Program-made: the position numbers and the translations under genes
Shown: positions 1 through 59,189 of the stretch, one piece after another
Position numbering within the stretch: the stretch's first letter is position 1
How the letters are laid out: every line of letters begins with the position of its first letter
DNA from: Burkholderiaceae bacterium
GTDB taxonomy: Bacteria; Pseudomonadota; Gammaproteobacteria; Burkholderiales; Burkholderiaceae
Assembly (NCBI GenBank): GCA_947449305.1
Contig: CANFRA010000003.1
Coordinates: 1-59,189, forward strand
Direction of reading: 5' to 3'
Length of the DNA: 59,189 bases
Notes under the pieces: model-generated
Told to the model about the DNA's origin: nothing
Database searches by the model: none
The model's input: the letters and a program-made list of their open reading frames with translations, nothing else

Positions 1-157
1 AAAAAGAGGGTTAAATAAGGGGTACTTAATTAAAGCTAAAGTGGGAAGATGATAGCAAGCTTGGGACTACTTAGACGCGTTTTCTGCCCATCGATATAAT
101 GATAAATCTACCTCCAGGGACAAAACCCCTTAACAATCTGATAGTTAACTAAAAAGC
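1..157. other. Upstream region of dapD, no gene seen
   Basis: I see no credible coding region in this leftmost stretch. It holds the leader and a probable promoter of dapD. Whatever gene lies further left is outside the window. Confidence 0.5.
71..100 (+). promoter_or_regulatory. Probable sigma70 promoter of dapD-dapE
   Basis: A perfect TATAAT lies at 95-100, with TTAGAC at 71-76 as the -35 element (18-nt spacer). It would give a leader of about 50 nt before the dapD ATG at 158. No strong Shine-Dalgarno sequence is visible before that ATG. Assignment is by consensus match only. Confidence 0.5.
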
Positions 158-985
158 ATGAGCCAATCACCACAAAACATCATTGAACAAGCCTGGGAAA
201 ACCGCGCAAACCTCTCCCCAGATACCGCTCCAGGGGATGTCCGTAATGCCGTAAATGCGGTCTTAGAAGGCCTTAACGCGGGCACTATTCGCGTTGCTGA
301 ACGCCGTAGCGTTGGCAAATGGGATGTCAATCAGTGGGTTAAGAAGGCCGTTTTGCTCTCTTTTCGCCTAGAGGACAACGTACCCATGGGCGCTGGTGGC
401 TATACCCAGTTCTATGACAAAGTACCCAGCAAATTCCAGAACTACACTGCAGCCGATTTTGCTGCTGGCGGCTTTCGGGTTGTCCCCCCTGCAATAGCCC
501 GTCGCGGCTCATTTATTGGCAAAAATGCGGTTCTAATGCCTTCCTACGTCAATATTGGTGCTTATGTCGGAGAAGGCACCATGGTTGATACCTGGGCAAC
601 CGTAGGCTCTTGCGCTCAAATTGGTAAAAACGTTCACCTTTCTGGTGGCGTTGGTATCGGCGGCGTTTTGGAACCCATCCAGGCTGGTCCAGTCATTATT
701 GAAGACAACTGCTTTATCGGCGCTCGCTCAGAAGTAGTTGAGGGCGTAGTCATCGAAGAAAACTCCGTTCTTTCCATGGGCGTCTACCTGGGTCAAAGCA
801 CCAAGATTTATGACCGTGAAACGGGCGAAGTTCACTACGGCCGAGTTCCAGCAGGCTCTGTAGTAGTTCCAGGATCACTGCCTTCAGCTTGTGGCAAATA
901 CAGCTTATATGCTGCCGTCATCGTGAAGAAGGTGGATGCGCAAACCAGAGCGAAGACTGCCATTAACGAATTACTCCGCGACTAA
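158..985 (+). CDS. dapD: 2,3,4,5-tetrahydropyridine-2,6-dicarboxylate N-succinyltransferase
   Basis: DapD transfers succinate from succinyl-CoA to tetrahydrodipicolinate in the cytoplasm, in the succinylase branch of lysine and meso-diaminopimelate synthesis. The protein has 275 residues, the usual family length. An N-terminal helical domain is followed from about residue 100 by the left-handed beta-helix made of hexapeptide repeats (for example [30 protein letters not shown]). The next enzyme that acts on this pathway's succinylated intermediates, DapE, starts 5 nt downstream, so the two are surely co-transcribed. The aminotransferase DapC that acts between them is not in the window. Confidence 0.97.
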
Positions 986-990
986 ATTTA

Positions 991-2142
991 ATGAGCGCTA
1001 CCCTTGAGCTAACAGAAGCTCTGATTGCTTGCCATTCCGTTACTCCGGCTGATGGTGGTTGCCAAGAATTAATCGCTCATCGCCTACAAGCTCTTGGCTT
1101 TCATACTGAGAGTGTTGTGAGTGGCCCCGAGAACTTTCAAGTAACCAATCTCTGGGCAATTAAAAAAGGTAAGTCTGGTGACCAAGGCAAAGTATTGATG
1201 TTTGCTGGTCATACGGATGTTGTACCAACTGGGCCATTAGAAAAGTGGGATAGCAATCCATTTACTCCCACGATTCGTGATGGCATGCTCTATGGTCGTG
1301 GAGCAGCTGATATGAAAACCTCTCTTGCTGGTTTTGTAGTGGCAACCGAAGAGTTTGTCACCGCACACCCCGATCATCACGGCACTATTGCTTTCTTAAT
1401 CACCAGTGATGAAGAGGGTCCTGCGAACGATGGAACTGTGATTATGTGCGAGCGTTTGCAAAAACAGGGGCAACGCCTAGACTATTGCGTCATTGGCGAA
1501 CCTACCTCTGTAGAGCAACTTGGTGACATGATTAAAAATGGTCGTCGCGGTTCTCTATCTGGCAAGTTGAAAATTAAAGGCATTCAGGCTCATATTGCCT
1601 ACCCGCACTTGGGCAAGAATCCAATTCATCTATCGGCACCTGCCATCTCGGCCTTAGTAGAAACCGAGTGGGATAAAGGCAATCAATATTTTCAGCCTAC
1701 TAGCTTTCAGATCTCCAATATTCATGCCGGCACTGGTGCAAACAATGTGATTCCTGGTGAATTAGTAATTGATTTTAATTTCCGCTTCTCTACTGAGAGC
1801 AAGCCAGAGCAATTGCGTGAGCGTCTTGAAACGATTTTGAATAATGCTGGCCTTGATTTCGAAATTGATTGGGTATTAGGCGGCAGTCCGTTTATTACAG
1901 GTGATGGCGACTTAGCAAGTGCATTGCGTAAGGCCATCAAAGCAGAAACTAAAGTAGATACAGAGCTATCTACTACTGGTGGCACTAGTGACGGACGCTT
2001 CATTGCGAAGATTTGCAAAGAGGTTGTAGAGTTTGGCCCCCTCAATGCCACTAGCCACAAAATCAATGAGTGCGTCATCATTGATGATGTAGAGCCCTTG
2101 AAAAATATTTATCGCAAAACACTTGAGCAACTCATTGCTTAA
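991..2142 (+). CDS. dapE: Succinyl-diaminopimelate desuccinylase
   Basis: DapE is the M20-family zinc hydrolase that releases succinate from N-succinyl-LL-diaminopimelate. The 383 residues match the family. Metal and catalytic residues are visible: GHTDVVP (His74, Asp76), GRGAADMK (metal-bridging Asp107) and SDEEGPAN (catalytic Glu141 and metal Glu142). The lid/dimerisation domain occupies roughly residues 180-295. The ATG follows the dapD stop by 5 nt, indicating translational coupling. Confidence 0.97.
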
Positions 2143-2177
2143 TTGCGAATCAATTTTCTAATTGAACCCGATCCATC

Positions 2178-3074
2178 ATGGACCCTGAGCCTTTGCAGTT
2201 ACCAACAGTTAATCAGTGCATCAATCAGATTGCACAAAAACTAGAAGTAGCAAACTTGCATTATGGGCATGGCGCAATTGATGCGCAAAGTGAAGCACTC
2301 TGGCTTGTCAGCAAGCAAATTGATTTAAGCCCAACTGAAGCGCTTGATCATTTAGAAGATTCCATTACAGCCGAGCAAGAGAAAAAAGCCGTCCTGATTG
2401 CTGAAGAAAGAATTGCTACCCGCAAACCACTTGCCTACATCCTGGGCGAAGCATGGCTGATGGGCGTCCCTTTTTTCTGTAACGAACAAAGTATTGTTCC
2501 CCGCTCATGGATTGCCGAGCTGATTGTCGATGGTTCTCTAGAGCCGTGGTTACCTGCAGGTGGTAAGGCACTTGATTTATGCACTGGAAATGGCTCTCTA
2601 GCAATTCTCTTAGCGCTGTCTTGTCCTGATATTCATGTGAGTGCTTGCGATATCAGTATGCCGGCTTTATCTGTTGCCGCGCGGAATGTCGATCGCCATG
2701 GCTTGAACTCTCAGGTGGAGTTATTAGACGGTGATTTATGGAATGCGTTGCCCGAGCCCAATGAAGACAATGTATTCGACCTCATTATTTGCAACCCGCC
2801 CTATGTAAACGCCCATTCAATGAATACACTTCCCGCTGAATATCATGCTGAGCCAGCATTGGCATTAGCAGGCGGGGATGATGGCATGGATTTAATCAGA
2901 AGAATTATTGTGCACGCACCCGATTACTTATCTGAGCGTGGTGCCATTCTGATTGAGATTGGCAATGAGTATGCAAACTTTAAAAAAGCCTTCCCGCAAA
3001 TTCCGGCGATCTGGATGGAAGTGTCAGCTGGCGAAGAGCAAGTACTTCTCATACAAGCAGAAGACCTGCGTTAG
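2178..3074 (+). CDS. prmB: Ribosomal protein uL3 N5-glutamine methyltransferase
   Basis: This is a class I SAM-dependent methyltransferase of the HemK/PrmB group. The SAM-binding motif DLCTGNGS lies at about 133-140 and the substrate-glutamine motif NPPY at 206-209. The N-terminal helical domain and length (298 residues) fit PrmB, which modifies uL3, better than the release-factor enzyme PrmC; no prfA neighbour is present, which agrees. It lies 35 nt after dapE on the same strand and converges on radA, leaving only 5 nt between the two stop codons. Confidence 0.88.
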   Translation: MDPEPLQLPTVNQCINQIAQKLEVANLHYGHGAIDAQSEALWLVSKQIDLSPTEALDHLEDSITAEQEKKAVLIAEERIATRKPLAYILGEAWLMGVPFFCNEQSIVPRSWIAELIVDGSLEPWLPAGGKALDLCTGNGSLAILLALSCPDIHVSACDISMPALSVAARNVDRHGLNSQVELLDGDLWNALPEPNEDNVFDLIICNPPYVNAHSMNTLPAEYHAEPALALAGGDDGMDLIRRIIVHAPDYLSERGAILIEIGNEYANFKKAFPQIPAIWMEVSAGEEQVLLIQAEDLR

Positions 3075-3079
3075 AAATC

Positions 3080-4444
3080 CTAGCTTAATTCTGCGGCAGC
3101 AGAAATCGCCTGATCAATGCGCTCAACTGGAATGATTTTCAATCCAGGAATCTTTGTCTTAGGCATATTCGCCTTCGGAATAATGGCTACTGTGAAGCCC
3201 AGCTTAGCTGCTTCCTTTAAACGCTCTTGGCCACGTGGGCATGGACGAATTTCCCCTGCCAAGCCAACCTCACCAAATACGATGAGCTCTTTAGGTAGAG
3301 CGCGATTGCGAATCGACGATTGAATTGCTAACAGCACTGCCAAGTCAGCTGCAGGTTCAGAGATTTTGACGCCTCCCACCGCATTTAAGAACACGTCTTG
3401 ATCAAAGCAAGCAATGCCTGCATGACGATTTAAAACTGCTAAGAGCATTGCTAAGCGGGCCTGCTCTAGACCAACAGCCAAACGCCGTGGGTTAGGAACG
3501 TGCGCAGTATCTACTAGCGCCTGAATTTCCACTAATAGAGGACGACTACCTTCTTGGGTTACTAGTACACAAGCGCCTGGCACCATTTGCTCATGCTGTG
3601 ACAAGAAAATTGCCGAAGGATTAGTGACACCACGTAGACCTTTTTCGGTCATCGCGAATACACCGAGCTCATTCACAGCGCCAAAGCGATTCTTAATCGA
3701 GCGCACTAAGCGGAATGAAGAATGGGTGTCGCCTTCAAAATACAAAACAGTATCCACAATATGCTCTAAGACTCTGGGTCCAGCGAGGTGACCATCTTTA
3801 GTAACATGGCCCACCATCAATACACAGATGCCACTCGATTTAGCAGCTCTGGTTAATTGCGCAGCACACTCACGCACTTGTGCTACTGATCCAGGAGCAG
3901 AGCTCAGCACTTCGGAGTACAAGGTTTGAATAGAGTCCACCACCAATACTTGTGGCTTGACGGTATCCATAATCGAAATCAGTTTCTCCAACTGAATTTC
4001 CGCTAAGACCTCTAGTTGGGGCGCATCTAATGCAATGCGTTTTGCCCTTAAGGCAATTTGGGCTGCTGATTCTTCACCACTACTGTAGAGCACATTCATA
4101 CCAGCAGCACTCATCTCAGCCAAGGCTTGTAACAACAATGTCGACTTACCAATTCCAGGATCACCTCCCAGGAGAACTACACCACCTGGAACCAAGCCAC
4201 CACCTAAAACGCGATCAAACTCTTCAACGCCGGTACTAAATCTTGGTAAATCCTCTGCAGTAATTGCTGACAACTTTTGCCTGGGTAAAGATTGCGCTAA
4301 GCCCTGAAAACGAGAATTTGCTGTGCTCTCAGGTAGACCCTCTTCCAATGTGTTCCACTCTTGACAAGATGGGCACTGCCCCTGCCACTTGGCAGAGCTG
4401 CCACCACAAGATTGGCAGATATAAACCGTTTTGACTTTGGCCAA
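3080..4444 (-). CDS. radA: DNA repair protein RadA (Sms)
   Basis: RadA is a RecA-like ATPase and branch-migration helicase acting in recombination and repair. The sequence shows an N-terminal four-cysteine zinc finger (Cys10, Cys13, Cys24, Cys27), a Walker A at 93-102 (GGDPGIGKST), the RadA-specific KNRFG motif near residue 255 and a C-terminal Lon-protease-like domain. Length, 454 residues, is typical. The gene is the last of a leftward run kup - small exported protein - radA, 42 nt after the preceding stop. Confidence 0.96.
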   Translation of the reverse strand: MAKVKTVYICQSCGGSSAKWQGQCPSCQEWNTLEEGLPESTANSRFQGLAQSLPRQKLSAITAEDLPRFSTGVEEFDRVLGGGLVPGGVVLLGGDPGIGKSTLLLQALAEMSAAGMNVLYSSGEESAAQIALRAKRIALDAPQLEVLAEIQLEKLISIMDTVKPQVLVVDSIQTLYSEVLSSAPGSVAQVRECAAQLTRAAKSSGICVLMVGHVTKDGHLAGPRVLEHIVDTVLYFEGDTHSSFRLVRSIKNRFGAVNELGVFAMTEKGLRGVTNPSAIFLSQHEQMVPGACVLVTQEGSRPLLVEIQALVDTAHVPNPRRLAVGLEQARLAMLLAVLNRHAGIACFDQDVFLNAVGGVKISEPAADLAVLLAIQSSIRNRALPKELIVFGEVGLAGEIRPCPRGQERLKEAAKLGFTVAIIPKANMPKTKIPGLKIIPVERIDQAISAAAELS

Positions 4445-4486
4445 GAGTTACCTAGAAATAAAGTTAAAAAAATATTGAATTGGGCA

Positions 4487-4993
4487 TCAATCAAGTAGTG
4501 TGCCGGATTTATTTTCCCTTGCACGCTTAGGAGCATCTTTGCGGCGCTGCTCTAAATCTGCTGCCCTGACTGCAGCTGCTTTTTGTTTTTCTTCAAACTC
4601 CCTCTGATTATCAGCGCGCTCAGCAGCTTTTACAGGCGAAGCACGCTCAGCAGCACGCTTAAGATCTTCTTGATCTTTTAGGCTCTTACGTAATTTTCGC
4701 TGTTCTTCATGAAGTGCAATCTCTTGCTGCGTAATAGGGTCGATCTCTTTTCGGTATTGCGATCTAGCGCTACTAATACAGTAATTCACCCAATACTTTT
4801 GATAGCAGTCCGATTGAGCCTTGCCCCAGCGATACTTCGCCCACTCGCGCTGCAATTCAAGCTCTTGCTCAATCTTATCTAGCTGGGCAAGCTCAGCCTC
4901 TTCAGCGGGAGTCGCCAAGGCCAAGCTACTAAAAGAGCAAGCTACTGCAAAAATTCCGAGGAATATTGTTGAGCGAAGAACAAAGCTACTCAA
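4487..4993 (-). CDS. Small exported charged, coiled-coil-like protein of unknown function
   Basis: The 168 residues start with a clear signal peptide (hydrophobic stretch about 8-26, cleavage probably after SLALA). The mature part is strongly charged and helical, rich in Glu, Lys, Arg and Ala, with long heptad-like stretches and two cysteines (in [12 protein letters not shown]), which could form a disulfide in the periplasm. I do not recognise a named family. Its start overlaps the kup stop (ATGA), so it is translated from the kup transcript. Confidence 0.75.
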
Positions 4994-6933
4994 ATTTCCA
5001 CCTTCGCGCCCATTTCAACCAAACGATTTGCAGGAATCTTGAAGAAATCTGATTGACGACCGGCATTTTGATACATCCAACAAAATAAACGCTCGCGCCA
5101 TAGAGCCATACCTGGAATTTCTGTTGAAACAATTGTGTCCCGTGACAAGAAGAATGAGGTGCTCATTAAGTCAAACTTGAGGCTGGATGATTTTTCAATC
5201 AACTCAATAATCTGTCCCATATCTGGAGTTTCGTTAAAACCATAAACAGCTCTTACAACATAGATACCATTTCCGAGATCACGCAAAGTGATGCGTTCTT
5301 CATCTTTTACATAGGGCACATCCCAAATGCTTACCTTCAAGAAAAAGACTCTTTCATGAAGGACGTGGTTATGCTTCAAGTTGTGCATAAAAGAAACTGG
5401 CACATAGTCAACGTGTGCTGTTAGGAAGATTGCCGTTCCCTCAACACGATGGGGTGGATGCATCATCAAGACGTCAATAAAGCCTTTGAGTTCAATGCCA
5501 TTACTCATGGCATTCTGACGCAACATCTTACGGCCCTGATACCAAGTCATCAAGAACATAAAGCAGACGGCACCTAAAAGCAGCGGGAACCATCCGCCCT
5601 CCATAATCTTGAGCAGGTTAGCGGTTAAAAAGGCCAGGTCTACAGCCAAGAAGGCGCCAATAACTAGAGTGACTAATACGGTATTCCAGCGCCAAACAAC
5701 ACGCATCACAATTGCAGCTAGAAAAGTTGTAATAATCATTGTGGTAGTTACTGCAATGCCATAAGCAGCAGCTAAGTTCTCGGACTTCTTAAACGCCAAA
5801 ACAACAACAATTACCAAGACCAATAAGGCCCAATTAACGAGCGGCATATAAATTTGTCCAATCTCACGATCAGACGTATGACGCACTTTCATGCGCGGAA
5901 CAAAGCCTAGCAAGATTGCCTGACTTGTCATTGAAAAGGCGCCAGATATAACCGCTTGTGATGCAATCACTGTTGCAGAGGTTGCCAAAATAACTAATGG
6001 GAAAACAAAGCCTTCGGGAACCATTAGGAAAAATGGATTACTAATGGTTTCTGGATTATTTAAAAACATGGCGCCTTGACCAAAGTAATTCAGTAGCAAA
6101 CAAGGCATCACAATAAAGAACCAACCCATGCGGATAGGCTTCAATCCAAAATGCCCCATATCAGCATACAAAGCTTCAGCACCAGTTAGCACTAGGAAGA
6201 CGGCGCCTAAAACAATGAAGCCCTGCAAGGAATGTTCAATCAAAAAGCGAATGGCGAAGAGTGGATTTACAGCAGCAAAAATCGCAGGGTTCTCAATGAC
6301 CTGGTAGACACCCATTAAACCGATAACAATGAACCAGAGCATCATGATGGGTCCGAAAAGTTTACCAACAACATCGGTTCCTATTTTTTGAATAAAAAAT
6401 AGTACGACCAAAATAAAGATCGTAATCGGCATAACAAAACGTGTCAGGTCAGGTGAAATCACTTCTAAACCTTCAACTGCAGAGAGCACTGAAATAGCTG
6501 GAGTGATGATGGCATCGCCATAAAACATACAGGCCCCAAAAACGCCGGCCATGATGATCAGAAGCGAACGCTTAGAGCCTGATGGTGCAGTTCTCAGAGC
6601 TAGAGCCATCAGAGCCAAGATGCCTCCCTCACCATGATTATTTGCACGCATCACAAACAAAACATATTTCAAGGAAACCACAATTGCGAAAGCCCAGAAC
6701 ACCATTGAAATAACGCCGTAAACAGCATCAGTAGAAAATGGAATACCGTGCTCCGCACTAAAACATTCTTTTAATGCATATAAGGGGCTAGTGCCGATGT
6801 CGCCAAACACCACGCCAATAGCCGCAAACATCAAAGCTACTGAAGCGCCTTTTTTGTGCGGATGATCTCCGCGCGAGATCTCTACAGGCCTTAGCAAGGA
6901 TGATTCAGAGAACTCGGGATTGCTAACTGACAT
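4990..6933 (-). CDS. kup: Low-affinity potassium/proton symporter
   Basis: Kup (TrkD) imports K+ together with protons across the inner membrane. The 647-residue protein has the N-terminal signature [19 protein letters not shown], about twelve membrane segments up to residue ~460 and a soluble C-terminal domain of ~190 residues, as in characterised Kup proteins. It is the first gene of the leftward run with the small exported protein and radA. A short inverted repeat (TATTGC/GCAATA, 6944-6949 and 6961-6966) lies just upstream. Confidence 0.96.
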
Positions 6934-7047
6934 TAAGGGGCCTTATTGCAATGTTGTGTCGCAATATATTACTCCTTATGGACGCCCCTTAAATGATGAG
7001 TTCAACCCTAAAAAACCGCTTTTTTATATTTCAATTGCAGGAAAACC

Positions 7048-7077
7048 TCGACAGGGACCCCCAAAAAATGCTAGAAT
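7048..7077 (+). promoter_or_regulatory. Promoter of the initiator tRNA gene
   Basis: TCGACA at 7048-7053 (one mismatch to TTGACA) and TAGAAT at 7072-7077 (one mismatch to TATAAT), spaced by 18 nt. The start point would fall a few bases before the tRNA 5' end at 7090. Confidence 0.65.
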
Positions 7078-7089
7078 CTAAGTCTCAGA

Positions 7090-7166
<77 letters not shown>

Positions 7167-7180
7167 GTAATTCAGTACTA

Positions 7181-7208
7181 AGCCCTTAATTTTTAAGGGC
7201 TTTTTTCT
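7181..7208 (+). terminator. Rho-independent terminator of tRNA-fMet
   Basis: AGCCCTTAA / TTAAGGGCT stem (7181-7201) followed by a T-run broken by one C. It lies 14 nt after the tRNA CCA end. Confidence 0.85.
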
Positions 7209-7248
7209 TTTTAGCTTGTAGCTAAATCCTGAGAAGCTACTTAAGAAC

Positions 7249-7788
7249 CTAGTTCTTTGGTCCGTCAACTGCTTTTAAGTAGCCCTGAAGGTACTGAGGT
7301 GGCACAAACAAATCGCTGCTCACCCCAGTTTTTGAAGAAATCGTCACCTGAAATCCCTTATTCATTTGTTCCCGCAAAAAAGCATCGGTCAATTGAATGG
7401 CCATCAACTCTTTAAATACACAACCTTGGGCCTCGCAGACGCCAGCTTCTCGCGATAACACTTTAAAAGTAGTAGCAGGTTTATTCAGTAAGTTAGCTGA
7501 TTCGTAATAACGCCAAGGAGCGAAATAAGTCAGATGAACAAGGAGTTCGTATGAGTTAACACCCTGAGTACTTTTCTCTGCCCTGAGACTAAACATCTCA
7601 AAAGTATTTGCAGCATCCATCGTATTGATTGGGGGGCCTTGATATGTCTTTCCGCCAGTACTGGAATTAGTGCTAATGATGGTGGAGCGATAGACATCGT
7701 TAATTTCCCAAGCACTAACAACTCTATCGTTACTTCTACATGCTATTAAGCCAAGGCTAACTATGAGTAAAACAACAATTCTGTACAT
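7249..7788 (-). CDS. Putative lipoprotein of unknown function
   Basis: 179 residues beginning with a lipoprotein signal peptide; the lipobox LIAC puts the lipidated cysteine at residue 17. The start ATG has a good ribosome site (GGGGA, 7 nt upstream). The mature part contains two further cysteines in CEAQGC, likely a disulfide, and no family I can name. It stands alone, 67 nt downstream of another lipoprotein gene on the same strand. Confidence 0.75.
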   Translation of the reverse strand: MYRIVVLLIVSLGLIACRSNDRVVSAWEINDVYRSTIISTNSSTGGKTYQGPPINTMDAANTFEMFSLRAEKSTQGVNSYELLVHLTYFAPWRYYESANLLNKPATTFKVLSREAGVCEAQGCVFKELMAIQLTDAFLREQMNKGFQVTISSKTGVSSDLFVPPQYLQGYLKAVDGPKN

Positions 7789-7855
7789 ATCTAAATCCCC
7801 TTAAGTCCCGAAATCATACTATTAAGCAACTGTAGCCTCGCCCTATATTAAAGGC

Positions 7856-8233
7856 TTAATTCAGAACCCGATAACCTCTGCCACCCAAACAGCGCTTGAC
7901 AACAGCCTCTTGGGCTTGGTTACCACTAAATGCACCGCCAGCTCCACCAATTACTGCACCAGCACCAGCCGCTTGAACGATACCGGTCTTATTACCGCCC
8001 GTAACGAGTCCAAGCAAGCCACCAACTAGGGCTCCTGCACCGGCACCTTTTGCGGCAGTCTCACCCATGCCAGACTGCTCTTTGGCGTATACCTGACACT
8101 CTTGCAAATCCTTCTCATATGCGGCCTCATTAACGCCCTTCATGTCCACAATTGGGCGGACATCGGCACCAGCGCAACCCACCGCCGTGATGGCCACTAA
8201 AGAACATAATGCAAATAGCTTATTCATATTCAT
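7856..8233 (-). CDS. Glycine-zipper lipoprotein
   Basis: About 125 residues. The lipobox AVGC gives lipidation close to residue 20. A central Gly/Ala-rich stretch (GAGAGALVGGLLGLVTGG, then GAGAVIGGAGGAFSG) is a double glycine zipper of the kind found in outer-membrane SlyB/YMGG-like proteins. I prefer the ATG at 8233 or the one at 8227 over a GTG at 8236, because AGGAAAAAAGG lies just ahead of them. Role unknown; probably structural in the envelope. Confidence 0.8.
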   Translation of the reverse strand: MNMNKLFALCSLVAITAVGCAGADVRPIVDMKGVNEAAYEKDLQECQVYAKEQSGMGETAAKGAGAGALVGGLLGLVTGGNKTGIVQAAGAGAVIGGAGGAFSGNQAQEAVVKRCLGGRGYRVLN

Positions 8234-8268
8234 CACCTTTTTTCCTAAATTAACTTAGAGCTTAAGGA

Positions 8269-10737
8269 TTATTCTTTAATACTCCTATGCCATAGACGAT
8301 TTATATCATGCCGCCAGAATTGTGTCGAAGGCTTAGTAAAGTTTTTGATTGTCCAGATTTGGGCACCCGTTATAGGCGTTTGATAAAACGGAATATTTAA
8401 ATCTCGGTAGCGCGCACTCACAGTAGGGTGTGGGTGGCCATAGCGATTACGGTAGCCATTTTGTGCAAAAGCCTGATCAGGCTTCAAACTCTTCAACAAG
8501 TTGAGAGATGAAGAAGTTTTACTGCCATGGTGTGGTGCCATGAAAATAAGTTGCTTATCGGCTATCTCTGCAAGTCTTGAGTGATTAAGCCGCTCTACTA
8601 TCTCAGCCTCACCTTGCTTTTCTACATCACCAGTTAACCAGAAAGAAGCATTCTGGTTACGAACCTCCAGCACGCAACTCATTTCATTTGGCTTCCTAGA
8701 ATATTGATCCTCAAAAAGCGTATCTTCGCTTGGGTGCCACACTATGAATTCAACCCCATCCCAAATCCAACGCTGCCCAAATCGACAAGGGATGCTTCGA
8801 ACTTTTCTAGCTTGAAGGTTTTGGAGCAAAGGATTATTACTGGGCAATGAGCCCATCATAGAATCAAAGTGAATTTGCTTTAGTAGCGTAGCAGCGCCGC
8901 CCACATGATCGCTATCACTGTGACTAATTACCATGCGATCTATTTGATCAATACCTCTACCGCGCAAGTAAGGCAGAATCACGCGCTGCCCTGCATCATC
9001 TTTCTTTCCTTGAATGGGTCCAGTGTCATAGAGTAATTTCTTATTTGCTGTCTCAAGCAAGACTGACGTACCTTGGCCAATGTCTAGAACGGTTGCTCTA
9101 AATTCACCCACAGCTAAGGCAGTTGGATTAGAAAAGCTAAGTAGCGGAATGAATAAAGGAATAGATAGAGTTAAAGCTAAAGCACGCCTTCTCCAGTCAT
9201 CGATCAAACTTCCTGGGCGAATGGCATAAATAATTCCAGCACTAGATAAAATTAAGGTCCACCACTCTGGCTGGGACGCCCATACTACTGACCAATTCCA
9301 GTTAGCCATCCAATCTAGTACGATTGCCAAATATTCCATTGCAATATGGGCTAGCAATACAAGCCACTTCCCAATAAATTCTGGTAACAATGCTCCAGCT
9401 ATCGCTAAGGGCGTAACAATATAACTAACCAAGGGAATGGCAAAGGCATTAGCCAATGGGGAGACTACCGATATCTGATAGAACCAATATAAAGTCAATG
9501 GAAGTAATGCAATAGTCACAACTGCTTGTACTCGACAGGCCTCGCGTAAGGCTTGCATCAAGCGCTTTGTCCAATGAACCTCCAGCTCTTTTCCAGTAGG
9601 GATGCCTAGCAAGCCTGATGAATTTCCCATCGCGAATAGGATGGCAGCAACCGCACCAAACGATAACCAAAATCCTGGGGTATATGGTGCCATTGGATCA
9701 ATCAGCAAAACAAACGCCAATGCCCACCACCAAATATCAAAGGACCTCGGATTTCTGCCAGCCCATAGCGCATATGCCACTACACCGACCATATACATTG
9801 TTCTTTGCGCAGGTATCTGAAAGCCCGCCAACCATGCGTAAATAAATGCCGTTATAAATCCAGCGATTGCAGCAACCTTGCCAACAGGGATTAATATAGG
9901 CCAAGACCGGCGTCGCCAAATAAAGGCTGCGATAGATGCGCCAACGCCAGCCAACATCGTCACATGTAGTCCTGATATAGAAATTAAATGGCCAATACCA
10001 GTAGCATTAAATACCTGCCAGTCATCCTGTTCAATCGCATTTTGATCACCCATTACCAAGGCAATCATCACACCGGCATAGCGGGCATCTGCTGGCAGCA
10101 TAGATTGAATCTTTTTGCGCAACTTCCAACGTGCTAATTCCATGCGCAACTCAAATTCTGTGAGACCAATATCTCTTGAGAGTAAGAGCTCTCCAGACCT
10201 TACTGAGCCACTGGCCCCAAAATCCCGATGAAATGACCATCGCTCAAAATCAAAGGTATAGGGATTGAGAGATCCATAAGGGCGCTTAAGTTTTACTTTT
10301 AGCTCCCAGCGTTGACCTGGAACAATCTCAGGGATTGCCTGCGGATTTCTCCAGGCGGGCTGCCAACTTAAATAGATTCGATGAGGAAGCGTGCCTGTGG
10401 TGTCGTCTATTTCAAATGCAAACTTAGCGCCTTCTGAGTTCCCTTGAGGTAGTGCAGCAACGCGCCCTTCTATTGTTAATTCTTGACCTTCCATTTCTGG
10501 AGAAAGGACATTGTGCAATCGATTCTCAGCATAGCGGGCATTCCAAGCAAAGCCCAGTATGAATATAAAAGCAAAAATGGCTAATTTACGAAGATGACTC
10601 AGCGGTTTTCCAAAATAGGCCAAGAATAAAAAAATAATGCCGAGCAGAAAACATCCTGACATCCAATACAGCGGCAACTCTGGCAAAAAGAATAGGAATG
10701 ATCCCCCGGCGATGAACGCCGCAATAGCAAAGCGCAA
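8269..10737 (-). CDS. comEC: DNA internalization-related competence protein ComEC/Rec2
   Basis: ComEC forms the inner-membrane channel for single-stranded DNA during natural transformation. The 822 residues contain hydrophobic N-terminal segments, an OB-like soluble domain, the Competence domain with many membrane helices (about 215-510), and a C-terminal metallo-beta-lactamase-like domain with the motif SHSDSDHVGG and later APHHGS. The apparent start is TTG, 4 nt after the tatD stop, without a clear ribosome site, so expression may depend on coupling to tatD. Other competence genes are not in the window. Confidence 0.93.
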   Translation of the reverse strand: MRFAIAAFIAGGSFLFFLPELPLYWMSGCFLLGIIFLFLAYFGKPLSHLRKLAIFAFIFILGFAWNARYAENRLHNVLSPEMEGQELTIEGRVAALPQGNSEGAKFAFEIDDTTGTLPHRIYLSWQPAWRNPQAIPEIVPGQRWELKVKLKRPYGSLNPYTFDFERWSFHRDFGASGSVRSGELLLSRDIGLTEFELRMELARWKLRKKIQSMLPADARYAGVMIALVMGDQNAIEQDDWQVFNATGIGHLISISGLHVTMLAGVGASIAAFIWRRRSWPILIPVGKVAAIAGFITAFIYAWLAGFQIPAQRTMYMVGVVAYALWAGRNPRSFDIWWWALAFVLLIDPMAPYTPGFWLSFGAVAAILFAMGNSSGLLGIPTGKELEVHWTKRLMQALREACRVQAVVTIALLPLTLYWFYQISVVSPLANAFAIPLVSYIVTPLAIAGALLPEFIGKWLVLLAHIAMEYLAIVLDWMANWNWSVVWASQPEWWTLILSSAGIIYAIRPGSLIDDWRRRALALTLSIPLFIPLLSFSNPTALAVGEFRATVLDIGQGTSVLLETANKKLLYDTGPIQGKKDDAGQRVILPYLRGRGIDQIDRMVISHSDSDHVGGAATLLKQIHFDSMMGSLPSNNPLLQNLQARKVRSIPCRFGQRWIWDGVEFIVWHPSEDTLFEDQYSRKPNEMSCVLEVRNQNASFWLTGDVEKQGEAEIVERLNHSRLAEIADKQLIFMAPHHGSKTSSSLNLLKSLKPDQAFAQNGYRNRYGHPHPTVSARYRDLNIPFYQTPITGAQIWTIKNFTKPSTQFWRHDINRLWHRSIKE

Positions 10738-10741
10738 GAGC

Positions 10742-11578
10742 TTAGGAAGCTAGTTTGGAGTTTGAGAGATCCGCGCAGAGCGCTGACCAACGGGGCAATA
10801 CCTGCATGGCATTACGCCATACAGCCGAAGCAAAGTCAGCCTCATTCACGCCGCGAACAGATGCCAAAGTTCTGGCGATACGCGGCAAGATGGCAGGCTC
10901 ATTAAATGCAATCCCCTCCTCCCTCAACCATGCCGGTGGAATATCAGGCGCATCAGTTTCGGTAACGATACTATCGATTGGGAGTTCCGTTAAGAGTCTA
11001 CGAATTTGTAGTGCACGCTCATAAGTAGCGGCGCCACCAAATCCTAACTTAAAACCCAATTCAATAAACTGCTCTGCCTGCTGAAAGCTGCCATTAAATG
11101 CATGTGCAATTCCCCCTGGAATTTTGCGACGACGCAAAGCCTTCAGAATGGCATCTTGAGATCTGCGCACATGCAAAATGACTGGCAACTGAAACTTTTG
11201 CGCTAAATCTAACTGCGCATTGAAAAAATACTCTTGCTTATGTGGATCTAAGCCTTCCACAAAATAATCCAGTCCTATCTCACCAATACCAACAAATCTG
11301 GGGTCAGAAAGCGATTGTGAAATCTCTTGTTCCAGAATATTGATATCAGCTTCTTGAGCTTGATTGGTATACAGAGGATGTATACCGAGGGTATAGACTA
11401 AGCCTGGAATTAATTGACTATATTCTTTGGCAAGTTCACGAACATGCTGACAGTCACCTGCTTTGACAGCCAGCAATAGAATTGCCTGGACATTTTTGTC
11501 GGCAGCAGACTGAATGACTTCGGGCAAGGTACGTTCAAACTCAGGGGCATCTAGATGGCAATGGGTATCGATCCACAT
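10742..11578 (-). CDS. tatD: TatD-family metal-dependent hydrolase
   Basis: TatD-like DNases are TIM-barrel metallohydrolases. Motifs: DTHCHLD near the N-terminus, ILHVRRS, HAFNGS and TETDAPD near the C-terminus. I chose the ATG giving MWIDTHCHLD (278 residues) because that is where the family begins and a GGGAG lies 11 nt upstream; an ATG at 11602 that overlaps the lolD stop (ATGA) is an alternative and would add 8 residues. It is followed by comEC in the same run. Confidence 0.9.
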   Translation of the reverse strand: MWIDTHCHLDAPEFERTLPEVIQSAADKNVQAILLLAVKAGDCQHVRELAKEYSQLIPGLVYTLGIHPLYTNQAQEADINILEQEISQSLSDPRFVGIGEIGLDYFVEGLDPHKQEYFFNAQLDLAQKFQLPVILHVRRSQDAILKALRRRKIPGGIAHAFNGSFQQAEQFIELGFKLGFGGAATYERALQIRRLLTELPIDSIVTETDAPDIPPAWLREEGIAFNEPAILPRIARTLASVRGVNEADFASAVWRNAMQVLPRWSALCADLSNSKLAS

Positions 11579-11598
11579 GGGATGTGTTACTCCCATGA

Positions 11599-12294
11599 TC
11601 ATTGCGAGAAAGTCTTTAATACTCCGCGCTCTAAATGCAAAATACGATCGCAACGTTTGGCGCGTACTGGATCATGCGTCACAATCACAAAGGCAGTGCC
11701 CTGATCGCGAGCGATGTCCAGCATTAAATCAAATACACCATCAGCAGTTTCGGTATCTAAGTTACCGGTTGGTTCATCTGCTAGTACACACGCAGGATTA
11801 CCCACCAAAGCTCTTGCAACCGCTACGCGTTGGCGCTCACCACCAGACAACTCGCCGGGCGTATGCAATTCACGCGCAGATAAACCAACTGCTTTCAGCA
11901 TCTTGCTAGCACGTTCCATGGAAGCATCATTATCTAAACCACGAATACGCAAAGGCAAAGCCACGTTTTCAACTGCACTAAATTCATCTAAGAGATGATG
12001 GAACTGATAAATAAAGCCTAAGCTTTGATTGCGCAGTTCATCTAACTTTTTGACAGCTAACTGATTTAAATTTGAGCCGGCAAGAACGACTGAGCCTGCG
12101 CTTGGGGTATCTAAGCCTCCTAACAGATGTAATAAAGTACTTTTACCTGAGCCAGATGAGCCCACAATAGCTACCTTCTCTGAAGGTGTCACATCTAAGT
12201 CAATCGCCTTTAGCACTTCTACTGCTGTAGGACCCTGACCATAGGTCTTAGCGAGGCCTCTAGCCATCAGAACTAAATTAGCTGGATTACTCAT
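11599..12294 (-). CDS. lolD: Lipoprotein-releasing ABC transporter ATP-binding protein
   Basis: LolD powers release of outer-membrane lipoproteins from the inner membrane to LolA. Walker [10 protein letters not shown], signature LSGGERQR and Walker [13 protein letters not shown] are all visible. The start at 12294 gives 231 residues and overlaps the lolC stop by 8 nt (ATGAGTAA), the same coupling pattern used elsewhere in this window; an upstream start would add 12 residues inside lolC. Confidence 0.95.
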
Positions 12295-13549
12295 AACGGA
12301 GTGCCTCCGCTGGTTGGACTTTGGCAGCACGACGACTTGGATAGAGGGTAGCTAACACCGATAAGCCAAATGCCATCAAGCCCACAGTGACTACATCACT
12401 CAATCTGACATCCGAAGGCAATTCACTAATAAAGTAGATTTCGCGGGGCAAGAAACGTACTCGGAAGATCGCTTCTATAGCAGGAACAATGACATCAATA
12501 TTGAGCGCAATCAACAAACCTAAACCAACCCCTGCTAAGGAGCCGAGGATGCCAATGGCTAGACCCTGAATTAAAAATATTCTTTGAATCAAGCCGGGAC
12601 TCGCGCCCATCGTTCTCAAAATCGCAATGTCAGCTTGCTTCTCATTCACCGTCATCACCAATGTAGACACGAGATTAAATGCTGCTACCGCAATAATCAA
12701 AGTAAGAATGATGAACATCATCTTCTTTTCAGTTTGGACTGCAGCAAACCAATTACGATTTGAACGTGACCAATCAGTTACCCACATTGCTTGGGGCACT
12801 ATGGCAGCCAATTGATTGGCTACCTCAGGTGCACGCTGCATATCATCTATCTTCACGCGCAAGCCAGAGGGATCACTTAGACGCAACAAGGCAGCCGCAT
12901 CTTTCCAATGCATGATTGCTAAAGAGCTGTCGTACTCATAATGTCCGCTATCTACAATGCCAACGACTTGCAGTGTCCGCATTCTTGGCATTGCACCAGC
13001 CGGCGTTAAATCACTCTCAGGAACAATAAGATTGACACGATCACCGACATGCGCGCCAACAAGAGCTGCAAGTTGAGCGCCTAGGACAACACTAAACCCC
13101 CCCGGCTTGAGGTCATCAATACTGCCAGCAACAAATTGTTTTGGCAGATCAGAAACTTTTCCTTCTTCGCTTGGCGAGATTCCCCGAATGGCTACGCCAC
13201 GCATAACATTCTCACGACTGAGCAAGCCTTGAGAACTTACCATGGGTGCCACACCGACTACATGGGGTTGCGTTGCAACCTTCAAAGCAAGCGGCTCCCA
13301 ATTAGCCAATCCTTCTGGTGCAGTAATTTCGACGTGCGATAGAACGGATAGCATACGGTCACGAACTTCCTTTTGAAAACCATTCATGACAGAGAGGACA
13401 ACGATGAGGGAGGCAACGCCTAGGGCAATACCAGCGGTAGAAATCCCGGAAATGAAAGACAGAAAGCCATCACGCTTACCCACCGTCTTACGACGCTTGG
13501 AGCGGGTGTAGCGCAGGCCAATTTCTAGCTCGATAGGAAGTCTCAACAT
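12287..13549 (-). CDS. lolC: Lipoprotein-releasing ABC transporter permease
   Basis: Permease of the LolCDE system (LolC/LolE family). One N-terminal membrane helix (about 30-50), a large periplasmic domain, then three helices in the C-terminal FtsX-like domain (about 275-410). About 420 residues, as expected. Only one permease gene is present, so the transporter is probably the homodimeric LolF-type arrangement seen in several proteobacteria, or the second permease is elsewhere. A GTG two codons upstream (13555) is an alternative start. Confidence 0.92.
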
Positions 13550-13595
13550 AGCCACAGTTTAGTGAATTACTAAGACAAACTGATGGAATACCTAA

Positions 13596-14591
13596 ATGCC
13601 ACCTAAAATCAGGGAAATGACTGCAAATTCCACATCCCCCCCAAGCGCTCAGAACGCTCTACGGCGCTTTACCCTCCTATTATCAGGCGAGGATGCCTTT
13701 GACTCTGAGGACGAGCAGGCAATGGGTGAACGCCCAGTTCAGGGGCTGCCTCATGAGCGTTTTTTACTAGGGAAACTAGTGCCGCTGGCTCCAGTCTTAC
13801 TTTTAGGGCAAACATCACAAGTCGTGAATCCGTCTGAAGTCATTGCCTGCCTACAGCCAGTGCATCTTCATGCTACGCGCGATCACCTGATTTTGATGGG
13901 GCAAAACCAGATCGATTTGACACAATCTGAATCCACAGAACTTCTAAAGACTGCCCTACCCTTCATTGAGGAAGATTTTCAAAGTTCAATTGTGCTCCGG
14001 GGCCAGTACTACTGGTTTGTTCCAGCAGGCCCATTTACGAACTTAGAGAGCTATAGCATCGAGCAAGCGCATGGCCGCAATATCGATTGGTGGATGCCGC
14101 GCGATACTAATGAAGAAGGTATCGCAAAGCGTTGGCGTAAACTCCAAAATGAAATTCAGATGCTGTGGCATATTGACCCAGTGAATGAAAAACGTGAACA
14201 ACGTGGCATGCCAAGCATCAACTCCTTATGGATTAGCGGCATTGGTAAATTGGGCGATGTACAAGCACCACAGGTAGTTCAACAATCGAAGCATCTTTAT
14301 GGTTCACACCCCTTGCTAGCTGGATTAGCTAAGCTCTTTAATATCCCTTATTCAAGCGCATTCAATACTCCAGCAGCAGGATCTTTTGCCTGGTTAGAGA
14401 ACCCTGATTCGGTATGGCCGACATTAATTACCGCATTGCGCAATAAAGAATTAGATGAAGTGCTACTCATTGATTTTCCACAAGGGAAATCTCGTGAGCG
14501 GGTCTTCACGGCTAGAAATATTTCTAAAACATCTTGGGCTTTCTGGAAAAAAGCAGAGCCTCTTACCTGGAAAGAAATCATTTCCTCATGA
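13596..14591 (+). CDS. COG4255-like protein of unknown function, coupled to recJ
   Basis: 331 residues without a membrane segment or signal peptide. I recognise it only as the conserved betaproteobacterial protein that precedes recJ, sometimes loosely named a phosphoglycerate mutase homologue; no catalytic motif of that family is evident to me. A GGA about 8 nt before the ATG at 13596 supports this start; an ATG at 13617 is possible. Its stop overlaps the recJ start (ATGA), which suggests a connection with RecJ or simple operon coupling. Confidence 0.75.
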   Translation: MPPKIREMTANSTSPPSAQNALRRFTLLLSGEDAFDSEDEQAMGERPVQGLPHERFLLGKLVPLAPVLLLGQTSQVVNPSEVIACLQPVHLHATRDHLILMGQNQIDLTQSESTELLKTALPFIEEDFQSSIVLRGQYYWFVPAGPFTNLESYSIEQAHGRNIDWWMPRDTNEEGIAKRWRKLQNEIQMLWHIDPVNEKREQRGMPSINSLWISGIGKLGDVQAPQVVQQSKHLYGSHPLLAGLAKLFNIPYSSAFNTPAAGSFAWLENPDSVWPTLITALRNKELDEVLLIDFPQGKSRERVFTARNISKTSWAFWKKAEPLTWKEIISS

Positions 14592-16339
14592 GTCTCTTTT
14601 CTCAGCGCCCTTTCTCTGAACGCACCGCTACCTGGTTTGAACAAAGTGGTCTTCATCCATTACTTGCCAGACTGTATGCAGCACGAGGTCTGCAATCCCC
14701 TGAAGAACTCTCGCTAGACTTGAAGCAACTACTCTCACCAACAGAACTCAAGAATTGCATCAGTACGGCAGCTTTGTTAGCAGATATCTTGGAGCGCAAA
14801 GAGCCGATGCTTATCGTTGCAGACTATGACTGTGATGGTGCTACTGCTTGCGCTGTTGGCTTGCGGGGATTTCGAATGCTGGGCGGCCCCGAGACTCCCA
14901 TTCACTTTCTAGTTCCCAATCGCTTCACGATGGGTTATGGCCTCACCCCTGAAGTAGTTGAGCTTGCTGCCGAGCAAACCCCCAAACCGAAATACCTCAT
15001 TACGGTTGATAACGGTATTGCGAGTGAGGCTGGTGTAGATCATGCTCATGAGCTGGGTATGGAAGTGATCATTACGGATCATCATCTGCCTGGTGATCGC
15101 CTTCCCAAAGCAACCGCGATTGTCAACCCCAATCAACCAGGTTGCACCTTTCCTAGTAAAGCACTTGCTGGCGTTGGTGTGATGTTCTATCTATTGGTAG
15201 CATTACGTGCTGAGCTTCGTCAGCGTGGAAAATTTACCCATGAGACCCAACCTAAAGTTGAGAACTTATTAGATCTTGTTGCGCTAGGTACAGTTGCTGA
15301 TGTAGCACAGCTTGATCGCAACAATCGTGTACTAGTTTCTAATGGCTTGAAACGCATTCAGGCTGGAATATCTCAACCTGGAATGCAGGCCCTGTTTCAA
15401 GTAGCAAGTCGAGATCCACGCAAGGCAAATACCTTTGATTTAGGCTTTGCTATTGGTCCGCGCCTCAATGCCGCCGGGCGCTTAGCAGATATGACTTTAG
15501 GCATTCGCTTACTCCTAACGGATAACACCGATGAAGCAATGACACTTGCCCAAGAGCTTGATCGCATTAATCGCGAGCGTCGCGTGATTGAAACCGGCAT
15601 GCAAGAAGCAGCACTTGCCCATCTTGCAGAAGACCAATTAGCTGGAACAATAGCGCAGCGCAATAGCATCTGTCTTTGGAATCCTGAGTGGCATCAAGGT
15701 GTTGTGGGAATTGTGGCATCGCGCTTAAAAGAACGCTTTAATCGCCCTGCGATTGTTTTTGCTCCCGCTGATGGCAGCACAGGCGAAGAGTTACGTGGAT
15801 CCGGCAGATCATTGACGGGCTTTCATTTACGTGATGCTTTAGATATTGTTTCCAAACGTGAGCCTGACCTTATTCTGAAATTTGGTGGTCATGCGATGGC
15901 CGCGGGTTTAACGATTCGCAAGAGTGATTTTGAAAAGTTTGATGCCTGTTTTCAGGAAGTGGCAGGCAACTTGTTAACCGATGAAATCCTAGAACGCCGA
16001 CACCCCCACGATGGATCTCTGCAGCCTTCAGAATTCACCCCTGAAATTGGCGATCTGTTAGCCCAAGAAATCTGGGGCCAAGGATTTCCACAGCCGGTCT
16101 TTTATGGGGAATTTGAGATTGCCCAGCAAAGCCTCATGAAAGAAAAGCATCTCCGCTTGATGCTGCGCCCCCTTGGGGCAGCTGCTACCAACAAGCCCGT
16201 ATCGGCCGTTTGGTTCAACCGCACCCAAAGCCTGCCAGCCAAAGCCAAATTGGCCTACCGCTTGGTGACCGATCGCTATCAAGGACAAGCCCGCATCCAA
16301 CTCATGATTGAGGCTCATGATGAGAGCACCGGAACCTAA
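14588..16339 (+). CDS. recJ: Single-stranded-DNA-specific 5'-3' exonuclease RecJ
   Basis: RecJ degrades single-stranded DNA 5' to 3' in recombination (RecFOR) and mismatch repair. DHH-family motifs: [21 protein letters not shown], then the DHHA1 domain with RGSGRS and GGHAMAAG, then an OB fold. The start MSLFSQRPF at 14588 overlaps the previous stop (ATGA) and gives 583 residues, the normal size. Confidence 0.95.
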
Positions 16340-16373
16340 AGGGCAAGCTCAATAACCCCCTTATAATCAGGGG

Positions 16374-17478
16374 ATGGAAGCTGAACAACTCAATACCATC
16401 TCAAATACCTTGTCCGACCTGCTCACCCGTGAGCAAGCTCTTCGGGGGTATCTTTGACTTCGAAGTAAAGTCACGTCGTCTTACCGAAGTTAACTCAATC
16501 CTAGAAGATCCCACCATTTGGGATGATCAAAAAAAAGCGCAAGCACTAGGTAAAGAAAAGAAATTACTCGATGGCGTAGTTGCCACTCTGACTAGTTTAA
16601 ATACGAATATCACAAGCGCTCTTGAGCTATTTGATATGGCTAAAGAGGAAAGTGATTTCGAAACCATCTCTGCCATTGAGCATGATGTGGAAAGTTACAG
16701 CAAGATCATCGGTGACCTAGAGTTTCGCCGCATGTTCCATAATGAAATGGATTCTTGCAATTGCTTTATTGATATTCAAGCCGGTGCAGGCGGTACAGAA
16801 GCCTGTGATTGGGCAAGCATGCTCTATCGTCAATATCTCAAGTATTGCGAACGCAAGGGCTACAAAACAGAAATTCTGGAAGAATCCGATGGCGACGTTG
16901 CTGGCATCAAAAGTGCAACCATCAAAGTGGATGGTGAATATGCCTACGGCCACCTTCGCTCTGAAACTGGTGTGCATCGTTTAGTGCGCAAATCACCATT
17001 TGATTCCTCTAATGGTCGTCATACCTCTTTTGCTTCGATCTATGTCTATCCTGAGATTGATGATTCCATTGAGATTGAAGTGAACCCTGCCGATATTCGC
17101 ACCGATACCTACCGTGCCTCTGGTGCCGGTGGTCAGCACATTAATAAAACTGACTCTGCGGTACGCCTCACGCATATTCCAACAGGTATTGTGGTGCAGT
17201 GTCAGAATGACCGAAGCCAACACCGCAACCGCGCTGAAGCAATGACGATGCTAAAGTCACGTTTATACGAACATGAAATGCAAAAGCGTCGCGTTGAACA
17301 AGATAAGTTAGAGGCGAACAAAACCGATGTGGGCTGGGGCCATCAAATCCGCTCTTACGTTTTGGATCAAAGCCGCATTAAAGATTTACGTACTAACGTT
17401 GAGATCTCAAATACCCAAAAAGTATTAGATGGGGATCTTGATGCCTTTATTGAAGCCAGCCTGAAGCAAGGCGTTTAA
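16374..17478 (+). CDS. prfB: Peptide chain release factor 2, made by programmed +1 frameshift
   Basis: RF2 ends translation at UGA and UAA. The gene is read in two frames: 16374-16454, then 16456-17478 after skipping T16455, giving 367 residues. The 27-codon leader ends at CTT TGA C (16452-16458), preceded by CGGGGGTAT, the internal Shine-Dalgarno-like element that drives the shift. Low RF2 lets ribosomes pause at the UGA and shift, so the gene autoregulates. The stop-recognition motif SPF (residues 207-209) and the catalytic GGQ (252-254) are present. This is not a broken gene. lysS starts 12 nt downstream. Confidence 0.97.
16443..16458 (+). promoter_or_regulatory. prfB programmed +1 frameshift site
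   Basis: CGGGGGTATCTTTGAC: Shine-Dalgarno-like GGGGG, three-base spacer, slippery CTT, then in-frame TGA followed by C (a poor termination context). It differs from the E. coli site only in the first base. Confidence 0.97.
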
Positions 17479-17490
17479 TTACTCACCAAT

Positions 17491-19035
17491 ATGAACGATA
17501 AAACGAATCAAGCCCCCGCCACTGAAGCAGTTGATGAAAACCATATCATTGCTGAGCGCCGTGAAAAACTCGCTAAGCTCCGTGAAGGTGGGGTTGCCTT
17601 CCCAAATGATTTTGTTCCAACGCATTTGGCTGCTGATCTTCATACTCATTACGATAGCCTCACTAAAGAAGAGCTTGCTGCCAAGAAAGTGCATGTCAAA
17701 GTGGCAGGTCGTATGGTACTTAAACGTGTGATGGGTAAAGCTAGCTTTGCAACTATCCAAGATCGTAGCGGTCAGATTCAGTTTTATATCAGCGATGAAC
17801 TGAGCGGCGCCGATACCCATGGCGCCTTTAAACATTGGGATATGGGTGACTTTATTTCTGCTGAAGGTAATCTCTTTAAGACCAATAAGGGTGAGCTCTC
17901 GGTTGAATCTAGCAATCTGCGTTTATTGAGTAAGTCGTTGCGCCCATTGCCAGATAAGTTCCATGGCCTCTCTGACCTTGAAACTAAATATCGTCAGCGC
18001 TATGTCGATTTGATCGTGAACCCAGAAAGTCGCAACACCTTCAAAGCGCGTAGTAATGCGATTGCGTCTCTTCGTCGCCATATGCTCGATGCAGACTTTA
18101 TGGAAGTAGAAACGCCAATGCTTCACCCTATTCCTGGTGGTGCTACAGCTAAACCCTTTATTACCCACCACAATGCTTTAGATATGCAGATGTTCTTGCG
18201 TATTGCACCCGAGCTATATCTCAAACGCTTGGTAGTGGGTGGCTTTGAACGTGTCTTTGAAATCAATCGCAACTTCCGAAACGAGGGTGTAAGCCCACGT
18301 CATAACCCTGAATTTACGATGATGGAGTTCTATGCGGCTTATACCGATTACCGTTGGCTAATGGATTTCACAGAAGGCTTGATTCGTGCAGCAGCAATCG
18401 ATGCGCAAGGCACAGCAGTATTGACTCACCAAGGTCGTGAACTCGATTTAAGTAAGCCATTCCAACGCTTAACGATTACTGAAGCAATTTTGAAGTACGG
18501 ACCACAGTCTAATAAGAGCTACCAAGCAGCTCAATTAGAGGATACTGATTTCATTCGTGCTGAATTGAAAAAAGGCGGCGAGAATCCGGACTCTCCAACT
18601 CTGAAGAACGCTGGCATCGGCGCCCTTCAACTTGCTTTGTTTGAGTTGGTTGCTGAAGAACATCTCTGGGACCCAACCTACATCATCGAATACCCAATCG
18701 AAGTGAGCCCACTCGCTAGAGAGTCGGATACTCGCCCAGGCGTTACTGAGCGCTTTGAGCTCTTCATCACCGGCCGTGAAATTGCCAATGGCTTCTCAGA
18801 ACTCAATGATGCTGAAGATCAGGCCAATCGTTTCCGCAAGCAAGTAGCCCAAAAAGAAGCGGGCGATGAGGAGGCAATGTACTTCGATCATGACTTTATC
18901 CGGGCACTGGAATACGGGATGCCCCCAACGGGTGGTTGCGGTATTGGCATCGATCGCTTAGTCATGCTTCTCACCGATGCACCAAACATTCGAGATGTCA
19001 TTTTGTTCCCGCACCTACGTCGCGAAGAAGAGTAA
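17491..19035 (+). CDS. lysS: Lysyl-tRNA synthetase (class II)
   Basis: Charges tRNA-Lys. An N-terminal OB-fold anticodon-binding domain (about 60-170) is followed by the class II catalytic domain with motif 2 ([15 protein letters not shown]) and motif 3 ([12 protein letters not shown]). 514 residues is the usual size. prfB-lysS adjacency is common in proteobacteria and supports both calls. Confidence 0.97.
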
Positions 19036-19103
19036 TTAGAGGTAAGCCAGAAATACTTTAATCATTGCATTGCTAAATCAAATCATTTTATTTATAAGCA
19101 CCT

Positions 19104-19880
19104 ATGGCCGCATATAACACTGAAACTGTTCTCACTGTTCATCATTGGAATGACACCCTTTTTAGCTTCACAACCACTCGCAATAAAGGCTTGCGGTTTC
19201 GTAGCGGTCACTTCTTAATGATTGGTCTTGAAGTTGAAGGTAAGCCACTCGTGCGAGCCTATAGTGTTGCTAGCCCAAACTATGAAGAGCACCTCGAATT
19301 CTTAAGCATTAAAGTTCAAGATGGTCCACTCACATCCCGTTTGCAGAAAATTCAGGTGGGCGACCCCATTCTTGTTAGCGAGAAATCTGTTGGCACCTTA
19401 GTGATTGACGACTTAAATCCTGGCAAACACCTTTATCTTTTTAGTACTGGTACTGGTTTAGCGCCATTCATGAGCATCATTCGCGACCCAGAGACTTACG
19501 ATAAGTTTGAAAAGGTAGTGCTGATTCATGGTGTTCGTCTAGTCAGCGAACTTGCTTATGGTGAATACATCAAAAATGAACTCACTCAAGATGAATATAT
19601 TGGCGAGATCATTCGTGAAAAGCTGATCTACTATCCAACAGTAACTCGAGAAGCCTTCAAACATACTGGCCGCCTCACCACCGCCATTGAATCTGGCCAA
19701 CTCTTTAAGGATATTGGCTTGCCTCCATTAGATCCAGCAGTGGACCGAGCCATGATCTGTGGCAGCCCGTCTATGCTTAAAGAAACTGCTGAGATGCTTG
19801 ATGCCAAAGGCTTTAAAGTTTCACCGAGCCTTGGACAGTTGGGCGATTACGTCTTTGAAAGAGCATTTGTAGAGAAGTAA
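19104..19880 (+). CDS. fpr: Ferredoxin/flavodoxin-NADP+ reductase
   Basis: Transfers electrons between NADPH and ferredoxin or flavodoxin. 258 residues: FAD domain with the RAYSVAS motif (RxYS) near 52, NADP domain with FSTGTGLAPFMS, and a C-terminus ending FVEK as in the subclass I bacterial Fprs. It stands 68 nt after lysS and converges on the cytochrome c gene. Confidence 0.94.
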   Translation: MAAYNTETVLTVHHWNDTLFSFTTTRNKGLRFRSGHFLMIGLEVEGKPLVRAYSVASPNYEEHLEFLSIKVQDGPLTSRLQKIQVGDPILVSEKSVGTLVIDDLNPGKHLYLFSTGTGLAPFMSIIRDPETYDKFEKVVLIHGVRLVSELAYGEYIKNELTQDEYIGEIIREKLIYYPTVTREAFKHTGRLTTAIESGQLFKDIGLPPLDPAVDRAMICGSPSMLKETAEMLDAKGFKVSPSLGQLGDYVFERAFVEK

Positions 19881-19920
19881 TGAGCGTAAGTCTTTAAATC
19901 ATCAATGTCTTTTCAACTAC

Positions 19921-20457
19921 TCAACGCTCGATACGAATAAATCCATCCCTATTAGGCATTTTTACCAAAGGTAGTGTCCTAGCATCCATCACAGCATCTT
20001 TTGGGATTATCTTATTAAGATACAAAATATAAGCGGTAGCGGCATAAACTTGATCATCTGTTAAGGACTGCGGCGCTTGATGTGGCATCGCCCTTTTCAC
20101 ATAATCAAAAATAGTAGTTGAGTAAGGCCAAAAACTGCCCACGGTCTTTACGGGCGAATTTGTATTCAACGAACCGCCACCCACAAGACGATTTGCTACT
20201 CCGCCTTGTCCCTGGTCTCCATGACAGGACGCGCACTGTTGCTGATATAACTTTTCTCCAATAATTGCGGTACTTGAGCCGGGTGGTAAGCCCGCTCCAC
20301 TTGGACCAACGTCAATATTCCAGGCCTGAATCTGATTTTCAGTAATCGGCTTGCCAAGGCCTATGGGGCTATGTGCTTGGTAACCACTAGTGCAGCCTAA
20401 TGGCATGCCAATGGTAACTATAAGCAGGGCAATATTGGTATATCTATTAGCGTCCAT
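19921..20457 (-). CDS. Monohaem cytochrome c lipoprotein, SoxD-like, partner of the sulfite dehydrogenase
   Basis: 178 residues with a lipobox (GMPLGC, lipidated Cys22) and one haem c site CASCH (Cys75, Cys78, His79). A likely axial Met is Met124 in RAMPHQAP. The region around GxPITENQIQAWNIDV and VKTVGSFWPY...FDYVKRAMP resembles one domain of SoxD, the cytochrome partner of SoxC, but SoxD is usually a larger diheme protein. Its start overlaps the soxC end by 11 nt, so the two are made together; it probably accepts electrons from sulfite oxidation and passes them to the respiratory chain. Confidence 0.85.
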   Translation of the reverse strand: MDANRYTNIALLIVTIGMPLGCTSGYQAHSPIGLGKPITENQIQAWNIDVGPSGAGLPPGSSTAIIGEKLYQQQCASCHGDQGQGGVANRLVGGGSLNTNSPVKTVGSFWPYSTTIFDYVKRAMPHQAPQSLTDDQVYAATAYILYLNKIIPKDAVMDARTLPLVKMPNRDGFIRIER

Positions 20458-21706
20458 TAGTCACTTCTCCATTAGCAGCAACACGCCATGGTTGAATGGC
20501 GTTATTGTGATAGAAAGTATTTGCGCTCTTAGCCTTGATAACAGCATCCATCGTAGGCTGCACTTCACCACTTGAATCAACCGCCCTACTCATCAATGTT
20601 GCTGGCGCTCCATCCCACATCCAAGGAAAGCGAAATCGAACTAGGGATTTATCTATTACAGGCTCCTGCAACACGGCCTCACTCCATGAGTTACCACCAT
20701 CCGTTGAGACCTCAACCCGCCGAATCTTGCCATTACCAGACCAAGCGAGACCTGAGATCTCATAAAAGCCTTTAGATTTGAGTTTCATCATCCCGGAAGG
20801 CTGTGTAATAACAGATTTCACCTCCATGGCGAAAGTAAATTGCAGCGCCTTCCCATCTGCCCGCAGATCGGTATAAGCAGAGGTCTCTTCACGAGTTTGC
20901 CATGGCTCAGTACCCAACTTAATTCTTCGCAACCACTTAATGCTCATATTGCCTTCATAGCCAGGCAAGAATAGACGCAGTGGATAGCCTTGTTCAGCAC
21001 GCAACATCTCACCGTTTTGTGCGTATACCAATAAAGCGTCGTCCATCATCTTGCTCATGGGAATGCTACGTGTCATTGCGGCGCCATCAGCACCCTCAGC
21101 CAAAGCCCATTTAGCAGAGGGCTGCACGCCGCACTCTTGCAAAATTGTTGATAAGCGCACGCCAGTCCACTCACAACAGGATACCAATCCATGAATTTGC
21201 TGAACCGTTTGATTGCTTGCCTTCTTGAGTTCAGCAGCGCTATTGCCAGAACACTCTAAGAAATAAATTCGGGATTCCGATGGAAAACGAACAATATCCT
21301 CCATACTAAAGACCATTGGGCGATCCACCAAACCATGAATCACCAATTTATGTAGGTCAGGATTAATATCGGGCACTCCTGCATGATGTCGCTCAAAAAC
21401 TAAACCATTAGGGGTAATAATTCCATGCAAGCTTTGCAGAGGAGTTCTTGAGCCCGTTAAGAATGTTGGCGCTGGAGAGGGAAGTAGTCGAACAACATTC
21501 TTTTCATACTTCGATGGCAAGCCATAAGGCGGATTTACGAAGGTTGATCCCTGAGTTTTTGTCCAAGGATCAACCTCTAAAAAACCATCGCCCTGATTTT
21601 TAGCAAAGGTAGAATTAGCACTTATTACGCCATTTACACTTGCCCCCGCAATAAGCGATGACTTTAAAAAAAGACGGCGATTAGAAAGTTTATCCCTCTT
21701 AGACAT
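20447..21706 (-). CDS. soxC: Periplasmic sulfite dehydrogenase, molybdenum subunit (SoxC-like)
   Basis: Molybdopterin enzyme of the sulfite oxidase family, 419 residues. A Tat signal (NRRLFLK followed by a hydrophobic stretch) directs folded export. The Mo-ligand cysteine is Cys152 in FLECSGNS, and the C-terminal dimerisation domain carries VSTDGG. The N-terminal segment (PSKYEKNVVR, FERHHAGVPDI) is like SoxC rather than the shorter SorA. No other sox genes are nearby; the neighbours are a cytochrome c and sulfolactate genes, so oxidation of free sulfite to sulfate is the likely role. A GGAGG 10 nt before the ATG supports the start. Confidence 0.85.
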   Translation of the reverse strand: MSKRDKLSNRRLFLKSSLIAGASVNGVISANSTFAKNQGDGFLEVDPWTKTQGSTFVNPPYGLPSKYEKNVVRLLPSPAPTFLTGSRTPLQSLHGIITPNGLVFERHHAGVPDINPDLHKLVIHGLVDRPMVFSMEDIVRFPSESRIYFLECSGNSAAELKKASNQTVQQIHGLVSCCEWTGVRLSTILQECGVQPSAKWALAEGADGAAMTRSIPMSKMMDDALLVYAQNGEMLRAEQGYPLRLFLPGYEGNMSIKWLRRIKLGTEPWQTREETSAYTDLRADGKALQFTFAMEVKSVITQPSGMMKLKSKGFYEISGLAWSGNGKIRRVEVSTDGGNSWSEAVLQEPVIDKSLVRFRFPWMWDGAPATLMSRAVDSSGEVQPTMDAVIKAKSANTFYHNNAIQPWRVAANGEVTNGR

Positions 21707-21793
21707 AAATACTTTGCCTCCGTTATATGCGTTACTCAGCTTATTTTTTTAAAGCATACTGCCAAACTATAAAAGTTGATATTTCTGTTAACC

Positions 21794-22786
21794 CTAGGCG
21801 CCATACATAATAAATATGAGCCCCAGAATAGCAATAAAGAGGGTTTCAACAACTAACATAAATACCGGCTGCCAACCTAGCTTTGCCAATTCTTGAAAAT
21901 TGGTTTTCAATCCTGCAGCTGCAATTGCAATCACTAACATCCAGCGTGATATTCCGCCAATTTGATGAGTGATTGAGACAGGTAAAATTTGCATTGAAGC
22001 CACAATAGAAAGTGCAACAAAGCCCAATAAAAATGTTGGGATCAAGCGTAAGCTACCCCATCCTAATTGGTTAGTAGCTCTTTGCGCACCAAAGAAAATA
22101 GAGATCACTAAAACCACGGGCAGGAGTAGCGCTACTCGAAATAACTTCACTACAGTCGCAACATCACCTGCCTCAGAACCAAACAGCATTCCTGCAGCTA
22201 CCACTTGCGCAACATCATGAATAGTAGCGCCTATGAAAATGCCAGCTGAAAGATCGCCAATATTGAGCATTTGCAAAGCAAAAGGATATGTCACCATTGC
22301 AATGGTCGACAGTACAGTCACGCCAACAACGACTAATAAGGTAAATTGCTCGTTTTCTTTTGACTTAGGCAATACAGAGGCAACCGCAAGTGCAGCCGAA
22401 GCACCACAAATACCAACAGATCCACCTGCTATCAAGCCAAAATCGGGAGATATCCTCAAAAACTTGGCAAGCAGTAGGCCTAAGATAACGGTGGCTGCAA
22501 CAGCAACCATGACCATTAGGCCAGTATTGATACCAATCGCACTAATGTCGGCAAAAGTAATCCGGATCCCTAAAAAAGCAACGCCCAAACGAAGAATGGT
22601 TTTTGCACAGAAGTCTATTCCTGGCTTGACAGCGTCATTTAGATAGAGAAAGTGCAGTGATAAGCCTAGTAACAAGGCATATAAGAGCTGTGGTCCACCA
22701 TAATTTTCAGAAAGAAAACTAGTAGACATGGCGATGATCAAACAAACCATTAAACCTGGTAAGTTCTGCTTAGCAGTCGTGAGCAT
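21794..22786 (-). CDS. YeiH/UPF0324-family membrane transporter, candidate sulfite/sulfate exporter
   Basis: 330 residues with about ten membrane helices and the family motifs FLGIRITF and GSVGICGASAALA. Members are called putative sulfate exporters, mostly by analogy. The position, 6 nt after the GntR gene of the sulfolactate operon and before soxC, argues for moving sulfite or sulfate out of the cytoplasm. Function is inferred from family and context. Confidence 0.82.
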   Translation of the reverse strand: MLTTAKQNLPGLMVCLIIAMSTSFLSENYGGPQLLYALLLGLSLHFLYLNDAVKPGIDFCAKTILRLGVAFLGIRITFADISAIGINTGLMVMVAVAATVILGLLLAKFLRISPDFGLIAGGSVGICGASAALAVASVLPKSKENEQFTLLVVVGVTVLSTIAMVTYPFALQMLNIGDLSAGIFIGATIHDVAQVVAAGMLFGSEAGDVATVVKLFRVALLLPVVLVISIFFGAQRATNQLGWGSLRLIPTFLLGFVALSIVASMQILPVSITHQIGGISRWMLVIAIAAAGLKTNFQELAKLGWQPVFMLVVETLFIAILGLIFIMYGA

Positions 22787-22792
22787 AAATTC

Positions 22793-23512
22793 TTAGACCA
22801 CTAACTCACTAAAGTATTCATGTTGATTGGTGTTCAGTGTAGAAATTCGCCATTCCAATGGCTCATCCTGAATACCAAGAGCTACCCTTCTGATAATCAA
22901 AACTGGTGAATCTGGCTTCAACCCTAACCACTCTGAGTATTGCTTGCCAGCCAGACCAGCGCGTAATCGCTCGCTACTGCGAACCACTGTCTGGCCGTAC
23001 CTCATTTGATATAACTGATAGATACTGCCCTCGCGATTAATAAAATCCGCACGAGTTAAATTCTTAAACCGCTTCTTATCCAAAGTGATATGGTCAATCA
23101 TGACGCATTTATCATCTAAATAAAGGCAATTGACCAGGCGCCATACTGATGTACCTTCTTTAATTTGCAGTTTGCTGGACTCTTCCCTATTTGCAAGAGC
23201 AGAAGTTAAGGAAACTAACTCGACTCGTGGATTTATTTTTTTATCAGCGTCGTGTTTTACAACGTGAAAAAAGTAATACAGCAATCGTTTAAGGTCATGC
23301 TCAGCAACATAGGTTCCCCTGCCTTGGCGACGAACCACAATACCTTCGGCAACCAACTCGTCCACCGCTTTACGCAGGGTTCCTATAGATACATCTAACT
23401 CTTTTGATAAATCCTTTTCGGCAGGCAATGCCTGCCCCATCGGATAACGGCCCCTGACCAGATCTTCGGTGATCTTTTGCTTTACTTCTTCATAAGCGGT
23501 CAGGGATCTCAT
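22793..23512 (-). CDS. GntR-family (HutC/UTRA subfamily) regulator of the sulfolactate operon
   Basis: 239 residues: N-terminal winged helix (about 10-75, with DLSKELDVSIGTLRKAVDEL as the recognition helix region) and a UTRA ligand-binding domain (about 95-235). It lies 10 nt downstream of suyB and 6 nt upstream of the YeiH gene, inside the operon, so it probably controls that operon in response to sulfolactate or a breakdown product. A 17-bp palindrome at 26989-27005 is the best candidate operator. Confidence 0.88.
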   Translation of the reverse strand: MRSLTAYEEVKQKITEDLVRGRYPMGQALPAEKDLSKELDVSIGTLRKAVDELVAEGIVVRRQGRGTYVAEHDLKRLLYYFFHVVKHDADKKINPRVELVSLTSALANREESSKLQIKEGTSVWRLVNCLYLDDKCVMIDHITLDKKRFKNLTRADFINREGSIYQLYQMRYGQTVVRSSERLRAGLAGKQYSEWLGLKPDSPVLIIRRVALGIQDEPLEWRISTLNTNQHEYFSELVV

Positions 23513-23522
23513 ACTTTAAAAA

Positions 23523-24695
23523 TTACGCTGATTCGTATAAACGGGTTAACACGAATTCACGGTGGCCAAGAATCTCAGAAGCTGTTAATTCGCCGTCAGC
23601 AGTGCGTAAGAGGCACTCCAACAACTTATCACCAGCTTGGTCCATATTCTCTTCGCGACGCAATAATCCTGATACATCAACGTCAATGTGCTCGCCCATA
23701 GTGCGTACTGTTTTTGGGTTTGCACAAATCTTAATCACTGGAAGAATTGCATTACCAATCACGTTACCTTGACCTGTTGGGAAGAAGTGCGCAGCAAATC
23801 CTGCAGCGGCACATAAGGTCACCATTTCAGCAGCAGCTGAGGAAGAGTCCATAAAGTGCAATCCTGGGATCTTAGGCTCTTCACCTTTATCCAAAACGCT
23901 GTCCACGATACATTTCTTACCAATCTTCTGAATGTTACCGAGAGCCTTTTCTTCAATCGTGGTTAAACCACCAGCAATATTGCCTTTGGTTGGTTGAGAG
24001 TCAGATAAATCGCTAGTCTTATGGCGTTCGATAACATCTTGATAGCGATCAAACATTTCACGGAACTTCTTTTTTACCTCTGGGGTACGGCAACGTGCTT
24101 CCACCAAGTGCTCACCACCAGTTAATTCGGTAGTTTCGCCAAATACTAAGGTGGAGCCAATGCCATAGAGCTTATCAAAGGCATCACCTACTGTTGGATT
24201 TGCGCCGCAACCAGATGTTGTATCAGACTCACCGCACTTGGTAGATACCCATAACTCAGATAAAGGCGCCTTGACCCGCTTTTGCTTAGAGGCATGCTTC
24301 ATCATTTGGTATGCAGCTTTGCTAGCAGAGGCAATCGTAGCGGTATCGCCATTACCCTCGATCCAGAAACCTTCTGCTGGCTTACCAGACGCCTTGATGC
24401 CATCAACCACAATTTTGGTCCACTGCGGCTCAATACCAATCACTACTACAGCAGCTACGTTTGGATTAGTACCAGTGCCAATCAAAGTGCGGAAGTGCAG
24501 ATCTAGGTCGGCACCAAATTGCAAACGGCCATAAGAGTGAGGGATAGCCTGAGTTCCTTTGATGTTATTTGCTACAGCTTCGCAAGCTGCGTTTGATAAA
24601 TCATCTAAAGGCAAAATTAATACGTGATTACGAATTCCCATGCGGCCATTTTCACGGCGATAACCCATGAAGCTCGCGTCTTTCAAATTAATCAT
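23523..24695 (-). CDS. suyB: (2R)-sulfolactate sulfo-lyase, large (beta) subunit
   Basis: SuyAB splits (R)-sulfolactate into pyruvate and sulfite. The 390 residues belong to the UxaA/altronate dehydratase large-subunit family, with [15 protein letters not shown] (Cys154, Cys163) as likely Fe or Fe-S ligands. The assignment to SuyB rather than altronate dehydratase rests on close resemblance to SuyB sequences as I remember them ([42 protein letters not shown]) and on the two sulfolactate dehydrogenase genes upstream. suyA precedes it by 40 nt. Confidence 0.88.
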
Positions 24696-24735
24696 CTTGT
24701 TTCTTTCTAAATGAATGGGTGAATAAAAGCCTGAA

Positions 24736-25017
24736 TTACCAGCGCTTCGTTTTTACGTTTTGAACATGGAGGTGCTCGCCTTTTTTGATGGGCGCTACAA
24801 CCTTGCCGATGTCTACGCCATACTTCATCACCGTATCGCCCGCCTTAAATTCATTCAATGAAATTTTGTGGCCAATTGGAATATCGCTCTCAGATTTCAT
24901 GTTGAGCGTTAAATCTCCATCCATTACCCAACCAATCAAATCATCTCCAGCTTTTACACCTTCAACTACCACCACGCCTACGCCATCTCCTGGCTCATGC
25001 ACGACAAAATGGATCAT
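24736..25017 (-). CDS. suyA: (2R)-sulfolactate sulfo-lyase, small (alpha) subunit
   Basis: 93 residues, an SAF-domain protein of the UxaA small-subunit family. Its motifs [15 protein letters not shown] and the C-terminal [10 protein letters not shown] match SuyA. A strong ribosome site (AGGAGAAGG) sits 2-8 nt before the ATG. It forms the lyase with SuyB, encoded just downstream. Confidence 0.88.
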
Positions 25018-25047
25018 TACCTTCTCCTCTTCAATCTTGTTTAACTA

Positions 25048-26058
25048 CTAAACACCCCATGACTGGCGAATACCAGTCTGAATTTCTTCTACAACTACAT
25101 CAGAAACGTTGACGCCCTCTTTAAAGCCTGATGCACGCTGCTTGAAACGCCTTTGCCCTGGAATGCGTGTTCCAGAATCTGATGCCAGGGTCTTTAAGAG
25201 CGCTTGCATCTTATTTGCAAACACTTGGCTGCCTGCCAGACCTGGATCAATCGTTAACAGAAGCTGCCCAATTCGAGGGCGATTTCCTTTGGCATCAAAG
25301 AACGAATCCGCCTCATAAGAGAAGCGACTTCCCGATAAACCGACAACTAGTAACTCAACAATCAGGGCAAGCAAAGCACCTTTATCTCCGCCTAGCGGAA
25401 CCATTAATCCTTTGAGCCCCTCATTAGGATCTGTGGTGGGTTTACCATCAGCTGTTAAGGCCCATCCCTCTGGAATAGATTCGCCTTTCTTTGCAGCAAC
25501 CAATAACTTGCCACGGGCTACTGCTGACAGAGACATATCAATTACTAAAGGATCTCGGTTAGTAATTGGAAATGCTGCAGCTAGAGGATTGGTTCCAAAA
25601 ATTGCTTTGCTACCGCCAACCATCGGCATCGCCGCAGGCGTGTTGCCAAACAACAATGAAATATATCCGGCGCGCGCTGCTGCTTCAGTAAAGTGCCCCG
25701 CAACCCCAAAGTGATGACTATTCGTTACTGCGACTAGACCCACTCCAGTCTTGGAAGCTAAGTTGACAGATAGGTCTGTAGCGAAGCGTAGCGCTGGAAA
25801 TGCAAGCCCATCACAAGCATCTACCAATGCAGCCGATACTTTAAAAGGGCGCACTTTGATTTTGGGAGCTAACTCGATGCGTCCATTTTTAGCATGTCCT
25901 GCATATTGCGATACGCGCGCTAATCCATGGGAAGCCAATCCATCAAGCTCAGCAAGTGCTAAAAATTGTGCTGTCTCATAAGCTGCTTTGTCACCAATAC
26001 CAGCTGCTCGTAAACCAGATGAGGCTAGCTCAAGCATCTGTTGATAGGATAAATTCAT
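25048..26058 (-). CDS. comC: (R)-sulfolactate dehydrogenase, ComC-like (malate/L-lactate dehydrogenase-2 family)
   Basis: 336-residue NAD(P)-dependent oxidoreductase of the Ldh/MDH-2 family, to which archaeal and bacterial sulfolactate dehydrogenase ComC belongs. Catalytic histidine in TNSHHFG (His115/116) and the cofactor/substrate segment FGTNPLAAAFP are visible. In this context it would reduce sulfopyruvate to (R)-sulfolactate, the substrate of SuyAB. Its ATG follows directly on the slcC stop (TAAATG), and suyA starts 31 nt after it. Related enzymes act on malate, lactate or ureidoglycolate, so specificity is inferred from the operon. Confidence 0.82.
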   Translation of the reverse strand: MNLSYQQMLELASSGLRAAGIGDKAAYETAQFLALAELDGLASHGLARVSQYAGHAKNGRIELAPKIKVRPFKVSAALVDACDGLAFPALRFATDLSVNLASKTGVGLVAVTNSHHFGVAGHFTEAAARAGYISLLFGNTPAAMPMVGGSKAIFGTNPLAAAFPITNRDPLVIDMSLSAVARGKLLVAAKKGESIPEGWALTADGKPTTDPNEGLKGLMVPLGGDKGALLALIVELLVVGLSGSRFSYEADSFFDAKGNRPRIGQLLLTIDPGLAGSQVFANKMQALLKTLASDSGTRIPGQRRFKQRASGFKEGVNVSDVVVEEIQTGIRQSWGV

Positions 26059-26988
26059 TTATGCTCCAAAAAACCGATTAACTTCATCGGCAATCATTTG
26101 ACTAACGCGCTCATTACTTTCATGAGTTACGCCTGCTACATGCGGAGTCAGAATGAGATTCTCTATACCTGCAAAGTGACTCAAATCTTTTGCTGGCTCA
26201 CTCTCAAACACATCCATAGCCGCCCCACCCAAACGCCCAGAGCGCAAACGCTCAGCAAGAGCCTTCTCATCAACGATGCCGCCCCGCGCAGTATTAATGA
26301 GGGAGGCACCATTTTTCATTTGATCTAAGGTAGCTGCATTAAACAGGTTCTTTGTTTCAGGCAAAAATGGAAGATGCAAGGTCACCACCTCGCTTTTAGC
26401 AAGAAGGTCATTCAATGAGAGTAATGGCACTGAAAATTCATCTAGCTCAACGGAGCCAGCAGGCAGCATTGGATCATATGCAAGGCAGTGTAAGCCAAAT
26501 GCATTTGCTTTCTTAGCCACCACCCTACCAATATTGCCAAAACCAACAATGCCAATGGTCTTGCCTAAAAATTCATGATAAGTAGAAAAACGAGGGCGAG
26601 GCCACTCACCTTTCAGCGTTGAAACCGTCGCTGGAATAAATCCTCTCGTTAATGCAACTGCAGCACCCACAACATACTCAGCAACAGACTCGGCATTTGC
26701 GCCAGTTGCTGGAATGACCTTGATGCTTCTTTTAGCACAGGCAGGCAATTCAATATTTTCAAGCCCAACACCCAGTCGACCTACTACCTTTAAGTTTGGG
26801 GCGCCCGCCAGGATCTCCTCATTTACTTGAGTGAGATTACGCACAATTAGTCCCTCAATATTTTGCAACGCAGCAATCAAAGCTGGGCGGTCTTTATAAA
26901 GATCTGGCTCGTAAACAACCTTGTGCTTAGAACGCAGGGTTTCTAAGGCTTGACTTGTAATGAACTCAGAGATCAAAATAGATGACAT
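26059..26988 (-). CDS. slcC: (S)-sulfolactate dehydrogenase, SlcC-like (D-2-hydroxyacid dehydrogenase family)
   Basis: 309 residues of the D-isomer-specific 2-hydroxyacid dehydrogenase family. The NAD motif GFGNIG is at 149-154, followed by the catalytic Arg in NTARGG, a Glu, and the His in LTPHVAG. SlcC oxidises (S)-sulfolactate to sulfopyruvate. The start MSSILISEF is where homologues begin; a GTG 18 codons upstream is less likely. No Shine-Dalgarno sequence is evident and a palindrome abuts the ATG, so a very short leader is possible. First gene of the leftward operon. Confidence 0.83.
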   Translation of the reverse strand: MSSILISEFITSQALETLRSKHKVVYEPDLYKDRPALIAALQNIEGLIVRNLTQVNEEILAGAPNLKVVGRLGVGLENIELPACAKRSIKVIPATGANAESVAEYVVGAAVALTRGFIPATVSTLKGEWPRPRFSTYHEFLGKTIGIVGFGNIGRVVAKKANAFGLHCLAYDPMLPAGSVELDEFSVPLLSLNDLLAKSEVVTLHLPFLPETKNLFNAATLDQMKNGASLINTARGGIVDEKALAERLRSGRLGGAAMDVFESEPAKDLSHFAGIENLILTPHVAGVTHESNERVSQMIADEVNRFFGA

Positions 26989-27005
26989 ATCTATATCATA
27001 TAGAT
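26989..27005. promoter_or_regulatory. 17-bp perfect palindrome at the slcC start, candidate GntR operator
   Basis: ATCTATAT-C-ATATAGAT: 8-bp arms around one base, touching the slcC ATG (26986-26988). Size and AT-rich dyad form fit operators of HutC-type GntR regulators. On the minus strand the same bases contain TATGAT, a possible -10 element (with a weak TTGCGG 17 nt upstream), so a bound regulator would block transcription. Confidence 0.5.
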
Positions 27006-27057
27006 GAATTTGATATCCCGCAAGATTCAAAGTATGGTGCACTGCAATCTCGAAAAA

Positions 27058-27107
27058 TATAAGCCTAAGTAGCGATAAAGCAGATACCGATTTGAAATAG
27101 GCTTATA
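27058..27107. repeat. 10-bp inverted repeat in the slcC-tctC divergent region
   Basis: TATAAGCCTA (27058-27067) and TAGGCTTATA (27098-27107) are perfect complements, 40 bp centre to centre. This is about four helical turns, as expected for looping or co-operative binding sites. Confidence 0.6.
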
Positions 27108-27131
27108 ACCATTTTATAAAAACTGGTTATA
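27104..27131. repeat. 8-bp inverted repeat upstream of tctC
   Basis: TATAACCA (27104-27111) and TGGTTATA (27124-27131), 20 bp centre to centre, about 60 nt before the binding-protein start. The left arm overlaps the last four bases of the 27058-27107 repeat. Confidence 0.55.
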
Positions 27132-27190
27132 TTTTTGAATGAAATAAAGGATAAGATACAAAAATCAAATTAACACTGGGGAACAGAAGA

Positions 27191-28177
27191 ATGCTTAAGA
27201 AATTCATTGGACGTATCGGCAAACAATTTGCATTGATCACAGGAGCATTACTTTTACTTGCATCGCCATTAAGCTATGCACAAAATTGGCCAACTAAACC
27301 TATTAAGCTCATCATTCCATTTGCTGCAGGTGGTACTACAGATATTTTAGGTCGCCTATTAGCGCAACAACTCACAAAAGATCTTGGACAAAATGTGATT
27401 GTCGAAAATAAGCCAGGCGCTGGTGGCAATATTGCCGCTGAGTTTGTAGCGCAATCTGCAGCAGATGGTTACACCATCATGCTCGCCTCTGGAAGCATGC
27501 TCACTGTCAACCCAAATCTTTATAAGAAATTGCCAGTCAATTACGCTAAAGACTTTGTTTATATTACTAATGTGGCGAGTGGTCCAATGCTGGTCTCAGT
27601 GAGTACTAAGTTACCAGTCAAAACCTTGAGTGAATTTATTGCTTATGCCAAGACTAAGGATCTTAACTTTGGTTCTGCAGGCATTGGTAGCCAAGTGCAT
27701 ATGGCAGCTGAGAACTTTACCTATTCAGCAAATATCCCCGCTACCCATGTGCCATATAAGGGTGAATCAGCAGCTATCAATGACTTAGTTGCTGGCCAAA
27801 TCGACTTCATGGTGGGCAATCTTACTGCGGCAACCGGATTTGCCAAAAATGGGCAAATAAAGCCTTTAGCTGTCACTAGCTTAAAACGTTCAAAACAATT
27901 ACCTGATGTGCCCACCGTAGCGGAAGCTGGTATTCCTGGATTTGAATCTACTGGTTGGTTTGGTCTTGTTGCTCCGGCAAACACCCCAAAGACGATTACT
28001 GAAAAGATTTACGATGCTACTGTTAAGGCCGTAAATTCGGAAGCATTGCGCGCTAGCCTTGATTTAAATGGCCTGACCGCTGTAGTAAACAACCAGAAAG
28101 AATTTGAATCTCAAGTAAAAGCGGAGTCAATAGTCTGGGAGAAAGTGATCAAGGGTCGCAATATTAGCGCTCAGTAA
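27191..28177 (+). CDS. TctC/Bug-family periplasmic substrate-binding protein
   Basis: 328 residues with a signal peptide (cleavage after ASPLSYA) and Bug-family features: WPTKPIKLIIPFAAGG at the mature N-terminus and PGAGGNIAAEFVAQS. Such proteins feed tripartite tricarboxylate transporters (TctABC), typically with carboxylates. It diverges from slcC and may capture sulfolactate, like SlcH in sulfolactate-degrading bacteria. The membrane subunits TctA and TctB are absent from the window, so it must borrow a permease or act as a sensor. GGGGA before the ATG supports the start. Confidence 0.88.
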   Translation: MLKKFIGRIGKQFALITGALLLLASPLSYAQNWPTKPIKLIIPFAAGGTTDILGRLLAQQLTKDLGQNVIVENKPGAGGNIAAEFVAQSAADGYTIMLASGSMLTVNPNLYKKLPVNYAKDFVYITNVASGPMLVSVSTKLPVKTLSEFIAYAKTKDLNFGSAGIGSQVHMAAENFTYSANIPATHVPYKGESAAINDLVAGQIDFMVGNLTAATGFAKNGQIKPLAVTSLKRSKQLPDVPTVAEAGIPGFESTGWFGLVAPANTPKTITEKIYDATVKAVNSEALRASLDLNGLTAVVNNQKEFESQVKAESIVWEKVIKGRNISAQ

Positions 28178-28203
28178 TACAGTATCCGTGTTTCACAAAG
28201 ACA

Positions 28204-28237
28204 AATCAGGCGAAGACATCTTCGCCTGATTACTTTT
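28204..28237. terminator. Bidirectional terminator between tctC and the TauE gene
   Basis: A 13-bp perfect stem (28204-28216 with 28219-28231; GGCGAAGA/TCTTCGCC core) followed by ACTTTT on the plus strand; the minus-strand flank reads TTTGTCTTTG. It serves both converging transcripts. Confidence 0.85.
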
Positions 28238-28954
28238 CTAGATCTGGCGAACTAGGAGCATTGTTCCTGCAAAAACGAGGATTGATCCATAAGCCACTCG
28301 CATAGCAGCATTACTAAGCTTAGCGTGCACTTGGGTACCTAACCAAATCCCAAAAAAGGTTGCAGGCATTAGGCAGATTGCCAATCCAATAACTGGCCAG
28401 CTTAGTATCAAACCAGTAACCAACATTAAAGTCAGGCGCAAAAAGGTCAACATCAAGATTGCGAGTGCCATTGTGGCGCGCAACGCCTTCGGGTCATTGA
28501 TACGTAAGCCAAGATAAGAGACGTAAATAGGCCCACCAGTAGCAAATAACGCGGTAAAGGTTCCCCCCAAAAAACCAAATGGTGCAGCCCACCACTTATT
28601 GATAGGATCTCGCATTTCTGAGTTCCTCTGCCATAGCACTCTGGCACCATTGATAGCAGCAAAACATCCTAGCGTTATCAAAAGAGGTTCACTAGGCGCC
28701 TTCACTAGCAAAAAAATTCCCAAAACCATCCCAATCAGAGTGAATGGAAAGAGCCATTTAAGCTCTTTGAGATTAGCATCTTGAGAAGATTTTCTTCCGA
28801 CGTATAAGGAGCCACATATATCAATAATCACCATCATTGGAACTACCGATTTCAATGGATACATCTGCACCAGCAGGGGAACGGCAATGATTGATGATCC
28901 GAATCCTGATATGCCAAAAATAAAATAGGCGCCAAAAATAATTAAGGTCGCCAA
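28238..28954 (-). CDS. TauE/SafE-family sulfite/organosulfonate exporter
   Basis: About 238 residues with eight predicted membrane helices and the family motif GISGFGSS near the N-terminus. TauE/SafE proteins export sulfite, sulfoacetate or related anions. The apparent start is TTG at 28954, but the frame is open to 28996 and the upstream residues (DPIHFGLATLIIF) look like normal family sequence, so a rare start further upstream is possible. It is the last gene of the fumarase/flavoprotein operon, 35 nt after its neighbour. Confidence 0.82.
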   Translation of the reverse strand: MATLIIFGAYFIFGISGFGSSIIAVPLLVQMYPLKSVVPMMVIIDICGSLYVGRKSSQDANLKELKWLFPFTLIGMVLGIFLLVKAPSEPLLITLGCFAAINGARVLWQRNSEMRDPINKWWAAPFGFLGGTFTALFATGGPIYVSYLGLRINDPKALRATMALAILMLTFLRLTLMLVTGLILSWPVIGLAICLMPATFFGIWLGTQVHAKLSNAAMRVAYGSILVFAGTMLLVRQI

Positions 28955-28989
28955 TCCAAAATGGATCGGGTCGATGAGATCAAAAATAA

Positions 28990-30711
28990 TTAAGCCTCAA
29001 CCAAGATTGTTTGTCCGGGCTTGATCATCGTAAATTGTACTGGGCGATTTTCAATCTTCAGCTCTTGGTGATTCAAGTGAACAGCTGTGTAATAAGAGTC
29101 TTCAAGCGATCCAGGTTCTGGGAAATCTTCACGGTAGTGAGCCCCTCTCGAATTCTCTCTGGCAATAGCTGCCTCTGTTACAGACTGACTAACCAAAATG
29201 AGGTTTTGTAAATTCATCCAGTCTTGCCAAGTATTACTGTATTCCCGCTGAATATCACCAACACCCATTTGATTTAATTGTGAAGCTAGCCGTTTCAAAG
29301 TTTGACGTGCGCGAAATAAACTGTCTCTAGTTCTTGAAATACCGACATCATCCCACATGCACTCTGCGAGTTGATCTCGTATAGCCTCAATATCACCAGG
29401 CATCTTTTTCAATGGCGCTTCATGCTCATGAATGCTTGCTGCTACCTCATCCATATTGCACTCACTTAGTTGTTGTGATGCAACCCAGCGAGCCATTGAC
29501 TCTCCTGCGATGCCGCCAAACACGGTTGAGTTAGCAACGCCATTTCCGCCTAAGCGATTAGCGCCATGGACACCACCCGTGTCTTCACCAGCAGCAAATA
29601 GCCCTGGTAGATCAGTACTGCAATCTTTCTTAAAGACCAGACCGCCCATCATATAGTGGGCAGTTGGTACAACCTCGACTAAATCCCTAGTTAAATCAAA
29701 TCCACTATCAGCACAACGCTCGACCATGCCCTTAAATAGTTTGCGAACATTCTCAGGGCCTAAATGACTCATTTGAATATAAACACCGCCGTTAGGAGTT
29801 GCGCGCCCAGCACGTATTTCAGAATTGATTGATCTAGAAACAATATCCCTTGTGGCACGTTCGTTGCGCGGATCATAGTTACCCATAAAGCGCTCTTGAT
29901 TGCCATTGAGTAAATAACCACCAGCTCCACGCAAGCCTTCTTCAATAACTGTGCCAGTCATACGAGTGCCTGGGCCAGCTAATAGTCCTGTGGGATGAAA
30001 TTGCACCATCTCCATATCGCGCAAAACGAGGCCGGCACGCAGAGCCATTGCTAAGCCATCACAACTCTTATCTCCCGAAGGGGTATGGTATTTATACATT
30101 GTCGGGCCACCACCAGTGGCTAGCAAGACAGCTTTGGCACGCACCAATACAAATTGGCCAGTCTGCATATTGAGCATTAAGACACCTGCAAGTGATTTTC
30201 CATCTTTGCTATGGATCAATTCAATAGCGCGATGCTCTTCAAGGCGATTAATACCTCTAGCCCATACTTGCTCCGCTAGACGATTGATAATCTCGATGCC
30301 TGTTAAGTCACCCTTATGAACAGTCCGGTCAAATGTTTGGCCAGCAAATGCTTTTTGATGAACCGTACCGTCCGGATTACGATCGAAAAAGCAGCCTAGC
30401 TCATTCTCTAACTCATGGATACGTTCAACTGCAGTGTTGACTAGCGTCCAGGCTAAATCTTGATCGCAGAGCCATTTGCCACCCTCAATCGTGTCCATAA
30501 AATGGCGCTCGACAGAATCACCCTCAGCCAAAGCTACGTTGTAACCACCTTGGACCATGCGTGTGCAGCCAGACTTACCTAATAAGCCTTTCACTGCGAT
30601 CGTGATATCTAAGTTAGGATTTTCTTGATGTGCATGTAAGGCGGCAAAAAGGCCTGCGCCTCCAGAGCCCAGAATGAGAATATCGGTGTTAATTGTTGGG
30701 ATAGCGCTCAT
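28990..30711 (-). CDS. Succinate dehydrogenase/fumarate reductase-like flavoprotein subunit
   Basis: 573 residues. FAD Rossmann motif LGSGGAGLFAAL at 14-25; active-site equivalents of E. coli SdhA are present (His239 in QFHPTG, Arg288 in TRD, His352 in TAHYMMGG, and EEGLRGAGGYLLN). The segment SGCTRMVQGG aligns Cys49 with the histidine that covalently binds FAD in SdhA/FrdA, so FAD is probably not attached through His. Its ATG overlaps the fumarase beta stop (ATGA). With the Fe-S and two membrane subunits encoded at the start of the operon it should form a quinone-linked complex; direction and substrate are not certain. Confidence 0.88.
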   Translation of the reverse strand: MSAIPTINTDILILGSGGAGLFAALHAHQENPNLDITIAVKGLLGKSGCTRMVQGGYNVALAEGDSVERHFMDTIEGGKWLCDQDLAWTLVNTAVERIHELENELGCFFDRNPDGTVHQKAFAGQTFDRTVHKGDLTGIEIINRLAEQVWARGINRLEEHRAIELIHSKDGKSLAGVLMLNMQTGQFVLVRAKAVLLATGGGPTMYKYHTPSGDKSCDGLAMALRAGLVLRDMEMVQFHPTGLLAGPGTRMTGTVIEEGLRGAGGYLLNGNQERFMGNYDPRNERATRDIVSRSINSEIRAGRATPNGGVYIQMSHLGPENVRKLFKGMVERCADSGFDLTRDLVEVVPTAHYMMGGLVFKKDCSTDLPGLFAAGEDTGGVHGANRLGGNGVANSTVFGGIAGESMARWVASQQLSECNMDEVAASIHEHEAPLKKMPGDIEAIRDQLAECMWDDVGISRTRDSLFRARQTLKRLASQLNQMGVGDIQREYSNTWQDWMNLQNLILVSQSVTEAAIARENSRGAHYREDFPEPGSLEDSYYTAVHLNHQELKIENRPVQFTMIKPGQTILVEA

Positions 30712-31319
30712 GAAGTAATTCCAAGACTTTTTAATACGGCTTCTTTTTTAAGCGCCACATCACTCTTCACTTCCTGATAAATACTTCCTCCATGGCTATC
30801 CATTGCAACTAGCAATGGGCCGAAGTCTTTAATCTTGAAACGCCAGAGTGACTCTGGATTGAGATCGTCCATATCGACATCTTCAATTTGCTCTATCCAA
30901 GTGGTCTCAAGAGCTGCAGTGCCACCAATAATTGCTAGATATACTCCACCTAGATCCTTAAATGCTTGTGCAGAATCTTCACGCATACCGCCCTTACCGA
31001 CAATCATGCGAACCCCATTCTGTGTCATCAAGGGGCGAGTGAAACGCTCCATACGATCTGAAGTGGTAGTGCCAATGCAAATAGGCTCATAACCAGCAGG
31101 AAACTCTTTACTTACTGCAACTTTACGAACATTAGGCGCCGTATGGATTACTGCATGACCATTCAAGTCAAAATGTGTCTTACGACCATGATCGAACATC
31201 TGAATTTGCGTTGCATCGCGGATGCCAAACAAGGTGTTTTGCAAAGTCACCGTATCGTTAATGCGAAGCTTACGAATATCTTCTTCAGTAACAGGTGTTG
31301 CAAGGTTGTAATGGGCCAT
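30708..31319 (-). CDS. Class I fumarase (or tartrate-dehydratase-like), beta subunit
   Basis: 203 residues, equivalent to the C-terminal domain of one-chain class I fumarases and to TtdB. Motifs: GTTTSDRM, GKGGM and YLAIIGGTAAL. The ATG at 31319 has AGGA 8 nt upstream and lies 10 nt after the alpha stop; a longer frame upstream overlaps the alpha gene and is unlikely. It completes the hydratase with the alpha subunit, probably fumarate to malate. Confidence 0.88.
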   Translation of the reverse strand: MAHYNLATPVTEEDIRKLRINDTVTLQNTLFGIRDATQIQMFDHGRKTHFDLNGHAVIHTAPNVRKVAVSKEFPAGYEPICIGTTTSDRMERFTRPLMTQNGVRMIVGKGGMREDSAQAFKDLGGVYLAIIGGTAALETTWIEQIEDVDMDDLNPESLWRFKIKDFGPLLVAMDSHGGSIYQEVKSDVALKKEAVLKSLGITS

Positions 31320-31329
31320 ATTCGCTATC

Positions 31330-32205
31330 CTAGAATCCATAGGTAACGCCAGATGGCGTAAAGGTTGCACGCGCTCTGCGAGCCGAATGGCATTGCATAT
31401 TGACAGCTACAGGATTTAAGGTGATATGCGTATGTGCCAGCTCTACGTGGACCGCAAATGCTGTTCCATCGCCACCAAGTCCTTGTGGGCCGATTCCAAG
31501 CTGATTGACAGCTGCACTTAGCTCCTTCTCTAGCTTGGCACCCTCTTCATCGCTACATACACTACCCAACTCACGAGTCGCTGCACGTTTAGCCATAGCC
31601 ACGCATTGATCAGACGTTCCACCAACTCCAACACCAACGATCGTTGGTGGGCAAGTCTTGCCGCCAGCAGAGACAACACTATCAATTACAAAAGCTTTAA
31701 CGCCATTAATACCGTCAGCAGGAATTGCCATTTTTAAAAAGGAATTGTTCTCTGAGCCACTTCCTTTAGGAACCATCTCAATTTCAATAGACTCTGCAGC
31801 ATCATAGAAATCAATATGAATTGCCGGCATATCAATACCACACGAGGTGTGATTATTTTTACGGGTAATTGGATGTACTACTGAAGATCGCAGGGGATAC
31901 TCTCTGGTAGCGCGCTCGCACCCTTTGCGAATAGCAGCCTTTAATGCCATGCCATCAAATTGCACATTACTACCAATCTTCACGTTATAAATCGGTAGGC
32001 CGGTATCTTGGCATAGGAGATTATCTTCACGCTCTGCTACCGAGATATTGGTAATCATGGTCTTCAATACCACTTGAGCACGTGAATCTGTCTCAGCTTT
32101 ATTCAATTTATCTATACCTGCCTTAATGTCATCAGGCAGTACCTTTAAGGCGCGAATGTAAAGCTCTTTACAAGCCTCTTCCACTAAATTCATTGGTAAT
32201 TGCAT
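31330..32205 (-). CDS. Class I fumarase (or tartrate-dehydratase-like), alpha subunit
   Basis: 291 residues of the Fe-S hydro-lyase family. Cysteine in LLCQDTG and CPP in GGKTCPPTIVGVG are probable [4Fe-4S] ligands; PITRKNNHTSCG and PAIHIDF line the active site in the family. Such enzymes are oxygen-sensitive. The motif GVGGTSDQC differs from E. coli FumA/TtdA. Placed between the membrane subunits and the flavoprotein, it suggests a succinate-fumarate-malate sequence, or the same chemistry on a substituted C4 acid. Confidence 0.88.
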   Translation of the reverse strand: MQLPMNLVEEACKELYIRALKVLPDDIKAGIDKLNKAETDSRAQVVLKTMITNISVAEREDNLLCQDTGLPIYNVKIGSNVQFDGMALKAAIRKGCERATREYPLRSSVVHPITRKNNHTSCGIDMPAIHIDFYDAAESIEIEMVPKGSGSENNSFLKMAIPADGINGVKAFVIDSVVSAGGKTCPPTIVGVGVGGTSDQCVAMAKRAATRELGSVCSDEEGAKLEKELSAAVNQLGIGPQGLGGDGTAFAVHVELAHTHITLNPVAVNMQCHSARRARATFTPSGVTYGF

Positions 32206-32215
32206 GTCAGCCTAA

Positions 32216-32575
32216 TCAATTAGCAAAATATAAAAATAGGAGCCCGCAAACGATTGCGAACAAAACAGAGAGCTGTATCCAGCCCTTACGTAAACCCTTC
32301 CATGGACCAAACTCGATCATAAGAAGACGAATGCCGCCAGCCAAATGAACAGCCAGCAAAATCACTAAGGCCCACTCACCAAACTTGAATACCCATAAAT
32401 CCGTTAACGTGAGAGATTTCTGGAAACCTTCTGCACCCCTTAAAGATTGAGACAGCATCAGAAAATGCAAAGGAATAAAGCATGCTAATAACAAGCCAGA
32501 AAAGCGATGGCATGCATAAGCAAAATAAGATAAGTGGGTTTTGGCGCGGTAATCTAATTTTGGCCTGGAGCTCAT
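32216..32575 (-). CDS. Succinate dehydrogenase/fumarate reductase-like membrane anchor subunit 2
   Basis: 119 residues with three membrane helices and conserved histidines (ACHRFSG, IPLHFLM, LAVHLAGG), likely haem b or quinone-site residues. The start MSSRPKLDY at 32575 overlaps the stop of the preceding anchor gene (ATGA); the longer upstream frame lies inside that gene and is rejected. Confidence 0.85.
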   Translation of the reverse strand: MSSRPKLDYRAKTHLSYFAYACHRFSGLLLACFIPLHFLMLSQSLRGAEGFQKSLTLTDLWVFKFGEWALVILLAVHLAGGIRLLMIEFGPWKGLRKGWIQLSVLFAIVCGLLFLYFAN

Positions 32576-32922
32576 ATTTGACCGCCTGTAAAAACACCAA
32601 GGACAGCTGTAGTGCCAAGAATCAAAATCAGCAAAGCTAAGATCCAAGAAAGAGGCCTAGCCAAGCCACTCTTTGGAAAGGTCTCTTGCAATATATTGGC
32701 CATACCAATTGGAGCATGTACAAAGCAGGCTAGGACAAAAATTTCATAAAAAATAGCAAACAGCACATTGCCTTGTGTGCGCCCCAAGATTTCTTGGGCA
32801 GTAAGACCGCCCCTGATGGCATAAAAAATAATCACCAAATGAATCGCAACACAAATACCAAGCACCATGGCGCTAATTCTTTGGGCATACCAAAGCTTTG
32901 CCTGCAAAACATTGTTACTCAT
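32572..32922 (-). CDS. Succinate dehydrogenase/fumarate reductase-like membrane anchor subunit 1
   Basis: 116 residues with three membrane helices; RISAMVLGICVAIHLVIIFYA and FVHAPIGM carry histidines suited to haem b binding. Its ATG overlaps the iron-sulfur subunit stop by 8 nt (ATGAGTAA). With the second anchor subunit it would attach the complex to the inner membrane and pass electrons to or from quinone. Confidence 0.85.
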   Translation of the reverse strand: MSNNVLQAKLWYAQRISAMVLGICVAIHLVIIFYAIRGGLTAQEILGRTQGNVLFAIFYEIFVLACFVHAPIGMANILQETFPKSGLARPLSWILALLILILGTTAVLGVFTGGQI

Positions 32923-33649
32923 AGTTGCCCCACTTGCTACCTCGGACAGCAGCTCTAGCGACTAACTTTTTGAGACCAGCAATGCTTGCAGTTGGCTCAA
33001 TCGCCTTGGGACAGAACTCAGTGCAAGAGCCTTGTGAATGGCAAGCGTGGCAACCCGCATCACCCGCTACAGCTCTCATGCGCTCAAGCTGCTGAACATC
33101 TCTCACATCATTTGTTAGTGTCCAAGCACGATTGAGAGCGGCTGGGCCAAGATAATTTGGTCTAGATTGAACAACCTCACAAGATGCATAGCAAACACCA
33201 CAACCAATACATTCGATACCAGCGTCTGCCAATTGACGCTCCTCAGAATTTGGCTGTACTTTTGTAAAATCATCGTGACGTGTTTTGTCACCTTTAAAGA
33301 ATCCAACAGCACCCTTCCACTTATTAAAGAACTCACGCATATCAGTAGCAAGATCTTTAATGACAGGCAAGTTATTCAGGGGGGCAATTTCTAAAGAATC
33401 TCCCTCCACAATTTTAGAAACGTGAGTACGGCAAGTCCAACGAGCCACTCCATTGACGGTCATTGCGCATGAACCACACATTCCTACACGACAGGCAAAG
33501 CGATAGCTTAAAGTGGGATCAAGCTTTCTCTGAATATAGGTAACCACATCCAAAACAGTTTGATTTGGGTTTCGTGGCACCAAATACTCAACGAACTCAC
33601 CCTCTTGGGAGCCTCGCCAGACGTTTACTTTGAGATCGGTATTTGACAT
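32915..33649 (-). CDS. Succinate dehydrogenase/fumarate reductase-like iron-sulfur subunit
   Basis: 244 residues. An N-terminal plant-type [2Fe-2S] domain has CRVGMCGSC plus a fourth Cys in RWTC; the C-terminal part has CIGCGVCYASC and CHACHSQGSCTEFCP for the [4Fe-4S] and [3Fe-4S] clusters. First gene of the leftward operon Fe-S, two anchors, fumarase alpha and beta, flavoprotein, TauE. Transcription starts in the 73-bp region shared with the divergent LysR gene. Confidence 0.92.
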   Translation of the reverse strand: MSNTDLKVNVWRGSQEGEFVEYLVPRNPNQTVLDVVTYIQRKLDPTLSYRFACRVGMCGSCAMTVNGVARWTCRTHVSKIVEGDSLEIAPLNNLPVIKDLATDMREFFNKWKGAVGFFKGDKTRHDDFTKVQPNSEERQLADAGIECIGCGVCYASCEVVQSRPNYLGPAALNRAWTLTNDVRDVQQLERMRAVAGDAGCHACHSQGSCTEFCPKAIEPTASIAGLKKLVARAAVRGSKWGNYE

Positions 33650-33694
33650 CTGCTCATTATATTGATAGATAGTAAAAAATAAATCGAATTAATT

Positions 33695-33713
33695 TTTCTT
33701 TGAGATAAAGAAA
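33695..33713. promoter_or_regulatory. Inverted repeat in the LysR/Fe-S divergent region, candidate LysR box
   Basis: TTTCTTT-GAGAT-AAAGAAA, perfect 7-bp arms, 10 nt before the LysR start. Dyads of this kind (T-N11-A type) in the shared promoter are where LysR regulators normally bind. Confidence 0.45.
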
Positions 33714-33722
33714 TTATTTATA

Positions 33723-34616
33723 ATGAAACTCATGTCCAGTATTAAAACCCTCAAAAACTTCTTGGCGATTACCCGCCACAAGAGCGTTGCAGCCGCCGCC
33801 CGGGAAATTGGTTTGACCGCGGCTGCAGCTGGCCAGCAGTTGCAGCAATTGGAAAAAGAAATTGGTCTTGAGCTCTTTGATCGGACTAAGCGCTCCCTGA
33901 CTTTGAATGCTCATGGCAGATCCCTGATTGAGCCTATTCAGGAAATTATGGCTCGCTATGAAGCCCTTCGCTCAAACCTTCAATCTAACATCAACGGCAC
34001 AATTGTCCTAGGTGCCCTGGTTTCTACACTGATGGGTGCATTTGGCAAAACCCTCAATGAAATCAAACATAACTATCCTGAGTTAGAAATCAAATTAATA
34101 GCTGGCTTATCCAGTAATTTCTTGGATCAACTAATCGAAGGCACGCTTGATGCGGCAATTGTGACTGAGTCACCTTATGCGCTACCCCAAAGCCTTCAGT
34201 GGACAGAGCTCTATAAGGAGCCCATGATTTTGATTTACCCAAATACACCGCCTGGTAAGAAAAAAGATCTCAACTCTAATCCGCCATTCATTCGCTTTGA
34301 GAGAAATACTTGGACAGGACATCTTGTTGATCAAACCATCAAGTCTAATAAGCTATCGATTCAAGATGGCATGGAATTAAATTCTGTAGAGGCCATTATT
34401 GAGTTAGTTAGACAAGGCCTTGGATACTCTATCGTTCCACAGTTAGCCAATATTTCATGGTCCAACGATCGACAGCTTAGAATTCAAGAGCTGCCTGGAA
34501 AAACGATCTTCCGAAAAGTCGGATTGCTTGAGCGTAAAAAACACCTACGACAAAACGTCACTCAAGTTATCAAGCAATACTTTTTATCGGGTACAAGGAA
34601 AAAATTAAAGCCCTAA
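33723..34616 (+). CDS. LysR-family transcriptional regulator
   Basis: 297 residues: N-terminal winged helix (about 5-65, SVAAAAREIGLTAAAAGQQL) and a periplasmic-binding-protein-like effector domain (about 90-290). Divergent orientation over a 73-bp intergenic region makes it the probable regulator of the fumarase/flavoprotein/TauE operon. Effector unknown; a C4 dicarboxylate is a reasonable guess. An in-frame ATG at 33732 is an alternative start. Confidence 0.9.
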   Translation: MKLMSSIKTLKNFLAITRHKSVAAAAREIGLTAAAAGQQLQQLEKEIGLELFDRTKRSLTLNAHGRSLIEPIQEIMARYEALRSNLQSNINGTIVLGALVSTLMGAFGKTLNEIKHNYPELEIKLIAGLSSNFLDQLIEGTLDAAIVTESPYALPQSLQWTELYKEPMILIYPNTPPGKKKDLNSNPPFIRFERNTWTGHLVDQTIKSNKLSIQDGMELNSVEAIIELVRQGLGYSIVPQLANISWSNDRQLRIQELPGKTIFRKVGLLERKKHLRQNVTQVIKQYFLSGTRKKLKP

Positions 34617-34643
34617 AGAAAAAGCCACCCCGAAGGATGGCTT
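34614..34643 (-). terminator. Terminator of the isc operon
   Basis: On the minus strand AAGCCATCC-TTCG-GGGTGGCTT (9 bp with one U-G pair, UUCG tetraloop, 34622-34643) followed by TTTCTTT. It lies about 120 nt after the fdx stop and just touches the end of the converging LysR gene. Confidence 0.85.
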
Positions 34644-34762
34644 AAAAGAGATTTTTGGAGGTACTACTTAAAGAACAAACTACAAGTTCATATTAGTCGT
34701 CTCAAAATCTGATTTTTCTTCTGTTTGCATCATTCAGGGCTAACTTGCTTCATTTTGGTGCA

Positions 34763-35101
34763 TTAATGATTCTCTTTGGCGTGATTGATTGAATATTTAG
34801 GTATCTCAATCACCAAATCTTGTTTAGCAACAATCGCTTGGCAAGATAAACGGGACTGAGGATTCAATCCCCAGGCGCGATCGAGCATATCTTCTTCATT
34901 CTCATCGGGTGTATTTAGACTCTGGCCGCCTTCTTTAACAATGATGTGGCAAGTGGTGCAGGCGCAGACCATATCGCAGGCATGCTCAATCGGAATGTCA
35001 TTTTCTAGCAGGGCCTCACAAACCGAAGTCCCTGGTGCCACTTCAATTACGGCACCCTCTGGGCAATACTCACTATGAGGTAATACAACGATTTGCGTCA
35101 T
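34763..35101 (-). CDS. fdx: ISC-system [2Fe-2S] ferredoxin
   Basis: 112-residue adrenodoxin-type ferredoxin that supplies electrons for Fe-S cluster assembly. Ligands: CDMVCACTTC (C-x5-C-x2-C) and a fourth Cys in RLSCQA. Last gene of the isc operon; 33 nt after hscA. No iscX follows before the terminator. Confidence 0.95.
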   Translation of the reverse strand: MTQIVVLPHSEYCPEGAVIEVAPGTSVCEALLENDIPIEHACDMVCACTTCHIIVKEGGQSLNTPDENEEDMLDRAWGLNPQSRLSCQAIVAKQDLVIEIPKYSINHAKENH

Positions 35102-35133
35102 GATTCTTTTCTATTAGTTTTGTTTCTATTGTT

Positions 35134-36999
35134 TTATATCTCTGCAACATTCTTGCCAGACAATGCCTTCTGAATGCTGGCGTTCATCCGCATTTGTGCA
35201 AACTCATCGCTTGCTTTAGCAGCGTGATCTACTGCTTTACGTAATACCTCACTACTGGTTTCTTCATTCAAAATCTTTTGCAAAACTAGCATCTCTTGAT
35301 CAATCGCAGCTTGCTCTTCTTTATTCAGCAAGGCACGATCACTAGCTAAGGCTGTTTGTACTGCGTCTAACAAACGCTGAGCATTTACTTGCTCCTCACG
35401 CAAGGATCTTGCTAAGAGATCCTCTTTTGCAGAGGCAAAACCATCTTGCAGCATGCGTGTAATCTCAGAGTCTGTGAGACCATAAGAAGGCTTGATATCA
35501 ATTGAGGCCTGGACTCCAGAACCCTGCTCCATGGCGCTGACAGATAGCAGGCCATCTGCATCCACCTGAAACGTCACCCGAATACGTGCTGCACCTGCGG
35601 CCATACCTGGAATGCCGCGTAACTCAAACTTACCCAGAGAGCGGCAATCTTGTGCAAGCTCACGCTCACCTTGCACCACCTGAATTGCTAGCGCAGTCTG
35701 ACCGTCTTTAAAGGTTGTGAATTCTTGTGCCCTAGCTACTGGAATCGGGGTATTACGCGGAATAATCTTTTCAACCAAGCCGCCCATCATCTCAATACCC
35801 AGAGAGAGGGGAATAACATCTAATAGGAGCCATTCATCATCTTTACTTTGATTGCCAGCCAATAAGTCAGCCTGCATGGCGGCGCCCAGCGCAACAACCT
35901 GATCTGGATTTAAATTATTCAGTGGTTGAGTTCCAAATAACTCACCTACAGCACGCTGCACATTCGGCATACGCGTAGAGCCCCCCACCATCACCACCCC
36001 CCTCACATCCTCAGCCTTCAAGCCCGCATCGCGCAAAGCTTTTTTACAGGCCGTTAAGGTCTTAGCAACCAGGTTTTGAGTGATCTCGAAGAATTGCGCC
36101 TGACTAACACCGACATTGACGATGGTGCCATCTGCCAGAGTCTCATGAACGCGCGCTAATGGATTGTGGCTTAACAACTCTTTGGCATGTTTGCATGCCA
36201 ATAATAGAGTTCGATGATCATGAATCGATAAAGGCGCTAGCTTTGCCTGCTCAATCACCCAGCAATACAAGCGATGATCAAAGTCATCCCCACCTAATGC
36301 AGAATCACCGCCAGTAGAAAGCACTTCAAATACGCCTCTGCTCATTTTGAGAATAGAGATATCGAAGGTTCCGCCTCCTAAGTCATAAACAGCATAGACA
36401 CCTTCGGAGGCGTTATCCAAACCATAAGCAATCGCTGCAGCAGTGGGCTCGTTCAGAAGTCTGAGTACTTCAATGCCAGCTAATTTAGCTGCATCTTTAG
36501 TTGCTTGACGTTGCGAATCATCAAAATAAGCGGGTACTGTAATCACGGCACCAACAATATCTTCCGCAACAGAGTCTTCAGCTAGTTGACGCAAACGCGC
36601 TAAGATTTCAGCAGATACTTCGATTGGGCTCTTATCGCCAGCAACTGTTCTTAACTTCAGCATACCTGGTTGATCAACAAAGTCATACGGAGTGCTCTCA
36701 ATATGATCTACATCTTGCACACTTCTACCCATAAATCGTTTTACAGAAACAATGGTGTTCTTTGGATCAATCACCAAGCTCTCTAGAGCCTCAAAGCCAG
36801 CTTGAGTTCTACCATTTGGGAGATAGCGCACGACTGATGGGAGCAGCTCTCTTCCCTGTGCATCTGGCAGCACCTTAGGCAAAGCATCGCGCACGATAGC
36901 AACAAGCGAATTGGTAGTTCCTAAATCGATACCAACAGCAATGCGGCGCTGATGTGGTGCCAAGGATTTACCAGGTTCGGAGATTTGTAATAAGGCCAT
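35134..36999 (-). CDS. hscA: Fe-S assembly chaperone HscA (Hsp70 family)
   Basis: HscA binds the LPPVK motif of IscU and, with HscB, drives cluster transfer using ATP. 621 residues: N-terminal ATPase domain with [12 protein letters not shown] and [13 protein letters not shown], then the substrate-binding domain. Length and position between hscB and fdx separate it from DnaK. Confidence 0.96.
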
Positions 37000-37027
37000 A
37001 AGTTTTAAATTTTAATTCGGTCGTAGG

Positions 37028-37567
37028 CTAGGCCAAGGCCACAATGGCATCATCAAGCTCGAGAGCAAACTTATTAATAAAGAGTAAGCCTCTGAGAAGT
37101 TCGGCAGCGCGTTGATAATTTTTAGCACTATCGATTGCTTGGGCTATCTCAGCCAGAGTATCTTGCTTAGAGGTCTCGACCTCATCCATCAGTTTTTCTA
37201 AAGCAGGAAGATCATCGGCTTGCTCATCTAGACTCTCGCGCCATTCCATCTGCTTCATCAGAAATGCGGCTGGCATAGCAGTATTGGTTTCTAGTTTGGC
37301 ATCTACGCCGTGCAACTGGCAAATATACAAACCCCGTTGTACGGGGTTCTTAAGTGTTTGCAATGCGGTATTGGCCAATGTAGCCATTTGCATGGCAAGG
37401 CGTTGTTCTGTATCGCTGCCACGTGCATGGCGATCGGGATGAACTTCTTTTTGAATCGCTAGGTAAGCCTGATCAAGGGCAGGCAAATCGATTGTGAATT
37501 GCTGATTGAGTCCAAAAAAGCGAAAGTAATCGTCAGACGCGGAAGGATTCGCCACAACCACACTCAT
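37028..37567 (-). CDS. hscB: Fe-S assembly co-chaperone HscB
   Basis: 179 residues: N-terminal J-domain with the HPD motif ([10 protein letters not shown]) and a C-terminal helical domain that binds IscU; it stimulates HscA. The ATG at 37567 lies inside iscA, giving an unusually long 35-nt overlap; the only later in-frame candidates are two GTG codons right after it, so overlap is unavoidable. Confidence 0.94.
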
Positions 37568-37856
37568 CTTTTACGTTTGGATTTTGAAACTTAAACCCTT
37601 CGTTCAAACCCTCACGTACAAAGTCTAGCTCTGTTCCATCCAAATAAGCCAAGCTCTTTGGATCAATAAATACTTTCACGCCATTGGACTCAAATACCTG
37701 ATCTTCAGCGGCTGGCTCATCTACATACTCCAATTGATAAGCCAAACCAGAGCAACCTGTCGTGCGAACCCCTAAACGCAAACCACACCCCTTACCGCGC
37801 TTTTCTAAATTGCGGTTAACGTGTGCAGCTGCTTTATCGGTAAGGGTGATTGCCAT
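37533..37856 (-). CDS. iscA: Iron-sulfur cluster assembly protein IscA
   Basis: 107-residue A-type carrier with the three conserved cysteines, TTGCSGLAY and DECGCGESF at the C-terminus. It accepts clusters or iron during Fe-S assembly. 12 nt after iscU. Confidence 0.95.
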
Positions 37857-37868
37857 AGTTTTGTCTAT

Positions 37869-38255
37869 TTAGACCGCTGGATGTTTTTCTTTGTAATCTG
37901 CAACCGCAGCTTTAATGGCATCTTCGGCCAAGATAGAGCAGTGGATCTTTACAGGTGGCAAAGCCAACTCTTGCGCAATCAGAGAGTTCTTAATCTCTAA
38001 AGCCTGATCCAAAGTCTTACCCTTTACCCACTCAGTAACCAATGAGGAAGAGGCAATCGCTGAACCGCAACCATAAGTCTTGAACTTAGCATCTTCAATC
38101 ACGCCTTGATCATTTACGCGGATTTGCAATTTCATCACGTCGCCACAAGCAGGCGCGCCAACCATGCCGGTACCAACGCTGTCATCGCCCTTTTCAAAAG
38201 AGCCAACATTTCTTGGATTTTCGTAATGATCAATCACTTTATCGCTATAAGCCAT
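37869..38255 (-). CDS. iscU: Iron-sulfur cluster scaffold protein IscU
   Basis: 128 residues, the scaffold on which clusters are built. Ligand cysteines are Cys37, Cys63 and Cys106, with the HscA-binding motif LPPVK at about 99-103. Positions agree exactly with E. coli IscU. Confidence 0.97.
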   Translation of the reverse strand: MAYSDKVIDHYENPRNVGSFEKGDDSVGTGMVGAPACGDVMKLQIRVNDQGVIEDAKFKTYGCGSAIASSSLVTEWVKGKTLDQALEIKNSLIAQELALPPVKIHCSILAEDAIKAAVADYKEKHPAV

Positions 38256-38290
38256 GGTATTCCCTCGTTATTTCTTTATTTAATTATTAT

Positions 38291-39550
38291 TTAGTGTGCT
38301 GCCCATTGAATCGTACTTAAGTCGACTCCGTCTTTAAACATTTCCCACAATGGTGAAAGCTCACGCAACTTCGCAATCTTTTCTTTCACTAACTTGATGG
38401 TGAAATCTACCTCTTCTTCAGTCGTAAAACGACCAAGAGTAAAACGAATCGAGCTATGCGCTAATTCATCATTGCGGCCTAAAGCACGCAATACATAAGA
38501 TGGCTCAAGAGATGCTGATGTACAAGCAGATCCAGATGAGATGGCTAAATCTTTTAAAGCCATTAACATCGATTCGCCTTCAACATAGTTAAAACTGATA
38601 TTGAGGTTATGGGGCACACGGTGATCCATATCACCATTGACATAAACCTCTTCAATATCCTTCAGACCAGCCAATAGGCGATCACGCAAGGCGCGAATGC
38701 GTTTATTTCCTTCAACCATCTCGATACGAGCAATGCGGAAAGCCTCACCCATACCCACAATTTGATGGACGGCTAATGTTCCAGAGCGCATACCGCGCTC
38801 ATGGCCACCACCATGAATCTGAGCCTCAATCCGAATACGGGGCTTACGACGCACAAACAATGCACCAATACCTTTTGGACCATAAGTCTTGTGAGCAGAA
38901 AAGCTCATCAAGTCAACTTTGGTCTTCTCTAGATCGATTTCTACTTTACCGGTTGCTTGCGCGGCATCTACGTGAAGAATCACTCCACGTGAACGGCATA
39001 ACTCACCAATAGCTGGAATGTCTTGCACCACACCGATTTCATTATTGACATACATCACTGAAGTCAAAATCGTGCCAGGCTTCATGGCAGCTTCAAGCTG
39101 TGCAAAGTCAATCAAACCGCTTGGCAATACATCCAAATAAGTCACTTCATAACCTTCACGCTCTAGCTCACGACAAGTATCTAAGGTTGCCTTGTGTTCA
39201 GTCTTCACAGTAATGATGTGATTACCACGATCTTTATAGAAATGCGCGGCACCTTTTAATGCGAGATTGATACTTTCAGTTGCACCACTTGTAAACACAA
39301 TCTCTCGTGGATCAGCATGAACTAATTGTGCAACTTCTGAACGCGCCCACTCAACCGCCTCTTCAGCAGCCCAGCCATAAGCATGACTCCGTGATGCGGC
39401 ATTACCAAACTGCTCACGCAAGTAGGGCAACATTTTGTCAACCACTCTTGGATCAATTGGGGTTGTGGCCGAGTAATCCATATACACCGGAAAGTGCTTA
39501 GGACTAAACATCGGAACCGGTTGCTTTGGAAGGTCTTGCGGTGCGTTCAT
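38291..39550 (-). CDS. iscS: Cysteine desulfurase IscS
   Basis: PLP enzyme that takes sulfur from cysteine for Fe-S clusters and tRNA thiolation. PLP lysine in [12 protein letters not shown] and catalytic Cys in [15 protein letters not shown] are visible. 419 residues; the first ~15 extend beyond E. coli IscS. Second gene of the isc operon. Confidence 0.97.
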
Positions 39551-39577
39551 GATTTGCTTATAAATGAATAATTACTA

Positions 39578-40147
39578 TTAACTTTGACGCGCCCAATTAA
39601 ATACTGAATTAATTAATGGTGCTTTAGGTGCAACTTCTTTTTTAGCTGCAAGTGCTGGTACTGACTTTTCAGCTTTTGCACTCTCAACTTTGACTTTCTT
39701 CTGGCGCATATCCTGAATCACTACTCCGCGCCCTTCTTGTTGCTGAACCAAGTTACGCAAACTAACCGAGCTTAAGTACTCAACCATTTTGAGGTTGAGG
39801 TTGCTCCAAAGATCATGGGTCATGCAATGGCCATACTCATCTTCGTCGCTATGACAATTACCTTTACCGCCGCATTGAGTCGCATCTAATGGCTCATCAA
39901 CAGCAACAATGATGTCTGCAACGCTAATGGCATCTGCACTGCGTGCGAGGGTGTATCCACCTCCAGGGCCGCGAGTACTCTCGACGATATTGAAGCGGCG
40001 TAATTTGCCGAACAATTGCTCTAGATAGGAAAGGGAGATCTTTTGTCTTTGGCTAATTCCAGCCAAAGTTACAGGTCCATGCGCTTCACGCAGGGCTAAA
40101 TCGATCATTGCGGTTACTGCAAAACGGCCTTTAGTAGTAAGTCTCAT
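39578..40147 (-). CDS. iscR: Fe-S cluster-sensing regulator IscR
   Basis: Rrf2-family regulator, 189 residues. The winged helix (about 1-70) is followed by cluster ligands Cys92, Cys98, Cys108 and His111; E. coli has Cys92, Cys98, Cys104, His107, so four residues are inserted in the cluster loop. A charged C-terminal tail of ~50 residues (KKVKVESAKAEK...) is added. [2Fe-2S]-IscR represses its own operon; two IscR-like boxes lie upstream. Confidence 0.95.
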   Translation of the reverse strand: MRLTTKGRFAVTAMIDLALREAHGPVTLAGISQRQKISLSYLEQLFGKLRRFNIVESTRGPGGGYTLARSADAISVADIIVAVDEPLDATQCGGKGNCHSDEDEYGHCMTHDLWSNLNLKMVEYLSSVSLRNLVQQQEGRGVVIQDMRQKKVKVESAKAEKSVPALAAKKEVAPKAPLINSVFNWARQS

Positions 40148-40198
40148 ATTTCACCTTGGTAATGGATTGTTTATGGACAGCTCATGGTCAGATGGGTA

Positions 40199-40223
40199 AT
40201 ACCCGACCAATCCACTCAACTTT
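40199..40223 (-). promoter_or_regulatory. IscR type 1 box, proximal
   Basis: Read on the minus strand this 25-mer agrees at 21 of 25 positions with the E. coli type 1 IscR consensus, including TTGA at positions 5-8 and GTCGGGTAT at the end. It lies 52-76 nt upstream of the iscR start. Confidence 0.7.
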
Positions 40224-40228
40224 ACCAT

Positions 40229-40253
40229 AATCCCGATCAAATTGCTCGGGAAT
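40229..40253 (-). promoter_or_regulatory. IscR type 1-like box, distal
   Basis: A second 25-mer agrees at about 18 of 25 positions with the same consensus; its core TCCCGA...TCGGGA is a clean dyad. It starts exactly 30 bp from the first box, so both would lie on one face of the helix. Confidence 0.55.
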
Positions 40254-40276
40254 ACCCCCTAAAACCCTTTTAGCAA

Positions 40277-42433
40277 CTAGCCTATGGAGTCTCTGGAGCG
40301 CGCTCCAAAGGCCATTTCTTTTACCTTGGTCAGGCGATCCCGGGTGCTGGCGGCCTTCTCAAATTCCAGATTTTTGGCCTCGGCGTTCATTTGCTTCTCC
40401 AAACGCTTGATTTCACCTGCCAGGTCCTTCTCGCTCATATCCTCATAGCGAGCCCGTTCCTGCTCAATCTGCATCTCGACTCGCTTCTCTTGGACGTCAT
40501 AGACCCCATCAATGATGTCCTTAATCCGCTTTTGGACCCCCTTAGGCTCAATTCCATGGAGCTTATTAAAGGCAATTTGCTTGGTACGGCGTCTTTCGGT
40601 TTCGCCCATTGCCCTGCGCATGGAGTCGGTCACCCTATCGGCATACAAAATGGCTTTGCCGCGAATATTTCGTGCAGCGCGTCCAATCGTCTGAATCAAG
40701 CTGCGTTCAGAGCGCAAGAAACCTTCTTTATCAGCATCCAAAATAGCCACTAGAGAAACCTCTGGAATATCTAAACCTTCGCGCAATAAGTTAATACCCA
40801 CTAAAACATCGAAGACTCCTAAACGTAAGTCCCGCAAAATTTCAACCCGTTCAACAGTATCAATGTCTGAGTGTACATAGCGCACTTTCACACCGTTATC
40901 AGAGAGGTAATCCGTTAATTGCTCTGCCATCCGTTTAGTCAACACTGTTACCAAAACGCGCTCACCTACTTTGACGCGCTCATGAATCTGATCCAACAAA
41001 TTATCAACTTGAGTACTTGCAGGCAATACTTCAATTTCTGGATCAACTAACCCTGTCGGTCTAGCTACTTGCTCAACTACCTTACCTTGGTGGGTATTCT
41101 CATAATCGGCTGGTGTCGCAGAAACAAAAATGGTTTGACGCATCTTGGTTTCAAACTCAGTAAATTTAAGTGGCCGGTTATCCATCGCCGAAGGTAAACG
41201 AAAACCAAACTCCACCAAAGTATGTTTACGCGATTTATCGCCGTTGTACATAGCGTTGAGTTGCCCAATGAGGACATGGCTCTCATCTAAGAACATCAAG
41301 GCGTCATTCGGGAGGTAGTCCACTAAAGTAGGTGGCGCCTCTCCTGGAGAAGCACCAGATAGGTGGCGAGAGTAGTTTTCAATGCCTTTGCAAAAACCCA
41401 ATTCATTGAGCATCTCTAAATCAAACCGCGTACGCTGCTCTAGGCGTTGCGCCTCAACCAGTTTTCCATCTTTAACAAACTCATCTAAGCGGGTGCGCAA
41501 CTCCGTCTTAATCGTTTCAATCGCTTTGAGAACGGTTTCGCGGGGTGTTACATAGTGCGAACTTGGGTAGACCGTAAAACGCGGGATCTTTTGACGAATC
41601 TTCCCAGTGAGTGGATCAAAAAATTGCAAACTCTCCACCACATCATCAAACAATTCAACACGTACTGCCAACTCATTATGTTCGGCCGGGAAAATATCAA
41701 TCGTATCCCCGCGCACTCGAAATACTCCACGCTTAAAATCCGTCTCGTTACGATCGTATTGCATGGCAATTAGTCGCATCAAAATATCGCGTTGACTCAT
41801 CTTGTCGCCAGGACGCAATGTCATCACCATGCTGTGATAGTCGCCAGGATTGCCAATGCCGTAAATTGCAGAGACAGTTGCGACGATAATGACATCGCGT
41901 CGCTCTAACAAACTTTTAGTTGCAGACAGTCGCATCTGCTCAATGTGCTCATTAATGGATGAGTCTTTTTCAATAAAGAGATCGCGCTGAGGAACATAAG
42001 CCTCAGGTTGGTAATAGTCGTAGTAACTCACGAAGTACTCAACCGCATTTTTGGGGAAAAACTCCCTAAATTCGCTATAAAGCTGAGCAGCCAAGGTCTT
42101 GTTCGGGGCAAAAATGATTGCTGGACGCCCCGTTCTGGCGATCACGTTAGCCATGGTGAAGGTCTTTCCAGAACCCGTAACCCCAAGAAGGGTCTGAAAG
42201 GTGAGCCCGTCCTCAATGCCCTCAACTAAGGCTTCGATCGCCTGCGGTTGATCGCCAGCAGGGCTAAAAGGCTGATAAAGCTGATAGGGAGAATCCGGAA
42301 AGCTGACAAATTTGGCAGGGTCCAGATCATGGCCAGCCTCGCCCAATGGGTCGGGAACCGGTTTTTGGGCATCTTCTTTAGCTGTGAAATTCGACGGCGT
42401 TTTCGGGGGCTTAGGGGGCATCTCAGCTATCAT
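40277..42433 (-). CDS. uvrB: Excinuclease ABC subunit B
   Basis: UvrB is the damage-verifying helicase of nucleotide excision repair. 718 residues, with Walker [13 protein letters not shown] (about 80-91), the beta-hairpin region [12 protein letters not shown], helicase motifs up to GRAARN, and a C-terminal UVR motif that contacts UvrC. The N-terminal ~40 residues are a Pro/Lys-rich extension. Confidence 0.97.
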
Positions 42434-42438
42434 TTGAA

Positions 42439-42457
42439 CTGTGAGTTTTCTTCACAG
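42439..42457. promoter_or_regulatory. Inverted repeat in the uvrB leader
   Basis: CTGTGA-7 nt-TCACAG, perfect 6-bp arms, ending 5 nt before the uvrB ATG. It resembles a CRP-type site but with a 7-bp spacer instead of 6, and CTGT/ACAG spacing does not fit an E. coli-type LexA box. It could also fold as a hairpin in the uvrB mRNA. Confidence 0.4.
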
Positions 42458-42592
42458 CGAATTTAGTACAAACAATGATTTTGCCGTTTTTATTTGGAAA
42501 TAGTTAATTCTGGCCTCTAAAACCATTAATTAAGCCAAATTGAATGGTAATTTATAGCAAAGCTACCTTTAAACCATCATTTTCGACCGCCA

Positions 42593-43792
42593 ATGACTCT
42601 TTTTGCCTCCGTCCAACTAGCCCCTAAAGATCCTATTTTTGGCCTCACAGAAGCCTACGTTGCAGATCAACGTTCTGACAAAGTCAACCTGGGTGTGGGC
42701 GTGTATTACACCGATGAAGGCAAGGTACCTCTTCTCAAAGCAGTGATCAAGGCTGAAGAAGCGATCGTGGCTAAACATTCTCCACGTAGCTACATTCCAA
42801 TTGAAGGCCCAAACCCATACAACAGTGCAGTGCAAAATTTATTGTTTGGCGCCGACTCGACGCTGATCAAAGATGGCCGCGTTGTGACTGCCGAATGCTT
42901 GGGTGGTACTGGCGCATTACGTGTTGGTGCTGACTTTATTAAGCGCCTTAATTTAAATGCGCCCTGCGCTATCAGCAACCCTACCTGGGAAAACCACCGC
43001 GGTATTTTTGAATCTGCGGGCTTTGAAGTTGTGGAATACACCTACTTCGATGGAAAAACTCGGGGTGTTGATTTTGATGGCATGGTGAAATCTCTCGAGT
43101 CCTTCCCAAAGAACACAACTATTCTTTTGCATGCTTGTTGTCATAACCCAACCGGAGCTGATATTACTGAAGCGCAATGGCGTCAAGTGATCGATATCTG
43201 CAAGAACAAGAGTTTGATTCCCTTCTTGGATATAGCCTACCAAGGCTTTGCAGCCGGCATTGAACAAGATGGTATTGCGGTTCGCCTCTTTGCTCAGTCT
43301 GGCATGTCTTTCTTCGTATCGAGCTCTTTCTCTAAATCATTTTCACTCTATGGTGAGCGTGTCGGTGCTCTGTCCATCGTGACACAAAGTAAAGATGAAT
43401 CTACTCGCGTACTTTCACAATTAAAGCGTGTGATTCGCACGAACTATTCCAACCCCCCAACTCACGGCGCTGCCATTGCTGCTGCCGTTTTAAATTCTCC
43501 TGAATTACGTAAGCTTTGGGAAGATGAGTTAGCAGAAATGCGTGATCGTATTAAAGCAATGCGCCATGGCCTCGTTGAAAAACTGGCTGCTGCTGGCGTG
43601 AAACAAGATTTTGCTTTTATCGAACAGCAACGTGGAATGTTTTCTTACTCAGGCTTAACGGCCGAGCAAGTTGAACGCTTACAGAAAGAAGATGGTATTT
43701 ATGCCCTCTCTACTGGACGCATTTGTGTTGCGGCGCTCAATACCAAAAATATTGATAAAGTAGCCAAAGCAATCGCCCGCGTTTTAGGATAA
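42593..43792 (+). CDS. tyrB: Aromatic amino acid/aspartate aminotransferase
   Basis: Class I PLP aminotransferase of the AspC/TyrB group, 399 residues. The PLP lysine lies in SSSFSKSFSLYGERVG; NPTGADIT and the arginine near the C-terminus (STGRICVAAL) bind substrate carboxylates. It links glutamate/2-oxoglutarate to aromatic or aspartate pools; TyrB versus AspC specificity cannot be read from sequence alone. Divergent from uvrB over 159 bp. Confidence 0.88.
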   Translation: MTLFASVQLAPKDPIFGLTEAYVADQRSDKVNLGVGVYYTDEGKVPLLKAVIKAEEAIVAKHSPRSYIPIEGPNPYNSAVQNLLFGADSTLIKDGRVVTAECLGGTGALRVGADFIKRLNLNAPCAISNPTWENHRGIFESAGFEVVEYTYFDGKTRGVDFDGMVKSLESFPKNTTILLHACCHNPTGADITEAQWRQVIDICKNKSLIPFLDIAYQGFAAGIEQDGIAVRLFAQSGMSFFVSSSFSKSFSLYGERVGALSIVTQSKDESTRVLSQLKRVIRTNYSNPPTHGAAIAAAVLNSPELRKLWEDELAEMRDRIKAMRHGLVEKLAAAGVKQDFAFIEQQRGMFSYSGLTAEQVERLQKEDGIYALSTGRICVAALNTKNIDKVAKAIARVLG

Positions 43793-43823
43793 CAAGCGGA
43801 TATACAGAATTACAGGAGCTAGA

Positions 43824-45116
43824 ATGCTATATCAGTTACACGAGTTCCAAACAGCCTTACTTCAGCCGCTCAGCTCATGGGCGCGAGCAGCCTCTGAGGC
43901 ATTTATCAATGCCTCTAATCCGGCATCCATGGTTCCAGGATCGGAGCGTTTAGCTGCTAGTTACGAACTTCTTTATCGCCTAGGTAAAAACTACAAAAAA
44001 CCTGAATTTGGTATTCGCGCAGTACAAGCACATGGTCAAGAAGTAGCTATCCATGAAAGAACGATTGTTGCAAAACCTTTTTGTAATCTAGTTCGCTTCA
44101 AACGCTTTTCAGATGATGTAGAAACCATTAAGAGCCTCAAGGATGATCCCGTTGTATTGGTAGTGGCTCCGATGTCTGGACACCATGCCACCTTGTTACG
44201 CGATACCGTTCGCACTCTATTACAAGATCACAAGGTTTACATTACCGACTGGATTGATGCACGTAACGTTCCAATTGAAGATGGTGAGTTTGGTCTGGAT
44301 GATTATGTTCACTATATCCAAGAGTTTATTCGTGCGATTGGTGCGAAAGATTTGCATGTCGTATCGGTTTGTCAGCCTACCGTTCCAACATTAGGCGCCA
44401 TCTCTCTGCTGGCTTCTGCTGGTGAAGAAACCCCTGCCTCCATGATTATGATGGGCGGCCCAATTGATGCCCGCAAATCACCGACTGCTGTAAACAATCT
44501 GGCTGAACACAAGTCTTATGATTGGTTCGAAAGCCACGTTATCTACAAAGTGCCGCCAAATTACCCAGGCGCTGGTCGCAAGGTATATCCAGGCTTCTTG
44601 CAACACACTGGCTTTATTGCCATGAACCCACAGAACCACATGCAATCGCATTGGGACTACTTCCAAAATCTGGTACGTGGCGACGAACAAGATACTGATG
44701 CGCACATTCGTTTCTATGACGAGTACAACGCGGTATTGGATTTAGATGCCAAGTTCTACTTAGATACCATTAAGACTGTTTTCCAAGATTACGCTTTACC
44801 TAATGGTACTTGGGAAGTGGCTGGTGATCTAGTGAAGCCTCAAGATATTAAGAAGACTGCACTGCTTACTATCGAGGGTGAGCTTGACGACATCTCCGGA
44901 AGTGGACAAACCCGCTCGGCACATAACTTGTGTGTTGGCATTCCAAAAGAGCATAAAGCTCACTACGAAGTTGCTGGCGCAGGTCACTACGGCATTTTTG
45001 CTGGTCGTCGTTGGCGCGATAAAGTTTATCCAAAGATTAAATCTTTCATTCGTGAGCATCAAGTTGCACAGAAAAGAACTAAAGCAAGACCTCCTAAATT
45101 AGAAGGCTCTAACTAA
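43824..45116 (+). CDS. phaZ: Intracellular polyhydroxyalkanoate depolymerase
   Basis: Mobilises stored polyhydroxybutyrate inside the cell. 430 residues, alpha/beta hydrolase fold; the nucleophile is Cys183 in VSVCQPTVP, the same position as in the Ralstonia PhaZa enzymes, and the His of the triad lies in GAGHYGIFAGRRW. An AGGAG 5-6 nt before the ATG supports the start. A terminator follows. Confidence 0.92.
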   Translation: MLYQLHEFQTALLQPLSSWARAASEAFINASNPASMVPGSERLAASYELLYRLGKNYKKPEFGIRAVQAHGQEVAIHERTIVAKPFCNLVRFKRFSDDVETIKSLKDDPVVLVVAPMSGHHATLLRDTVRTLLQDHKVYITDWIDARNVPIEDGEFGLDDYVHYIQEFIRAIGAKDLHVVSVCQPTVPTLGAISLLASAGEETPASMIMMGGPIDARKSPTAVNNLAEHKSYDWFESHVIYKVPPNYPGAGRKVYPGFLQHTGFIAMNPQNHMQSHWDYFQNLVRGDEQDTDAHIRFYDEYNAVLDLDAKFYLDTIKTVFQDYALPNGTWEVAGDLVKPQDIKKTALLTIEGELDDISGSGQTRSAHNLCVGIPKEHKAHYEVAGAGHYGIFAGRRWRDKVYPKIKSFIREHQVAQKRTKARPPKLEGSN

Positions 45117-45126
45117 GCATCAATGA

Positions 45127-45152
45127 GTGGGGGCCAAGGCCCTCACTTTTTT
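45127..45152 (+). terminator. Terminator of phaZ
   Basis: GTGGGGGCC-AA-GGCCCTCAC stem (one G-T pair) followed by TTTTTT, 10 nt after the phaZ stop. Confidence 0.85.
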
Positions 45153-45168
45153 AGCCCACTATCTCGCA

Positions 45169-45861
45169 ATGAAAACCAACCAAGCGAACGAACTTGCTGA
45201 TCGCTTAGAGGATGCACTTCCTCAAACCCAATGCACTAAATGCGGCTATCCCGATTGCCGAGGCTACGCAGAAGCAATGGCCAGTGGTGAGGCTTTGCCC
45301 AATCGTTGCCCGCCAGGAGGCGTCGACGGAATTGCGCGTCTGAGCAAACTACTCATTCCAATTTATCCACAAGATGCTTTTGCGCTTCACCCCACAATTG
45401 ACCCCGAATGCGGTATTGAGCGTCCCAGACCAGTAGCTTTCATCGATCCACAGAAATGTATTGGCTGCACCTTATGTATACAGGCTTGTCCTGTAGATGC
45501 CATTGTGGGCGCATCAAAGCAAATGCATATCGTTTTAACGGAGTGGTGTACGGGTTGCGATCTTTGCATTCCGCCATGTCCAGTAGATTGCATCAGCATG
45601 ATCGATGTCACGGGCGATCAAACAGGCTGGAACGCCTGGTCAACAGACCTAGCAGATATTTCACGTCAGCGTTATCACGACCGTGAGCAACGTCTCGATA
45701 GAGAGCAAAAAGATAATGATGAGCGTTTAGCCAAAAAAGCTGCGGCTAAATTAATAGCAGTGAATGCTGATACCCCAACATCAGATGAGAAAAAGAAAGA
45801 GCAAGAGCGTAAACGCGCCATTATTGCTGCTGCAATTGTACGTGCTCAGCAAAAGAAATGA
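45169..45861 (+). CDS. Soluble RnfB-like ferredoxin, orphan
   Basis: 230 residues from the ATG at 45169 (an upstream GTG at 45127 lies in the phaZ terminator). A [4Fe-4S] FeS domain (CTKCGYPDC ... NRCPPGG) precedes two more [4Fe-4S] motifs (CIGCTLCIQACP, CTGCDLCIPPCP). This is the RnfB/RsxB domain order, but the N-terminal membrane helix is missing and a charged helical tail of ~70 residues is added. No other rnf genes are near. It overlaps nth (ATGA), whose product also carries a [4Fe-4S] cluster. Confidence 0.88.
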   Translation: MKTNQANELADRLEDALPQTQCTKCGYPDCRGYAEAMASGEALPNRCPPGGVDGIARLSKLLIPIYPQDAFALHPTIDPECGIERPRPVAFIDPQKCIGCTLCIQACPVDAIVGASKQMHIVLTEWCTGCDLCIPPCPVDCISMIDVTGDQTGWNAWSTDLADISRQRYHDREQRLDREQKDNDERLAKKAAAKLIAVNADTPTSDEKKKEQERKRAIIAAAIVRAQQKK

Positions 45862-46517
45862 TGAATCCTAAAAAACGGCGTGCTTTTTTTGAGCAACTCA
45901 AAGCCAACAATCCCAAGCCGACAACTGAACTTGAGTACAACTCACCATTTGAGCTCCTCATTGCAGTATTACTTTCAGCACAGGCGACTGATGTATCAGT
46001 TAATAAAGGTACGAGCAAACTCTTTAAGGTTGCCAATACACCTCAAGCCCTTTTAGATCTTGGCGAAAAAGGAGTGAAGCCCTATATTCAACACATTGGT
46101 TTATTTAACTCTAAAGGCAGGCATATTCAAGAAACCTGCCGTCTACTACTCGACAAACATCAAGGCAAGGTTCCGCAAACGCGTGAAGAACTAGAGGCTT
46201 TGCCAGGGGTTGGTAGAAAAACAGCCAACGTGATTCTCAATACTGCCTTTGGTCAACCTACTATTGCTGTTGATACGCATATCTTTAGAGTTTCTAATCG
46301 CACCGGCTTAGCACCCGGTAAAGATGTGGTGAAAGTTGAAGAGCAACTACTGAAGCGTGTACCTAAAGAGTATTTACTAGACGCACATCATTGGCTTATC
46401 CTGCATGGTAGATACACTTGCAAGGCACGTAACCCAGATTGTGCTCAGTGCATTGTTGAGCCTTTGTGCAGCTTTAAACAGAAAACTGGCAAAGGAAAAG
46501 TTCGTGGCGATATTTAA
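45858..46517 (+). CDS. nth: Endonuclease III
   Basis: DNA glycosylase/AP lyase that removes oxidised pyrimidines. 219 residues: helix-hairpin-helix LPGVGRKTANV with the catalytic Lys, the catalytic Asp in VDTHIFR, and the C-terminal [4Fe-4S] motif C-x6-C-x2-C-x5-C (CKARNPDCAQCIVEPLC). Start overlaps the preceding gene's stop (ATGA). Confidence 0.96.
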   Translation: MMNPKKRRAFFEQLKANNPKPTTELEYNSPFELLIAVLLSAQATDVSVNKGTSKLFKVANTPQALLDLGEKGVKPYIQHIGLFNSKGRHIQETCRLLLDKHQGKVPQTREELEALPGVGRKTANVILNTAFGQPTIAVDTHIFRVSNRTGLAPGKDVVKVEEQLLKRVPKEYLLDAHHWLILHGRYTCKARNPDCAQCIVEPLCSFKQKTGKGKVRGDI

Positions 46518-46935
46518 TCCAACTCGAGAAGAAGTGCGTCGCTTTTTCTGTGATACCTGGAAGAAGAAAACTGCAGGCCACATTCTGGATCCCATGGAAA
46601 CTCTCGCAAGCGATTGGATGGCGCAGCACCCTGAATATCACATACTGCTTGGAGATGCCGAAGCTGCGCTAGCCCAAGACTACACACCAGAACGTGGGGA
46701 AACGAATCCTTTCCTACATCTGTCGATGCACCTCTCTATTAGTGAGCAGATTTCGATCGATCAGCCGCCTGGAATTAAAGCAATTGCAGACAAACTATCC
46801 CAAAAGCTAGGATCAATGCATGAAGCACAACATCTCATCATGGAATGTTTAGGGCAATTGATGTGGGAAGCACAGCGCGAAGGCCAATCGCTGAATCCAG
46901 AGAAGTATCTCGAGGCTCTAAAAAAACTGGTTTAG
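46504..46935 (+). CDS. DUF1841-family protein
   Basis: 143 residues starting at GTG 46504 (VAIFNPTREEVRRFF), preceded by AGGA at 7 nt; a longer frame from 46405 lies inside nth and is rejected. Conserved betaproteobacterial family with a Leu/His-rich helical part (HLSMHLSISEQISID) and no known function. It overlaps nth by 14 nt, and its stop overlaps the end of the convergent HIT gene by 4 nt. Confidence 0.85.
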   Translation: MAIFNPTREEVRRFFCDTWKKKTAGHILDPMETLASDWMAQHPEYHILLGDAEAALAQDYTPERGETNPFLHLSMHLSISEQISIDQPPGIKAIADKLSQKLGSMHEAQHLIMECLGQLMWEAQREGQSLNPEKYLEALKKLV

Positions 46936-47372
46936 ATTAGAGATGCAATCTCAGCTTTGATAGCCTTTGGTAACTCGGCCGCTTTCCTGCTTCGGTCTAC
47001 CAAAATAGCCTTTGGAGTTTCTTGAGCTCTTGATGACCAAGCCGACCCTGGATAGAAAGCGTCATCCTTAAATCTAGGAATCACATGCCAGTGAATATGG
47101 GGAACCATATTGCCTAGTGCAGCAATATTGACCTTATCGGGATGCATGATATGGCGTATTGCCTCTTCCACAGCAAATACCAATGTCATCAGGTGCTCGC
47201 GCTCACCATAGGTCAAATCAGTCATCTCTGCTACATGACGATTCCAGATCACCCTACAGAAACCTGGCAGATCGGGATCATTCACAAGGATGACACGACA
47301 GTCATCACCGCGCCAAATCAGCTGCCCCTCTTCAGGTTTGAGTTCGTCTTTACAAAGTACGCAATTAGTCAT
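46932..47372 (-). CDS. HIT-family nucleotide hydrolase/transferase
   Basis: 146 residues with the histidine triad HIHWHV (92-97) that defines the family, and CVLCK at the N-terminus, which may bind zinc together with a later His. Members hydrolyse nucleotide phosphoramidates or dinucleoside polyphosphates. No operon partner. Confidence 0.9.
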   Translation of the reverse strand: MTNCVLCKDELKPEEGQLIWRGDDCRVILVNDPDLPGFCRVIWNRHVAEMTDLTYGEREHLMTLVFAVEEAIRHIMHPDKVNIAALGNMVPHIHWHVIPRFKDDAFYPGSAWSSRAQETPKAILVDRSRKAAELPKAIKAEIASLI

Positions 47373-47388
47373 GGGAAGAATGTATACG

Positions 47389-47431
47389 AAAACGGCATCT
47401 AAGTCACCCTTGTGAGGTAATTTAGATGCCG
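47389..47431 (-). terminator. Terminator of aceA
   Basis: 10-bp perfect stem CGGCATCTAA/TTAGATGCCG (47393-47402, 47422-47431) enclosing a second small hairpin (TCAC/GTGA). On the minus strand it is followed by TTTT. It lies 46 nt after the aceA stop. Confidence 0.7.
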
Positions 47432-47476
47432 CGGCAGTAATGAGTGCTACTGCTGCTACGAGCTACTTAGGAAATC

Positions 47477-48775
47477 TTAGTGGAACTGCTCTTCTTCGGT
47501 AGAACCAGTTAATGCAGTTACGGAAGACTTGCCACCCTGAATGACAGTAGTGACATCATCAAAGTAACCGGTGCCAACTTCTTGCTGATGTGAAACAAAA
47601 GTGTAACCACGATCACGAGCGGCGAATTCTGGCTCCTGTACTTTCTCGATATAGGCAGTCATACCACGCTGCATATAGTCTTGCGCTAAATCAAACATGT
47701 TGTACCACATAGAGTGAATGCCAGCGAGGGTGATAAATTGATACTTGTAGCCCATTGCACCTAGCTCGCGTTGGAACTTCGCAATCGTTGCATCATCCAA
47801 GTTTTTCTTCCAATTGAATGATGGTGAGCAGTTATATGCCAACATCTTTCCCGGGAACTTCGCACGAATCGCTTCAGCAAATTTCCGAGCAAAATCAAGG
47901 TCAGGCGTACCCGTCTCGCACCACACCATATCAGCGTAAGCGGCGTATGCCAAACCACGCGAGATTGCTTGATCCAAGCCCTTGCGCGTTTTGTAGAAGC
48001 CCTCTGGAGTTCGCTCGCCAGTCAAGAATGGCTTGTCATTTTCATCATAGTCAGAAGTTAATAAGTCAGCAGCTTCAGCATCAGTACGTGCCAAGATAAT
48101 GGTTGAAACACCCATAACGTCAGCAGCCAAACGAGCAGAGATTAGTTTCTGAACAGATTCGGCTGTTGGCAACAATACCTTGCCACCTAAATGACCGCAC
48201 TTCTTCACTGACGATAATTGATCTTCGAAGTGAACGCCAGCAGCGCCTTGCTTGATTAATGCTTTACTTAATTCAAATGCATTTAATACGCCTCCGAAAC
48301 CTGCCTCAGCATCAGCAACGATGGGTGCAAAGTACTCGATGTAACCTGCATCTCCTTTGTTGATACCTTTAGCGGTCTGAATTTCATCAGCGCGCTGGAA
48401 AGAATTATTAATACGCTCAACCATCTTCGGAACTGAATCTACTGGGTATAAAGATTGGTCTGGGTACATGGCAGCATAAGAATTTCCATCTGCAGCAACT
48501 TGCCAACCAGACAAGTAGATTGCCTGGATACCCGCTTTCACTTGTTGCATTGCTTGACCACCAGTCAAAGCACCTAAACAATTTACGTATGCTTCGTTGT
48601 TTACTAATTGCCATAAACGCTCAGCACCATGCTTAGCCAAAGTGTGCTCAATCTTGAGTGAACCGCGCAAACGGACAACGTCTTCTGCTGTGTAGCCACG
48701 TGTAATACCTTTCCAACGTGGATTGGTATCCCAATCTTTTTGGAGTGCTGCGATTTCTGCTTTGCGATCTGCCAT
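47477..48775 (-). CDS. aceA: Isocitrate lyase
   Basis: First enzyme of the glyoxylate bypass: isocitrate to glyoxylate and succinate, needed for growth on C2 compounds or stored PHB. 432 residues with the catalytic motif KKCGHLGGK. The malate synthase partner is not in the window. A single-gene unit with its own terminator. Confidence 0.97.
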
Positions 48776-48821
48776 GTTTTTCTCCCTAAGTTAAACAAGT
48801 ACTTCCAATATTGAGACATTT

Positions 48822-48846
48822 AACTCTTATGTCTTATATAAGAGTT
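48822..48846. promoter_or_regulatory. Palindrome upstream of aceA, candidate operator
   Basis: A perfect 12-bp palindrome TCTTATATAAGA (48832-48843) sits inside a larger dyad with 9-bp arms AACTCTTAT (48822-48830) and ATAAGAGTT (48838-48846), about 57-70 nt upstream of the aceA start. On the minus strand it offers TATAAG as a possible -10. Confidence 0.45.
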
Positions 48847-49043
48847 TAGACAGTTCAACAAAGCACGCAAGGGATATTTCAGGGTTTTATAAAAATATTT
48901 AGTTATTTAAAAACAGGTACTTAAATGACTTTTTTTATAATGTGGAATTTTTACTCACCTACTGAGATGCAATCCATTGCAAGTAATTGGACTGTATTTT
49001 ACGCAGTGTAATGATATTTCATATTATGAAAAGCAAAGATTTG

Positions 49044-50282
49044 TTAAGCAGTCTTAGGTGCAGTAATAGCAGATACCTTGAAGACGGTTGGAATAATCAA
49101 CAACTGGAACAAGGCAATACCAATAAATAAAGCCTTAGGTAGACCGGCATCCATAAAGAAACCAAAGATAAATGGTCCTACTGCTGCGCCTAAATCAATT
49201 CCTGAGTAAACAATTCCATACACTCGACCTGCCACACCTTTGGGAGTTGCCAACTTTACCAATAGATCACGTGATGGCGCAACCACGCCATAACCAAATC
49301 CCAGCGCGAAGAAAATGAGTGGAATAATTTCTGCAGAAACCAAACCAGTGCCAAGCAGCAAACACATCACTATTGTTATAGAGAAGAAAAAGCTCACGAT
49401 ACGTTCTGGAGCCTGCAATTTAGCGGCTAAGTAACCGCCAAATAAAACTCCACTAGCACTCCCCAGCGCTAATAAAGTGATGAAATAACTACCAATATCT
49501 AACGGTGTCTGATAAATCTTAAACAATGAGCTAGGAGCAAATGATTGCAGGCTCGAAGTTGAGGCCATACTAAAGAAAAAGAATATCCAGCAGAACCACA
49601 CTGCGGGGAGCCTAAGAAAAGCAAAACTACTTATTGGCGCGCTACCTGGATTAATGGTTTGTGCACTGCTATGAGATTGGGCATGTCGCTCTTTTACATC
49701 ATCAATTAACTGAGACTTATTCAGCCAGAGAATCAATAGGATTAGGGCCTCTAGCACAGCTGCTGATAAAAAAGCAATGCGCCAGTCCGTTAACTGCGCA
49801 ATCGCGACCATAAATGCGGGTGCGGCTGCCCAACCCAAGTATCCAGTGACTCCATGCATTGAATAGGCATAGGGCAAATTAGGCGGTGAAACTTTGTGAT
49901 TAATCAATGTGTAATCTACCGGATGAAAGATACCATTTCCACATCCAGCAATCACTGCACCCATTAAGAGCATCGCATAACCGTTGCTTTGGGAGTAAAT
50001 CAGGGCTGCAAGAATCAGCAATCCAATACCGCCAAATAGCACTGGTCTTGCACCAATTCGATCAACTAAAAAACCCGAGCCAGCTTGAGCAATGCAAGAG
50101 ATTAGAAAGAAAACCGACATGAGTAAACCAAGTTCGGCATAACTCAAAGCAAAAGCATCTTTCAGCCATGGGAACATGGGAGGCAGAATCAAATGAAAGA
50201 AGTGGGAGCTGCCGTGCGCCAGGCTAATCAGACCAATAACCCGGACATCACTGGCGCGCCTACTGGTGAGGGCAACAGTCAT
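49044..50282 (-). CDS. MFS transporter, Fsr-like
   Basis: 412 residues with twelve membrane helices in two halves joined by a hydrophilic loop (about 190-220). The first helix segment (HGSSHFFHLILPPMFPWLK) and GSGFLVDRIGARPVL resemble the fosmidomycin-resistance (Fsr) group of the major facilitator superfamily. Substrate unknown. 42 nt downstream of clpB on the same strand. Confidence 0.85.
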   Translation of the reverse strand: MTVALTSRRASDVRVIGLISLAHGSSHFFHLILPPMFPWLKDAFALSYAELGLLMSVFFLISCIAQAGSGFLVDRIGARPVLFGGIGLLILAALIYSQSNGYAMLLMGAVIAGCGNGIFHPVDYTLINHKVSPPNLPYAYSMHGVTGYLGWAAAPAFMVAIAQLTDWRIAFLSAAVLEALILLILWLNKSQLIDDVKERHAQSHSSAQTINPGSAPISSFAFLRLPAVWFCWIFFFFSMASTSSLQSFAPSSLFKIYQTPLDIGSYFITLLALGSASGVLFGGYLAAKLQAPERIVSFFFSITIVMCLLLGTGLVSAEIIPLIFFALGFGYGVVAPSRDLLVKLATPKGVAGRVYGIVYSGIDLGAAVGPFIFGFFMDAGLPKALFIGIALFQLLIIPTVFKVSAITAPKTA

Positions 50283-50323
50283 GTACCGAGTTTACTGGCG
50301 TAGAAAGATTTCTGCTGAAATAC

Positions 50324-52927
50324 TTAGTGAACCTGACGTGTGAAGCTAAAGTCGCCTTTTTTATCGACATCTACAGGCACCACATCCTTAGGTCCGAACT
50401 TGCCTTCCAAGATCATCTTGGAAACGGGGTTCTCGATGAACTGCTGAATAGCCCGCTTGAGTGGTCTTGCTCCATAGATAGGATCAAAGCCAACTTCAGC
50501 AATCTTATTCAAAGCAGCATCACTGACCTCAAGCTGCATATCGACTTTTGCCAAACGATCCGACAAGTTTTTGAGCAAGATCTTGGCGATATTGGCGATA
50601 TTGCCTTTATCTAAGCCATGGAAGACCACAATCTCATCAATACGGTTCAAGAACTCTGGACGGAAATGACTCTTAAGCTCTTCAAACACGGCCTCTTTAA
50701 TCTCTAACTGCTTCTTGCCAGTCATCGACTGAATGAGATGGGAGCCAATATTGCTGGTCATCACAATCACGGTGTTCTTAAAGTCTACGGTACGGCCTTG
50801 ACCATCGGTTAAACGACCATCATCCAATACTTGCAGGAGTACGTTAAAGACATCAGGGTGCGCTTTTTCAATCTCGTCAAAAAGAATCACACTATAAGGA
50901 TGACGACGGACTTGCTCAGTTAAATAGCCGCCCTCTTCGTAGCCTACATATCCTGGAGGCGCGCCAATCAAACGCGCAACGCTGTGCTTTTCCATGAATT
51001 CACTCATATCAATGCGAATGAGATGCTCTTCACTATCAAATAAGAAGCCTGCTAAAGCCTTGCAGAGCTCTGTCTTGCCAACACCAGTAGGTCCTAAAAA
51101 TAAGAAAGATCCATAAGGACGATTCTCTTCAGACAGGCCGGCACGTGACCGACGGATCGCATCCGACACCGCGCGAATGGCTTCTTCCTGCCCAACTACA
51201 CGCTTATGTAAGAGCTCTTCCATCTTGAGTAACTTATCGCGCTCACCCTGCATCATCTTCGATACCGGAATACCAGTAGCGCGAGATACCACTTCAGCAA
51301 TCTCTTCTGCGCCTACTTGGGTGCGTAAAAGCTTGTTCTTCACAACCCCATTTTTATCGCCCTTAGCTTCAGCTGCGGCAGCAGACTTGAGCTTGGCTTC
51401 AAGCTCTGGTAGTTTTCCATATTGCAATTCTGCGACTTGCTCTAATTTACCTTCGCGTTGCAGCTTAGCAATATCAGCACGTACCTTCTCAATCTCCTCT
51501 TTTAGATTGGCGGCGCCCAAAACAGCACCCTTCTCTGCTTTCCAGATCTCTTCTAAGTCAGCATACTCAGCGCCGAGGCGTTTAATTTCGTCCTCAATGA
51601 GACCCAGGCGTTTTTGAGAAGCTTCATCTTTTTCTTTCTTAACTGCCTCACGCTCAATCTTGAGCTGAATCAGACGACGCTCTAACTTATCCATCACCTC
51701 AGGCTTGGAGTCAATTTCCATCCGAATACGTGAGCCCGCCTCGTCAATTAAGTCGATTGCCTTATCTGGCAGAAAACGATCCGTAATATAGCGATGTGAT
51801 AACTCCGCAGCAGCCACAATCGCAGGATCGGTAATCTCAATGCCATGGTGAAGCTCATAACGCTCTTGCAAACCACGCAAGATCGCAATCGTTGCTTCCA
51901 CACTAGGCTCTTCAACCATCACTTTTTGGAAGCGGCGCTCTAGCGCAGCATCTTTTTCGATGTACTTACGGTACTCATCTAAAGTTGTTGCACCGATGCA
52001 ATGCAATTCGCCACGGGCTAAGGCAGGTTTGAGCATATTGCCGGCATCCATTGCGCCATCACCTTTACCAGCACCAACCATCGTATGAATCTCATCAATA
52101 AAGATGATGGTTTGACCTTCATCTTTAGCAACGTCACTCAGTACAGCTTTCAAGCGTTCCTCAAACTCACCGCGATACTTGGCGCCTGCTAATAACAAGG
52201 CCATATCCAAAACAAGGACGCGCTTATTCTTGAGAGTTTCTGGAACTTCTCCATTAACAATACGTTGCGCTAAGCCCTCGACAATTGCAGTCTTACCAAC
52301 ACCAGGCTCCCCAATCAGAACCGGATTATTCTTACCGCGACGCTGCAAGATCTGAATGGTGCGACGAATCTCATCATCACGACCAATCACAGGATCTAAC
52401 TTACCCATACGGGCACGCTCGGTTAAATCGATGGTGTATTTCTTTAAGGCCTCACGTTGACCTTCAGCATCTGCACTATTCACTGATTCTCCTCCGCGCA
52501 CTAAATCAATAGCCGCTTCTAATGATTTACGATTTAATCCATTTTCACGAGCGACTTTACCGAGCTCGCCTTTATCATCTGCTACGACTAGCAAAAACAG
52601 TTCGCCAGCAATAAATTGATCATTACGCTTGTTGGCCTCTTTTTCACAAAGGTTGAGCCAATTGCTTAAATCACGACCCACCTGAACCTCACCGCTAGTA
52701 CCCTGTACTTCAGGTAAATTCGCAATGATCTTCTCTGCGCCTTTTTCAAGACCCAGGACATTGACACCAGCACGGGTTAATAAACTCTTGGCAGATCCAT
52801 CAGAATCACGCAACATTGCCAGCAATATATGGGCTGGTTCAATATATTGGTTATCTTTGGCTAAAGCGATACTCTGGGCCTCACTTAAGGCCTCTTGAAA
52901 TTTAGTAGTTAGCTTATCTATTCTCAT
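50324..52927 (-). CDS. clpB: ATP-dependent disaggregase ClpB
   Basis: Hsp104-type chaperone that resolves protein aggregates with DnaK. 867 residues: Clp N-domain (1-145), first AAA+ with GEPGVGKT, the long coiled-coil middle domain (about 400-530) that distinguishes ClpB from ClpA, second AAA+ with GPTGVGKT, and C-terminal domain. GGAG 7 nt before the ATG is a good ribosome site. A sigma32-like promoter lies upstream. Confidence 0.97.
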
Positions 52928-52955
52928 TTTTGCACTCCATATATCTATCTATAGA

Positions 52956-52983
52956 ATATAAGGGCAATATGATGGATTTCAAG
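52956..52983 (-). promoter_or_regulatory. Sigma32-type heat-shock promoter of clpB
   Basis: On the minus strand CTTGAAA (52977-52983) is a perfect sigma32 -35 element; 12 nt later CCCTTATAT (52956-52964) approximates the -10 CCCCATNT. The start point would fall about 20 nt upstream of the clpB ATG. Confidence 0.7.
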
Positions 52984-53021
52984 GCTTTTACACCCTCTTT
53001 TTAAGCGAATTTACACCTACT

Positions 53022-53276
53022 TTGACCTGGCTTGTTTACCTCCTTGAATGCGCTGATGGCACATACTATGCCGGCATCACTAATCGCCTAGAACATCGTC
53101 TAGAAGCCCACAATTTAGGACAAGGTGCGCGCTATACAAGATCTCGTAGACCAGTTGTCCTTTTGGCGACCCAAGAGCACCCTGATCGATCAGAGGCGTC
53201 CAAAGCGGAAGCGAGATTGAAGCAACTTCCTAGAAGTGAGAAATTGAAGTTTTTTAAAGGTGAAGTTACTTCTTAA
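53022..53276 (+). CDS. GIY-YIG domain protein (UPF0213)
   Basis: 84 residues of the small stand-alone GIY-YIG nuclease-domain family: VYLLECADGTYYAGITN, then the Arg-containing helix HRLEAHNLGQGARYT. Likely acts on DNA, role unknown. The only suitable start is TTG at 53022 (TWLVYLLEC). Divergent from clpB and overlapping the moaE 3' end by 11 nt. Confidence 0.82.
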   Translation: MTWLVYLLECADGTYYAGITNRLEHRLEAHNLGQGARYTRSRRPVVLLATQEHPDRSEASKAEARLKQLPRSEKLKFFKGEVTS

Positions 53277-53727
53277 CCCAACGCGCCATTGCAGCATCAT
53301 CGGTCACGCGGGCATCAACCCAGCGAGCGCCCTGCGGGGTATCCTCTTTTTTCCAGAATGGGGCTGCAGTTTTTAAAAAATCCATGATGAACTCACAAGC
53401 TGCAAATGCTTCGCCCCTGTGAGCACTGGTAACCGCTACTAAAACAATTTGATCTTCAGGTAGCAGTGGGCCAACTCTGTGAATCACTAAGGTTTGATAG
53501 ATATCCCATCGTGTCTTAGCTTGATCCAAAATTTCTTGTAACGCTTTTTCGGTCATGCCGGGATAATGCTCTAGCGTCATTCCCTTTACTTGACTCCCAT
53601 CATTCATATCGCGCACAGTGCCCAAGAAAGTCACTACTGCGCCAACTCTAGGATCACCTTTACGTAGCGCCGCTATTTCAGCACTAATGTCGAAATCTTT
53701 TTCTTGGACACGGATTGAAATCGACAT
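53266..53727 (-). CDS. moaE: Molybdopterin synthase catalytic subunit
   Basis: MoaE converts cyclic pyranopterin monophosphate to molybdopterin with sulfur carried by MoaD. 153 residues with the HRVGPL motif, SAHRGEAFAACEF and the active-site Lys region PFWKKE. One nucleotide separates it from moaD. The SoxC-like enzyme at 20.4 kb is a possible client of the cofactor. Confidence 0.95.
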   Translation of the reverse strand: MSISIRVQEKDFDISAEIAALRKGDPRVGAVVTFLGTVRDMNDGSQVKGMTLEHYPGMTEKALQEILDQAKTRWDIYQTLVIHRVGPLLPEDQIVLVAVTSAHRGEAFAACEFIMDFLKTAAPFWKKEDTPQGARWVDARVTDDAAMARWVKK

Positions 53728-53728
53728 A

Positions 53729-53986
53729 TCAGCCCCCGGTCACCGGCGGAAAGAAAGCGATCTCAGCACTTTCTTGTAGAGGCGTATTCGCATCAACCAT
53801 GACCTGATTTAAGGCGCAGCGTAAGACCTTACCTTGTGCCAATACGTCGGCCCATGGATTACCGCGCCCAGCCAAAAAGACTCTGAGATCGGCAATGGTT
53901 TTGATACCCTCGGGGATAGTAATGCTTTCATGCGAAACACCAAGGGCTTCACGCAAAGAGGCAAAGAATCGTAATTCGAGTTTCAT
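53729..53986 (-). CDS. moaD: Molybdopterin synthase sulfur-carrier subunit
   Basis: 85-residue ubiquitin-like protein ending in the obligatory Gly-Gly (FFPPVTGG), which is thiocarboxylated to donate sulfur. Lies between moeA and moaE. Confidence 0.95.
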   Translation of the reverse strand: MKLELRFFASLREALGVSHESITIPEGIKTIADLRVFLAGRGNPWADVLAQGKVLRCALNQVMVDANTPLQESAEIAFFPPVTGG

Positions 53987-54004
53987 GGGTTAATCGTAAT
54001 CCGA

Positions 54005-55246
54005 TTATTTGAGAAGTGCATCAAACGGGATGTACTTCACTAGATCACCCGCTTTAATTGGCTCGTTTGGCGGGCAATCTACTAGACCATCACCCCAAGA
54101 GGCACTAGTGAGAACACCGGAGCTTTGATTTGGAAATAAATCTAGGCCGCCATTATTGTTAAGTTTGACACGTAAGAACTCATTACGGCGATCAGCTTTC
54201 AACCAATCGAAGTCTGCACGCATCAAATAAGATTGCATTTGTTTTGCTTCGCGGCCTTGCAACTTCAAAATGAAGGGTCTTACGAATAATAAAAAGGTTA
54301 CAAAGCTAGAAACGGGATTACCAGGCAATCCAATAAACCAAGCCTCACCATCTTTTACATCATCTGACTTACGAACTGCGCCAAATGCTAAGGGCTTTCC
54401 AGGCTTAATGGCAATTTGCCAAAGATCTAATCTTCCCTCAGCGGTTACGGCGGGTTTGATGTGATCTTCTTCACCAACGGATACACCACCAGAAGTAATA
54501 ATCAAATCATGATCTTTACTAGCTTTGCGTAAAGCTGCTTTAGTTGCATCTAAGCGATCAGGAACAATTCCTAAATCCGTTGCATCGCATCCGAGTGATT
54601 TGAGGCAGGCCAATAAGGTATCGCGATTGGAGTTATAAATGCCACCGGGTTTGAGTGGCTCACCAGGAAGTGATAACTCATCACCAGTGAAGAATGCAGC
54701 AACTTTGACCCTGCGTTTCACGTTTAGGTGCGTTAAGCCAGCAGAGGCCGCAACACCCAACTCTTGTGGGCGCAAGAAAGTGCCTGCAGTCAGCGCCGTT
54801 TTACCTGTTGTTAAATCCTCGCCCCTGCGACGAATCCATTGGCCTAATGTTGGCACTACATTGACTTGTACTTGATCCGTTGAGTCTTCAGGGATAGCGC
54901 AATCCTCTTGCATAACTACCGCATCTGCACCTGGAGGAACGGGTGCGCCAGTGAAAATACGGGCAACGGTTCCTGCTTGGAGCTCTGTTCCAACTGAACC
55001 CGCCGGAATTCGTTGTGCAATTTTTAGGATGCTTCCGGGTTTTTGGGTATCAGTAGAGCGAACGGCATAGCCATCCATCGAGGTGTTATCGAGTGGCGGC
55101 ACATCTACTAAGCTATTCACATTTTTAGCAAGAACACGGCCTAAGCTTGCTTGCATTGGAACATTTTCATCTTCAGCAACTGGCTTGGCGTGAGAAAGTA
55201 AATGATCCAAGGCCTGCTGCGCTGTCAACATTGGAGGCTTAGTCAT
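54005..55246 (-). CDS. moeA: Molybdopterin molybdenumtransferase
   Basis: MoeA inserts molybdate into adenylated molybdopterin. 413 residues; DNTSMDGYA near the N-terminus, the MoCF-type core TSGGVSVGEEDH and GLPGNPVSSFVTF. It begins a moeA-moaD-moaE set directly behind thrC (17 nt). Confidence 0.96.
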   Translation of the reverse strand: MTKPPMLTAQQALDHLLSHAKPVAEDENVPMQASLGRVLAKNVNSLVDVPPLDNTSMDGYAVRSTDTQKPGSILKIAQRIPAGSVGTELQAGTVARIFTGAPVPPGADAVVMQEDCAIPEDSTDQVQVNVVPTLGQWIRRRGEDLTTGKTALTAGTFLRPQELGVAASAGLTHLNVKRRVKVAAFFTGDELSLPGEPLKPGGIYNSNRDTLLACLKSLGCDATDLGIVPDRLDATKAALRKASKDHDLIITSGGVSVGEEDHIKPAVTAEGRLDLWQIAIKPGKPLAFGAVRKSDDVKDGEAWFIGLPGNPVSSFVTFLLFVRPFILKLQGREAKQMQSYLMRADFDWLKADRRNEFLRVKLNNNGGLDLFPNQSSGVLTSASWGDGLVDCPPNEPIKAGDLVKYIPFDALLK

Positions 55247-55263
55247 GATGAATGGCTTGTGTT

Positions 55264-56706
55264 TTAACTAAGATGCGTAGTGATAAATGATTTGATCTGA
55301 TGAACGTCAGCATCAATATTCTCTACGCGCTGAGGTTTAGATTTGATATCTTTAAATGCAGGCGGGCACTCAGCGGGGCGACCCAAGGCTTCCTGAATCG
55401 TTTCTTCAAACTTGATTGGAAGCGCAGTCTCAAGTATCAGCATCGGAATACCTACTTGTAAATGCTCACGTGCCACCTTCACACCATCAGCAGTATGCGT
55501 ATCGATCATCACGCCATATTGCTTGTCAATATTGCGAATGGTATCCAGACGATTCTGGTGAGTGCTACGACCAGACTGAAATCCATATTGGCCAAGCTCC
55601 TTAAAGACTGCGTCTTTAGAGATATCAAAGCCGCCAGTCTCGTCGACTTGCTTAAACATGCCTGCAGTAGCCTTACCGTCCTGACCCATAAAGTCAAATA
55701 CAAAGCGTTCAAAGTTACTTGCCTTGGAGATGTCCATTGAAGGACTAGAGGTATGTAGAGTCTCAGCAGACTTGCGCGCACGATATATACCTGTGCGGAA
55801 GAACTCATCAAGCACATCATTCTCATTGGTTGCAACAATCAGGTGCTCAATTGGTAAACCCATCATGCGAGCAATATGACCAGCGCAAACGTTCCCAAAA
55901 TTTCCTGAAGGGACAGTAAATGATACCTTCTCATTACTCGACTTAGTGGCCAAGAGATAACCCTGGAAGTAATACACCACTTGAGCAACTACTCTGCCCC
56001 AGTTAATCGAGTTCACAGTACCAATTTTGTTATTAGCCTTGAAAGCATGATCATTACTCACTGCCTTAACAATATCTTGGCAATCATCAAAGACGCCAGC
56101 TACCGCTAAGTTGAAAATATTCGGGTCTTGCAAGGAATACATTTGCGCAGATTGGAAGGCACTCATCTTGCCGCGCGGTGAGAGCATAAATACTTTCACC
56201 CCCTCTTTGCCGCGCATCGCGTATTCAGCAGCGCTACCAGTATCACCAGACGTAGCGCCTAAGATATTAAGCTGCTGCCCTTTTTTCTTGAGGGCATATT
56301 CAAAAAGATTGCCCAATAATTGCATGGCCATATCTTTAAAGGCCAAGGTTGGTCCATTCGAAAGACTTAAAAGCCCAATACGAGTCCCATGCTCCTCACC
56401 TAACCAATGTATCGGTGTAATGTCTTTAGCATTGTCTTGGGGGCGACCATTGCAATAGACTTGCTCGGTATAGGTCTTGCGCAATAGCGTACGCAAGTCC
56501 GCCTCAGGGATGTCGTCGCAATACAGACTCAAGACTTCGTAAGCAAGATCTGCATAAGACAGGCCACGCCAAGAATCTAACTGTGCAGGAGTGACTTTTG
56601 GATACTGGGTTGGCAAATACAAACCGCCATCCGGCGCTAATCCTCCCAAGAGAATTTCTAAGAAGGATTGTTGTGGACTATTGCCACGAGTAGATTGGTA
56701 ACGCAT
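55264..56706 (-). CDS. thrC: Threonine synthase
   Basis: PLP enzyme converting O-phosphohomoserine to threonine. 480 residues of the long (gamma/betaproteobacterial and fungal) type; the PLP lysine lies in LAFKDMAMQ and the phosphate loop in TSGDTGSAAEYA. 8 nt after hom. Confidence 0.97.
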   Translation of the reverse strand: MRYQSTRGNSPQQSFLEILLGGLAPDGGLYLPTQYPKVTPAQLDSWRGLSYADLAYEVLSLYCDDIPEADLRTLLRKTYTEQVYCNGRPQDNAKDITPIHWLGEEHGTRIGLLSLSNGPTLAFKDMAMQLLGNLFEYALKKKGQQLNILGATSGDTGSAAEYAMRGKEGVKVFMLSPRGKMSAFQSAQMYSLQDPNIFNLAVAGVFDDCQDIVKAVSNDHAFKANNKIGTVNSINWGRVVAQVVYYFQGYLLATKSSNEKVSFTVPSGNFGNVCAGHIARMMGLPIEHLIVATNENDVLDEFFRTGIYRARKSAETLHTSSPSMDISKASNFERFVFDFMGQDGKATAGMFKQVDETGGFDISKDAVFKELGQYGFQSGRSTHQNRLDTIRNIDKQYGVMIDTHTADGVKVAREHLQVGIPMLILETALPIKFEETIQEALGRPAECPPAFKDIKSKPQRVENIDADVHQIKSFITTHLS

Positions 56707-56714
56707 GAATTTAC

Positions 56715-58025
56715 TTAAGACAGATTTTCTAAACGAATCTTCACCACTTCGCCATCAACTGTTTTGAGGTTCTGGATTTCTTTAATGGCAGCAAGCATGC
56801 TTTTCTCTTTAGTCTCGTGAGTTAAAGTCACTAAATCTGTTTGACTCTCACCCTCGTTAGCCTCTTTTTGCAAAAGGGCATCAATAGAGATGCTATGGGA
56901 GGCCAAAATCTTGGTGATCTCCGCCAGTACGCCAGCCTGGTCAGCCACGCGCATACGCAAATAGTAGCTAGTAGTAATTTCACCAATCGGTAAAACTGGT
57001 GTGTTTTGCACTGCATCTGGCTGAAAGGCTAAATATGGAACACGATGCTCGGGATCGGCGCTTAAGAGGCGAGTGATATCCACTAAATCAGCAATCACTG
57101 CCGATGCGGTTGGCTCAGAGCCAGCACCTTTGCCGTAATACAAAGTAGTGCCTACTGCATCACCAAATACTTGCACAGCATTCATCGCGCCTTCGACGTT
57201 AGCGATCAAACGCTTCGCCGGAATTAAAGTTGGATGCACACGCAACTCAACACCGGTTGGCGTTTTCTTCGCAATACCCAATAACTTGATGCGGTAACCC
57301 AACTGCTCAGCGTAACGAATATCAATTGCGGCTAACTTGGTAATGCCTTCTACATAGGCTTTATCAAATTGCATCGGGATGCCAAAGGCAATCGCGCTCA
57401 TGATCGTTGCCTTATGAGCAGCATCAACACCTTCAATATCAAATGTTGGATCTGCTTCAGCGTAACCTAAGCGTTGTGCTTCTTTAAGAACGGTATCAAA
57501 GTCCAAACCTTTGTCGCGCATCTCAGACAAAATGAAGTTGGTTGTACCGTTGATGATGCCGGCGATCCACTCAATACGATTCGCGGTTAAGCCTTCACGC
57601 AAAGCTTTAATAATTGGAATACCGCCAGCAACTGCGGCTTCAAATGCCACCATCACACCTTTGGCATGGGCTGCTTTAAAAATCTCGTTGCCATGAACAG
57701 CGATCAAGGCTTTATTGGCTGTAACCACATGCTTGCCAGCGGCAATCGCCTCTAAAACTAAGTCCTTAGCAATGCCGTAGCCGCCAATGAGCTCAACGAC
57801 GATATCAATCTCAGGGTTATTGATAACGGCACGAGCATCACTAACAATCTGTGCACGATCTTTCACAATCTCTTTAGCGCGCTCTACATTGAGATCAGCA
57901 ACGGTATTAATGCGAATGCCGCGACCAGCACGACGGGTAATTTCATCTTGGTTGCGCTCAAGAACGGTGAATACGCCACCGCCAACGGTGCCAATACCTA
58001 ATAGACCTACTTGAATCGGCTTCAT
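56715..58025 (-). CDS. hom: Homoserine dehydrogenase
   Basis: Reduces aspartate semialdehyde to homoserine for threonine and methionine. 436 residues: NAD(P) motif GLLGIGTVGGGV, catalytic domain with GIINGTTNFIL and the Lys/Asp pair around YAEADPTFDIEG, then a C-terminal ACT domain (about 350-430) for threonine feedback. Its ATG overlaps the alaA stop (ATGA). Confidence 0.97.
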   Translation of the reverse strand: MKPIQVGLLGIGTVGGGVFTVLERNQDEITRRAGRGIRINTVADLNVERAKEIVKDRAQIVSDARAVINNPEIDIVVELIGGYGIAKDLVLEAIAAGKHVVTANKALIAVHGNEIFKAAHAKGVMVAFEAAVAGGIPIIKALREGLTANRIEWIAGIINGTTNFILSEMRDKGLDFDTVLKEAQRLGYAEADPTFDIEGVDAAHKATIMSAIAFGIPMQFDKAYVEGITKLAAIDIRYAEQLGYRIKLLGIAKKTPTGVELRVHPTLIPAKRLIANVEGAMNAVQVFGDAVGTTLYYGKGAGSEPTASAVIADLVDITRLLSADPEHRVPYLAFQPDAVQNTPVLPIGEITTSYYLRMRVADQAGVLAEITKILASHSISIDALLQKEANEGESQTDLVTLTHETKEKSMLAAIKEIQNLKTVDGEVVKIRLENLS

Positions 58026-59189
58026 GATGCCTTTACTGCAGTTGAAGAAGTCTTATGGCCATGCTTATTACGATAACGCTCTAGAAAACGAGCAAGGCGA
58101 CCAATCGCCTCAGTCAGCACATCTTCGTGAGGTAAGAACACTACGCGGAAGTGATCAGGCTTACCCCAATTAAAACCAGAGCCCTGCACTAACAAGACTT
58201 TTTCTTCTTTGAGGAGATCGGCAACAAACTGTTGGTCATCTTTAATTGGATAAATCTCAGAATCTAACTTTGGAAATAAATACAAAGCAGATTTTGGTTT
58301 AACGCAAGTAACACCAGGAATATCAGTGATGAGCTTCCATGCAAGATCGCGTTGTTTTGCTAAGCGACCGCCCTCACCTACCAAGTCGTCAATACTTTGG
58401 TAACCACCTAGCGCTGTTTGAATCGCGTACTGACCCGGCACGTTTGCACACAAGCGCATCGAAGCCAACATATTGAGACCTTCGATATAGTCACGCACCA
58501 TTTCTTTATCGCCTGAAACTACCATCCAGCCAGCGCGGTAGCCGCAGGAACGATAGTTCTTGGATAGACCATTAAAAGTAATAGTAACCACATCAGTAGA
58601 CAAAGATGCGAGAGAAATATGCTTCTCAGCGTCATACAACATCTTGTCATAAATCTCATCAGCGAACAAAATCAACCCATGCTCACGAGCGATTTTCACC
58701 ATCTCTAGCAATACTTCTTTGGAATAAATTGCGCCAGTTGGATTGTTGGGATTAATCACCACAATCGCTTTGGTGCGCGGCGTAATTTTTTTGCGCAGAT
58801 CATTTAAGTCTGGCGCCCAATCTTGAGACTCATCACAAAGATAGTGAACTGGTGTACCGCTAGATAAACTCACGGCAGCAGTCCAAAGTGGATAGTCAGG
58901 AGCAGGCACCAATACCTCATCACCGTCATTGAGTAATGCATTCATTGAAAGCACGATGAGTTCAGAAACGCCATTACCGGTATAAACATCATCTAGCGCT
59001 ACACCTTGGATGCCTTTTTCTTGGCAATACTGCATGATGGCTTTGCGAGCAGCAAAGATACCTTTGGAATCAGAATAGGCAGAGGCATTGCTCAAATTAC
59101 GAATCATGTCCAACTGAATTTCTTCAGGAGGATCAAAACCGAAAACCCCTACGTTTCCGATGTTTAATTTGATGATTTTGTGACCTTCT
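58022..59189 (-). CDS. alaA: Alanine aminotransferase AlaA-like, 5' end cut by window edge
   Basis: PLP aminotransferase (fold type I) making alanine from pyruvate and glutamate. The visible 388 or so residues begin within the N-terminal part (GHKIIKLNIGNVGVFGFDPP) and contain NPNNPTGA and the PLP lysine region TFNGLSKNYRSCGYRAGW. The frame is open to the last base of the window, so the true start lies outside; an internal ATG at 59113 is not the start. Strong likeness to E. coli AlaA (LCDESQDW, IEGLNMLASMRLCANVP). First visible gene of alaA-hom-thrC. Confidence 0.92.
   Translation of the reverse strand, partial: EGHKIIKLNIGNVGVFGFDPPEEIQLDMIRNLSNASAYSDSKGIFAARKAIMQYCQEKGIQGVALDDVYTGNGVSELIVLSMNALLNDGDEVLVPAPDYPLWTAAVSLSSGTPVHYLCDESQDWAPDLNDLRKKITPRTKAIVVINPNNPTGAIYSKEVLLEMVKIAREHGLILFADEIYDKMLYDAEKHISLASLSTDVVTITFNGLSKNYRSCGYRAGWMVVSGDKEMVRDYIEGLNMLASMRLCANVPGQYAIQTALGGYQSIDDLVGEGGRLAKQRDLAWKLITDIPGVTCVKPKSALYLFPKLDSEIYPIKDDQQFVADLLKEEKVLLVQGSGFNWGKPDHFRVVFLPHEDVLTEAIGRLARFLERYRNKHGHKTSSTAVKAS

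Follow-up and report, generated by a model that had tools for sequence, protein, structure and literature searches.

A two-operon sulfonate locus of a lake Burkholderiaceae bacterium: a sulfolactate module and an adjoining succinate dehydrogenase/fumarase look-alike that probably makes sulfolactate from 3-sulfopropionate

The hpsRNOUPsuyAB cluster of Cupriavidus pinatubonensis serves the degradation of DHPS and sulfolactate (PMC11382572), and sulfolactate clusters in which SlcC and ComC accompany SuyAB are described for Chromohalobacter salexigens and Paracoccus wurundjeri Merri in PMC12421959, which also mentions that P. wurundjeri induces a separate cluster with ties to the metabolism of fumarate and tartrate and with a TauE homologue. 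3-Sulfopropionate joined the fermentation products of sulfoquinovose and DHPS in 2024, and its degradation via sulfoacrylate and sulfolactate in Roseovarius nubinhibens is credited to a thesis, both according to PMC11489063; how Bilophila wadsworthia degrades 3-sulfopropionate is described as mechanistically unclear in a review of 2026 (PMC12890257). Genes for the route from 3-sulfopropionate to sulfolactate were not found in the literature searched.

The window analysed here, a stretch of 59,189 nucleotides from a Burkholderiaceae bacterium (assembly GCA_947449305.1, contig CANFRA010000003.1), carries two operons on the minus strand, which are interpreted as a catabolic island for C3 sulfonates in a lake bacterium, the whole two-operon reading with 3-sulfopropionate as the substrate being considered somewhat more likely than not. 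Operon 1 (27042-19921, from the ORF positions) has the order slcC-comC-suyA-suyB-gntR-yeiH-soxC-cytochrome c and is a sulfolactate module belonging to an already known kind of gene set. An earlier note on this DNA had given this order, with a divergent TctC gene, and spacings of 0-40 nt through the first six genes; the genes are present as it described, with gaps of 0, 30, 40, 10 and 6 nt from slcC to yeiH, followed by 87 nt between yeiH and soxC and an overlap of the soxC and cytochrome c genes. The slcC start that it placed at 26988 is a possible in-frame ATG, and the ORF itself opens at 27042 with a GTG. The feature extends past 19921..28177, as a second operon (33649-28238, minus strand) with the order sdhB2-sdhX2-sdhX1-fumN-fumC-sdhA2-tauE belongs with operon 1; this adjoining SDH/fumarase-like operon, absent from the earlier note, likely gives the locus its most interesting function.

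In common with the C. pinatubonensis cluster, the window has SuyAB (SuyB 75% identical to that of strain HN-2, SuyA 55% identical), the (R)-sulfolactate branch point and a TctC gene nearby, but it lacks relatives of hpsN, hpsO and hpsP and adds slcC-comC, gntR, yeiH, soxC and the SDH/fumarase block. The clusters of C. salexigens and P. wurundjeri Merri share four enzymes with the window, which unlike them continues with gntR-yeiH-soxC-cytochrome c; as described, the induced P. wurundjeri cluster resembles operon 2. Plasmid pTAV3 of Paracoccus versutus also has gntR, suyA, suyB and an exporter, but there gntR is divergent, and the distance to hpsNOP, slcC/comC and a type II SDH block is about 6-24 kb (type I blocks have the fumN type of the window, type II blocks a different hydratase). 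Plasmids of Methylobacterium oryzae and M. radiotolerans carry a type I SDH/fumarase block, TauE, suyAB, slcC, comC and gntR, with proteins about 34-70% identical to those of the window, whereas DctA, ABC-type binding proteins and a ThDP-dependent protein replace TctC and SoxC; the M. oryzae plasmid additionally has a SorA-like molybdenum enzyme, a small protein and a sulfate exporter. These very similar gene sets, whose records name no pathway, rule out a novel sulfolactate arrangement as such, which the earlier note did not know to be described.

The slcC-like gene (26059..27042, minus strand, as are all genes below unless marked otherwise) encodes a D-2-hydroxyacid dehydrogenase (PF02826/PF00389), a candidate (S)-sulfolactate dehydrogenase. 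Family-model searches of this protein returned no SlcC-specific model; its gene sits by comC and suyAB, as that of SlcC would. The adjacent gene (25048..26058) encodes an Ldh_2 dehydrogenase, a candidate for the (R)-sulfolactate/sulfopyruvate reaction, which matches PDB 2x06 (L-sulfolactate dehydrogenase; E 6.5e-48) and, with a higher score, PDB 1wtj (ureidoglycolate dehydrogenase/piperideine-2-carboxylate reductase); its best model, NF040650 (L-sulfolactate dehydrogenase), scores 220 bits, under the cut-off of 500, and the protein is graded as ComC-like only.

The next two genes encode the predicted small (suyA, 24736..25017) and large (suyB, 23523..24695) subunits of a sulfolactate sulfo-lyase, the separate small SuyA adjoining the large SuyB as in the known enzyme. 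SuyA has no Pfam match and resembles the galactarate dehydratase N-terminus weakly (3.9e-7), while SuyB contains the GD_AH second and C-terminal domains. An altronate/galactarate dehydratase identity was ruled out, as SuyB is 30% identical to Escherichia coli UxaA, 29% to GarD and 29% to the UxaA-like protein of its own genome, against 75% to SuyB of C. pinatubonensis, and as the tree proposed earlier for this question (38 rows) placed it with the hps-suyAB-type SuyB of that species, in a clade separate from the UxaA, GarD and own UxaA-like rows, which carry long-branch warnings. SuyAB is predicted from these relationships to be an (R)-sulfolactate sulfo-lyase forming pyruvate and sulfite. A SuyR-like regulator of the GntR/UTRA families is encoded downstream (22793..23512); many operons of other families have a divergent GntR gene next to suyA.

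Sulfite removal may be served by several gene products. The YeiH/SuyZ-like protein (21794..22786; PF03601), a candidate sulfite/sulfate exporter, scores 138 bits with TIGR00698, under the cut-off of 232.6, and the role in sulfite removal assigned to it earlier fits the order suyA-suyB-exporter, with gntR divergent, in P. versutus. The SoxC-like molybdenum enzyme (20447..21706; TIGR04555, 617 bits against a cut-off of 420) is a candidate sulfite dehydrogenase that would oxidise sulfite, the c-type cytochrome encoded by the last gene (19921..20457; PF13442/PF00034) being its probable electron acceptor. It matches PDB 2xts with 361 bits (E 1e-106); a Sox-cluster SoxC of the related genome G506 reaches 400 bits there. 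The enzyme is paralogous to a Sox-cluster SoxC; a second SoxC, 48% identical, lies near SoxY on a different contig (G000:C19:11664). Neither a dihaem SoxD partner nor sox genes were found beside the soxC of the window, whose partner is a cytochrome of 178 residues with one CASCH motif, and, with SoxY and another SoxC encoded elsewhere, the enzyme is unlikely to be part of the Sox system. A suy-linked soxC occurs in only eight of 59 loci, some of them incomplete; yeiH and soxC are lineage-variable extras of the sulfolactate locus.

The divergent gene for a TctC-type solute-binding protein is present (27191..28177, plus strand; PF03401, 241 bits), but it stands without TctA: relatives of TctA and TctB were not found beside it in the window, and a TctA gene lies elsewhere in the genome (G000:C1:61476). 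Between slcC and tctC, a palindrome TATAACCA...TGGTTATA (27104..27131, 12-nt arms, 92% complementary) may be a candidate regulator site. A site shared by both operons was not found, the palindrome preceding slcC and just AT-rich repeats preceding sdhB2. A terminator-like hairpin with a 12-bp stem (28204..28231) separates tctC from the convergent tauE (28238..28954; PF01925, 109.5 bits), which encodes a TauE/SafE exporter, a candidate for sulfite or sulfonate. At the other end, a LysR regulator gene (33723..34616, plus strand) diverges from the sdh2 operon and is identically placed in 12 loci, most of the remaining loci ending before that point.

Operon 2 encodes a complete set of complex II subunits, comprising the iron-sulfur subunit SdhB2 (32915..33649; TIGR00384, 187 over a cut-off of 88), the anchor-like SdhX2 (32572..32922; TIGR02968, 33.6, under the cut-off of 41.8), the cytochrome b556-like membrane subunit SdhX1 (32216..32647; TIGR02970, 60.9 over 52.3) and the SDH/FRD-type flavoprotein SdhA2 (28990..30711), a candidate 3-sulfopropionate dehydrogenase; the complex is probably quinone-linked. 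A duplicate of ordinary SDH and fumarase, supporting the TCA cycle while pyruvate derived from sulfolactate is used, would account for the family membership and for the retention of the active-site residues H242, E255, R286, H354 and R399. SdhA2, however, falls under every cut-off among the 25 models listed of 35 (best TfrA, 539 against 718), and it shares the fold family and catalytic His/Arg of SDH, fumarate reductase and L-aspartate oxidase flavoproteins but differs from them in Thr254, in a six-residue insertion before that position, part of which is also present in M. smegmatis Sdh1, and in the FAD-linking histidine. Glu replaces Thr254, and His45 is missing (GCT in place of SHT), in all 24 SdhA2 sequences compared (15 of type I, eight of type II and one haloarchaeal). 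In the SDH flavoprotein, His45 (E. coli numbering) forms the histidyl-FAD linkage; work on fumarate reductase indicates that loss of this histidine is unfavourable to succinate-type oxidation.

The hydratase of the operon, composed of an Fe-S alpha subunit, FumN2 (31330..32205), and a beta subunit, FumC2 (30708..31370), is of the class-I fumarase type and matches PDB 7xky_A and 7xky_B, respectively. FumN2 passes the cut-off of TIGR00722 and, with 311.5 against 276, that of NF004885 'fumarate hydratase'; it could therefore hydrate plain fumarate, which again suits an ordinary duplicate. FumC2 stays just below the cut-off of TIGR00723 (143.9 against 145.15). Of the conserved motifs of class-I fumarase/tartrate dehydratase, CQDTG, PLRSS, KGSGSEN, TTS.RM and GKGGM are kept, whereas RDxxH has lost its His, which is replaced by Gln in the window and by Gln or Leu in the remaining type I rows listed. 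Elsewhere, the genome encodes a further SDH-type flavoprotein, 34% identical to SdhA2, and a further class-I fumarase-type ORF (G000:C36), and these, together with the residue changes in both block types and the haloarchaeon, the tauE gene in the same operon and the linkage of the block with suyAB, make an ordinary duplicate distinctly unlikely.

The reading preferred here, which we consider slightly favoured, leads through both operons from 3-sulfopropionate via 3-sulfoacrylate and (R)-3-sulfolactate to pyruvate and sulfite, its substrates, direction and stereochemistry being predictions set upon the observed gene content, homology, linkage and residue changes. The SDH-type complex would convert 3-sulfopropionate, a succinate analogue, to 3-sulfoacrylate, a fumarate analogue; FumN2/FumC2, as a candidate 3-sulfoacrylate hydratase, would add water to give 3-sulfolactate, a malate analogue; SuyAB would cleave the (R)-enantiomer to pyruvate and sulfite; SlcC and ComC would interconvert the enantiomers through sulfopyruvate; and YeiH, TauE and the SoxC/cytochrome c pair would remove the sulfite. 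Fumarase-like hydration would yield the product that corresponds in space to (S)-malate and is named (R)-sulfolactate; this is the enantiomer used by SuyAB, so that SlcC would not be needed on this branch. Against this reading, Glu at position 254 is no obvious sulfonate binder, and comC, unneeded on the direct (R)-sulfolactate route, is still present in 26 of the 37 suyB fragments outside Polynucleobacter that carry the block. No source of 3-sulfopropionate is encoded beside the locus, and sulfolactate released by sulfoquinovose degraders, the supply suggested earlier, is only one possible source.

The locus is not a chance assembly, because a SuyB relative is encoded at 59 loci in public genomes and MAGs and the order comC-suyA-suyB-gntR is kept in nearly all Polynucleobacter loci of sufficient length (comC and slcC are inverted at one, L058, relative to the others). 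Among 121 related genomes, counted by hand from match listings, 36 have both suyB and sdhA2, five suyB only, three sdhA2 only and 77 neither, and sdhA2 lies within 35 of the 42 suyB loci having at least 7.8 kb upstream. Among 349 Burkholderiales genomes, 41 outside Polynucleobacter have the fumN type of the window (seven of the 41 blocks stem from the 48-family set below); suyB lies within 9.2 kb in 32 of these blocks, 30 times on the same strand and then at most 9.1 kb from fumN, measured start-to-start, and tctC stands between sdhX1 and fumN in 34. In four blocks inside a contig (L175, L179, L181, L194), suyB was missing from the fetched 19.5 kb, and one single-contig genome (G109) has suyB without an sdhA2 of this kind. 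The tie is looser among 398 genomes of the phylum, where sdhA2 was found in 11, suyB in 15 and both in five, the three of these outside Polynucleobacter having type II blocks on separate contigs. Extra genes, by eye TRAP, TonB/ExbB-type and unrelated ORFs, were seen inside the block of L109 and in the sdhA2/fumN' gap of L145.

Block-free suyAB loci (seven of the 42, and 20 further fragments outside Polynucleobacter) would suit plain degradation of sulfolactate, with DHPS or cysteate, and a passenger SDH/fumarase block. This is very unlikely indeed, given that block and suyAB form single interleaved operons in many families and that, in 48 Burkholderiales genomes from other families (one per family), sdhA2 accompanies seven of eight suyB genes and occurs in none of 40 genomes without suyB (p 1e-7); the same linkage recurs in Methylobacterium. 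Linkage points to a shared pathway and does not by itself specify the sulfonate. SlcC is dispensable, since 12 of the 42 loci have sdhA2 without slcC and since slcC is rarer among block-bearing suyB fragments outside Polynucleobacter (8/37 against 12/20 without the block, p 0.005, a scripted count in which L096, whose slcC match is 35%, was entered as lacking slcC). Eleven of those 12 loci come from a Polynucleobacter subclade in which the remaining genes are retained, and all 11 genomes lack an slcC orthologue elsewhere too.

Type II blocks also occur without suyAB, which means that there are cases in which SdhA2 does not feed SuyAB. Such blocks, having TauE, YeiH or sulfite dehydrogenases and no clustered suyAB, as if releasing sulfite themselves, would agree with oxidation of sulfosuccinate to sulfofumarate by the SDH-type complex and hydration to sulfomalate, split by SuyAB-type chemistry, or to a hydroxysulfonate collapsing to oxaloacetate and sulfite; the compared SdhA2 active-site residues, all kept save T254, would agree as well. 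Sulfosuccinate as the starting point of operon 2 is nevertheless unlikely, as SuyB of block operons is intermixed in the tree with SuyB of plain sulfolactate/DHPS loci, indicating sulfolactate as the common intermediate, and as the methylmalonate-/succinate-semialdehyde-type dehydrogenases by type II blocks fit sulfopropionaldehyde or malonate semialdehyde better. The missing FAD-linking histidine makes a reverse reaction possible, in which sulfolactate would pass via sulfoacrylate to 3-sulfopropionate as an electron sink, exported by TauE; PMC11489063 gives the TauE of Enterococcus gilvus the label of a probable exporter of 3-sulfopropionate. Such a reversal is very unlikely, considering that SuyAB of the same operon would yield pyruvate for growth, that tctC uptake genes lie inside most blocks and that the SoxC-like enzyme and cytochrome c imply respiration.

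Operon 2 is thus, on the evidence of its sequences, probably a previously unrecognised SDH/fumarase look-alike that makes sulfolactate from 3-sulfopropionate. More tentatively, and at somewhat less than even chances, both block types may mirror, with sulfonates, the part of the TCA cycle that runs from succinate through fumarate to malate, each pairing a dedicated SDH-type complex with one of two hydratases. Type I would give (R)-sulfolactate for SuyAB. The type II hydratase, its active site remodelled, would direct the hydration of sulfoacrylate to the carbon that bears the sulfonate group; sulfite would then be released with no need of SuyAB, and malonate semialdehyde would pass to a methylmalonate-semialdehyde-type dehydrogenase. 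Together they would supply the genes so far missing for the aerobic use of 3-sulfopropionate in lakes, in soils and in the sea. The source genus is common in fresh water, and the block offers a testable gene set for aerobic use of 3-sulfopropionate. The SdhA2 signature HPTGxxxGxxT[RK]xTGxx[LI]EEGxRG is a marker for finding the block in records labelled just 'FAD-binding protein' or 'fumarate hydratase'. If the reading is true, core TCA enzymes would be shown to be recruitable to sulfonates.

The genome that holds the window (G000) is of the Polynucleobacter type (1.48 Mb in 62 contigs, about 72% complete), and P. campilacus has an identical SuyB. The gene order, strands and spacings that the earlier note describes for slcC-comC-suyA-suyB-gntR-yeiH-soxC-cytochrome c (27042-19921, minus strand) and the divergent tctC (27191-28177, plus strand) are all present in the sequence, and the domain assignments from profile searches match the expected gene identities. 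The best model for the ComC-like protein is L-sulfolactate dehydrogenase, with a score under the model cut-off. SuyB-like matches in 121 related genomes form two groups separated by a wide gap, one at 73-100% identity and one at about 29-41%, the latter comprising UxaA-like and other proteins. In direct comparison the window SuyB shares 75% identity with SuyB of C. pinatubonensis HN-2, 62% with that of P. versutus, 30% with E. coli UxaA and 29% each with GarD and the UxaA-like protein of G000; the nearest plasmid proteins are that of HN-2 and, at 76%, that of Caballeronia. That SuyB stands apart from the altronate dehydratase type is borne out by a 38-row tree, in which the window SuyB lies within a clade of C. 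pinatubonensis, P. versutus and Methylobacterium proteins, with UxaA, GarD and the G000 UxaA-like protein outside it on long branches of unsure exact placement. The HN-2 context, LacI-hpsN-hpsO-MFS-ADH-suyA-suyB, follows the order hpsRNOUPsuyAB published for C. pinatubonensis (PMC11382572). Operon 1 is thus, by homology and context, a predicted sulfolactate degradation operon; the locus proposed earlier is a real one, of an already known kind. PMC13372026 reports that Burkholderiaceae became 13C-labelled and are likely to use DHPS and sulfolactate as secondary consumers. A literature search, outside which most subscription journals and theses lie, found no publication on sulfolactate in Polynucleobacter and, among papers that name both Polynucleobacter and sulfonates, no title that points to this locus. 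A Polynucleobacter-like suy locus also occurs on a probably mis-binned contig (L057) of a MAG labelled Thermoflexus hugenholtzii.

The SoxC-like protein of the window scores above the SoxC model cut-off and is encoded beside a small cytochrome with a single haem motif. SoxY was found in 11/11 genomes tested and a further SoxC, 47-50% identical to the window protein, in 9/9; in G000 this second SoxC lies about 1.3 kb from SoxY. The proximity of that second SoxC to SoxY and the one-haem partner of the window copy mark the latter as a paralogue, which, judged from its context, probably serves sulfite oxidation. Among 59 suyB loci, some of them incomplete, soxC is present in 8 and yeiH (>70% identity) in 19. 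A SorA-related gene (32-37%) lies between suyB and sdhB2 in L108, L180, L182, L183, L184, L185, L188 and L202, loci from other genomes, and perhaps fills the role of the SoxC-like gene there.

Upstream of operon 1, divergent from a LysR gene, lies the block sdhB2-sdhX2-sdhX1-fumN2-fumC2-sdhA2-tauE (33649-28238, minus strand), which shares a hairpin terminator with the convergent tctC. SdhA2 falls under the cut-offs of all 25 flavoprotein models listed (best TfrA, 539 vs 718), FumN2 exceeds that of the NCBI fumarate hydratase model and FumC2 is slightly under that of TIGR00723. G000 encodes another SDH-type flavoprotein (34% identity to SdhA2) and another class-I fumarase-type ORF.

A hand count in the 121 related genomes (cut-offs 73% for suyB and 64% for sdhA2, fragments included) gave both genes in 36, suyB only in 5, sdhA2 only in 3 and neither in 77; G001, one of the three sdhA2-only genomes, has a contig break within slcC, and hpsNOP precedes its block. 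Outside the genus, in 48 genomes representing one family each, suyB occurs in 8, and sdhA2 in 7/8 of these and 0/40 others (p 1e-7). For the 42/59 suyB loci with at least 7.8 kb upstream, slcC and sdhA2 accompany suyB in 23, sdhA2 only in 12, slcC only in 5 and neither in 2. Window-type fumN was detected in 43/349 Burkholderiales genomes, 41 of them outside the genus (34 further fragments and 7 from the 48-family set). suyB is present in 32/41 of these block fragments, on the same strand as fumN in 30, with all start-to-start distances within 9.2 kb and the typical order suyA-suyB-(ThDP protein, SorA-like enzyme or YeiH)-sdhB2-X2-X1-tctC-fumN-fumC-sdhA2-comC. In five of the nine suyB-less fragments the contig ends next to the block (L110, L111, L113, L177, L205), two of these ends carrying a piece of suyB; L175, L179, L181 and L194 have no contig end nearby. 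Genes hpsNOP (DHPS to sulfolactate) lie directly upstream of the block in L112, L179 and L181. On Methylobacterium plasmids the block is likewise linked with suyAB.

Two types of block were recognised. Type I, window-like, has the order B-X2-X1-N-C-A and goes with suyAB; type II has the order B-X2-X1-A-N'-C', with fumN' and fumC' at 31-39% and 26-30% identity to the window, and occurs in Cupriavidus, Paracoccus, Sulfitobacter, M. nodulans, Pseudomonas MPC6 and Pseudorhizobium NT-26. Most type II blocks adjoin some of the TauE, YeiH, SorA or SorT, LysR and TTT genes, with no suyAB in the cluster; in P. versutus suyAB lie about 21 kb away. In 398 genomes of the phylum, 9/11 with sdhA2 have type II, and 3/9 of these have suyB, on other contigs. 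In MPC6, fumC' is followed by a methylmalonate-semialdehyde-type dehydrogenase gene, and the NT-26 block has a succinate-semialdehyde-type one beside it. Most of the type II blocks of L101-L105, L116-L119 and L145-L152 are near sulfite exporters or sulfite dehydrogenases without clustered suyAB, and type II is possibly a second, SuyAB-free way of sulfite release. By its description in PMC12421959, a further cluster induced during sulfofucose growth, tied to fumarate and tartrate metabolism and with a TauE homologue, resembles type II. Several type II blocks have a nitroreductase-family gene close by (L102, L104, L145, L149, L151). A ThDP-dependent protein (acetolactate synthase/2-hydroxyacyl-CoA lyase-like) recurs in both types (L086, L094, L104, L108, L110, L116, L121, L146, L152; 17/41 block fragments outside the genus) and could be a decarboxylase for 2-oxo-4-sulfobutyrate, formed from homocysteate, or for sulfopyruvate.

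Alignment with E. coli SdhA shows H242, E255, R286, H354 and R399 kept in 24/24 SdhA2 rows, with Thr254 replaced by Glu and SHT by GCT in all 24, and six extra residues (five in the archaeal row) inserted ahead of Glu254. SHT contains the FAD-linking His45. The SdhA2 signature is common to types I and II, which suggests that SdhA2 of both acts on one substrate. Class-I fumarase motifs are retained in the type I hydratase rows printed; in those of type II several are gone (CQDTG to C[GA]DTG, KG.GSEN lost, TTS.RM to TASFRF). The haloarchaeon Natribaculum luteum (L120:5503-12471) encodes an SdhA2 (49%) that carries the signature as well, grouped with SdhB, TauE, a SuyAB-like pair (36-37%) and an argininosuccinate-lyase-family protein.

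If the type I hydratase makes sulfolactate for SuyAB, its substrate would be 3-sulfoacrylate, and SdhA2 would form this from 3-sulfopropionate. According to PMC11489063, E. gilvus produces 3-sulfopropionate, B. wadsworthia is able to respire with it, its bacterial breakdown was previously unreported, and a cited thesis on Roseovarius nubinhibens describes breakdown via sulfoacrylate and sulfolactate. The literature search found no publication joining sulfopropionate with succinate dehydrogenase, a gene assignment that could exist in subscription journals or theses; of two papers that mention sulfoacrylate one is metabolic, and for four of five pathway terms combined the sole match, by title, concerns a methanogen.

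Fumarase-like hydration would yield (R)-sulfolactate directly, and the absence of slcC from many loci with the block is consistent with this. One Polynucleobacter subclade that keeps comC, suyAB and the block has lost slcC, no orthologue being present in 11/11 genomes (best 28-34%; L043, L045, L046, L048, L050, L051, L053, L054, L055, L081, L084). Outside the genus slcC is missing from 29/37 suyB fragments with the block (including L103, of type II) vs 8/20 without (p 0.005, for related, non-independent sequences in fragments of differing length); comC is retained in 26/37 of the former, which the direct route leaves unexplained. In its larger form, which includes a dedicated SDH/fumarase module, the sulfolactate locus is a novel variant; its most likely role, which we favour with some reserve, would be growth on 3-sulfopropionate.
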